Assembly (NCBI RefSeq): GCF_016653465.1
Contig: NZ_NHSQ01000039.1
Coordinates: forward strand, 1-39,497
DNA from: Thiocystis minor
Lineage (GTDB): Bacteria; Pseudomonadota; Gammaproteobacteria; Chromatiales; Chromatiaceae
DNA length: 39,497 nucleotides
Reading direction: 5' to 3'
A program made the position numbers and the translations under genes. The notes under the pieces were generated by a model. That model was not told the DNA's origin, ran no database searches, and saw only the letters and a program-made list of their open reading frames with translations. Position 1 is the first letter of the stretch, and the number at the start of each line of letters is the position of its first letter. Shown here in pieces: positions 1-39,497 of this stretch.

Positions 1-126
1 GATTGTGGGTTCCATCAGACCTCGCCGCCGCTTAATGGTGGCTGGGTCCAACCGCCGGATGCGGAAAACCGCATGTCCGGTGGTGTGGGAGGGCTGACGG
101 GCGCAATCCCGTCAGCCCGACCCGAT
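1..126 (+). mobile_element. 3' end of a group II intron (domains V and VI)
   Basis: Domain V is visible at 52-83. A 7-bp lower stem (52-58 with 77-83) is followed by a two-base GT bulge (75-76), a 6-bp upper stem (59-64 with 69-74) and an AAAA tetraloop (65-68). Domain VI follows: an 11-bp stem 91-101/108-118, then a short GGG/CCC base helix (87-89/121-123) with A120 unpaired, the expected branch-point position about seven bases from the 3' end. The intron then ends near CCCGAT at 126. The intron-encoded reverse transcriptase would lie upstream of the window. Bases 1-51 would belong to domain IV. The fold is read from the sequence; the exact 3' splice site is inferred. Confidence 0.85.
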
Positions 127-498
127 CATCGGCATAATCAACGCGGCGAATGAATTCGCCCTACAAGGCTTGCGCCAGTCTGAGCGGGATACTCATTCCC
201 GGAAATCGTCTTAAACCCTCTTCCCGTGCGCATGGTCCCCCTGAAGAGGGAAATTTCAACCGGAGAATTGCGATGAGTTGACCAGGCTCGGCCAGATGGG
301 AGGTGATGGCGAGGAGTGCATGCGATCCGAGCGCGTTAGACAAGTGAAATCAACCGCGCCAGGGTAGTGCGGTTGAACTCAGGCGATGTCGAAGAGGATA
401 GGTGCCCGCTGGGGCAAAATAATCAAAACCCTAAAGCTGGGATTTTGATCGCCGTGGCGGCGCACTACAGGAAGCAAATCAACGCGTTACAGAGAAAT
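127..498. other. Gene-free flank between the group II intron and tRNA-Gly
   Basis: No convincing gene is present. The short open frames here lack a recognisable protein and ribosome-binding sites. A small palindrome GGCGAA-TGAA-TTCGCC lies at 145-160, the type of hairpin often seen in REP-like intergenic repeats. No uridine-rich terminator is evident downstream of the minus-strand tRNA. Confidence 0.5.
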
Positions 499-573
499 TG
501 GAGCGGGAAACGAGGCTCGAACTCGCGACCCCAACCTTGGCAAGGTTGTGCTCTACCACTGAGCTATTCCCGC
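499..573 (-). tRNA. tRNA-Gly (anticodon GCC)
   Basis: The reverse strand folds as a complete cloverleaf. The acceptor stem is GCGGGAA paired with TTCCCGC, the D arm contains AGCTCAGTGGTAGAGC, the anticodon loop is TTGCCAA (anticodon GCC), and the T arm contains GAGTTCGAGCC. The 3' CCA is encoded (499-501). The order uvrC, pgsA, tRNA-Gly matches E. coli uvrC-pgsA-glyW; the Cys and Leu tRNAs that follow in E. coli are absent here. The D loop is one base shorter than in E. coli glyW. Confidence 0.97.
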
Positions 574-586
574 TTACGAGCCAGCA

Positions 587-614
587 ATTTTAAGGTCTTT
601 CAAAATCCTGTCAA
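587..614 (-). promoter_or_regulatory. Sigma-70 promoter of tRNA-Gly
   Basis: On the minus strand a perfect -35 box TTGACA (609-614) and a -10 box TAAAAT (587-592) are separated by 16 bases, with the tRNA 5' end about 13 bases after the -10 box. A GC-rich discriminator (GCTGGCTCG) follows, as is typical of stable-RNA promoters under stringent control. The promoter lies between the pgsA stop and the tRNA, so the tRNA can be transcribed independently of uvrC-pgsA. Confidence 0.75.
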
Positions 615-627
615 GCCTTTCTTGTGG

Positions 628-1209
628 TCAAAATTTTTCTCCACTCTCCGCGAACGCCTTACCCGATAGACTCGGCCATGCGGCGATCAAATAGACCGCC
701 ATCGACCACAGCGTGAGAATCGCCGCGATATAGACGAGCACGACGCCCACGGGATACAGCCAGGGACCAAACACCGAGTCGCGCAGAATCAGCAGCGCGA
801 TCGAGATCATCTGCGCCGTGGTCTTGACCTTGCCGAGCATGGATACCGCCACCGCCGCGCGCGCGCCAACCTCCGCCATCCACTCACGCAACGCCGAGAC
901 GGTGATCTCGCGACCGATGATGACCATGACGGGCAGCGCCAGCAGGATCCGCGGATCGGCCTGGAGCAGCACCACCAGGGCCACGGCGACCATGAGCTTG
1001 TCGGCAACCGGATCCAGGAAGGCACCTAGCGGCGAGGTCTGAGACCAGCGCCGTGCCAGATAGCCGTCGAGCCAGTCGGTTAGCGCGGCGGCGCCGAACA
1101 CGCTGGCGGCGATATACGGTGCCCAAGGGGCGTCGACATAGAACACCACGACAAACACCGGAATCAGCAGGATCCGCAGCATCGTCAGGAGATTCGGTAA
1201 ATTCCACAT
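628..1209 (-). CDS. pgsA: CDP-diacylglycerol-glycerol-3-phosphate 3-phosphatidyltransferase
   Basis: PgsA makes phosphatidylglycerol phosphate from CDP-diacylglycerol and glycerol-3-phosphate, the committed step to phosphatidylglycerol and cardiolipin, in the inner membrane. The 193-residue protein has the complete CDP-alcohol phosphatidyltransferase signature D-x2-D-G-x2-A-R-x8-G-x3-D-x3-D at residues 45-70, with all metal-binding aspartates, and several hydrophobic segments (roughly 8-25, 30-45, 75-95, 145-180). Length and N-terminus (MWNLPNLLTMLRI) match the family. It starts 3 bp after the uvrC stop, so the two genes are surely co-transcribed. Confidence 0.96.
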   Translation of the reverse strand: MWNLPNLLTMLRILLIPVFVVVFYVDAPWAPYIAASVFGAAALTDWLDGYLARRWSQTSPLGAFLDPVADKLMVAVALVVLLQADPRILLALPVMVIIGREITVSALREWMAEVGARAAVAVSMLGKVKTTAQMISIALLILRDSVFGPWLYPVGVVLVYIAAILTLWSMAVYLIAAWPSLSGKAFAESGEKF

Positions 1210-1212
1210 CGC

Positions 1213-3036
1213 TCAGTATCCTGGAACTTCTTGATGAAAGGCATCGTAAATCTGTTGCGCCAATTGCCGGCTGATGCCATCCACCCCGGCGATATCCTCA
1301 ACCCGCGCGCGCGCCAGACCGCGCAGGCCGCCAAACTGCTTCAGGAGTTCCTGCCGGCGCTTGGGACCGACGCCTCGAATGCCTTCCAGCGACGACGTGA
1401 TCCGCGCCTTGGCGCGACGCTGCCGATGGCCGGTAATCGCAAAACGATGGGCTTCGTCACGAATCTGCTCGATCAGATGCATGGCCGGCGAATGGCTCGG
1501 CAGTATAACGGGCACCTCATGCCCCAACAACCAGAGCTGTTCGGTTCCGGGGCGTCGATCAGGCCCTTTCGAAACACCCACCAGCCGCACCCCAGCGACA
1601 CCGACCTCGCGCAACGCCATGTCCACGGCGCTGAGCTGGCCGCGTCCGCCATCGATGAAGAGCAGGTCGGGAAGCGGATACTCGCCATCCTTGATGCGGG
1701 TATAGCGGCGGGTCAGGGCTTGCGACAGCGCGGCATAGTCATCGCCGGGCGTGATGCCCTCGATGTTGAAACGCCGATAATCGGACTTGCGCGGTCCCTC
1801 CCCATCGAACACCACGCAGGACGCGACGGTGCGCTCGCCCTGAGTATGGCTGATGTCGAAACACTCCATCCGAGCCGGCAGCGACTCCAGCGCCAGCGCC
1901 TCGTGCAATGCCGCTAACCGACGCGCGTATCCGGCTCGGGAGCCAAGTCGCGACTTGAGCGCGACCTCGGCATTGCCGCGCGCCATCTCCAGCCAGCGCG
2001 CACGCTCGGTCCGCACCTTCGACCTGATCTGGACCCGGTGCCCGGCGCGTTCGGAGAAGACCTGTTCGAGCAACTCGCAATCCTCGGGCTCGATATTGAC
2101 GATGAGTTCGGGCGGAACGTTTTTATCGGTGTAAAACTGCGCCAGGAAGCAGGCCATGACGGTGGCCATCTCCGTGTCCTCGGGCGCCTGGGGGAAAAAT
2201 CCCCGGTTGCCGAGATTGCGCCCGCCACGGATGAAAAAGACCTGAACGCAGTGCAAACCGCCTTCCAGGGCGCAGGCGACGATATCCAGATCGCCGCCTT
2301 CCCCGTGCACGTACTGGCGCTGCTGGATCTGACGCAAGGTCGCGATCCGATCGCGCAGGATGGCGGCGCGTTCGAACTCCAGCGCGGCGGAGGCTCGTTC
2401 CATCGCGCCGACCAGATCGTCCACGACCTCGTCGGCACGGCCTTCGAGAAACTTGACGGTGCTCGCCACATCCTGGGCATATTCGGCCGCGTCGATCAGC
2501 CCCACGCAGGGACCGCCGCAGCGTTTGATCTGATACTGAAGACAAGGGCGCGACCGATGACGGAAAAAGCTGTCCTCGCATTGGCGGACCGGAAATAGCT
2601 TCTGGAGCAATTGCAGGGTTTCGCGCACCGCCCCGGCACTGGGATAGGGTCCAAAGAAACGCCCTGCCCCCTTGCGCGACCCGCGATAGAACGCCAGTCG
2701 CGGAAACGCGTCCTGGGTGGTGAGGTGGATATAGGGATAACTCTTGTCGTCGCGCAGCAGCACATTGAAGCGCGGCTGAAGCGCCTTGATGAGATTGCTC
2801 TCCAACAGCAGCGCCTCGGCCTCGGTGCGGGTGACCGTCACCTCGATATCGACGATCAGGCTCACCATGCGCTGGATGCGCCGTGTCGGCACGCGACCGA
2901 AATAGCTGCCGACCCGTCGTTTCAGGTGTTTGGCCTTGCCGACATACAGCACCGTCCCGTCGGCATCCAGCATACGGTACACGCCAGGATTTTCGGGGAT
3001 CCCCTTGAGCAGATGACGCGGGTCTGACTCGCACAT
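1213..3036 (-). CDS. uvrC: Excinuclease ABC subunit C
   Basis: UvrC makes both incisions around a DNA lesion in nucleotide excision repair, acting with UvrB. The protein (607 aa from this start) carries an N-terminal GIY-YIG nuclease (GVYRML...VLYVGKAKHLKRR), a Cys-rich segment (RQCEDSFFRHRSRPCLQYQI), a UVR motif that binds UvrB (EFERAAILRDRI), the RNase H-like second nuclease domain (ECFDISHTQGE; DLLFIDGGRGQL), and a C-terminal double helix-hairpin-helix (GIRGVGPKRRQELLKQFGGL). The frame stays open to a GTG at 3147 (644 aa), but ATG 3036 places the start about 12-16 residues before GIY-YIG as in E. coli UvrC. It is followed by pgsA in the classic gammaproteobacterial order. Confidence 0.95.
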   Translation of the reverse strand: MCESDPRHLLKGIPENPGVYRMLDADGTVLYVGKAKHLKRRVGSYFGRVPTRRIQRMVSLIVDIEVTVTRTEAEALLLESNLIKALQPRFNVLLRDDKSYPYIHLTTQDAFPRLAFYRGSRKGAGRFFGPYPSAGAVRETLQLLQKLFPVRQCEDSFFRHRSRPCLQYQIKRCGGPCVGLIDAAEYAQDVASTVKFLEGRADEVVDDLVGAMERASAALEFERAAILRDRIATLRQIQQRQYVHGEGGDLDIVACALEGGLHCVQVFFIRGGRNLGNRGFFPQAPEDTEMATVMACFLAQFYTDKNVPPELIVNIEPEDCELLEQVFSERAGHRVQIRSKVRTERARWLEMARGNAEVALKSRLGSRAGYARRLAALHEALALESLPARMECFDISHTQGERTVASCVVFDGEGPRKSDYRRFNIEGITPGDDYAALSQALTRRYTRIKDGEYPLPDLLFIDGGRGQLSAVDMALREVGVAGVRLVGVSKGPDRRPGTEQLWLLGHEVPVILPSHSPAMHLIEQIRDEAHRFAITGHRQRRAKARITSSLEGIRGVGPKRRQELLKQFGGLRGLARARVEDIAGVDGISRQLAQQIYDAFHQEVPGY

Positions 3037-3287
3037 GGCTAGGCTCGCCTGATGGTCTGGATACCGCGGACTATGCCAGACCCGTCTCGCCAGCCGCGAG
3101 TACAGGTTGCGGACGCGGCTCAACAATCCCTTCTTCGATCTTGGCACGAAAGAGCCACTCCAGGTCGTCCAGACCAGCCGTGGCGGTTAGAAACCATGCC
3201 TGGAACTCTCCTCCGGACCGAGGATAATGAATACCGGCACGCGGTTCAGTGGAGAGCCCGTCGATCAATTCTTACGGAGCCCCAGCC

Positions 3288-4823
3288 TTGGCATCACTTC
3301 CAGCCTCGCTCGCCAAGGTCGGCGGCAACACCCTTCTCTCGCGCATCCTGGGCTTTGCCCGCGATCTGGTCGTGGCACGCCTATTCGGCGCGGACGCGGG
3401 CACCGACGCCTTCTTTGTCGCCTTCAAGATCCCGAATTTCATGCGCCGATTGTTTGCCGAGGGAGCCTTTTCCATGGCCTTCGTGCCCATCCTGAACGAA
3501 CATCGGGAGCAGCGTGGCTTCCTGGCGCTCAAGGGTTTCATCGACGACATCGCGGGCACGCTCGGCGCCGCCCTGCTGCTGATCACCGCGCTTGGGGTGC
3601 TCGGCGCGCCGGTGTTGGTCCTGATCTTCGCTCCCGGCTTCGCGAATGACGCCTCCCAATGGGAACTCGCCACCGCCATGCTGCGTCTGACGTTCCCTTA
3701 CCTGCTGTTCATCTCCTTGACCGCCTTTGCCGGTGGCATCCTGAACACCTACGACCGTTTCGGTGTCCCCGCCTTCACCCCGGCACTGCTGAATCTATCG
3801 CTGATTGGCGGCGCAATCTGGTTAGCGCCGCACCTGGAACGTCCCATCATGGCACTGGCCTGGGGCGTTTTGCTCGCCGGTCTGATCCAACTCGCCTTTC
3901 AACTCCCTTTCCTGGCTCAACTCAATCTTGTGCCACGTCCCCGCTTCAACGACCGCAACCCCGACATCAGACGTGTCATCAGGCGGATGGGACCGGCCTT
4001 GTTCGGCGTCTCGGTGGCCCAGATCAGCCTCCTGATGGATACCCTGCTGGCCTCCTTCCTGACGACCGGCAGTATTTCCTGGCTCTATTATTCGGATCGA
4101 CTGATGGAATTTCCCCTGGGGATTCTCGCGGCCACGCTCGGCACCGTCATCTTGCCGCGCTTATCCCGACGCCATATCGCGAACGACCCGGAATCCTTCT
4201 CCCAGACTCTGGACTGGGCGTTGCGCTGGCTCCTGCTACTCGGCGTCCCCTCGGCGATCGGACTGCTGACACTGGCCGGCCCATTGATGGCGACCCTGTT
4301 CCATTCGAACGAATTTGGCGCCGACGATGTGACAATGGCGAGCCATAGCCTGATGGCCTATTCGCTCGGACTCATCGGTTTCATGGGCATTAAGGTTCTG
4401 ACGCCCGGTTACTATGCGCGCCAGGAAATGAGAACCCCGGTTCGGATCGCCGTCATCGCCTTGCTGGTCGGCATTGGCTGCAATCTGGTTCTCATGATTC
4501 CGCTTGGCCATAGCGGTCTTGCGTTGGGCACCACCATCGCCGCAACGATCAATGCCGGCTTACTCCTGCGCGGCCTCCTGAAACAAGGCATCCTGATCCC
4601 GCGACCCGGTTGGACTTCCTTTCTGGCGAGAGTTTTAGCCGCCAATCTGGCCATGGGAATCCTGGTTTCTCTCGGCACCGGCAGCACCGCGGATTGGATC
4701 GCGATGACAGCGCGCGCGCGCGCCTGGCACCTGCTGATGTGGATTGCAATTGGCGCATCGGTCTATCTTGGGGCGCTGCTTGCGCTCGGGCTCCGCCCGA
4801 AAGAGCTTCGCGCGAGTTCCTGA
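3288..4823 (+). CDS. murJ: Lipid II flippase MurJ
   Basis: MurJ (MviN) moves lipid-linked peptidoglycan precursor across the inner membrane. The sequence shows the conserved N-terminus (KVGGNTLLSRILGFARD, TDAFFVAFKIPN, RRLFAEGAFSMAFVPIL) followed by hydrophobic segments spread along the whole length, consistent with the family's 14 transmembrane helices. I chose the TTG at 3288 because ACGGAG lies 8 bases upstream and the N-terminus then matches E. coli MurJ; a GTG at 3249 would add 13 residues but has no well-spaced ribosome-binding site. The stop lies 14 bases before the ATG of the GltD-like gene, so the two are probably co-transcribed. It is divergent from uvrC. Confidence 0.95.
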   Translation: MASLPASLAKVGGNTLLSRILGFARDLVVARLFGADAGTDAFFVAFKIPNFMRRLFAEGAFSMAFVPILNEHREQRGFLALKGFIDDIAGTLGAALLLITALGVLGAPVLVLIFAPGFANDASQWELATAMLRLTFPYLLFISLTAFAGGILNTYDRFGVPAFTPALLNLSLIGGAIWLAPHLERPIMALAWGVLLAGLIQLAFQLPFLAQLNLVPRPRFNDRNPDIRRVIRRMGPALFGVSVAQISLLMDTLLASFLTTGSISWLYYSDRLMEFPLGILAATLGTVILPRLSRRHIANDPESFSQTLDWALRWLLLLGVPSAIGLLTLAGPLMATLFHSNEFGADDVTMASHSLMAYSLGLIGFMGIKVLTPGYYARQEMRTPVRIAVIALLVGIGCNLVLMIPLGHSGLALGTTIAATINAGLLLRGLLKQGILIPRPGWTSFLARVLAANLAMGILVSLGTGSTADWIAMTARARAWHLLMWIAIGASVYLGALLALGLRPKELRASS

Positions 4824-4837
4824 TCGAGGCGAGAGGA

Positions 4838-6298
4838 ATGTCCCGCATCGGTCTGCTCCTGCGTGGCATCCGTGCGTCCCGGCGCGAAGGGTACCTCCAC
4901 CTCCTGTCCGGCGTCCTTTCGCGGCCTGCTCGATGGCAGCGCAATTTCCCCAGCCGATCCGACCAGGGCGCGCGCTGCATGGACTGCGGTGTGCCTTGGT
5001 GCCACGGCTACTGTCCCGTGCATAACCAGATTCCTGAATGGAACGCGCTGGTCAGCGAAGGCGATTGGCGGGCTGCCTGGGAGCAGCTCGAATCCACCAA
5101 CAATTTTCCCGAGCTGACGGGACGGCTCTGCCCGGCGCACTGCGAGGATGCCTGCACGCTGCGACTGAGCGACGCTCCGATCACGATCCGCGCCATCGAA
5201 CTCGCGATCATCGAACGCGCTTGGCGTCGCGGCTGGGTCAGGCCGCAACGGCCCACCGATGCCTCGCTGGATCAGTCGAGGGGGCGTGTATCCATCATCG
5301 GATCTGGGCCGGCTGGGCTCGCCTGCGCGCAACAACTGGTCCGAGTCGGACATGAGGTGACCGTCTTCGAGGCGTCACCAAAGATCGGCGGGCTGCTGCG
5401 TTATGGCATTCCCGACTTCCGGCTCGAAAAATGGGTTCTGGATCGACGCCTGGCGCAGATGCGGGCCGAGGGCGTGCGCTTCCTGACCCAGGTGAAAGTG
5501 GGCGTGGACATGGACGCCAGAGAGCTGATGCAGGACGGTGAGATGCTCGTGGTGGCGAGCGGTTCGTGCACGTCGAGAGACATCTCTGTTCCGGGCCGGC
5601 GGCTCACCGGCATTCATTTTGCGCTCGCGTATCTGACCGGACAGAATCATTCCCTGGAGCCCGGGCGAGCGGCTCGGACACTGCCCATCGATGCGCGCGG
5701 CTTGGACGTCGTGGTCATCGGCGGTGGAGATACGGGCTCGGACTGCGTGGGAACCGCGATTCGACAAGGTGCGCGCAGCGTCACCCAGGTCCAATATCAA
5801 GCGGAGCCCCCGCACCATGGCGACGTGCTCAGACACTGGCCAGAGCGGGTACCCGAGCTGAAGCCGAATGATCATGATGCCGAGGGCGGCCGGCGCCTCT
5901 GGGGGTGGGAAACGGTCGCCTTCGCGTCGGATGGCCAGCGCGTTGTAGGCGTCGATCTGCAGCGCTTGAGATGGCGCCAGCAGGATGACGGGCGTTGGCG
6001 GCGCGAGCCCGTCAGCGGCGAGCTGTGGCATTTGCCTGCTCAACTCGTGCTGATTGCTATCGGTTACGAACATCCCGCGCATGGCGATGTGATCGCACAA
6101 CTGGATCTGCGTCTCGACGGACGGGGCAACATCGCCTCCGGAGACAGAGACTACAAGTCCAGCCATGAAGGCGTCTTCGCCTGCGGAGATGCGCGGCGCG
6201 GACAGTCCTTGATCGTCTGGGCGATTCGCGAAGGGCGCCAATGCGCAGAGGCCGTGGACCGTCATCTCCGGGGACGTAGCGATCTGCCGCGGGTTTGA
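4838..6298 (+). CDS. gltD: GltD-like NADPH-dependent oxidoreductase (glutamate synthase small-subunit family)
   Basis: This 486-residue protein resembles the beta subunit of glutamate synthase, which passes electrons from NADPH via FAD and two 4Fe-4S clusters to the glutamate synthase large subunit. The N-terminal cluster cysteines are visible (CMDCGVPWCHGYCP; CPAHCEDAC). A first Rossmann fold (SIIGSGPAGLACAQQL) and a second one (DVVVIGGGDTGSDC) bind FAD and NADPH, and the C-terminus has the flavoprotein motif GVFACGDARRGQSLIVWAI. No gltB large subunit is next to it, so it may serve gltB elsewhere or another acceptor; the family is also used as an electron module in other enzymes. The SD-like GAGAGG is very close to the ATG, so the start is slightly uncertain. 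Confidence 0.85.
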   Translation: MSRIGLLLRGIRASRREGYLHLLSGVLSRPARWQRNFPSRSDQGARCMDCGVPWCHGYCPVHNQIPEWNALVSEGDWRAAWEQLESTNNFPELTGRLCPAHCEDACTLRLSDAPITIRAIELAIIERAWRRGWVRPQRPTDASLDQSRGRVSIIGSGPAGLACAQQLVRVGHEVTVFEASPKIGGLLRYGIPDFRLEKWVLDRRLAQMRAEGVRFLTQVKVGVDMDARELMQDGEMLVVASGSCTSRDISVPGRRLTGIHFALAYLTGQNHSLEPGRAARTLPIDARGLDVVVIGGGDTGSDCVGTAIRQGARSVTQVQYQAEPPHHGDVLRHWPERVPELKPNDHDAEGGRRLWGWETVAFASDGQRVVGVDLQRLRWRQQDDGRWRREPVSGELWHLPAQLVLIAIGYEHPAHGDVIAQLDLRLDGRGNIASGDRDYKSSHEGVFACGDARRGQSLIVWAIREGRQCAEAVDRHLRGRSDLPRV

Positions 6299-6335
6299 TC
6301 GTGGGGCTTGCCGAGACGAGGCTCCACATTCCCGC

Positions 6336-6524
6336 TCACCGGGTGAACGGCCAGGGATCAGAAGGCGGTGGAAGCGATTCCTTCTCGTCGCCCGATGAAC
6401 ATGCACAGCCTTCATCGCCAGTAGCGACGGGAATATCAGCATGATCCATCGTGTCGTTGCGCGCAATCAGGGCTTTAGTCTCCGCCGAGATCTGCAGGTC
6501 GATGCGTTCGAGGGTGGCTGGCAT
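6336..6524 (-). CDS. Small acidic protein with C-terminal Gly-Cys-Ala-Cys motif, unknown function
   Basis: A 62-residue reading frame begins MPATLERIDLQISAETKALI, with AGGAG placed 7 bases upstream of the ATG, so translation is plausible. An amphipathic N-terminal half rich in Leu, Ile, Glu and Lys is followed by an acidic Gly/Asp/Glu segment with Gly-Cys-Ala-Cys-Ser-Ser near residues 40-45, then a Pro-rich tail. I recognise no family. It is the third minus-strand frame after the ATP-grasp and alpha-E genes, which suggests, but does not prove, a link. A leader-plus-Cys-core layout resembles some ribosomally made modified peptides, but no radical-SAM, cyclodehydratase or lanthipeptide enzyme is visible. 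Confidence 0.55.
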   Translation of the reverse strand: MPATLERIDLQISAETKALIARNDTMDHADIPVATGDEGCACSSGDEKESLPPPSDPWPFTR

Positions 6525-6559
6525 GGTTGACTCCTGAACGAACACGGATGATGCACGGA

Positions 6560-6600
6560 AGTAACCATCCCCCGGCTCTGCCGGGGGATGGTTACTCTAC
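6560..6600 (-). repeat. REP-like hairpin preceded by GTAG
   Basis: A perfect 17-bp stem (6560-6576 with 6580-6596) closes on a 3-base loop, giving the paired sequence AGTAACCATCCCCCGGC. On the minus strand it is immediately preceded by GTAG (6597-6600), the arrangement of REP elements mobilised by RAYT (TnpA-REP) transposases. No uridine run follows on either strand, so an intrinsic terminator is less likely. It lies between the alpha-E gene and the small Cys-motif protein. No RAYT gene is in the window. Confidence 0.6.
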
Positions 6601-6755
6601 ACCGCCCCCACATGGCCATGTTTGAGCGCACCGACGAAGCGCTGTCGCAGGCACTCAAGCGCTACCCCCAACTGAAGCAGCCTATGGCGCATCTCAATGG
6701 CTGTCGTGGAATTAGGATCAATCGCGCTGGAATCCGCAGCGACGGGCACTGCGCT

Positions 6756-7718
6756 TCAGCCTTGCGACTGCGATTGCGTCTCCGGCACCAGCGGTGGCGG
6801 AAACCAGGTACGGGCGATCTCGTCGTGCAGTTCGCCGATGCCGACCTGGAGATCGTCGACGAAGGCATGGAGTTGCTGTTGATTCAACCGGCGCGGCTCT
6901 ACCCCTTCCAGCGTGCGCTTGAGCCGACCCGCGACCCGTAGCGCTCCCTCGTTGCGCGGCAGCTTGGCGAGACTGTCCCGCAGCGATTCGGCGCTGTGGT
7001 TGACCGAGCGAGGAAAGTCGGCATGCTGAAACAGAAACCGCAGGACCGGACCGCGCAGGACACGCACCTGCTCGCTGCGCCGATAGGCTTGATAGCCGGT
7101 CAGCGATTTGAGCACGCTGACCCACTGGATGGTCTCGAAGGGACGCAGTTCGGTGGTCTCCTCGGGGAGCAGATTGGCCGAGCGCACGTCGATGATGCGG
7201 GTGGTCATGTCGGCGCGCTCCAGAAACCGGCCCAGGTGCAGAAAGTCATAGCCCTGGTCGTGCAACATGGTTCCCGAGAGCATGCCATTGATGGTCTGGG
7301 TGCCCTGGATGACCCGCTTGAGATAGGCGTGTCGCCCACCCTTCGTCATGCCTTTATCCAACTCCTCGCGCGCGAAGAGATAAAGCTCGTTGAGCATCTC
7401 CCAGGCTTCGCGGGGCACGAAATCGCGGATGGTGCGACAGTTCTCCCGCGCCGACACCAGCGCCGAGAGGATCGAGCCGGTATTGCGCTCGTCGCCTATC
7501 AGGAAACGCACCACCTGACGTTCGCCGTAGTCCTTGTAATGCTCCTCGAACAGCGCGTTGGAACCCGTGATGTCGACCAGCGGACGCCAGCCGGGAGCGA
7601 TGCCCTTGGGCAGATCCAGCAACAGGTTGGCATTGACCGTAACGATACGCGCCGTATTCTCGGCCCGCTCCACATAGCGGGCCAGCCAGTAAATATGTTC
7701 AGCGACACGCGACAACAT
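6756..7718 (-). CDS. Alpha-E domain protein (DUF403, COG2307 family)
   Basis: A 320-residue, mostly helical protein starting MLSRVAEHIYWLARYVERAE, the signature opening of the alpha-E family. Further conserved stretches are SARENCRTIRDFVPREAWE and FLHLGRFLERADMTTRI. The family is known to occur beside circularly permuted ATP-grasp proteins and has been predicted to take part in synthesis or modification of an unknown peptide-like product; the biochemical function is unproven. The frame is open to 7799, but ATG 7718 has a G-rich SD (AGGGGG) upstream and matches the family start. Its partner ATP-grasp gene lies upstream on the same strand, separated by a complete 195-bp repeat element. The tail ends in a short Gln/Ser repeat. 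Confidence 0.9.
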   Translation of the reverse strand: MLSRVAEHIYWLARYVERAENTARIVTVNANLLLDLPKGIAPGWRPLVDITGSNALFEEHYKDYGERQVVRFLIGDERNTGSILSALVSARENCRTIRDFVPREAWEMLNELYLFAREELDKGMTKGGRHAYLKRVIQGTQTINGMLSGTMLHDQGYDFLHLGRFLERADMTTRIIDVRSANLLPEETTELRPFETIQWVSVLKSLTGYQAYRRSEQVRVLRGPVLRFLFQHADFPRSVNHSAESLRDSLAKLPRNEGALRVAGRLKRTLEGVEPRRLNQQQLHAFVDDLQVGIGELHDEIARTWFPPPLVPETQSQSQG

Positions 7719-7737
7719 GCGATCCGACCCCCTAATG

Positions 7738-7932
7738 TAAACCGCGTCCATCATGATCCGCGCCGTAGTGGGTAAGTGGCCAGGTTTATAGGCATCCATG
7801 GCCGTCGGAGCGGACGCGGTTTACATGATTGAAAAATAAAAATTATCTAAACCGCGTCAGCTCCGACCTTCCTGGGTGCTGGCGAGGCCGAACCGATGCG
7901 CCGACAACGCAGACCGTACCGGACGCGGTTTA
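7738..7932 (-). repeat. Family-1 bipartite palindromic repeat, full copy A
   Basis: Two modules, each bounded by TAAACCGCGTC and GACGCGGTTTA: 7738-7823 (86 bp) and 7848-7932 (85 bp), separated by 24 AT-rich bases. The outer match of the first module extends to ATGTAAACCGCGTCC/GGACGCGGTTTACAT (7735-7826). Read on the minus strand, module order and internal sequence agree with the copies at 27414 and 37708 (shared GGCCTCG, GTCGGAGC at the right end of module 1), so this copy is inverted relative to them. The TTAA end at 7930-7933 supplies the TAA stop codon of the ATP-grasp gene. The element separates two genes expected to be one operon. Confidence 0.85.
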
Positions 7933-9390
7933 ATTGGCCTCCGGCTGTTCGGGCAGAATCCAAGTGTCCTTGCTGCCCCCGCCCTGCGATGAATTGACCA
8001 CCAGCGAGCCCTTGCGCATGGCGACTCGGGTCAGGCCGCCCATAGTGACCTGCTGGCGGTCGGCGGACAGGATAAAGGGCCGCAGATCGACGTGGCGCGG
8101 TTCCAGTTTGCGGCCAATCACGGTTGGCACGGTGGAGAGCTTGAGCGCCGGTTGCGAGATATAATTGCGCGGATCCTTTTTGATCAGTTCAGCGAAGATC
8201 TCGCGCTCGGCCTTGGTCGAGGCCGGTCCCACCAGCATCCCATACCCGCCGGATTCGTTGGCCGGTTTCACCACCAGTTGCTCCATGTGTTCCAGGGTAT
8301 AGGCGAGCGCCTCCGGCTCCATGCAACGGTAGGTCGGGACGTTCGGGATGATGGCATCCTCGTCCAGGTAATAGCGGATGATCTCGGGCACGAAGGCATA
8401 GACCACCTTGTCGTCCGCGACCCCCGCCCCCGGCGCGTTGGCCAACGCCACATTCCCGGCCTTCCAGGCGCGCAGCAGGCCCGGCACGCCAAGGGTCGAG
8501 TCGGGGAGAAACGCCTCCGGATCCAGAAACAGATCGTCGATCCGCCGATAGACCACATCCACCCGCGCCGCGCCATCGACGTTGCGCATGTAGACGCAGT
8601 CGTCATCATCGACGAACAGATCGCGGCCCTCGACCAGTTCGCAACCCATCTGTTGGGCCAGATAGGCATGCTCGAAATAGGCTGAGTTGTAGATCCCCGG
8701 CGTCAGCACCACCACCGCCGGATAGTCCGCCGGACGCGGCGAGAGCGCGGCCAGGGTATCGAACAACTGGGACGGATAGTCGTCGACCGGCAGCGGCGCG
8801 TAGTGCTCGAACAGCTCCGGAAACACCCGCTTGGTGACCAAGCGGTTTTCCAGCATGTAGGAGACACCGGAGGGGACGCGCAGATTGTCTTCCAGCACAT
8901 AAAGAGTACCGTCCCCATCGCGCACGAGATCGGAGCCGCAGATATGCGCCCAAACCCCGAGCGGCGGGTCGACGCCGACGCACTGCGGCCGGAAATTCAC
9001 CGATTTGGCAAGTACCTCGGCCGGAAAGACGCCCTCCTTGATGATCTTCTGATCGTGATACAGATCGTCGATGAAAAGATTGAGCGCCCGCACCCGCTGG
9101 CGCAATCCCGCGTCGACCCGCTCCCATTCGGCCTGGGGAATGATGCGCGGGATGATATCGAAGGGCCAGGTCCGATCGATCGCCCCACCCTCCTCCGAAT
9201 AGACGGTGAAGGTGATGCCCATCTCCTTGATGGAAACGTTCGCGGCCTCCTGACGCGCGACCAGTTCTTCGGACCCCAACGATTCCAGATCCTTGAGCAG
9301 GCCAGCGAGCGCGGGGCGCCCCTGACCCGGCGCGGCCAGCAGTTCGTCGTAAAAATCCTCGCAGGGATAGGCGTTCCAATCGATACTCAT
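7930..9390 (-). CDS. Circularly permuted ATP-grasp protein (COG2308 family)
   Basis: A 486-residue protein of the circularly permuted ATP-grasp type. Visible family landmarks are an N-terminal domain (ITFTVYSEEGGAIDRTWPFD), LFIDDLYHDQKI, the segment LYVLEDNLRVPSGVSYML, and the late glycine-rich nucleotide loop VVKPANESGGYGMLVGP, with further conserved RNYISQPALKLSTVP and HVDLRPFIL. ATP-grasp enzymes couple ATP hydrolysis to formation of carboxylate-amine bonds; in this family a peptide or amide ligase role is predicted but unproven. ATG 9390 (MSIDWNAYPCEDFYDEL) matches the family start and has a purine-rich SD (GAGAGAG); the open frame to 9522 is discounted. The stop codon TAA is the first three bases of repeat copy A. 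Confidence 0.92.
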   Translation of the reverse strand: MSIDWNAYPCEDFYDELLAAPGQGRPALAGLLKDLESLGSEELVARQEAANVSIKEMGITFTVYSEEGGAIDRTWPFDIIPRIIPQAEWERVDAGLRQRVRALNLFIDDLYHDQKIIKEGVFPAEVLAKSVNFRPQCVGVDPPLGVWAHICGSDLVRDGDGTLYVLEDNLRVPSGVSYMLENRLVTKRVFPELFEHYAPLPVDDYPSQLFDTLAALSPRPADYPAVVVLTPGIYNSAYFEHAYLAQQMGCELVEGRDLFVDDDDCVYMRNVDGAARVDVVYRRIDDLFLDPEAFLPDSTLGVPGLLRAWKAGNVALANAPGAGVADDKVVYAFVPEIIRYYLDEDAIIPNVPTYRCMEPEALAYTLEHMEQLVVKPANESGGYGMLVGPASTKAEREIFAELIKKDPRNYISQPALKLSTVPTVIGRKLEPRHVDLRPFILSADRQQVTMGGLTRVAMRKGSLVVNSSQGGGSKDTWILPEQPEAN

Positions 9391-9573
9391 CGGGGGCTCT
9401 CTCAATGAACCGGATACGAACGATGGCAAGCGCCGGAAGGCGCCTCCGTTACAGGGACCGTCGGGGTTCGAGTATGCTGGACGCGAGGCGGTGAAGTCCA
9501 TCCCGGTTCGTGATCGGGGCACGAATGCGGGATAATGCCGTATCCACCAATTTCACTTCGATCCGCAACCATC

Positions 9574-10446
9574 ATGTCTCTGCTGAAACTCGGGATCCCC
9601 AAGGGTAGCCTGGAAGAGGCGACCATCGACCTCTTCGCCCAGGCCGGCTGGCGCATCACCGCGCATTCGCGCAACTATTTCCCCGACATCGACGATCCCG
9701 ACATCCGCTGCTCCTTGCTGCGCGCCCAGGAGATGGCGCGCTATGTCGAGCGCGGCACCCTGGATCTGGGATTGACCGGCCTGGACTGGATCCTGGAGGC
9801 CGAGGCGGACGTCGAGCAGATCTGCACCCTGACCTATTCCAAGGCGTCGAACCGTCCCAGCCGCTGGGTGCTGGTCGTCCCCGAACACTCCAAGATCCGC
9901 TCGGTCGCGGATCTGCAGGGCTGCAAGATCGCCACCGAGCTGGTCGGCTTCACCCGCCGGTATCTGGCCGAGCGTGGCATCGAGGCCGAGGTGGAATTCT
10001 CCTGGGGCGCCACCGAGGCCAAGGCGGTCGAGGGCCTAGTCGACGCCGTGGTCGAGATCACCGAGACCGGCAGCACCATCCGCGCGCACGGACTGCGGAT
10101 CGTCGAGGATCTGCTGGTCACCGACACCCGACTGATCGCCAACCGCGCGGCGATGCGGGATCCGGCGCGACGCGCGCGCATCGAACAGATCGCGCTGATG
10201 TTGCAGGCCGCGTTGACGGCCCGACACAAGGTCGCGCTCAAATGCAACGTGCCGGCAGAGCGTCTCGACGCCGTCGTCGCCCTGCTGCCGAGCCTGCATG
10301 CACCCACGGTCAGCCATCTCTACGACCGCCAATGGCTCGCGCTGGAGACCGTCGTCAACGCCGATCAGGTACGCGACCTCATCCCGCGACTCTGTGCCGC
10401 CGGAGCCGAGGGCATTCTGGAATACGAGATCAGAAAGATGGTCTAA
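9574..10446 (+). CDS. hisG: ATP phosphoribosyltransferase, long form
   Basis: HisG condenses ATP with PRPP, the first and feedback-regulated step of histidine biosynthesis. The 290-residue length and the C-terminal ACT-like regulatory segment (roughly residues 215-290, ending AAGAEGILEYEIRKM) identify the long form, which does not need HisZ. Catalytic-domain landmarks are LGIPKGSLEEAT, DIRCSLLRAQEMARYVERG, DLGLTGLDWI and the PRPP-binding stretch VDAVVEITETGSTI. ATG 9574 gives MSLLKLGIPKGSL, the usual N-terminus; an in-frame ATG at 9535 would add 13 residues without family support. No other his genes are adjacent, so it stands apart from any his operon. Confidence 0.95.
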   Translation: MSLLKLGIPKGSLEEATIDLFAQAGWRITAHSRNYFPDIDDPDIRCSLLRAQEMARYVERGTLDLGLTGLDWILEAEADVEQICTLTYSKASNRPSRWVLVVPEHSKIRSVADLQGCKIATELVGFTRRYLAERGIEAEVEFSWGATEAKAVEGLVDAVVEITETGSTIRAHGLRIVEDLLVTDTRLIANRAAMRDPARRARIEQIALMLQAALTARHKVALKCNVPAERLDAVVALLPSLHAPTVSHLYDRQWLALETVVNADQVRDLIPRLCAAGAEGILEYEIRKMV

Positions 10447-10519
10447 ATCCCTGGAGCGATCGACCCACCCGATACGGCGCACTTAGGCCAGTCTCCGTCA
10501 CGACCGGAAGCGAAGACCG

Positions 10520-11209
10520 ATGCAGATTGACGACATCTTGACCATGCTCGCCCGCCCGCCGCTGGTGTGGATCGCCGATTCCAGCGGGCTCCTGCTTCTG
10601 ATCGGCTACCAGTTCTATCTGATGAGCGTCTTTCGCGTGGAACCCGAGCGCACCCACCGTGGCCGTTCCAACCGCCTCCGCCGCGCCTGGGTCGAAACCA
10701 TGCGCGACAGCGCCAACGGCATTCTGGCCATCCAGACCCTGCGCAACTGGGTGATGTCCGCCACGCTGTTCGCATCCACCTCCATCGTGATCGGACTAGG
10801 GGTGATGGGCGTGGCGTTTAACGGCGTCGATCTTGCCGATCTGTCCCAGGCGCTTAGTCTGGCGCCGAGCAGCGCGAATCTGGTCCGGCTCAAGCTGTTG
10901 CTGATCGCCGCCATCTTTTTCGGCAGCTTTCTGCACTTCGCCCTCGCGTTGCGCTATTACAATCACACCGGTTTCCTGATCAACCTGCCGTCCACGTACT
11001 TCACCGGATCTGGTCTGGCGTCGACCGCCGACACCCTCAACCGCGCCAGCGGACATTACAACCGGGGCACCCGAGGTTTTCTGCTCGCGACCCCGTTCCT
11101 GTTCTGGTTGATCGGACCCGATTGGTTCCTGGGCGGGGTATTGCTCTCGTTGAGCCTGCTCTATCGCTTCGATTTCCGCGCCGACGATTCGCCAACCCCG
11201 GACGATTGA
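10520..11209 (+). CDS. DUF599 family membrane protein
   Basis: A 229-residue integral membrane protein of the DUF599 family, function unknown. It shows the conserved segment WVETMRDSANGILAIQTLRN followed by membrane helices near residues 18-35, 75-100, 115-145 and 190-215, plus the family-typical YYNHTGFLINLP. It follows hisG by 73 bp on the same strand, but I see no functional connection. Confidence 0.85.
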   Translation: MQIDDILTMLARPPLVWIADSSGLLLLIGYQFYLMSVFRVEPERTHRGRSNRLRRAWVETMRDSANGILAIQTLRNWVMSATLFASTSIVIGLGVMGVAFNGVDLADLSQALSLAPSSANLVRLKLLLIAAIFFGSFLHFALALRYYNHTGFLINLPSTYFTGSGLASTADTLNRASGHYNRGTRGFLLATPFLFWLIGPDWFLGGVLLSLSLLYRFDFRADDSPTPDD

Positions 11210-11412
11210 GCCTGTCCCCGGTCGAATCGGAATCCGCCCGACGCCCTTCGACTTCGCTGCTCAAGTTCCGAGACAGAGACCGGAGCCTTGTCGTTGTCGT
11301 GATCGTGGTCTCGACATGGCGAATCATCGACAACAACAACGACAACGACCTGAGACGGTCTTGGGACTTTCGCACAGTTGCACTAGCGCAGGCTTGACCG
11401 ATTCGAGGAGCC

Positions 11413-12666
11413 TCAGACGCTGTCGCGCCGAGTCCACGCGGCGACCGCCCGCACCAGAGGCCCGAGCGTGAGACCTTGCACCAGGACGGAGAAGACCACG
11501 ACGCTATAGGTCACGGTCAAGAGGATGTCGGCGACCGGCCCTTTCGGCAACGACAGCACCAACGCCACCGAGATACCGCCGCGCAACCCGCCCCAGGTCA
11601 GAATCGGCACGACTCCAGGCTCGAAGCTGCGGGAGCGGCGCATCAGATGAATCGGCACGCCGACGCTGACAAAACGGACGACGAGTACCAGCGGGATCGC
11701 CAGCAGACCCGCCAGGACCAGGTCGCCGGTCACCTCGATCACCAGTACCTCCAGGCCGATCAGGACGAAGAGGACGGCGTTCAACACCTCGTCAACCAGT
11801 TCCCAGAAGTCGTCCAACCGATGCCGGGTCGCCTCGGTCACGGCAGTGGCGCGCCCATGGTTGCCGATGATGAGGCCCGCGATCACGATGGCGATGGGGG
11901 CCGAGACATGCGCGTGCGCGGCGATCGCGTATCCGCTCATGGCCAACGCCAGGGTGACCATGATCTCGACTTGATAGTTTTCCGTGTGCCGGATCATCTG
12001 AAGCGCGACCCAGCCGAGCACGACCCCGAACAGGAGCCCACCGAGGATCTCCTTGATTAGCAGGAACAGAGTCTCGCCAAGGGCCAGCGTCGTTTCGCCA
12101 GTGGCAAGGGTCAGCAGTGCCATGAACAACACCACCGCGACCCCGTCGTTGAACAGCGATTCTCCGGTGATCTTCATCTCCAACGACTTCGGGGCCTTGG
12201 CGCTCTTGAGGATACCGAGCACGGCGACGGGATCGGTGGGCGAGATCAGGGCGCCGAAGACCAGACAGTAGAGGAAGGGCACCGGGATCCCGAGGGCCAG
12301 GAACAGCAGATAGCTTCCGATGCCGATCAACAGGGTGGCGCCGACGACACTGGCGGAGGCCAGCGTGATGACGGCCCATTTCTGTCGGGCGAGTTCGCTC
12401 AGATCCACATGCAGCGCACCCGCGAACAGCAGGAATCCGAGCATTCCATGGAGAAACGCCTCGGTCAGGTCGATGCTTTCCAGCATGTGCGCGACCTGCC
12501 CCTCCAACCCCGGCGCGAAGGGCAGCGGCAACTGGAGCAGCAGCGAAAACACCAGGGCGACGAGCATCAGGCCGATCGCGTTCGGGAGTTTCAGGAAGCG
12601 GTCGTTCAGCCAACTGAAGAGGGCGGAGAGCCCGATCAGCAGGGCTAGGATGTCGAACAGGCGCAT
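11413..12666 (-). CDS. NhaP-type Na+/H+ (cation/proton) antiporter, CPA1 family
   Basis: A 417-residue protein with about 12 hydrophobic segments exchanging Na+ or K+ for H+ across the inner membrane. CPA1 landmarks are visible: the unwound-helix motif ISPTDPVAVLGILK and the ion-binding ESLFNDGVAVVLF with its paired Asn-Asp, then LIGLEVLVIE and a conserved RGGISVALVLSLP near the C-terminus. The short tail has no RCK or cNMP regulatory domain. ATG 12666 (MRLFDILALLIGLSAL) has AAGGA about 10 bases upstream; the longer open frame to 12792 adds no conserved sequence. It is convergent with the DUF599 gene. Confidence 0.92.
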   Translation of the reverse strand: MRLFDILALLIGLSALFSWLNDRFLKLPNAIGLMLVALVFSLLLQLPLPFAPGLEGQVAHMLESIDLTEAFLHGMLGFLLFAGALHVDLSELARQKWAVITLASASVVGATLLIGIGSYLLFLALGIPVPFLYCLVFGALISPTDPVAVLGILKSAKAPKSLEMKITGESLFNDGVAVVLFMALLTLATGETTLALGETLFLLIKEILGGLLFGVVLGWVALQMIRHTENYQVEIMVTLALAMSGYAIAAHAHVSAPIAIVIAGLIIGNHGRATAVTEATRHRLDDFWELVDEVLNAVLFVLIGLEVLVIEVTGDLVLAGLLAIPLVLVVRFVSVGVPIHLMRRSRSFEPGVVPILTWGGLRGGISVALVLSLPKGPVADILLTVTYSVVVFSVLVQGLTLGPLVRAVAAWTRRDSV

Positions 12667-12795
12667 GTTATGGAATCCTTGAGGTTGAGGGGCGCTCGGT
12701 TGGCATACATCAGATATCCTTATCTTGTGTACTGTCAAGAGATCCTGATCATTGCCCACGGCGGTTCCAGCGTCGGTGGCATGTTCCGTCAACCC

Positions 12796-14703
12796 TCAAA
12801 TCCTGAACCGCCCCACCACGTCCTGCAGCTCGACCGCCAGACGGGCCAGCGCGTCGCTGGCCTGTGCGATATGCGCGGAACCGGTGGCGGTCTGATCGAC
12901 AGTCCTGGAAATGACGTGGATGTTGCGGTTAATTTCCTCCGCGACGGCCGTCTGCTCCTCGGCCGCGCTGGCGATCTGGGTGTTCAGATCGTTGACCGAG
13001 GCGATCGCGCCACCGATCGTCTTGAAGGATTCGCTGGCCTGACGCGCCTGATCGACGCTCGCGCGCGCCTGGGTCTGACTGCGATCGATCGCGGCCACGG
13101 CGCTCCCCGAGCCGGTCTGCACGCGCTCGATCTTCTGGGTGATGTCCTCGGTCGAGGCGCGGGTGCGGCTGGCCAGGGTGCGGACCTCGTTGGCCACGAC
13201 CGCGAAACCGCGTCCCTGCTCGCCCGCGCGCGCCGCTTCGATGGCCGCGTTCAGCGCCAGCAGGTTGGTCTGCTCGGCCACGCCCCGAATGACCTCCAGC
13301 ACCGCGCCAATCTCCTTGCTGTCCTCGGACAGGCGCGCCACTACCGCGCCCGCCTGCTCGACCTCCGCCGCCAGACCCTCGATGGCGGTGACGGCCTGCT
13401 GCGCGATCCGATCGCCGGCGTCGGCCTCGCGCTGTGTGTCCCGGACCATGCGGGCGGCCTCCGCCGTATGCCGGGCGACTTCCTCCACCGTGGCGGTCAT
13501 CTCATTGATGGCGGTCGCGATCTGATCGGTTTCGGATTGTTCCTGCAGAACCTGACGACTCGTCTCGGCACTGCTCAGCGCAAGCTGCTCGGCGGCGGCG
13601 GCCATCTGGGACGCGGCACCGGTGGACTGCCTGACCAGTTCATGGATCCTGTCCACGAAGCCGTTGAAAGCGCGTGCCAGCTCTGCCAGCTCGTTGCGTC
13701 CAATCGCGTCAAGCCGGCGTGTCAGATCGCCATCGCCCTCGGCGATCGCGTGCAGACGCTCGACCGTAGCGCGAATCGGCCCGGTAATGCTACGCGCGGT
13801 GAACCAGGCGAGCGCCAGCCCAATCAGCAGCAGCACGCCGCCGGCCATGAGGATCGAAACGAGGGCGGTGCGATAGGCCGCGACCGCGTCGCCGCGATCG
13901 ATCAGCAGCTCCAGCACCCCGACCGGATGACCCGAGAAATCGTTGATGACACGTCCATAGGCCACCGCGGGAACGCCCTGAACGTCCAGATGCCGGGTCA
14001 GAATCTCGCCGTTCAAGCCACGCTTGAGCGCTTCCGGGCTGAACACGGTGCCACCCTCGATGGTCCCGGCAAAGGTCTTGAAACCGTCTCCGTCCGGGAG
14101 TTGCAGCGCGGCATCGACGTTGAAGTCTTCCTTGAAGGACGTAAAAAAGGTCTGATCGAAGGACAGACCGAACTCGACCACACCCACCGGCTGGCCCTGC
14201 CAGGAGACCGGTTCGACCCCGCGCACCCCCAACCCGGCCACGCCGTTTTCGAGACCCCGCACCGGCTGACGAGTGCGATTCGCCTCGATAATCGTCTGAC
14301 GGATCGCGGACAAATCGTCGCCGAAACGTTCCAGCATGTGCACGCGCAGAAAGGAGGTGGCGGGAGCGGTGAGGAATTGAAACTGACGTACCCCCTGGCG
14401 TTCCTTCATGTAGGTAAAGATCGGGTGCGTCAGTTCGGTCAGGCGCGCGCGATCCCCCTCGGCGAACGCCTTCTGGATCTCGGGAATCTGGGCCATGGCC
14501 GCGCTCAAGGCTTGGGCGCGTTCGCCCTGCTCCGCGATGGCGTTGTTCAGGGCGAAAAAGAGGTCATCGAGATGACGACGCTCGGCGTGATCGGACATCG
14601 CGCTCAATTGCGACAGAACCAGCGGCAGCGTGATTCCGATGGTCAAGGCGAGAAGGAGGGCAAACCCAATGAGAACGCGCCAGCCGATACGGAGATTCTT
14701 CAT
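12796..14703 (-). CDS. Methyl-accepting chemotaxis protein with double-Cache sensor
   Basis: A 635-residue transmembrane chemoreceptor. TM1 is at about residues 8-31 and TM2 at about 279-301. The periplasmic part between them contains a Cache-type sensor ([20 protein letters not shown], then a second lobe with [16 protein letters not shown]), resembling the dCache_3 class. A HAMP linker follows (about 302-355), then the long signalling coiled coil with the invariant hairpin tip ([20 protein letters not shown], about 476-495) that contacts CheA and CheW. The ligand cannot be read from the sequence. No che genes are nearby, and no clear sigma-28 promoter is present upstream. Confidence 0.95.
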
Positions 14704-15083
14704 AAAACGACATCCGTTGTTGAAAGCACAAATGAACTGACGGTTTCTTGGTGCCCAGGTGAGGACTCCCTTTTTTTTCGTGGTTGATGCTAACGTCCAT
14801 GCCTCCTCACGGCAACAAGCCGGAAGGATGTTTGCCTTGTCCGGAAGACTTTTCTACGTGCTCTTCGTCGCAGAAACAGGGTCGCTCCAACGCCCGACGG
14901 AACCTGTCGAGCATGCTCCCGTCAGCCCGCGAGCAGCCGTTGCGAGTCCGTATTTATACGGATAGCCGATCCTGTCCCGCAAGCTACACTCAATTTCGCA
15001 TAAAGAATAAAGTAAGAAAATTCCGTAGTAGTGATCGACGAGTGGCATATCGGCTTCAGCTTGCTTGGCAAGGGAGGGTGGTC
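14704..15083. other. Divergent intergenic region between chemoreceptor and hydrogenase operon
   Basis: This 380-bp region separates two divergent transcription units and must hold both promoters. The hydrogenase frame stays open through it on the plus strand, but composition and lack of conserved sequence argue against coding. A small palindrome CCGTATTTATACGG (about 14949-14962) and an AT-rich stretch (14997-15025) are the only notable features. AGGGAGG at about 15071-15077 is the ribosome-binding site of the hydrogenase small subunit. I cannot assign -35/-10 boxes with confidence. Confidence 0.4.
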
Positions 15084-16055
15084 ATGTCAGTGCTTGATCC
15101 GTTCGAGACCCGTCTCAGTCGACGAGGCTTCCTGAAGTGGTGCGGTTACCTCGCGTCGAGCCTGGCGCTCCCCGCCTCCTTGATTCCCCAGATTGCGGCG
15201 GGGCTTGAACGCACCCCGCGCCTTCCAGTCATCTGGCTGTCGTTTCAATCCTGTAGCGGCTGTGCCGAATCACTCACACGCTCAGCGACCCCCACGCTGG
15301 AATCGCTGATCCTCGACTTCGTCTCGCTCGATTTCCACCCTCTCTTGCAGGCATCCGCAGGGACTGCGGCGGAACGGTCTTGCCAGGCTTCGATAAAATC
15401 CAACTTCGGGCGCTATCTGCTCATCGTCGAAGGCGCGATTCCTATCCATGCCCACGGCGCTTATGCGACCTGCGCCGGACAGAGCGGCCTGAAACAGCTC
15501 GCGGAAGCGACCGAGGGGGCCGCGGCGATCATCGCGGTCGGGAGTTGCGCCGCCTTTGGCGGGATACCCCAAGCGCATCCGAATCCGACCGGCGCTCACA
15601 GCGTTCATGAGCTGATGGTGGCCGGACGCATCCCGCAACGGCCCCTGGTGAACCTGCCTGGCTGTCCGCCCCTTCCGATCGCGATGGCGGCGACGCTCGC
15701 CCATATCGTGGTCTTTGGCGCCTTCCCGCGACTGGATGCGCGCAAGCGTCCAGTCGTCTTCTACGGTCAGACCATCCATGACCACTGCTCACGACTCTCC
15801 TGCTTCCAGCAGGGCCTGTTCGCCGAGCGTTTCGACGATCTCGGTGCCCGCAACGGCTGGTGTCTGTTCAAGCTTGGCTGCAAGGGTCCGGCGACCCACA
15901 ACGCCTGCTCACTGCATAAATGGAACGACGGCCTGAGCTTTCCCGTCGAGAGCGGTCATCCCTGCCTGGGCTGTAGCGAGCCGGGCGCGTGGGATCGCGA
16001 TGGGCTCTACCATCCAATCAAGGTGAATCTCGCCATGCACAACCGCTCCCCGTAA
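15084..16055 (+). CDS. [NiFe]-hydrogenase small subunit, Tat-exported
   Basis: The Fe-S electron-transfer subunit of a periplasmic group 1 uptake hydrogenase (323 aa). The twin-arginine signal SRRGFLK (residues 12-18) is followed by a hydrophobic stretch. Proximal-cluster cysteines appear as CSGCAE, GSCAAFGG and PGCPPLP; the distal and medial clusters use HDHCSRLSCF, GWCLFKLGCKGP, NACSLHKWN and HPCLGCSEP. Unlike many group 1 small subunits there is no C-terminal membrane anchor, so the enzyme may be soluble in the periplasm or held by its cytochrome partner. ATG 15084 is supported by AGGGAGG. It is followed 75 bp later by an octahaem cytochrome and then the large subunit. Confidence 0.95.
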   Translation: MSVLDPFETRLSRRGFLKWCGYLASSLALPASLIPQIAAGLERTPRLPVIWLSFQSCSGCAESLTRSATPTLESLILDFVSLDFHPLLQASAGTAAERSCQASIKSNFGRYLLIVEGAIPIHAHGAYATCAGQSGLKQLAEATEGAAAIIAVGSCAAFGGIPQAHPNPTGAHSVHELMVAGRIPQRPLVNLPGCPPLPIAMAATLAHIVVFGAFPRLDARKRPVVFYGQTIHDHCSRLSCFQQGLFAERFDDLGARNGWCLFKLGCKGPATHNACSLHKWNDGLSFPVESGHPCLGCSEPGAWDRDGLYHPIKVNLAMHNRSP

Positions 16056-16130
16056 GGACGTCATCCTCTCGGAGAGCCATCCGAACCATCCGATGTTCGA
16101 TTGATGACCAAGCTCAAGCGGAGGATTGCG

Positions 16131-17408
16131 ATGAACGTCTTGCGGTGTCTTGTCCTGATCGCCCCTCTCCTGTACCAGGGAGTCGCCTGGGGTGGAACCA
16201 ATATCACCTATGTTCCGCTGCCGACCTCGCATCACTTCGAGCGGACGGGAAAAGGTCTCTTCTACCATAAGGAATACGGTGGTCTGGAACTCCTGACCAA
16301 TATCCCGTTCGGGGAGCTGCAATGCAAAAACTGTCATCACAAATCGGGGAAGCTGCCGACCGGGAAGCCGATCCCCTATGCCTACGTCTCAAGCTGCGAG
16401 GACTGCCACAACTTCTACGAGGAGCCGAGCGTCAAGTCACCCGAGGTCTGCCTCGAATGCCACACCCGACAGGCCGCGGAGATGGCCTTTTTCGACAAGC
16501 TCCCAGAGCCCAAGAACCTGGAGTGGCAGGACGTCCATTTCCGCAACGACATGACCTGCATCTCCTGTCACACCGGCGATCAGATGCATGACAGCGCCGG
16601 GAAGCAGCGCTCGATGCTGGATCCGCGCGGCACCGATGCCCGGTGCGAGGATTGCCATCAACCGCAGAAACTCAGCCTGACGAACCACGCCCTGCACGGC
16701 GAGCGGGTCGCCTGCGTGACCTGTCACATCAAATCGGTGTTCACCTGCAACAACTGTCATTTCGAGACCGAGCTGGCGGTGCAGGGGAAGATTAAGCGCG
16801 CCACGGGTCAGGAGCGCGATTTCATCATGCTCGTCAATCGGCGCGGCTATGGGCCGCGGGGCAATGATCAGGTGCATCCGGCCAGCTACCAGTCGGTCGT
16901 CTACAACGGCCGGACCTTCTACACCATCGCGCCCTTCTTCTCGCACACGGTGACCGAGAAGGCCCACCAATGCGAATACTGCCATGACAGCCAGGCACTG
17001 AAGGAATACGACAAGACCGGCAAGATCACGGTCACCAAGTGGGACGCGGGCAAGAAGAAGCCCGTCGTCACCGCGGGCATGATCCCGATTCCACCCGACT
17101 GGCAGCGGGCATTGCAGTTCGACTTCGCCAACTTCACCGGTGACGTCACCCAGCCGGGTCAGATGGACAAGTGGATCTTCCTCAAGCAGGGCGCCGATCT
17201 GATGCAGATGGTCGCCGATTTCGCCTATCCCCTGACGGAGGATCAACTGGCCAAGTTCCGGGTGCCGGTCGATGATCTGCCGATCGCGAAAAAGAAGGCA
17301 CTGATGCGCATGGGGATCCGCTTGCCGGACGAAGCGGAGAATCTTCCCGCCGAGGGCCAGTCGGAGACACCGCGGACCTCACCACCGAAGGCGCTGCATC
17401 ATGACTGA
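16131..17408 (+). CDS. Periplasmic octahaem c-type cytochrome of the hydrogenase operon
   Basis: A 425-residue multihaem cytochrome with eight CxxCH haem-binding motifs, starting at residues 65, 89, 107, 143, 172, 195, 206 and 281, and many extra histidines available as distal ligands. The N-terminus (MNVLRCLVLIAPLL...) is a Sec signal peptide. GGAGG placed 7 bases before ATG 16131 decides the start over in-frame ATGs at 16101 and 16104. Its position between hydrogenase small and large subunit genes, with an 8-bp overlap into the latter, indicates it is the electron acceptor that takes H2-derived electrons onward. The C-terminal ~140 residues carry no haem motif and have no recognised fold. 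Confidence 0.93.
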   Translation: MNVLRCLVLIAPLLYQGVAWGGTNITYVPLPTSHHFERTGKGLFYHKEYGGLELLTNIPFGELQCKNCHHKSGKLPTGKPIPYAYVSSCEDCHNFYEEPSVKSPEVCLECHTRQAAEMAFFDKLPEPKNLEWQDVHFRNDMTCISCHTGDQMHDSAGKQRSMLDPRGTDARCEDCHQPQKLSLTNHALHGERVACVTCHIKSVFTCNNCHFETELAVQGKIKRATGQERDFIMLVNRRGYGPRGNDQVHPASYQSVVYNGRTFYTIAPFFSHTVTEKAHQCEYCHDSQALKEYDKTGKITVTKWDAGKKKPVVTAGMIPIPPDWQRALQFDFANFTGDVTQPGQMDKWIFLKQGADLMQMVADFAYPLTEDQLAKFRVPVDDLPIAKKKALMRMGIRLPDEAENLPAEGQSETPRTSPPKALHHD

Positions 17409-19131
17409 ACGACTCGTCGTCGACCCGGTCACCCGCATCGAGGGTCACCTGCGCATCGAGGCCCGGATGGACGGCGAGCGCATCGCCGAGGCCTATTCAT
17501 CGGGAACCATGGTGCGCGGCCTGGAGCTCATCCTGCGCGGACGCGATCCGCGCGAGGCTTGGGCCTTCGCCCAGCGGATCTGCGGTGTCTGTACGCTGGT
17601 CCACGGCATCGCCTCGGTCCGGGCGGTCGAAGCGGCGCTCAAGGGCGCCATCCCGCCCAATGCCCAGCTCATCCGCAACCTGATGATCGCCGCTCAGCAT
17701 GTGCACGATCATGTCATGCACTTCTACCATCTCCATGCGCTGGATTGGGTCGATGTCGCCAGTGCCCTGCGGGCCGATCCCAAAGCCGCCGCGGCGCTTG
17801 CTCAACGCCAGGGACAGTGGCCACTGGATTCAATCGGCCATTTCACGGACGTGCAGAAACGATTGCACGATTTACTGAAGTCCGGCCAGCCCGGCCTTTT
17901 CGCCAACGGCTACTGGGGCCATCCGGCTTACAAACTGCCCCGCGAGATCAACCTGATCGCCCTAGTCCACGACTTGGACGCGCTGGCCTGGCAGCGGGAG
18001 ATCGTCAAGCTGCATACCCTCTTTGGCGGCAAGAATCCGCACCCGAATCTGGTCGTGGGCGGGGTGGCCTCGCCGATCGACCTCGATTCGGACACGGCCA
18101 TCAACGCCAGGAAGCTGGCTCAGGTGCAGGATCTTATCCAGCAGATGCGTGAGTTCGTCACCCAGGTCTATGTCCCTGATGTGCTGAGCATCGCGAGCTA
18201 CTACAAGGATTGGGGCGAGCGGGGCGAGGGGCTGGGAAATTTCATGAGCTATGGCGATCTGCCGGCCAGGGGCGCAGAGGATCCGGCGAGTTTCCTCCTC
18301 CCGCGCGGCGTCATCCTCGGACGCGACCTGCGCAAGGTGCATGAGCTGGATCTCGACGCCCGTGATCAGATCGAGGAATACGTCGCCCATTCCTGGTATC
18401 GCTACCAGGACGGCAACGCACAGGGGCTCCACCCCTATGCGGGCGAAACCGCACTCGACTACGAAGGCTGCGGCGGCGTCCCGCCACCCTACCAACAGTT
18501 GCGGGTCGATGACGGCTACTCTTTCATCAAATCGCCGCGCTGGCGGGGTCATGTGGTGGAGGTCGGGCCGCTTGCCCGCGTCCTGCTGCTCCATGCCACC
18601 GGTCATCGCCAGACCAGGGAACTGGTGAAGATGGCCCTCCGTCGACTTGATCTATCGTCGCAGGCGCTCTTCTCTACCCTGGGCCGCACCCTGGCCCGCG
18701 CCCTGGAGACGCAGATTCTGGTCGATGCCATGCAGACCTGGTACGACGACCTGATCGCCAACATCAAGGCCGGCGAGACCAAAACCTGCAACCAGGATCT
18801 GTGGGATCCGGTCAACTGGCCAGCCCGGTGCTGGGGCGTTGGCTACATGGAGGCCCCGCGTGGCGCACTTGGCCACTGGATCGACATCGAGAATGGAAAG
18901 ATCGCCAACTATCAGGCAGTGGTGCCCACGACCTGGAACGCCGGTCCACGCGATCATCAAGGCCAACCCGGTGCCTATGAAGCCGCGCTGCAAGACCGGC
19001 ATCAACTACACGACCCCGCGCGACCGGTGGAGATTCTGCGCACCGTCCACTCCTTCGATCCCTGCATCGCCTGCGCCGTGCACCTGGTCGATCCTCAAGG
19101 CGCTGGACAGGTGCGGATCAGGGTTCAGTGA
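17401..19131 (+). CDS. [NiFe]-hydrogenase large (catalytic) subunit
   Basis: The 576-residue NiFe-containing subunit that splits H2. The four metal-binding cysteines are present: RICGVC (C61, C64) and DPCIACAVH (C555, C558). H561 ends the L2 motif, and the 15 residues after it are the C-terminal peptide expected to be removed by a maturation protease after nickel insertion. Other group 1 landmarks are DPVTRIEGHL, GVASPIDLDSDT and GLHPYAGET. It overlaps the cytochrome gene by 8 bp. No maturation genes (hypA-F, endopeptidase) or cytochrome b subunit follow, so maturation must come from elsewhere in the genome. Confidence 0.96.
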   Translation: MTERLVVDPVTRIEGHLRIEARMDGERIAEAYSSGTMVRGLELILRGRDPREAWAFAQRICGVCTLVHGIASVRAVEAALKGAIPPNAQLIRNLMIAAQHVHDHVMHFYHLHALDWVDVASALRADPKAAAALAQRQGQWPLDSIGHFTDVQKRLHDLLKSGQPGLFANGYWGHPAYKLPREINLIALVHDLDALAWQREIVKLHTLFGGKNPHPNLVVGGVASPIDLDSDTAINARKLAQVQDLIQQMREFVTQVYVPDVLSIASYYKDWGERGEGLGNFMSYGDLPARGAEDPASFLLPRGVILGRDLRKVHELDLDARDQIEEYVAHSWYRYQDGNAQGLHPYAGETALDYEGCGGVPPPYQQLRVDDGYSFIKSPRWRGHVVEVGPLARVLLLHATGHRQTRELVKMALRRLDLSSQALFSTLGRTLARALETQILVDAMQTWYDDLIANIKAGETKTCNQDLWDPVNWPARCWGVGYMEAPRGALGHWIDIENGKIANYQAVVPTTWNAGPRDHQGQPGAYEAALQDRHQLHDPARPVEILRTVHSFDPCIACAVHLVDPQGAGQVRIRVQ

Positions 19132-19169
19132 GACAATCCGCGCAATCAACGCCGATCCACGCGATCGTC

Positions 19170-19295
19170 TAAACCGCATCCAGAGTGACTGGGCGCTGTT
19201 TCAAGGCATCCTGCCCTCCCAGCAATCAACTGAATGCGGTTTCGTTCAGGCGAGGCGATGCGCAAACCACACATGCCATGCCGGACCCGGTTTAA
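19170..19295 (-). repeat. Family-1 repeat, shortened copy B
   Basis: A 126-bp relative of the bipartite repeat, in minus orientation. Read on the minus strand it begins TAAACCGGGTCCGGCATGGCATG, close to the left end of module 1 at 37708, then passes directly into a module-2-like part that begins AAACCGCATTC and ends CACTCTGGATGCGGTTTA. The right half of module 1 and the AT-rich spacer are missing. It lies between the hydrogenase large subunit and trpB, a 269-bp gap that otherwise holds no gene. Confidence 0.65.
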
Positions 19296-19400
19296 AATAC
19301 AACCGCCGCCGTAAAACTGGCACACTTGCCAACCGACGACAGAGACCCGCGGTGACCTGACCGCCGGTCGTACTCTCCACCACCGAGGCCCGATGACAGC

Positions 19401-20762
19401 ATGAGCGACACGGTCAAATACCTGCTCGATGAGCAACACCTTCCCCGCTTCTGGTACAACATCAATGCGGATCTTCCGAAGCCGCTGGATCCGATCCTGC
19501 ATCCCGGCACCCAACAGCCGATCTCCCCGGCGGAACTGGAAGTCATCTTCCCGCGCGCCGTCATCGAGCAGGAGGTGAGCACCGAGCGCGAAATCGAGAT
19601 TCCGGAGCCGGTGCGCGAGGTGCTGCGTCAATGGCGTCCTTCCCCGCTGTTTCGCGCGCGGCGGCTGGAAAAGGCGCTGAATACGCCGGCCAAGATCTTC
19701 TATAAGTACGAGGGCGTCAGCCCCGCCGGCAGCCACAAGGCCAACACCGCCATCGCCCAAGCCTTCTATAACAAGGCGGAAGGCGTCAAGCGGATCACCA
19801 CCGAAACCGGCGCCGGTCAGTGGGGTTCGTCGCTCGCCCTGGCGGGGTCGATGTTCGGGCTGGAAATCCTGGTCTACATGGTCAAGGTGAGTTTCAACCA
19901 GAAACCCTACCGCCGCGCCTTCATGGAAACCTTCGGCGCCGAGTGCATCGCCAGCCCCAGCAACACCACCGAATCCGGCCGCGCGATCCTGGCCGAACAC
20001 CCCGACAGCACCGGCAGCCTGGGCATCGCCATCAGCGAGGCGGTGGAACTCGCCGCGCAGCGCGACGACACCAAGTACGCGCTCGGCAGCGTGCTGAACC
20101 ATGTGCTGCTGCATCAGACCGTCATCGGGATTGAGGCGCAGAAGCAGATGGAAATGGCCGACGCCTATCCGGACATGGTCATCGGCTGCACCGGCGGCGG
20201 CAGCAACTTCGCGGGCATCGCCTTTCCCTTCATCGGCGAACAGATGCGCGGCGGGCGCAAGATCCAGAGCATCGCGGTCGAACCCTCGGCCTGTCCGACC
20301 CTGACCAAGGGGCTGTTCGCCTACGATTTCGGCGACACCGCCCATCTGACGCCGCTGTGCAAGATGTATACGCTCGGCTCGACCTTCGTCCCGCCGGGCT
20401 TCCATGCCGGCGGTCTGCGTTATCACGGCATGGCGCCGCAGATCAGCCATCTGGCCGCGCTCGGCTACATCGATCCGCGTTCCTACAATCAATTGGAATG
20501 TTTCGCCGCCGGTATCCAGTTCGCCAAGGCCGAGGGCATCATCCCGGCACCCGAGGCCAACCACGCGGTGCGCGCCGTGATCGACGAGGCCGAGAAATGT
20601 CGCGAGAGCGGCGAGGCCAAGACCATCCTGTTCAATCTGAGCGGACATGGTCACTTTGACATGCAGGCGTATACGGATTATCTGGGCGGCAAGCTCAAGG
20701 ATCTGGACTACGCCGAGAACGAGGTCGCGATGGCGCTGTCAGGTCTGCCGTCCATCGGTTAA
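19401..20762 (+). CDS. trpB: Tryptophan synthase beta chain, TrpB2 type
   Basis: A 453-residue PLP enzyme of the longer TrpB2 subgroup, which converts indole and serine to tryptophan and often acts without TrpA. The PLP lysine is in [11 protein letters not shown], followed by [12 protein letters not shown] and the phosphate-binding glycine loop [15 protein letters not shown]. The N-terminal extension (about 45 residues beginning [20 protein letters not shown]) is typical of TrpB2 and absent from classical TrpB. No trpA or other trp gene is adjacent. The SD is weak. The TAA stop is the first three bases of repeat copy C. Confidence 0.93.
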
Positions 20763-21222
20763 ACCGCGTCTGTGCTGATCGTCGTTGGTCAACGCAGTTG
20801 CAAACGCTGCGTGACACCAATCGTCAGTTTATCGATGATCCAGATCAATTCGCGACCGGAATCATATTGGCGAGCCCCTGAACCATTAGAAAACACTGTA
20901 TTGGTGATGGGGTTCGCGATAAAATACTTTTATTGCCGAATTTGGCGGCGTGGCATGACGCGGATCACGCCCCGATAATCGACGAAAAGAGCCACGAACA
21001 CTCACTCTCGATATCTAGGCGCACACGGCCAGCAACCCGTTGCCAGCCGATCAATATCCTCAAAATTTTCGCATCAATACTTCATGTGACACCGCATCCG
21101 CGATGCCACGTTTATGCCATTTTTTGGATTTTGCTGAGCACGATGAGCAAAGCCGCAGGGTCGGCGGCGCCCTTCGCCGCAAGGCTGCTCGCAACAAGAC
21201 AGATCACCCTGAACGCGGTTTA
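20760..21222 (+). repeat. Family-1 repeat ends bounding an expanded 463-bp region, copy C
   Basis: The left end TTAAACCGCGTC begins at the trpB stop codon. The right end CACCCTGAACGCGGTTTA (21205-21222) matches the module-2 right end of copy D (CACTCTGGACGCGGTTTA) at 16 of 18 positions. The interior is about 440 bp instead of 170, AT-richer than its surroundings, and holds no frame I can recognise as a gene. It could be a longer parental form, a copy carrying an insertion, or two partial copies around unrelated DNA. It sits directly upstream of the 13-gene membrane complex and probably contains that operon's promoter, which I cannot pinpoint. Confidence 0.55.
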
Positions 21223-21258
21223 GATGTTTAATGACCGCAACGGAATAAGGTAGCGCTC

Positions 21259-21507
21259 ATGCTCGTCGTGATGATTTTGCTTCTCCTGCCACCAATCCTG
21301 ATGATTCTCTGGCGTTTTTTCAAAGGCCCCGATGCGGCTAACCGCATTCTTGCGCTGGATACGCTCAGCATTCTGGTCATTGCCCTGCTGTCGCTGCTGT
21401 CGCTGTTTTATCAACGCAGCATCTATCTTGACGTGGCGTTGATCTTCGCGGTGGTCGGATTCGCGGGCGTCATCCTCTTCAGTCGTTTTCTGGAAAAGGG
21501 GGTTTAA
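21259..21507 (+). CDS. mrpF: MrpF-like antiporter subunit (first gene of the Ehr/Mrp-type complex)
   Basis: An 82-residue protein with three membrane helices, homologous to MrpF/PhaF/MnhF and to the MbhB subunit of membrane-bound hydrogenase. The family core RFFKGPDAANRILALDTLSI is clear. In Mrp and Mbh complexes this subunit packs with the E and G subunits in the cation-translocation part. AAGG lies about 9 bases before the ATG. The stop is immediately followed by the GTG of mrpG, starting a tightly packed operon. Confidence 0.9.
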   Translation: MLVVMILLLLPPILMILWRFFKGPDAANRILALDTLSILVIALLSLLSLFYQRSIYLDVALIFAVVGFAGVILFSRFLEKGV

Positions 21508-21861
21508 GTGGAGTATCTGGGCTATCTCTTGATGTCTGGAGGCATGTTTTTCTTTTGGGTCAGCGGTTTGGGGCTGATTCGCATGCCCGATGTCCTGACG
21601 CGGATGCACGCCGGCGCCAAGGCGTCGACGCTGGGTTCGCTGCTGATGCTGCTTGGGATGGCCTGTCTGATGCCTGCCTGGGCACCGAAGATCCTCATCA
21701 TCGCGGTCTTTATCCTGCTGACCAACCCACTCAGTTCCTCGGTCCTGGCGCGTGCGGCCTACCGTAGCGGCGCGCAGATGGTGCCGCTGGCCTGTGACGC
21801 CTGCGCCGAACGGAAAGCCGCGCTGACACCGGAAACACCCGCCGAGGAGGCCCAGGCATGA
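21508..21861 (+). CDS. mrpG: MrpG-like antiporter subunit
   Basis: A 117-residue protein with three membrane helices matching MrpG/MnhG/PhaG and MbhC. Visible family residues include GLGLIRMPDVLTRMHAGAKA and TNPLSSSVLARAAYRSG. It starts with GTG directly after the mrpF stop and overlaps the next gene by 4 bp (ATGA). The last 25 residues are a soluble tail containing C-D-A-C, not conserved in the family as far as I know. Confidence 0.9.
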   Translation: MEYLGYLLMSGGMFFFWVSGLGLIRMPDVLTRMHAGAKASTLGSLLMLLGMACLMPAWAPKILIIAVFILLTNPLSSSVLARAAYRSGAQMVPLACDACAERKAALTPETPAEEAQA

Positions 21862-22112
21862 CCGGATTACTCGCCATCGCGTTCTTTGCCTGGATGATCG
21901 GCGCGGCCATCATGGCCATCGTCCAGTCGGATCTCCTGCAATCCGCCCTTGGCCTGTCGCTCCTGAGCCTGGGCGCGGTCGGTCAGTTCTTTCTGCTCCA
22001 GGCACCCGACGTGGCGCTGACCGAGGCGGCCATCGGCGCGGCGGCGAGCAGCTTCGTGATGTTGATGGGCGTGCGCCAGCTTGGACGCACCGAACGGAAG
22101 GATCTCCAATGA
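21858..22112 (+). CDS. MbhD-like subunit (DUF4040; C-terminal MrpA-like domain)
   Basis: An 84-residue, three-helix membrane protein of the DUF4040 type, equivalent to MbhD and to part of the MrpA C-terminal region. Conserved sequence: SLLSLGAVGQFFLLQAPDVA followed by LTEAAIGAA, with the acidic and Asp residues that line the ion path in Mrp/Mbh structures. It overlaps both neighbours by 4 bp, so its translation is coupled to theirs. Confidence 0.85.
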   Translation: MTGLLAIAFFAWMIGAAIMAIVQSDLLQSALGLSLLSLGAVGQFFLLQAPDVALTEAAIGAAASSFVMLMGVRQLGRTERKDLQ

Positions 22113-22876
22113 GCCGCGTCCCACTGCGTAAACGCTTCCGCGTCCAGACCCTGCTGCTGATCCTGCTCTGCGGCTGGCTGCTGATGCTGCATCTGACGCT
22201 CCTGCTCAATCATGGCCTTGACGGACTGACGACAGGCGTCGGCGATACCCTGCTGGCACGCAACAGTGAGACCGCCTCCGCCAATGCCGTGACCTCGGTG
22301 GTGGTGAGCTATCGCGGTTTCGATACCCTCGGCGAAGTGACCGTGCTGTTTCTGGCCGCGACCGGCGTGGGTCTGCTCTTTGCCGGTGGACTGACCTCCT
22401 CCCCCGTTCCCCGCGACCGCGACAGCCATCCCAACGAGGTCATGGTGACGGGAACGCGCCTGCTCTTTCCGACGCTCCTGATGCTCGGCGTCTATGTCGT
22501 CCTGCACGGTCATCTCTCGCCCGGCGGCGGCTTTCAGGGCGGCGTCATCGTCGCCACCGCCTTCTTCCTGCGGATGATCGCCGATCCCGCGTTTACCCTC
22601 GATCACGCGCGGGTCGACTTCTATGAATCGCTGTCGGGCAGCGGCTTCGTGCTGTTTGGGATGCTGGGGCTGGTGCTGGTCAGCACGGCAAGCTTTCTCG
22701 GCAATTTCATCCCGCACCCGGTCGCAGCCATGGGTCAACTCGTGAGCGCCGGCGTCATCCCGCTGATCTATCTGCTGGTCGGTATCAAGGTCGGCGCGGA
22801 GGTTGGCGCGATCTTCCAGGACATGCTGGAACCGGAGCCCGCGCCTGATCACGACCACGCCGCCAAGGAACTGTAA
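22109..22876 (+). CDS. MbhE/MrpB-like fusion subunit
   Basis: A 255-residue membrane protein joining two family units. The N-terminal part has the MbhE-like motif YRGFDTLGEVTVLFLAATGV (about residues 68-87), equivalent to the last helices of MrpA. The C-terminal part is MrpB/MnhB, with HGHLSPGGGFQGG (about 133-145). In Mrp antiporters the same units appear as the MrpA tail and separate MrpB; in Mbh they are MbhE and MbhF. The acidic, His-rich tail (DHDHAAKEL) is soluble. Confidence 0.88.
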   Translation: MSRVPLRKRFRVQTLLLILLCGWLLMLHLTLLLNHGLDGLTTGVGDTLLARNSETASANAVTSVVVSYRGFDTLGEVTVLFLAATGVGLLFAGGLTSSPVPRDRDSHPNEVMVTGTRLLFPTLLMLGVYVVLHGHLSPGGGFQGGVIVATAFFLRMIADPAFTLDHARVDFYESLSGSGFVLFGMLGLVLVSTASFLGNFIPHPVAAMGQLVSAGVIPLIYLLVGIKVGAEVGAIFQDMLEPEPAPDHDHAAKEL

Positions 22877-22878
22877 TC

Positions 22879-23256
22879 ATGCTGGAATTTCTCGATAGCC
22901 CCAGGGTGTTTCACGGCATTTATCTCCTGGGAAGTCTCATGCTGTTTTTTATCGGCCTGTACGGACTGCTCGCCAAGCGGCATCTACTCAAGATCTTTGT
23001 CAGCATCGAGATCATGGAACTCGCGGTCTATCTGATCCTGATCGCGCTTGCCACCTCGCCCGGCGAGACCGCGCCCATTCTTTCGGATGGCCTGCTGACG
23101 TTTACCGGCATGGCCGACCCGATTCCGCAGGCGCTGACCCTCACCGCCATCGTCATCGGCGTGGCGGTGACAGCGCTCGGCACCTCAATGGCGATTCAAT
23201 ATCACCGGCTCACCGGCAAGGTTGGCGTCGGCGAGATGACTGAACTGAAGGATTGA
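22879..23256 (+). CDS. mrpC: MrpC/NuoK-like subunit
   Basis: A 125-residue three-helix protein homologous to NuoK, MrpC/MnhC and MbhG. The conserved helix FVSIEIMELAVYLILIAL contains the membrane-embedded glutamates used for proton translocation in NuoK, and PQALTLTAIVIGVAVTALGT is the typical third helix. It starts 2 bp after the previous stop. Confidence 0.92.
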   Translation: MLEFLDSPRVFHGIYLLGSLMLFFIGLYGLLAKRHLLKIFVSIEIMELAVYLILIALATSPGETAPILSDGLLTFTGMADPIPQALTLTAIVIGVAVTALGTSMAIQYHRLTGKVGVGEMTELKD

Positions 23257-23258
23257 CG

Positions 23259-24734
23259 ATGACACTGCATTTCACGCCCGTCTGGTTCATCGCCGTTCCG
23301 CTGCTGCTGGCCTTTCTGTCGCCGCTGTGGGTCCGGCTGCGTCTGCTCATGCCAATCCTGCTGGGTGCGCATGTCGCACTCTTCGCGCTGGCGCTGTCCT
23401 GGATTCCGACCGTGCGCGTCGCGCCGCTGCTGGAAACCATCGTCATCGCCCCGCCGCTGGGGATTCATCTGCATCTGGATGCGGTCTCGCTGCTGCTGGT
23501 CGCGCTGTTCAACGTCGCCGGAGCCGTCGTCTCGGCCTTTCTCTGGTTGAGCCATGCCGAACCGCATCTGCGCGGGCGTCCGGCTTTCATTCTGATCCTG
23601 CTGCTGATCGCGGGCAGCAGCGGCATGGTGCTGACCGGCGACATCTTCAATCTCTATGTTTTCCTGGAGATCGTCGGCGTGAGCGCCTATGCCCTCACCG
23701 CGCTGCGGCGCGACAAGCAGGCGCTGGAAGCCGGGCTCAAATATCTGATCGTCGGTTCGGTCGCCGCGATCTTTATCCTGTTCGCCATCGTTCTGTTGTA
23801 TCTCCAAACCGGCCAACTGAACCTGGCCGCGCTCGCCCGCGATTTCGGCCACATCCCGGCCCCGATGCAGGCATTGATCGGGTTGCTCATGCTGATCGGC
23901 CTGGCCATCAAGGCCGAACTCTTCCCCTTTAACTTCTGGGTGCCGGATATCTACCGGGGCGCCGATCCCGAGATCACCGCGCTGTTTTCGGGCGTGCTGG
24001 TCAAGGCGTTCCTGTTCGTCCTCTTCCATCTGGTGTTCCTGCTGCTGGCCGATCCCGCCGTGGCGCGGACCTGGCTGATGGCGCTGGGCGCGACCACCAT
24101 GCTCGTCGCGGAGGCCGTCGCGCTGCGCCAACAGGATCTGCGCCGCATGCTGGCCTATTCTTCGCTTGGTCAGGTGGGTCTGATCACGCTGGCGCTCGGC
24201 TTCGCGTCCGAGGCGACCACCGCCGGCGCGCTTTTTCACATGGTCAACCACACCCTGATCAAGCTGCTGCTGTTCCTGCTGACCGCGTTGATGCTGCGGC
24301 GATTCCTGTCGGTTCGTCTGGCGGATCTCCAGGGTCTCGGGCGCGCCATGCCGCTGGCGGCGGGGCTGTTCGTACTCGGCGCGCTAGCCGTGCTGGGCCT
24401 GCCGCCGCTCAGCGGCTTCGCCAGCAAACTCTGGATTCTCAAGGGCTTCGCCGAGGCGCAGGTCTTCTGGCCCATCGCGCTGATCCTGCTGGCCGCGCTG
24501 CTGGAGGCCGGATATTACTTCCGCTGGATCAAGGTCTTTTACGCGCCCGAACCGCCGGTAACGGCGGGTCAAGCCGAGGGTGACTGGGCCTATACGCCGC
24601 TGTTGCTGATCGCGGGTCTGCTGCTGTTGCTCGGCGTGGCGCCCTTCCTGCTGGAAGACTGGTTCGTGCAGGCTGCAAAGGCACTGCTGGGACGCGGGGC
24701 CTTTCTGGAAAGCGTGCTGGGAGTTCAGCCATGA
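23259..24734 (+). CDS. mrpD: MrpD/NuoN-like proton-translocating subunit
   Basis: A 491-residue polytopic protein of the NuoL/M/N and MrpA/D family (about 14 helices). The key ion-path residues are present: Glu137 in NLYVFLEIVGVSAYAL and Lys218 in GLAIKAELFPFNFWVPDIY, the positions known to be essential in Bacillus MrpD; HMVNHTLIKLLLFLL carries the second Lys/His site. ATG 23259 has AAGGA 7 bases upstream; an in-frame TTG at 23253 would overlap the mrpC stop. It overlaps the next gene by 4 bp. Confidence 0.94.
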   Translation: MTLHFTPVWFIAVPLLLAFLSPLWVRLRLLMPILLGAHVALFALALSWIPTVRVAPLLETIVIAPPLGIHLHLDAVSLLLVALFNVAGAVVSAFLWLSHAEPHLRGRPAFILILLLIAGSSGMVLTGDIFNLYVFLEIVGVSAYALTALRRDKQALEAGLKYLIVGSVAAIFILFAIVLLYLQTGQLNLAALARDFGHIPAPMQALIGLLMLIGLAIKAELFPFNFWVPDIYRGADPEITALFSGVLVKAFLFVLFHLVFLLLADPAVARTWLMALGATTMLVAEAVALRQQDLRRMLAYSSLGQVGLITLALGFASEATTAGALFHMVNHTLIKLLLFLLTALMLRRFLSVRLADLQGLGRAMPLAAGLFVLGALAVLGLPPLSGFASKLWILKGFAEAQVFWPIALILLAALLEAGYYFRWIKVFYAPEPPVTAGQAEGDWAYTPLLLIAGLLLLLGVAPFLLEDWFVQAAKALLGRGAFLESVLGVQP

Positions 24735-26503
24735 ACCTGATCGTTAAATTGCTCTTTCTCGCCCTCTCGCTGACGCCCGCCATGACCCTGCTGACCTGGG
24801 ATGGCGGGGTCGCCTGGCCGCTGTTCGGCGGGATCACGCTGCTGTTCGACCTCAATCCGGTGCCGGGCTTTTTCCTGCTGCTGCTGGCGCTCGGCGCGCC
24901 TCTGGTCGCCCTACCAATGTTGCGCGGGCCGCGCGACGAGCCGGCGTATGCACTCTACGCGCTGCTGCTGTTGGGCATGCAGCTTCTGCTGCTCGCAGGC
25001 GATTTCATCGGCTTTTTCGTCGGCTGGGAGATCATGACCTGGAGCAGTTATCTGCTTCTGCTGCGCTCTCCACGGACCAATCTGGAAGGCGCGCAGTCCT
25101 ATATCCTCTTCAACCTTGCCTCCGCCTTTCTGTTGCTGGCCGGAATGCTGGTTTTCTACAGCTTCACCGGCGACTTCAGAATTCATGCCGTCACCGGACT
25201 GAATACCCTGCAACAACTGTCGCTGCTGACCCTGTTCGGGCTCGCCTTCCTGATCAAGGTCGGCGCGCTGCCGCTGCATCTCTGGGTGCCGCGCAGCTAC
25301 GATCAGGCGCCCGATGTCTTCAGCGCCTTCCTCTCGGCGCTGATGTCGAAGATGGGGATCTATGCGCTGATCCTGCTGCTGACGCTGTTCCCGGAAGGGC
25401 TCGCGGGACTCTTCGGCCAGTTTCTCAAGGGTCCGGCGGCGGGTTACGTGCTGGCCTGGATCGGGGTCATCACCTCCATCGTCGCCACCTTCAAGGCGAT
25501 CTCGCAGGAGGACATGAAGCGTCTGCTGGCCTATTCCTCCATCGCGCAGGTTGGGTATATCGTGACTGCGATCGGGGTGGGCAGTTCGCTGGCCATCGGC
25601 GGGGCGTTGTTTCATTCGCTAGTGCATACCCTGGTCAAGCTGCTGCTGTTCATCGCGATTGCCGGGATCGTCCTGCAAACCGGACACCGCCGTTTCATCG
25701 ATCTCGGCCAGCTCATCGGCCGTATGCCGATCTCCTTTTTCGGCGTCCTGATCGGGATCATCGGTCTGGCCGGCATGCCGCCGCTGCCCGGATTCGCGTC
25801 CAAATATCTGATCTACGTTTCCCTGCTGGAGGCGCACTGGCTGCTGCTGCTCGCCGCCATGATCCTCTCCAGCACCGCGGCCTTCGTCTATTGCTACAAG
25901 CTGATCTACGGTCCCTTCCTGGGTCACGCCAATTCGCCCGAGGCCCGGGTGGCGACCGAAGCGCCCTGGCAGTATCTCGTGCCGCAGATCGTCCTCATGG
26001 GCTTGCTGGTCGCGCTCGGGATCTTTCCGGGCTGGGCCATCGAGATCCTCATCGATCCCGTCCTGACCGCCCTGGGGATGACGCCCATCGGCGCGCCGGC
26101 CTGGGGACAACTCGCCACCGCCTATGGCGGCTATGACGGCGTGGTGCTGATGTCGGTGTTCGCGACGGTTTTCGTGCTGGTAACGGCGATCTTTTTCCTG
26201 CTGCGCGGGCGGATGCGTCAGGCGGGTAGCCCCTACGATCTCAGTTATGCGGGCGAGGTTCCAACCGCCGAGACACCCTTGCATTATGGTGCAGGCCTGG
26301 GTCGCGAACTGCGCCGTATCCCGCTGGTGGGCTGGATTCTGAGTCACAGCACACAGGGTTTTTATGCCGGCCTGGTCCGCCAAACCCAGGCTGCGGCCGG
26401 ACTTCTGAGCGGGCTCTATTCGGGCAATCCGCAGACCTGGATCCTGCTCGCCGTCCTGATCCTGGCCGCCACCCTGACCGTCCAGACCCTGACCGGAGCC
26501 TGA
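24731..26503 (+). CDS. Second NuoL/MrpD-like ion-translocating subunit
   Basis: A 590-residue polytopic protein of the proton-conducting family, longer at the C-terminus than its neighbour. Landmarks are Glu100 in GFFVGWEIMTWSSYLLL, Lys176 in FLIKVGALPLHLWVPRSYDQ and the FHSLVHTLVKLLLF helix. The C-terminal ~120 residues include one more helix and an amphipathic linker (YGAGLGRELRRIPLVGW) before a final anchor, somewhat like the NuoL lateral arm or HyfB. Two large antiporter-like subunits make this complex comparable to Mbx/Mbh-type machines with two or more ion channels. Confidence 0.93.
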   Translation: MNLIVKLLFLALSLTPAMTLLTWDGGVAWPLFGGITLLFDLNPVPGFFLLLLALGAPLVALPMLRGPRDEPAYALYALLLLGMQLLLLAGDFIGFFVGWEIMTWSSYLLLLRSPRTNLEGAQSYILFNLASAFLLLAGMLVFYSFTGDFRIHAVTGLNTLQQLSLLTLFGLAFLIKVGALPLHLWVPRSYDQAPDVFSAFLSALMSKMGIYALILLLTLFPEGLAGLFGQFLKGPAAGYVLAWIGVITSIVATFKAISQEDMKRLLAYSSIAQVGYIVTAIGVGSSLAIGGALFHSLVHTLVKLLLFIAIAGIVLQTGHRRFIDLGQLIGRMPISFFGVLIGIIGLAGMPPLPGFASKYLIYVSLLEAHWLLLLAAMILSSTAAFVYCYKLIYGPFLGHANSPEARVATEAPWQYLVPQIVLMGLLVALGIFPGWAIEILIDPVLTALGMTPIGAPAWGQLATAYGGYDGVVLMSVFATVFVLVTAIFFLLRGRMRQAGSPYDLSYAGEVPTAETPLHYGAGLGRELRRIPLVGWILSHSTQGFYAGLVRQTQAAAGLLSGLYSGNPQTWILLAVLILAATLTVQTLTGA

Positions 26504-26504
26504 C

Positions 26505-27416
26505 ATGATCCATCACCTCCTCGACGCACTGGCCATGCTCGGCATGAGCTATGTCATCGGCTTCCTCTTCTATGGCTTCTACCGCCAGTTCAACGCCCGC
26601 GTCCAACGCCGCTGGGGACCGAGCATCTGGCAGAACTTCTTCGATAACATGAAGTTCCTGTTCAAGTCGGAGACCGTCAGTCATGGCGCCATGTTCTTCT
26701 TTGGCCCCATGATTATCATGGCAGGCGCGATCACCACGGTACTCTTCGTCCCCTTCCTGAAGGACTCCATCTGGCTCCAGGGCTTTTCGCAATCCGGCAA
26801 CCTGATCCTCATCATCTATCTGCTGGTCGTCGGCCCGCTTGGGAACGCCCTCGCCGTTGGCTCTAGCGGCAACCCCTATGGCGTGATGGGCGTGACCCGC
26901 GGTCTCACCCGGCTGATGGGGCTGGAAGTGCCGTTCTTTCTCGGTCTGGCCCTCGTGATGCTGCAACACCAAAGCGCCTCGGTGCACGTCATCATGGCCG
27001 CGCAGGACGGCATCGCCAATTGGAACCTTTTCACCAATCCGATTGCCTTCATTGTCATGCTGTTGCCCTTCATCGCCAGTCAGAACGCCTCGCCCTTCGA
27101 TGTCGTCGGCGCGCCGGTCGAGGTCTACGCCGGGCCGCGGGTCGAATTCGGCGGGCGACTGCTGGGCATCCTCATGACCCAGAACATGATGATGACCGTC
27201 GCCAAGCTGGTGCTGATCGTCGACCTCTTTCTGGGCGGCGCCACGACGGTACCGATTTTGCTTGTCAAGGCGTTCGCGCTCTTTCTGTTGACCGCCATGA
27301 TCAGTCTGGCCTTTCCGCGCCTCAAGACCGAGCAGACGGTGGATTTTTTCTGGAAGATCCCCCTCGCGCTGGGTGTCATTGGGGTCATCGCAACCGTCTG
27401 GTTGCCCTGGAGTTAA
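26505..27416 (+). CDS. NuoH/HyfC-like membrane-arm subunit
   Basis: A 303-residue membrane protein of the NuoH/MbhM family, which couples the peripheral electron-transfer module to the membrane arm. Visible landmarks are RVQRRWGPSIWQNFFDNMKF near the N-terminus, then GVMGVTRGLTRLMGLEVPF and the family-typical ASPFDVVGAPVEVYAGPRVE, with the acidic residues that form the quinone/E-channel entrance in complex I. The stop codon TAA is the first three bases of repeat copy D, which separates it from the NuoB-like gene. Confidence 0.93.
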   Translation: MIHHLLDALAMLGMSYVIGFLFYGFYRQFNARVQRRWGPSIWQNFFDNMKFLFKSETVSHGAMFFFGPMIIMAGAITTVLFVPFLKDSIWLQGFSQSGNLILIIYLLVVGPLGNALAVGSSGNPYGVMGVTRGLTRLMGLEVPFFLGLALVMLQHQSASVHVIMAAQDGIANWNLFTNPIAFIVMLLPFIASQNASPFDVVGAPVEVYAGPRVEFGGRLLGILMTQNMMMTVAKLVLIVDLFLGGATTVPILLVKAFALFLLTAMISLAFPRLKTEQTVDFFWKIPLALGVIGVIATVWLPWS

Positions 27417-27608
27417 ACCGCGCCTAGCGCGGTATACACAGTTTTTGGGATTGATTTGGCCTCGGCAGCATTGAGTAAAGTGTCGGAGCTGACGCGGTTT
27501 AAGATTTTAAAAATATAAAGTTTTAAACCGTGTCTCAACCGAGGCCGGAAAAACCCCCAAAGCTGGACACAATATGAAAATTTCGCAATTCACTCTGGAC
27601 GCGGTTTA
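27414..27608 (+). repeat. Family-1 bipartite palindromic repeat, full copy D
   Basis: Module 1 spans 27414-27501 (TAAACCGCGCC to GACGCGGTTTA), a 22-base AT-rich spacer follows (27502-27523), and module 2 spans 27524-27608 (TAAACCGTGTC to GACGCGGTTTA). The total of 195 bp equals copy A. The element fills the entire gap between two operon genes: its first TAA is the nuoH-like stop codon and only AAAA separates its last base from the ATG of the nuoB-like gene. Confidence 0.88.
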
Positions 27609-27612
27609 AAAA

Positions 27613-28245
27613 ATGTATCACAAGAACGAATGCGAAGGATTTCAGTGCGAGCAGCGGATGCTTGAGGATTCGCTGGGTCAGCCGAACGGCGAATTCGGCA
27701 TCCTTGACCGGCTGGTCGCCTGGTTTCGTCAACGCAGCCTGTTCGTGCTCGCCTACGGCACCGGCTGCGGGGCGATCGAGATGCGCCCATTGATGACCAG
27801 CCGCTTCGATGCCGAACGCTTCGGGATCATCGGCGCGCCCACCCCGCGTCAGGCCGACGTGCTGGTGGTCAGCGGCTATCTCGCGATCAAGACACTCAAG
27901 CGGGTCATTCGCAGCTACGAACAGATGCAGGAACCGAAATACGTCATCGCGCTCGGCAGTTGCGCCATCAACGGCGGGATGTACTGGGACTCCTACAACA
28001 CCATCAAGCAGTTGGATCAGTATCTTCCGGTCGATATGTACATCAACGGCTGCATGCCGCGTCCCGAGGCGCTGATCGAGGGCTTCGTGGCCCTGCAAAA
28101 GCGGATCAAGCGCGGGGACAAGGGCGGTTACGCGCGCTATCGCGAGAACATCGACTGGTACAAGGCCAATCAGCGCAAGGTGCTCGGCGACAACATGCCG
28201 CCCGACTACACCTACGATTGGTATCACACCGGAGACCTCGCCTGA
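27613..28245 (+). CDS. NuoB-like Fe-S subunit with an incomplete N2-cluster motif
   Basis: A 210-residue homologue of NuoB and hydrogenase small subunits of group 4. In complex I the N2 4Fe-4S cluster is held by a tandem Cys-Cys plus two later cysteines. Here the tandem is C52-G53 (YGTGCGAIEM), followed by C117 (GSCAINGGMY) and C147 (NGCMPRPEA), so only three of four ligands remain. Two N-terminal cysteines (C7, C12) are extra. The rest of the fold is conserved (TPRQADVLVVSG, EPKYVIALG). The region before the ATG is repeat copy D and contains no recognisable Shine-Dalgarno; translation may rely on the AT-rich leader. Confidence 0.92.
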   Translation: MYHKNECEGFQCEQRMLEDSLGQPNGEFGILDRLVAWFRQRSLFVLAYGTGCGAIEMRPLMTSRFDAERFGIIGAPTPRQADVLVVSGYLAIKTLKRVIRSYEQMQEPKYVIALGSCAINGGMYWDSYNTIKQLDQYLPVDMYINGCMPRPEALIEGFVALQKRIKRGDKGGYARYRENIDWYKANQRKVLGDNMPPDYTYDWYHTGDLA

Positions 28246-28808
28246 TGCTGGACGCACTCCTGCCACGGCTTCACGGCTTCGAGATCCTCGCGCAGACTCA
28301 GCGCGGCGAGCGACAGGCTTTCCTGCGCGTCCCCAAGGCCCAGCTCTTTTCGCTGCTCGTCCTGCTCAAACAGGGACACGGTTTCGTGACCCTGACGACC
28401 ATCGCCTGCGCCGACTGGATCGAGGACGAGGTTTTTGGTCTGACCTATCTGCTCGAAACCGCCGGGCGCGACCGCGTCCTCGGGGTGCAAACCCACATCG
28501 GACGCGAGGGCGAGGACTTGGAGACCTGCATGCCGCTCTGGCCCCAGGCCGAGATTTTCGAGCGTGAATTGCACGAGATGTTCGGTATTTCGATCGTCGG
28601 ACACCCCAGCCTTGGCGATTTTATGCTGGAGGGCTGGACCCACACACCGCCCATGCGACGCGAGTTCGACACGCTGAAATTCGTGCAGGAGAATTACCCG
28701 ATGCGCGAGGGCCGCGAGGACAATCAGGACGTTCGCGAAGCGATCCGCAAACTCAAGGAGTCAAAGAAGGCCAGCAAAGCCCAGCCGGCCGGCGGAGAGT
28801 CGTCATGA
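28245..28808 (+). CDS. NuoC-like subunit
   Basis: A 187-residue homologue of NuoC/HycE N-terminal domain, which braces the NuoB-NuoD interface. The family core is visible: FVTLTTIACADWIEDEVF, then QAEIFERELHEMFGISIVGH and the LLEGW-type motif (here FMLEGW). The C-terminal ~25 residues are a charged, Lys/Glu-rich tail. Start and upstream stop overlap as TGATG, and its own stop overlaps the next ATG by 4 bp, so translation is coupled. Confidence 0.9.
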   Translation: MLDALLPRLHGFEILAQTQRGERQAFLRVPKAQLFSLLVLLKQGHGFVTLTTIACADWIEDEVFGLTYLLETAGRDRVLGVQTHIGREGEDLETCMPLWPQAEIFERELHEMFGISIVGHPSLGDFMLEGWTHTPPMRREFDTLKFVQENYPMREGREDNQDVREAIRKLKESKKASKAQPAGGESS

Positions 28809-29935
28809 ACGATCCAGTCCAGAACCAGAGAGACGCCGGCGGCACCATCAAGATCTTCCACGGGCCGCAGCATCCCGGCGTCACCGGCAACATGAGCATG
28901 GAACTGGACCTCGACGGCGAAACCATCGTCAAGGCCACCACCCATGTCGGCTATCTGCATCGCGGCTTCGAGAAAATGATCGAGCGGCGCACGATCATTC
29001 AGGCGTTCACCATCGTCTGCCGGATCTGCGTGCCCGAACCCGACCCCAACGAAGAAAATTATGCGCGCGGCGTCGAAGAACTCGCCGGACTGACGATCAG
29101 CGAGCGGGCCAAGTATATCCGTGTCATGGTCCTGGAGATGGCGCGGCTCCAGGCCCATTATCTCTGGATGGCCGGTCAGGGCGGCTCGATCGGGCATGAA
29201 GTCGTCCCGCAATGGGCGGTCGGCGAGCGCGATTTCATCCTGGATCTGTTCGAGCAACTGACCGGCGGGCGGGTGTACCACATGTACATCTATCCGGGCG
29301 GCGTCAAGCGCGACCTGCCGGATGGCTTTCTCGACCGTCTGCGCGATCTACTGGTCGAGCTGGAACGTCGCCTGCCCGAATACGACCGCATCTTCTTCGA
29401 CAACGCCGGGGTGAAGAAACGGCTGCAAAACGTCGGCGTGGTCAAACGCGACGAGGCCATCGCCAACGGCTATACCGGCCCGGTAATCCGTGGCTGCGGC
29501 ATCCCGCGCGACGTGCGCCGTGATTCGCCCTATCTGGTCTACGATCAGCTCGAATTCGATGTACCCACCCAGACCGGCTGCGACGCCTATGCCCGCGCGC
29601 TGGTGCGCCGCGCCGAGATGGATCAGAGCATCCGTATCCTGAGACAAGTCATCGACCGGATGCCGGCGGGCGAGATTCAATGCAAACTGCCCAAGCACCG
29701 CAAATTCAAGCTCCCTCGGGGCGAAACCTTTGTGCAGACCGAATCCGCGCGCGGCGCCTTCAGCTATTACATGGCCGGCGACGACAGCGAATATCTGCGC
29801 CGGCTGCAAGTCCGCGGCCCGTCCATCGTCCATGCCTACACCCTGCTGGAACCGCTGCTGGTCGGCGCGCAGTTATCGGATGTGGCGCTGATCATGAACT
29901 CGCTGGGAATCTGTCCGCCGGAGATCGAACGTTAA
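28805..29935 (+). CDS. NuoD-like large subunit with CxxE/CxxE in place of NiFe-binding CxxC motifs
   Basis: A 376-residue homologue of NuoD and group 4 hydrogenase large subunits. Family landmarks are FHGPQHPGVTGNMSMELDLD, TTHVGYLHRGFEKM, LQAHYLWMAGQGGSIG and RGCGIPRDVRRDSPY. In hydrogenases an N-terminal RxCGxC and a C-terminal DPCxxC hold NiFe. Here the first reads RICVPE (C75, E78) and the second ICPPE (C370, E373): in both, the first Cys is kept and the second is Glu. A normal NiFe site is excluded, yet the residues are not random as in NuoD. The protein ends at the natural family C-terminus (EIER). It belongs with energy-converting-hydrogenase-related (Ehr) complexes by inference. Confidence 0.93.
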   Translation: MNDPVQNQRDAGGTIKIFHGPQHPGVTGNMSMELDLDGETIVKATTHVGYLHRGFEKMIERRTIIQAFTIVCRICVPEPDPNEENYARGVEELAGLTISERAKYIRVMVLEMARLQAHYLWMAGQGGSIGHEVVPQWAVGERDFILDLFEQLTGGRVYHMYIYPGGVKRDLPDGFLDRLRDLLVELERRLPEYDRIFFDNAGVKKRLQNVGVVKRDEAIANGYTGPVIRGCGIPRDVRRDSPYLVYDQLEFDVPTQTGCDAYARALVRRAEMDQSIRILRQVIDRMPAGEIQCKLPKHRKFKLPRGETFVQTESARGAFSYYMAGDDSEYLRRLQVRGPSIVHAYTLLEPLLVGAQLSDVALIMNSLGICPPEIER

Positions 29936-29951
29936 ACGTGACGAGGTACCG

Positions 29952-30161
29952 ATGCAGCATCCTTTCACACTGGAATATTGGCAGGATGACGGGTGGTATG
30001 TTGGTCGACTGAAAGAGATTCCGGGTGTTTTCAGCCAAGGCGAAAACTTGGAGGAGCTGGAAACCAACATCGAAGACGCCTATCGCATGCTCCTTGAAAG
30101 CGATTCCGACGGCAGTCGTCCATCCGCCATGACCAAGCAAATTCTGCTTGATGTAGCGTGA
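29952..30161 (+). CDS. hicB: HicB-like antitoxin
   Basis: A 69-residue protein with the partially degraded RNase H-like fold of HicB: FTLEYWQDDGWYVGRLKEIP followed by GVFSQGENLEELETNIEDAY. HicB neutralises HicA and usually autoregulates the pair; this short form lacks an obvious C-terminal helix-turn-helix or ribbon-helix-helix, so DNA binding is uncertain. Its stop overlaps the hicA GTG. The pair is inserted between the nuoD-like and nuoI-like genes of the complex operon. Confidence 0.88.
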   Translation: MQHPFTLEYWQDDGWYVGRLKEIPGVFSQGENLEELETNIEDAYRMLLESDSDGSRPSAMTKQILLDVA

Positions 30162-30337
30162 AGCGCGGGAACTTCGTGCGTGAACTAATCGCCGCTGGCT
30201 GCTCTCTCAAGCGTCATGGCAGTCGGCACGACATCTATGTCAATCCGGCGAATGGCATGCAGGCACCGGTCCCCAGACACCCGGAGATCAAGGACAGTCT
30301 CTGCGCATTGATTCGGAAACAATTGCGACTTGTTTAA
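30158..30337 (+). CDS. hicA: HicA-like mRNA interferase toxin
   Basis: A 59-residue frame starting with GTG and overlapping hicB by 4 bp. It shows the HicA double-stranded RNA-binding-like fold: MKRGNFVRELIAAGCSLKRH, then GSRHDIYVNP and the C-terminal VPRHPEIKDSL. His24 in the Gly-Ser-x-His context is the expected catalytic residue for mRNA cleavage. The order antitoxin-toxin is the reverse of E. coli hicAB. The stop TAA (30335-30337) lies inside the end of the MITE that follows. Confidence 0.88.
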   Translation: MKRGNFVRELIAAGCSLKRHGSRHDIYVNPANGMQAPVPRHPEIKDSLCALIRKQLRLV

Positions 30338-30570
30338 TTCTACTTTGTTACCTTCAAAAAATCTTTAAGTGTTTAAATTTTATGATAATAAACAAAAATA
30401 CACATAAACAATAGGGTTCTAGTGGCGCGTTGAGCGCCTATAATCACCCATAAACCGCCAACATCTATCTTCAATAGGGGCATAGTAAATGAAGATTTAT
30501 TGCGCCTAATAAAAAATAACTTAAAATTCATTAATTTATGCGACAGTCAAAGTTAACAAAGTAGAATTAA
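30334..30570 (+). mobile_element. 237-bp MITE with TTAA-ending terminal inverted repeats (family 2)
   Basis: The ends are TTAATTCTACTTTGTTA and its exact reverse complement TAACAAAGTAGAATTAA, a 17-bp perfect terminal repeat that extends imperfectly to 22. Both termini finish in TTAA, which could be a duplicated target. The interior is AT-rich with a small GGCGC/GCGCC hairpin (30424-30438) and no coding frame. A second copy in opposite orientation begins at 39372 and is identical over the 126 bases visible. Insertion here supplies the hicA stop codon and separates hicBA from the nuoI-like gene. Confidence 0.85.
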
Positions 30571-30591
30571 GCACCCAAGGTAAAGCAGCTC

Positions 30592-30984
30592 ATGGCCTGG
30601 AATCTCGATCTAAAGGGGCTGATTCAGCCCTTCAGCGCGCTCAAGTTTAGCGTCAAGCAGCCCTACACCCTGAACTATCCCGTCGAAAAACGTCAGGATG
30701 TCGATGGCTATCGCGGTTTTCACCTCAACACGCTGAGTCTCTGCGTGGGTTGCGGGAACTGTCAGGATATCTGCATGAACGAGGCCATCGACATGGTCGA
30801 GGCCGTGGGCGAGATTAACCCCAAGAACGCCAGCGGACTGGTGCCCCGGATCGACTACGGGCGCTGCTGCTGGTGCGGTCTCTGCACCGATGTCTGCGGC
30901 CCGGACTCGCTGCGTCTCGAAAGCGACTGCATCTATGCCAGCGAGGATGCCGGGAGTTTTCTGTACATGCCGAAGGATCAATAA
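30592..30984 (+). CDS. NuoI-like 2x[4Fe-4S] ferredoxin subunit
   Basis: A 130-residue protein homologous to NuoI/HyfH/MbhN that wires electrons into the NuoB-like subunit. Two complete CxxCxxCxxxC motifs are present: C51, C54, C57, C61 and C92, C95, C98, C102, so both 4Fe-4S clusters should form. No NADH- or formate-oxidising module (NuoEFG, FdhF) is nearby, so the donor is probably ferredoxin or an unidentified protein. It starts 21 bp after the MITE and is followed directly by mrpE. Confidence 0.92.
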   Translation: MAWNLDLKGLIQPFSALKFSVKQPYTLNYPVEKRQDVDGYRGFHLNTLSLCVGCGNCQDICMNEAIDMVEAVGEINPKNASGLVPRIDYGRCCWCGLCTDVCGPDSLRLESDCIYASEDAGSFLYMPKDQ

Positions 30985-31458
30985 ATGCAACGACTTCAAT
31001 GGGGTTTTGTTCTCTTCATCGTCTGGCTGGGTCTGACCAACCCATTTCATCCGCAGGAGCTGCTGGCGGGGGCCATCATCTCCGCGGCCCTGGTCTGGCT
31101 AACCATTCCGGCGCGAGCCGTCAACGCGGAAAACCAGCCCTGGAGCCTCATTGGACTCCTGACGTATTTCCCGGTCTTCTTAAAGGCGCTGGTCCTTGCG
31201 AACATCGATGTCGCCAGCCGGGTGCTGAACCCCAGGCTGCCAATCAACCCGGGTATCGTGCGAGTTCCAACCAAGCTGACCCTTCCCTATCAACGTCTCA
31301 TCCTCGCCAACAGCATCACCCTGACGCCCGGCACCATCACGCTGGAGATGGACAATCAGGACATCTACATCCACTGGATCGCGGTCGAGGATGCCGATCC
31401 CGAGCGTGCGGGCGAGACGATCAAGGGTGAGATGGAACGGGCAATTACACGGATCTGA
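30985..31458 (+). CDS. mrpE: MrpE-like antiporter subunit (last gene of the complex)
   Basis: A 157-residue protein homologous to MrpE/MnhE and MbhA: two N-terminal membrane helices (WGFVLFIVWLGL; LLAGAIISAALVWL), a third hydrophobic stretch, and a conserved soluble domain with NSITLTPGTITLEMDNQDIY. It follows the nuoI-like stop without any gap. Finding the mrpE-like gene at the far end, separated from F and G by nine genes, differs from the compact E-F-G order of Mrp operons and suggests rearrangement. Confidence 0.9.
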   Translation: MQRLQWGFVLFIVWLGLTNPFHPQELLAGAIISAALVWLTIPARAVNAENQPWSLIGLLTYFPVFLKALVLANIDVASRVLNPRLPINPGIVRVPTKLTLPYQRLILANSITLTPGTITLEMDNQDIYIHWIAVEDADPERAGETIKGEMERAITRI

Positions 31459-31501
31459 ATAGACCGTCCTGGAAGCGCCGACAGGTTATCGGCCCTGGGA
31501 T

Positions 31502-31520
31502 TGCCGACGTTCCGTCGGCA
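31502..31520. terminator. Possible bidirectional terminator hairpin between convergent units
   Basis: TGCCGAC (31502-31508) and GTCGGCA (31514-31520) form a perfect 7-bp stem with a 5-base loop, between the end of the complex operon (plus) and the PqiA-like gene (minus). The downstream GTCGGC can alternatively pair with GCCGAC at about 31535-31540. Neither side has a T run, so the call is weak. Confidence 0.3.
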
Positions 31521-31566
31521 GGCTGGGCGGGGCAGCCGACGATCAATCGGCACTGCCGAAGGTGGT

Positions 31567-32901
31567 TTAAGCGAATTCCTTCTCCAGCATGGCCGACAAC
31601 AGCAGACTCGCCAGCACGAAGGACAGAAACAGATAAAACCCCGGCTCCAGCGAAGTCCCATTGGTCGTCAACAGATCCACTCCCTCGCCAACCCGCCCCA
31701 GACTGCCAAGCTGACTCGCCACCAGCCCATCGAACCCGATGTACGCCATGAAGATGGCGATCACGAACACGTCCGCCATCGACCATTTGCCGGAGCGCAA
31801 CGCGAAGAACCCAACCCAGCCCGATCCGCGCGCCTGCCTGACATCGTAGTAATAGACATAGGTCGCGATCAGCTTGAGCGCCGGAAACAGCACGCTGAAC
31901 AGGGTGATCAGCACCGCCACCAGCAGCATGTCGGCGGCCCCGGTCTCCGCCAGGATCCTCACCACATCGAAGATGCTTTTGCTCTGGAAATACAGCACCT
32001 GATTCGAAAAGACCAGCGGCTCGCCCAGAAATTCCAGACGCAGTTCGCCGATGCGGGCATCGATCTCGATCATCGGCGTGAGCAAGCCGCCCACAAGCAG
32101 AATCAGAATCGCCCCGGTCAGCAGCAGAAGTCTGAAGGAATCGAATCCCCCCCTGCCCCGCCGCGATCCGACCGTCAGGTCGGCCTCCCTGGCGACTCGT
32201 GACGACCCGCTCAGGCAGACCAAAAACAACCCCGCCACCAGACCCGCCAACCCCGCGAGTTGCTGAAGAATCGGCAACCGCGCCGTCTCGATCAGGGTCT
32301 CCAGTTTCTCTGAGCAAGCCGTTGACGCGACACAACTCTGGCGCACGAACACCGCGTCCAGACGCGCGCGGTCGGTTCGGGCAAAGGTCGAATCCGCCGA
32401 TTGGCGCAGCAGACCGAGCACCTGCGTCTTGATCTCTTCTTTCGCCGCGGGCTTGCCGAGTTGCTCGACCACCGCATCGGCATATTGCGGGATCTTCTTG
32501 CGCAACTTCCTGAAATCGATCAGCAGATCCTGAACGCCCTGCTGCAGCACCCCCTGAAGCTGATCCATCCAGGTACCGCCGCCGCTCAGGTTCCGCTGAC
32601 GCAGATAGCGCTCGATCTCGACCAGCATGGTTTCGAGCACCTGCTCCACGGCCTTCTTGATGCGCGGCCGATTCTCATCTGTCAGCTCGAATTCGCTCAC
32701 CTGTCGCTCGACGATGGCCGAAATTTTCGACACCCATTGATCGGCATCCAGCAGGCCATACCGGACACTCTCGATCTCGGCAAGATCGGTCTTGAGGGTC
32801 TTGACCCGGTTCAGATCGCCGATTAGATGCACCAGCAGGGCGACCGCCACACTGAAGAGGAAAATGGCGAACAGGCGTTTGACGATGAATAATCCCGACA
32901 T
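31567..32901 (-). CDS. PqiA-like membrane protein
   Basis: A 444-residue membrane protein whose C-terminal half resembles the PqiA (paraquat-inducible protein A) family: a helix leading to LTPMIEIDARIGEL, then LFSVLFPALKLIATYVYYYD and the family motif GKWSMADVFVIAIFMAYIGF. The N-terminal half is different: one membrane helix (residues 5-25) followed by a ~180-residue, charged, helical and probably periplasmic region (residues ~35-215). PqiA proteins are linked to MCE-type lipid transport, but no mce/pqiB gene is adjacent. ATG 32901 (MSGLFIVKRL) is preferred over an upstream frame opening. It lies 19 bp after dnaE on the same strand and is probably co-transcribed. Confidence 0.75.
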   Translation of the reverse strand: MSGLFIVKRLFAIFLFSVAVALLVHLIGDLNRVKTLKTDLAEIESVRYGLLDADQWVSKISAIVERQVSEFELTDENRPRIKKAVEQVLETMLVEIERYLRQRNLSGGGTWMDQLQGVLQQGVQDLLIDFRKLRKKIPQYADAVVEQLGKPAAKEEIKTQVLGLLRQSADSTFARTDRARLDAVFVRQSCVASTACSEKLETLIETARLPILQQLAGLAGLVAGLFLVCLSGSSRVAREADLTVGSRRGRGGFDSFRLLLLTGAILILLVGGLLTPMIEIDARIGELRLEFLGEPLVFSNQVLYFQSKSIFDVVRILAETGAADMLLVAVLITLFSVLFPALKLIATYVYYYDVRQARGSGWVGFFALRSGKWSMADVFVIAIFMAYIGFDGLVASQLGSLGRVGEGVDLLTTNGTSLEPGFYLFLSFVLASLLLSAMLEKEFA

Positions 32902-32920
32902 GTAGACATCCTTCGTGACC

Positions 32921-35900
32921 TTAAACGGACGCGAGACGACGTGTCTGCGTCTCCGGCATCGGCGCGGACAGCAGGATCCGCTCATAGGAAACCTTCACCG
33001 CATCCGACCCCAGGAGTTGCCGCAATCGCTTCAGCAAGGCATCCGTCGGCTGCACGCGCCAGGCATTGCCCAGCACCAGGTCGCCGACCGCGCCGGGCCG
33101 GCGATACCGCAGACGCACCGGCAGATCGCCATCGCGGAAGGCGGCAAGCGCCTCCCGCAGCGACTCGATCCGCGCGGCACCCTGGTCGTAATCCGCCGGG
33201 TCCGAGAGATCCAGGATCAGGGCCAGATGATCCGCCGCCGACTCCCGCGCCTGCTCGAAGGTGCGCACGGCGTCGGCGCGCAAGGTCCAGGCATCGCGGA
33301 ACTCGTCGAAATTCAAGCTCCCGACGATGCTCAGGAGTTGATCCGGAACCAGCAGATTGCGGAACTGATCGTAAAGCTCGGAGAAGACGGTCGCCTCGAT
33401 GCGTCCGGTGCGGTCGTCGAGCAGCACCGAGCCCATGCGCCCGCGCGGGGTTTTGCCATGACGGACGCTGACCACCAGCCCCACTACCGTGCGCTTCTCG
33501 CGATCGCGCCGATCGCGCCGGCCCAGCTCCCGGTCGGTCTCCAGCAGTCGGGCGATGCGGGCGCCGCCCATCGCCTTAAGCTCGGCCTCGTAACGGTCGA
33601 TGGGGTGTCCGGTCAGATAGAGCCCGAGCGTCTCTTTCTCGCCCTGGAGTCGTTGTTCGTCCTCCCAATCGGCGTGGATCTCGCTCGCCAACTGCGGATC
33701 CAGCGGAGGCGCGGCGGTCGGCTCCAGCGCGCCGAACAGATCCGCCTGCCCCGCAGCCTGGGTGGCGTTATGCTGCTCGGCGGTCTTGAGCGCCAGGGGC
33801 AGTTGCGCCATCAGGGTCGCGCGATTGGGACCGAGTCCGTCCAACGCGCCGGCGCGAACCAACGCCTCCAGCACGCGCCGGTTGACCTTATGCAGGTCGA
33901 TCCGACGGCAGAAATCCCACAGGTCGCGGAAATCCCCGCCCGCCGCGCGCACTTCCAGGATGGATTCGATCGCCGCCTCGCCCACCCCTTTGATCGCGCC
34001 CATGCCGTAAATAACGGTGCCCGCGTCGCCGATGGTGAAGCGGTACGCGGAACGATTGATGGTCGGCGGCTCGACCCGGAGCTTCATCGCCCGGCACTCG
34101 TCGATCAGGGTCACCACCTTGTCGGTATTGTCCATGTCCGCGGAGAGCACGGCCGCCATGAAAGCCGCCGGATAGTGGGCCTTGAGCCAGAGGGTTTGAT
34201 AGCTGACCAGGGCGTAGGCGGCGGAGTGGGAGTTAGAGCAACAAAGGCCCGACGTAAGCAGAAAATTGTGTTCGGGATGGTCTACTTCGAGATCGTAACC
34301 TTGATGCCATCCGACGAAAGTGACTCGTACCGGCCGCCGAAACACCGCATGCCCTGCCAACTCTCCATGCCCCTGTTCTCGAACCGCGGGATCCGTCCCC
34401 CACACTCGCTCATTCGTTTGCAGGATTTTCCAGAGCGGAACTTGCCCGGCATCGGTCAGCCATTTGTGATCGAGGGTGCATTGCTCGCTTGTACCATCGT
34501 CGAATTCCACTAACCATAAAGGCACTTGCCCATGATCGTGCAGGGCAACCACTGTGGATTGCACAAGACTGCCATCGGGATTCATGCTAAAAACAACGTC
34601 GCCAGCTCGGCAGTCTTCGATATGTTTGTCGCTGGTTAGCGTGCGGATTTTTGTGAGGCGGTGTAGGGTCTTGTTAAATCCATAACCCGCAAATTTGTCC
34701 ATTAAATCAAAAATATAAGTCGCAACCGACGCATCGATCCCGCGCGCGACCGAACCCTGCTCGAAGATCTCCCGCTGCTTATCCATCTCGGACTGTTTCT
34801 TTTTGCCCATTGCCCTACGAAGAATATCCGCCCCGCCCAGCGAATACCCCGCCAGCACCTGCGCGATCTGCATCACCTGCTCCTGGTAGAGGATGATGCC
34901 GTAGGTGGGTTTGAGGACGGGCTCCAGGTCGGGATGCGGATAGGCGACATCGGCGCGCCCATGCTTGCGGTTAATGAAGTCGTCGACCATGCCCGATTGC
35001 AGCGGGCCGGGTCGGAACAGCGCGACCAGCGCGGTGATGTCGCCGAAGTTGTCGGGCTGGAGCTTCTTGATCAGCTCTTTCATGCCGCGCGATTCGAGCT
35101 GAAACACGGCGGTGGTCTGACACTGCTTGAGCAGATTGAAGGCGCGTCCGTCGTGCGCGTCGATGCGGTCGATGTCGACCGGCGGCTCGCCCTGACTCAG
35201 GCGGATAGGGTTGATGGTCTTGAGCGCCCAGTCGATGATGGTGAGCGTGCGCAGTCCCAGAAAGTCGAACTTGACCAGCCCGACCTGTTCCACGTCGTCC
35301 TTGTCGAACTGGGTAACCAGATTCACTCCGCCCGGTTCGCAATAGAGCGGCGCGAAGTCGGTCAGCTTGGTGGGCGCGATGACGACGCCGCCGGCATGCT
35401 TGCCGGCGTTGCGAGCTAACCCCTCCAGTTTGCGGGCCATGTCGATGAGCGCGCGCACTTCCTCGTCGTCCTGGTAGGCGAGCTTGAGGTCGTCGCTCTC
35501 GACCAGCGCCTTCCCGAGGGTCATGCCCAGCTCGAAGGGTACCATCTTGGCGACCCGGTCGACGAAGCCATAAGGATGCCCCATCACCCGCCCGACATCG
35601 CGCACCACCGCCTTGGCCGCCATGGTGCCGAAGGTGATGATCTGCGAGACCGCCTCGCGACCGTATTTATCGGCCACATAGTCGATGACCCGGTCGCGGC
35701 CTTCCATGCAGAAATCCACGTCGAAGTCGGGCATGGACACCCGCTCGGGGTTCAGAAAGCGCTCGAACAGCAGGTCGTGCTCGATCGGATCCAGGTCGGT
35801 GATCTTGAGCACGTAGGCGACCAGCGACCCCGCGCCCGAGCCGCGCCCCGGCCCGACCGGGATGCCGTTGTCCTTGGCCCACTGGATGAAGTCGGCGACG

Positions 35901-36931
35901 ATCAGGAAGTAACCGGGGAAGCCCATCTGGACGATGACGTCGAGTTCCAGCGCGAGGCGTTCGTCATAAGCGCGGCGCTGCTCGGCGAAATCGGGAGCGT
36001 TCCGGTCGAAAATGCGTTCCAGACGCCAGTCGAGTCCCTGGCGGGATTGTTCGGCAAAAAAGGCATCGATCGTCATCCCGGCCGGCACCGGAAAGGCGGG
36101 CAGATAATTCTTGCCCAGCGTCAGTTCCAGATTGCAGCGTTTGGCGATCTCGACCGAGTTTTCCAGCGCCTCCGGGAGATCAGCGAAGAGTTCAACCATC
36201 TCGTCCGGGGTACGCAGGTACTGCTCGTCGCTGTAGAGGCGAGGACGGCGCGGATCGTCCAGGGTGCGCCCCTCGTGGATGCAGACCCGCGCCTCGTGGG
36301 CCTCGAAGTCGCTCGCCGCCAGAAAACGCACATCGTTGGTGGCGACCACCGGCACGCCGCGGCGGATCGCCAGATCGACGCTCAACTCGATCAGTTCCGC
36401 CTCCGACTCGCGGCCGGTACGGATCAGCTCCAGATAATAGCGGTCGCCGAACGCGGTCAGCCAGCGGTCGAGCAGACGTTCGGCCACCTCGGGCCGCCCG
36501 TTGAGCAGGGCGCGGGCGACATCGCCCTGGGGACCGCCCGAAAGCGCGATCAGGCCGCCGGCGGCGGATTCGATCCACTCGGGGTCGACCTGAGGCACGC
36601 CCAGATGCTGACCTTCCACATAGCCGCGCGAGATCAGCCGGGTCAGATTGCGATAGCCCGGCTCGTTCTGGACCAGCAGCACCAGTCGATGCGGTTGATT
36701 GGCGTCCTCCGGATTGCGTACCCAGAGATCGGCCCCGGCGATCGGTTTGAGACCGGCCCCGACCGCAGCCTTGTAAAACCGCACCAGCGAGAAGAGATTG
36801 ACCTGATCGGTGACGGCCACCGCCGGCATTCCGGCCGCCGCCACGGCCTTGACCAGCGGCTTGATCCGCACCAGGCCGTCGACCAGCGAGTATTCGGAGT
36901 GAAGATGCAGATGGACGAAACGGGGATCCAC
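32921..36931 (-). CDS. dnaE: DNA polymerase III alpha subunit, precursor containing a mini-intein
   Basis: The replicative polymerase catalytic subunit. The precursor is 1336 residues; removal of the 146-residue intein (residues 755-900) leaves 1190, near the usual ~1160. The N-terminal PHP domain begins HLHLHSEYSLVDGLV. The polymerase active-site aspartates are in MPDFDVDFCMEGRDR at about residue 400. The helix-hairpin-helix and OB-fold (VVGLVVSVRHGKTPRGRMG) follow. The intein interrupts the highly conserved GFNK-SHSAAYALVSYQT. The start is a GTG with AGGA upstream (MDPRFVHLHLHSEY). The gene is followed closely by the PqiA-like gene. Confidence 0.96.
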   Translation of the reverse strand: MDPRFVHLHLHSEYSLVDGLVRIKPLVKAVAAAGMPAVAVTDQVNLFSLVRFYKAAVGAGLKPIAGADLWVRNPEDANQPHRLVLLVQNEPGYRNLTRLISRGYVEGQHLGVPQVDPEWIESAAGGLIALSGGPQGDVARALLNGRPEVAERLLDRWLTAFGDRYYLELIRTGRESEAELIELSVDLAIRRGVPVVATNDVRFLAASDFEAHEARVCIHEGRTLDDPRRPRLYSDEQYLRTPDEMVELFADLPEALENSVEIAKRCNLELTLGKNYLPAFPVPAGMTIDAFFAEQSRQGLDWRLERIFDRNAPDFAEQRRAYDERLALELDVIVQMGFPGYFLIVADFIQWAKDNGIPVGPGRGSGAGSLVAYVLKITDLDPIEHDLLFERFLNPERVSMPDFDVDFCMEGRDRVIDYVADKYGREAVSQIITFGTMAAKAVVRDVGRVMGHPYGFVDRVAKMVPFELGMTLGKALVESDDLKLAYQDDEEVRALIDMARKLEGLARNAGKHAGGVVIAPTKLTDFAPLYCEPGGVNLVTQFDKDDVEQVGLVKFDFLGLRTLTIIDWALKTINPIRLSQGEPPVDIDRIDAHDGRAFNLLKQCQTTAVFQLESRGMKELIKKLQPDNFGDITALVALFRPGPLQSGMVDDFINRKHGRADVAYPHPDLEPVLKPTYGIILYQEQVMQIAQVLAGYSLGGADILRRAMGKKKQSEMDKQREIFEQGSVARGIDASVATYIFDLMDKFAGYGFNKTLHRLTKIRTLTSDKHIEDCRAGDVVFSMNPDGSLVQSTVVALHDHGQVPLWLVEFDDGTSEQCTLDHKWLTDAGQVPLWKILQTNERVWGTDPAVREQGHGELAGHAVFRRPVRVTFVGWHQGYDLEVDHPEHNFLLTSGLCCSNSHSAAYALVSYQTLWLKAHYPAAFMAAVLSADMDNTDKVVTLIDECRAMKLRVEPPTINRSAYRFTIGDAGTVIYGMGAIKGVGEAAIESILEVRAAGGDFRDLWDFCRRIDLHKVNRRVLEALVRAGALDGLGPNRATLMAQLPLALKTAEQHNATQAAGQADLFGALEPTAAPPLDPQLASEIHADWEDEQRLQGEKETLGLYLTGHPIDRYEAELKAMGGARIARLLETDRELGRRDRRDREKRTVVGLVVSVRHGKTPRGRMGSVLLDDRTGRIEATVFSELYDQFRNLLVPDQLLSIVGSLNFDEFRDAWTLRADAVRTFEQARESAADHLALILDLSDPADYDQGAARIESLREALAAFRDGDLPVRLRYRRPGAVGDLVLGNAWRVQPTDALLKRLRQLLGSDAVKVSYERILLSAPMPETQTRRLASV
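34232..34669 (-). other. In-frame mini-intein within dnaE, non-canonical Thr at position 1
   Basis: The insert encodes 146 residues between K754 (GFNK) and S901 (SHSAAY), exactly where other DnaE proteins are continuous. Intein (Hint) landmarks are present: a block-A-like KHIEDCRAGDVVFSMNPDG, block B CTLDHKWLT with the Thr-x-x-His pair, block F GYDLEVDHPEHNF and block G GLCCSN followed by Ser as +1 nucleophile. No homing endonuclease domain fits in this length. Unusual points: the first intein residue is Thr rather than Cys or Ser, the penultimate residue is Ser instead of His, and two Cys precede it. Codons are more AT-rich than the flanking dnaE. Confidence 0.88.
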
Positions 36932-37132
36932 GGAGACGCTGTGTCCTGATTAGGCAGTGGTGAGCGAGGCTCGGGGGACGCTAGTCTACCCATCCGGAGG
37001 CCGCGCGAAGAGTCGGAAAAATCCATTGGACCTGAGAAGAAGATAGGGGGATAGATGACCAAGCTTGTCGGTGCGCAACTTCCCGGTCGCGCACCCTGGT
37101 AGCAACCTGATTCGAGCTGACCGACACGGCGA

Positions 37133-37654
37133 TCAGTGTAAACGCTGGAGCGCGCGCACCTGATCCAGCAGCGCGGGATCGTCCCATTCCTGCTCGCCGG
37201 TCGCGCTGAACGCTAGCCGACCCTCGGCGTCGATCACAAAGGTCGTTGGCAGACCGATGACCGGATAGCGCTGGGCGATGGTGCTATCGGAGTCCATGGG
37301 GAGCGGAAAGCTGACCGGGGTGTCGGAGAGAAATTGCCGCACGGCCTCGGCATCGTCGCCCACATTGATGGCGATCACCGCGATACCCTCACTGGCGAGG
37401 ATGTCATGGGCGCGCTGCATGGACGGCATCTCGGCGCGACAGGGCGGACACCAGGTGGCCCAAAAATTCAGGATGATGGGTTTGCCGCGATAATCCGCGA
37501 GCCGATAGGTCTGTCCGTCCGGACCTTGCAGATTGAAATCCGGGGCAGGCGCCTGATTCTCAACCGGCGTCAGGGCTTGCTCCTCCCCAGCACCAGCGAC
37601 CGCGCCAAACCAGCAGGGAAGGAGAACGAACAAGCATCGGAGCAAAGGTTTCAT
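37133..37654 (-). CDS. TlpA/ResA-like periplasmic thioredoxin-fold protein
   Basis: A 173-residue exported thiol-disulfide oxidoreductase. A signal peptide (MKPLLRCLFVLLPCWFGAVA) precedes an AhpC-TSA/thioredoxin fold with active site NFWATWCPPCRAEMP (C69, C72) and the cis-proline loop VIGLPTTFVIDAEG. Such proteins reduce apocytochrome or other periplasmic disulfides; the target is not evident, although the octahaem cytochrome in this window illustrates a need for haem-c maturation. ATG 37654 is chosen because it starts the signal peptide; the upstream open frame to 37729 runs into repeat copy E. Confidence 0.9.
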   Translation of the reverse strand: MKPLLRCLFVLLPCWFGAVAGAGEEQALTPVENQAPAPDFNLQGPDGQTYRLADYRGKPIILNFWATWCPPCRAEMPSMQRAHDILASEGIAVIAINVGDDAEAVRQFLSDTPVSFPLPMDSDSTIAQRYPVIGLPTTFVIDAEGRLAFSATGEQEWDDPALLDQVRALQRLH

Positions 37655-37707
37655 GCGGCAACTCTCTACAGATTGTGGAAAACCATTAAATTCAGGCAGG
37701 CGATCAT

Positions 37708-37899
37708 TAAACCGCGCCCAGCGTGGCATGCGATGGTTTTAGATTGGATCAACCTCGACCGCATCGACGACGGTCGGAGCGGGCGCGGTTTAAGTTTTTC
37801 AAAAATATCGATTTTAAACCGCGTCGACGCCGACGTCGCGGATGGACGCCAAACTGGCTGACCACTCAAAACGGCGCATACCGCGCTGGATGCGGTTTA
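37708..37899 (+). repeat. Family-1 bipartite palindromic repeat, full copy E
   Basis: Module 1 is 37708-37792 (TAAACCGCGCC to GGCGCGGTTTA), then a 22-base AT-rich spacer, then module 2 37815-37899 (TAAACCGCGTC to GATGCGGTTTA). Module 1 shares with copy D the start TTAAACCGCGCC followed by AGCG-GG-AT and the right-end GTCGGAGC. The element sits between the divergent tlpA-like and yihY-like genes. The rest of the 347-bp intergenic region holds no gene I recognise. Confidence 0.88.
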
Positions 37900-38001
37900 G
37901 TATGATGATCGACGACGTTGTGCTTTCGACGACGCTCAACATCAACACGCAGAGCTTCACCTGTGGGCGACCAAGCAGACGTAGAATTGGGATACCGGTT
38001 C

Positions 38002-39375
38002 ATGAGCAAAATCGCTCAAGAACAGCCGTCCGCCTGTCCAGTCGAGCCCCGAATGAACCAGCGCCAGACCGTTTCCGAACGTCTTAACGCCTTGCTGTGG
38101 GATCGCCCCGCCGCCGCGCCACCGCGTTGGCAAGCCGGTCTCATCTGGCTGGCGCGGCTCATCTACGCACTGCTGCGCGATCTGACCAAGGGGGATCTGT
38201 CGCTGCAGGCCATGGGCCTGGTCTACACCACGCTTCTCTCGCTGGTCCCCCTGCTGGCGGTCAGTTTCTCCGTGCTCAAGGGTTTCGGCGTGCACAATCA
38301 GTTGGAACCCTTCCTGTTGAGTGCCCTGGAGCCGCTCGGCGAATCCGGGGTGGAGATCGTCGGGCGGATCATCGGTTTCGTCGATAACATGCAGGTGGGC
38401 GTGCTAGGCTCGGTGGGACTCGCGACGCTGATGTTCACCGTCATCTCGCTGATTCAGAAAATCGAACAGGTCTTCAACAGCACCTGGCGAGTGGTCGAAC
38501 AACGGCGTTTCGCACAGCGCTTCAGCCTATACCTGAGTGTACTGCTGATCGGTCCGGTGCTGTTCTTTTCGGCGGTCGGACTCTCCGCCTCCTTGAGCAG
38601 CCATCTCGCCGGACAACCGCTGATCGCCACCCCAGCGGTCACAGCCCTGATGGAGACCTTCGGTCAATTTGGGCCTTACCTGATGATCTCATTGAACTTT
38701 GCCTTTTTTTACATGGTCATTCCCAGTACTCGGGTCAGGCTGCGCTCGGCCTTGATCGGCGCATTGGTGGCCGGGCTGCTCTGGGAGATCGTCGGCGACC
38801 TGTTCTCCGCCTTCATGGTCGGCTCCACCCGCTTCATGGCCATCTATTCCAGCCTAGCGATCCTGATGCTGCTGATGATCTGGATCCATATCGGCTGGTC
38901 GATCCTACTGATCGGCGCCAGCATCGCCTTCTATCATCAGCACCCGGAATACCTGACCACCCGCACTCACGACCTGCGACTGAGCAATCGACTGCGCGAA
39001 CGCTTGGCGCTGATGGTCGCGGGCCAGATCGCCCACCGCTATGCGGCCGGAGAACCGGCCTGGAATTGCCAGACCCTTTCCATCGTGCTGGGCGTGCCCG
39101 CCGCCAATACGCAAAAAACCCTGACGATGCTGGAACAATCGGGTTTCCTGCTTCGCACCGCCGACGAGGATCCCGGCTATGTCCCGGCGCGCGCGCCCGA
39201 GTCGATCAGGATCGTCGATCTGCTCGATGCGACCCGTCGCTTCGAGGAACGCGATAGCGGCTGTCCGGGCACGGTGTCCGACGCGGGCGTCCAACAAGTC
39301 GAGCAGGACATCGAGACCGCGATTGCCGGCGCGCTGAAGGACATGACGCTCAAGGATTTCGCCGCCGCCCCTTAA
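38002..39375 (+). CDS. YihY/UPF0761 family membrane protein with C-terminal winged-helix-like region
   Basis: A 457-residue protein of the YihY (formerly RNase BN) family. The membrane core of about six helices spans residues ~50-310 and includes LQAMGLVYTTLLSLVPLLAV and YSSLAILMLLMIWIHIGWSI. The C-terminal ~130 residues are soluble and look like a winged-helix domain (CQTLSIVLGVPAANTQKTLT, MLEQSGFLL), a common variant in this family. Function is unknown; older RNase claims for this family were withdrawn. ATG 38002 has a GGGA-type SD; an ATG at 38053 is an alternative. The TAA stop lies within the end of the second MITE copy. Confidence 0.88.
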   Translation: MSKIAQEQPSACPVEPRMNQRQTVSERLNALLWDRPAAAPPRWQAGLIWLARLIYALLRDLTKGDLSLQAMGLVYTTLLSLVPLLAVSFSVLKGFGVHNQLEPFLLSALEPLGESGVEIVGRIIGFVDNMQVGVLGSVGLATLMFTVISLIQKIEQVFNSTWRVVEQRRFAQRFSLYLSVLLIGPVLFFSAVGLSASLSSHLAGQPLIATPAVTALMETFGQFGPYLMISLNFAFFYMVIPSTRVRLRSALIGALVAGLLWEIVGDLFSAFMVGSTRFMAIYSSLAILMLLMIWIHIGWSILLIGASIAFYHQHPEYLTTRTHDLRLSNRLRERLALMVAGQIAHRYAAGEPAWNCQTLSIVLGVPAANTQKTLTMLEQSGFLLRTADEDPGYVPARAPESIRIVDLLDATRRFEERDSGCPGTVSDAGVQQVEQDIETAIAGALKDMTLKDFAAAP

Positions 39376-39497
39376 TTCTACTTTGTTAACTTTGACTGTC
39401 GCATAAATTAATGAATTTTAAGTTATTTTTTATTAGGCGCAATAAATCTTCATTTACTATGCCCCTATTGAAGATAGATGTTGGCGGTTTATGGGTG
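39372..39497 (-). mobile_element. Second copy of the 237-bp MITE, cut by the window end
   Basis: All 126 visible bases are the exact reverse complement of 30445-30570, starting with the terminal repeat TTAATTCTACTTTGTTAAC. It is in opposite orientation to the first copy, 8.8 kb away. The terminal TTAA contains the stop codon of the yihY-like gene. Identity over the whole visible part implies recent transposition or gene conversion. Confidence 0.85.

Follow-up and report, generated by a model that had tools for sequence, protein, structure and literature searches.

Among described systems, the closest to the locus reported here is MBS, the sulfane sulfur reductase of the hyperthermophilic archaeon P. 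furiosus (Mbs/Mbx, 6u8y). In the account given in PMC7684303, MBS catalyses its reaction at the proximal [4Fe-4S] cluster, which in the NuoB-like subunit MbsJ is held by C28, C93 and C123 only, C25 being too far away; removal of the unique iron of this cluster abolished ~98% of the activity, and the variants C25A and C85A/C385A retained activity. C85 and C385 of MbsL are described there as adjacent to the proximal cluster. The abstract of that work has neither protons nor amino acid residues participating in the mechanism, its main text leaves E88 and D388 unmentioned, and the variants in its mechanism section are Cys-to-Ala changes (PMC7684303). Two bacterial systems can be likened to ours by their descriptions: the MBX of Thermotoga maritima, a 13-subunit MBS homologue in which sulfur induces mbxA (PMC9431562), and the 13-gene MBS cluster of strain 3DAC (Zhurongbacter), which is described as archaea-derived and reported to respond to sulfur (PMC10356935). 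Ehr complexes are similar in being group 4 relatives without NiFe ligands and with Mrp-like subunits, as described in PMC6349859, but form a loose class, for part of which that source proposes a link to formate dehydrogenase.

The window analysed here is a stretch of 39,497 nucleotides from the purple sulfur bacterium Thiocystis minor (contig NZ_NHSQ01000039.1). Judged by profiles and by matches to solved sequences, the thirteen genes at 21259-31458 cover every one of the 13 MBS subunit types, including the two MrpD-like subunits MbsH and MbsH' and the Mrp-type Na+ module. Each of the five subunits compared (NuoD-, NuoB- and NuoI-like and both MrpD-like) has its best solved sequence match in MBS (6u8y). 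An earlier, sequence-only reading of this DNA had placed a homologue of complex I and group 4 hydrogenases beside Mrp genes here, which holds, the neighbourhood being this MBS-type gene set. Its features are as follows.

21259-21507 (+): MrpF/MbsB-like subunit, first operon gene (PF04066)
21508-21861 (+): MrpG/MbsC-like subunit (PF03334)
21858-22112 (+): MbhD/MbsD-like subunit (PF13244)
22109-22876 (+): MbhE+MrpB-like fusion, MbsE (PF20501, PF04039)
22879-23256 (+): MrpC/MbsG-like subunit, NuoK/MrpC-like (PF00420)
23253-24734 (+): MbsH/MrpD-like antiporter subunit, 493 aa (sole match at E <= 1e-60 is 6u8y_H, E 1.6e-72)
24731-26503 (+): MbsH'-like antiporter subunit, 590 aa (PF00361; best match 6u8y_X, E 5.4e-62)
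26505-27416 (+): MbsM/NuoH-like membrane anchor (PF00146)
27613-28245 (+): MbsJ/NuoB-like subunit (best solved match 6u8y_J, E 3.9e-65; TGCG motif with one N-terminal Cys)
28245-28808 (+): MbsK/NuoC-like subunit, ATG at 28245 (PF00329; profile run on 28242-28808)
28805-29935 (+): MbsL/NuoD-like subunit in the catalytic position, 376 aa (PF00346; best solved sequence match 6u8y_L)
29952-30337 (+): HicB/HicA-like toxin-antitoxin pair, outside the complex (PF07927 over the cut-off; HicB-like below the cut-off)
30592-30984 (+): MbsN/NuoI-like two-[4Fe-4S] subunit, stand-alone, 130 aa (best solved match 6u8y_N, E 1.2e-17)
30985-31458 (+): MrpE/MbsA-like subunit, last gene (PF01899)

The HicBA-like pair sits between the nuoD-like and nuoI-like genes, and the exact HicA string of the window is present in L008 and absent in L034 and L007. 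In the antiporter subunits, 9 of the 10 pump-axis residues named for MbsH and MbsH' are identical by hand count: E138, K250, H330 and K393 of MbsH (counted on the alignment) and E128, K217, K248, H336 and K399 of MbsH' (counted on the printed alignment) are conserved, whereas E219 of MbsH is replaced by Lys.

The nuoD-like protein contains both motifs that the sequence-only reading had pointed to, C75-V-P-E78 and, at the C-terminal end, C370-P-P-E373-I-E-R-stop. In an alignment with the host's own group 4 [NiFe] hydrogenase (Mbh type, L002; RICGIC and DPCVSCTER), which has a homologous large subunit and NuoB/NuoC-like neighbours but, unlike the nuoD-like protein, keeps all four ligand cysteines (RICGIC, DPCVSC), residues 75, 78, 370 and 373 fall on these four cysteines, so that one Cys of each pair has turned into an acid. 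This confirms that the Cys-to-Glu change is alike in both motifs, and the view that the NiFe site was lost in a patterned way and not by decay is upheld. The NiFe-type pair of CxxC motifs is absent, CxxE standing at both sites, and a hydrogenase reading of the protein was set aside on these ligand residues. The same four residues recur in all six readable relatives (83-98% identity) from clade A, as we label the window's clade of 20 rows in the tree described below, which shows that the CxxE pair is not a sequencing accident; a seventh relative, L013, has no C-terminus. MbsL of P. furiosus, aligned with the same product, reads RICVPEPD and NCPPDIDR. The CxxE/Cxx-acid pair is thus an MBS trait, already known from MbsL and hence not new: both proteins have CVPE as the first motif and CPP-acid as the second, and keep two of the four NiFe cysteines (C85 and C385 in MbsL) with acids in place of the other two. 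They differ in the second acid, Glu here and Asp in MbsL, and are 44% identical.

The best match of the nuoD-like protein among solved sequences is 6u8y_L (MbsL, E 8.3e-97); complex I (E 3.2e-65 and weaker) and MBH (E 7.5e-45) follow. For a structural comparison we used an alignment-based AlphaFold2 model (93 sequences, mean pLDDT 91.7) and discarded a single-sequence model with a mean pLDDT of 33.9. By E-value the first structural match is the complex I chain 6yj4_D and the second is 6u8y_L (TM 0.92, rmsd 2.2), and many complex I chains score alike; as these chains and 6u8y_L share one fold, the fold by itself cannot decide between MBS and complex I.

Conservation at the four positions was followed in 101 rows, 98 of them distinct: 80 loci of a genome scan, the 20 loci L007-L026 and the window. 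Because the genome scan contributes the best 80 of at least 574 confirmed stretches (of 581), these rows are nearest relatives; neither of the two search patterns contained the CxxE motifs. L013, L046 and L076, which have no readable C-terminus, enter neither the tree nor the counts at positions 370 and 373. Position 75 is Cys in 94 rows and Ala in 7, and position 78 is Glu in 81 and Asp in 20, an acid in all 101. At position 370 there are 74 Cys, 24 Tyr and 3 gaps (Cys in 74/98 readable rows), and at position 373 there are 93 Glu, 3 Asp, one Ala, one Gly and 3 gaps, which makes an acid in 96 of the 98 readable rows; the exceptions are the Ala of L081 and the Gly of L112, which lies at the end of a contig. 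Ala75 always comes together with Tyr370 (7/7 rows), and both cysteines are found in 18/18 clade A rows with a readable C-terminus. A further 19 loci of Chromatiaceae have CVPE/CPPE in 10 cases, AVPE/YPPE in 6 and CVPE/YPPE in 3. On the tree (98 rows) the fewest changes needed are 2, 2, 2 and 3 for columns 75, 78, 370 and 373. From the residue counts in the 101 rows and 19 loci, together with the changes on the tree, the acids have been retained and the cysteines lost in an order that follows the clades. The four columns are conserved, yet not exceptional for the nuoD-like protein, ranking by entropy 79 (position 75), 105 (78), 121 (370) and 78 (373) among 362 columns. Free variation of both Cys and both Glu, which would have spoken against a shared site in the sequence-only reading, is thus seen only for the cysteines, which vary by clade; the acids hardly vary.

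The TGCG motif and the single N-terminal Cys of the NuoB-like subunit point to three cysteine ligands for its proximal [4Fe-4S] cluster. The counts for this subunit cover 91 rows, of which L050 and L073 are without the first motif, apparently truncated where their contigs begin. All readable NuoB-like rows have the MbsJ ligands C28 (89/89), C93 (91/91) and C123 (91/91). The residue after C28 is Gly in 89/89 rows where complex I has Cys, so the tandem cysteine of complex I NuoB is absent, and the position of the non-ligand C25 of MbsJ is Gly in 70/89 rows and Cys in 19/89, the window having Gly in contrast to P. furiosus. This three-Cys pattern, which by sequence is shared with the P. furiosus complex, matches what the published MBS cluster mechanism predicts. 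The quinone residues H38 and Y87 of Nqo4 align with T27 and V76 of the nuoD-like protein; in the 101 rows position 27 is Thr in 83, Glu in 17 and Ser in one, and position 76 is Val throughout. P. furiosus MBS likewise has no quinone His/Tyr, and a quinone-reductase reading was set aside because this pair is absent. The window complex resembles respiratory complex I (NuoB/NuoD) in fold, homologous subunits and coupling architecture, but differs from it in the missing quinone His/Tyr, the missing NuoB tandem cysteine and the two cysteines retained at NiFe positions.

In a tree of 107 rows (98 bacterial rows, P. furiosus MbsL and, as references, three sequences of complex I and five of group 4 hydrogenases), MbsL groups with the bacterial rows in a single clade (100/100), which stands next to complex I and is separate from the group 4 hydrogenases. 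MbsL falls among the bacterial rows with L078, L082 and L101 (100/99; nearer join 97/77), on a branch of length 1.4 that makes its exact position unsure. Members of clade A come from purple sulfur bacteria and from Sulfurovum/Nitratifractor-like Campylobacterota. Among the matches listed, the named record closest to the window is that of an uncultured Thiocystis MAG (98%), and other records of Chromatiaceae, at 82-85%, are Thiorhodococcus mannitoliphagus, Chromatium okenii and another MAG; in the record of the C. okenii copy (L046:2444-3534) the frame of the nuoD-like gene is broken, and the L013 copy ends alike. Of 210 genomes of the family, 102 have a homologue at E <= 1e-90 (36/61 genera, all clades together), and 18 of these 102 have the window's own type (identity 76% or more for complete matches, read from the table).

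Relatives of the complex are spread over many bacterial phyla and show at least two designs of electron entry. The NuoI-like gene is stand-alone in 15/15 clade A rows where it is seen (13 distinct), five rows showing none in the locus, and this is so in both the purple sulfur bacteria and the Campylobacterota of the clade. Outside clade A, a NuoI-like domain and a GltD-like NAD(P)H flavoprotein are on one ORF in 68 of the 72 rows where the gene is seen; the four rows without the fusion are L052 and L053, which reach contig ends, L083 and L015. By profile scan the fusions of L048, L084 and L111 are PRK13984-like (654, 878 and 928 bits), and the window's NuoI-like protein matches the N-terminal part of PRK13984 (E 4.5e-38). 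A profile search of the host genome found no place matching both halves of PRK13984; none of its 14 matches exceeded the cut-off of 946 bits, and its GltD-like matches reached at most 257 bits. As this cut-off is missed even by the real fusions of the three relatives, and is reached in 1/14 control genomes, the absence rests on there being no place that covers both halves. There are four GltD-like places in the host genome, one of them in the window at 4964-6274. These arrangements suggest ferredoxin input for the stand-alone NuoI-like subunit, and the fusion suggests that the complexes of those relatives are NAD(P)H-fed MBS-type complexes. In a Thiotrichaceae MAG, an RnfC-like protein (PF13375, PF01512; L096:9403-10761) is encoded directly after a clade C nuoD-like gene and possibly represents a third design. 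We found no description of the complex in Chromatiaceae or of the NuoI-GltD fusion in the open-licence PMC literature, which is weak evidence of absence. What is new here is that the acids persist without the cysteines, that the three cluster ligands do not vary in the bacterial rows read, and that electron entry follows different designs.

Taken together, we consider it probable that the locus encodes a bacterial MBS-type complex acting as a ferredoxin-fed, ion-pumping reductase of sulfane sulfur (polysulfide), used in dark sulfur reduction; its donor, substrate, direction and ion are what we infer for this host. Electrons would enter at the stand-alone two-cluster NuoI-like subunit and travel on to the proximal [4Fe-4S] cluster in the NuoB-like subunit. 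There, in the cavity that the NiFe centre once filled, the one iron without a cysteine ligand would reduce polysulfide or another disulfide, with the energy coupled to the two MrpD-like proton channels and the Mrp-type Na+/H+ module. The different substrate proposed by the sequence-only reading is on this account likely. The CxxE pair would be the inherited MBS signature of an emptied NiFe pocket, in which the cysteines are leftovers and the acids at 78 and 373 probably shape or charge the cavity wall. The host genome (5.3 Mb) has dsrA and pyruvate:ferredoxin oxidoreductase (PFOR) over their cut-offs, which in 14 control genomes were exceeded in none for dsrA and in 4 for PFOR, and in dark fermentation ferredoxin reduced from pyruvate could be re-oxidised with stored sulfur, yielding H2S and an ion gradient. 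C. okenii is described as 'possibly' oxidising glycogen to PHB, with stored sulfur as the electron sink that is reduced to H2S; no hydrogenases were predicted for the strain, and the description does not name the enzyme of the stored-sulfur step (PMC6374484). A ferredoxin-fed MBS-type complex would suit this role, C. okenii itself carrying the clade A copy with the broken frame, and purple sulfur bacteria thereby gain a concrete candidate enzyme for the dark reduction of stored sulfur. Several findings speak against the MBS-type reading: the structural search has a complex I chain first and 6u8y_L second, MbsL is only 44% identical and on a long branch (1.4), E219 of MbsH is Lys here, the host also has the L002 hydrogenase as a possible sink for ferredoxin electrons, and about half of the family genomes have no homologue. 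Many carriers, moreover, are sulfur oxidisers, whose main metabolism is not the reduction of sulfur.

The sequence-only reading had taken the four residues for a possible four-ligand site of two Cys and two Glu. In its strong form, a real metal site (e.g. Fe, Zn or Mn) with a chemistry of its own, this has in its favour the symmetric change at the four NiFe ligand positions, the CxxE/CxxE or CxxD/CxxE pairs of most rows, and the presence of both cysteines in all readable clade A rows and 10 further loci. Across homologues, though, the acids are kept and the cysteines are not: Tyr370 stands in 24/98 rows and Ala75 in 7/101, with Tyr in 9 and Ala in 6 of the further 19 loci, and the four columns are not outstandingly conserved. 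MbsL C85A/C385A is moreover reported to be still active (PMC7684303). On this evidence a metal site of two Cys and two Glu is unlikely, and one with its own chemistry we regard as highly improbable. The supposed new metal site becomes instead a testable point on MBS, with cysteines dropped in some clades, acids kept and the three cluster ligands invariant where readable. A bolder form of the MBS-type reading, in which carboxylates 78 and 373 are functional, in proton delivery or in steering polysulfide at the open iron, and the complex is the missing dark sulfur-reduction enzyme of purple sulfur bacteria or runs in reverse, is possible but doubtful. If true, functional acids would amend the MBS mechanism as published, in which no protons or residues take part (PMC7684303).

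Mainly reversed operation, with an ion gradient built by light or respiration pushing electrons uphill from sulfide or polysulfide to ferredoxin, which would then serve nitrogenase or carbon fixation, would fit the occurrence of clade A in both purple sulfur bacteria and Sulfurovum/Nitratifractor-like Campylobacterota, lineages that oxidise sulfur and need low-potential electrons, and the stand-alone NuoI-like subunit in both. We nevertheless think it unlikely, since the P. furiosus complex is described as a sulfur reductase and purple bacteria usually also have Rnf for low-potential electrons. Less probable still is a quinone-reducing, ferredoxin-linked variant of complex I: fold and subunit order do resemble complex I, and the top structural match by E-value is one of its chains, but the quinone His/Tyr are absent (T27, V76), as is the NuoB tandem cysteine, and an ordinary NuoD is encoded separately in the host genome. 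The older proposal for P. furiosus Mbx, repeated in PMC6349859, of a ferredoxin:NAD(P)+ oxidoreductase could draw on the GltD-like NAD(P)H flavoprotein fused to NuoI in 68/72 rows outside clade A where it is seen. The window's NuoI, however, is without a GltD-like domain and no such fusion was found in the host genome, where a separate GltD-like partner may exist, and the fusion is equally compatible with NAD(P)H-fed sulfur reduction; we give this proposal very little credence.

Upstream of the MBS-type operon, the window has at 14784-19131 a hydrogenase small subunit, a multihaem c7/c3-like cytochrome and a [NiFe] large subunit in a row, the last with both CxxC motifs present by eye. Around the operons of other genomes, a Rex repressor precedes in L061, with the same Pfam pair in L070 and a similar arrangement by eye in L071 and L082, and ArsR-family regulators adjoin in L090 and L091 and, by eye, in L093. 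A gene resembling dihydroorotate dehydrogenase lies just upstream in L056 (by profile, NF005741) and, by eye, in L060 and L085. A rubrerythrin-like gene follows the operon in L048 (12891-13346), with similar cases by eye in L091, L104 and L110, and in a spirochaete (L084:13668-15377) the operon is followed by a gene for a protein with DUF1858 and two DUF2249 stretches, the latter being reminiscent of TusA-like sulfur carriers. Within the window, DnaE (DNA polymerase III alpha) at 32921-36931 (-) has an insertion of ~110 residues near 756-868, which gave no intein match in Pfam at E <= 0.001 and which by eye, from its motifs, resembles a mini-intein. At its left end, the window carries a group II intron piece at 50-126 (+) and a tRNA at 502-573 (-).
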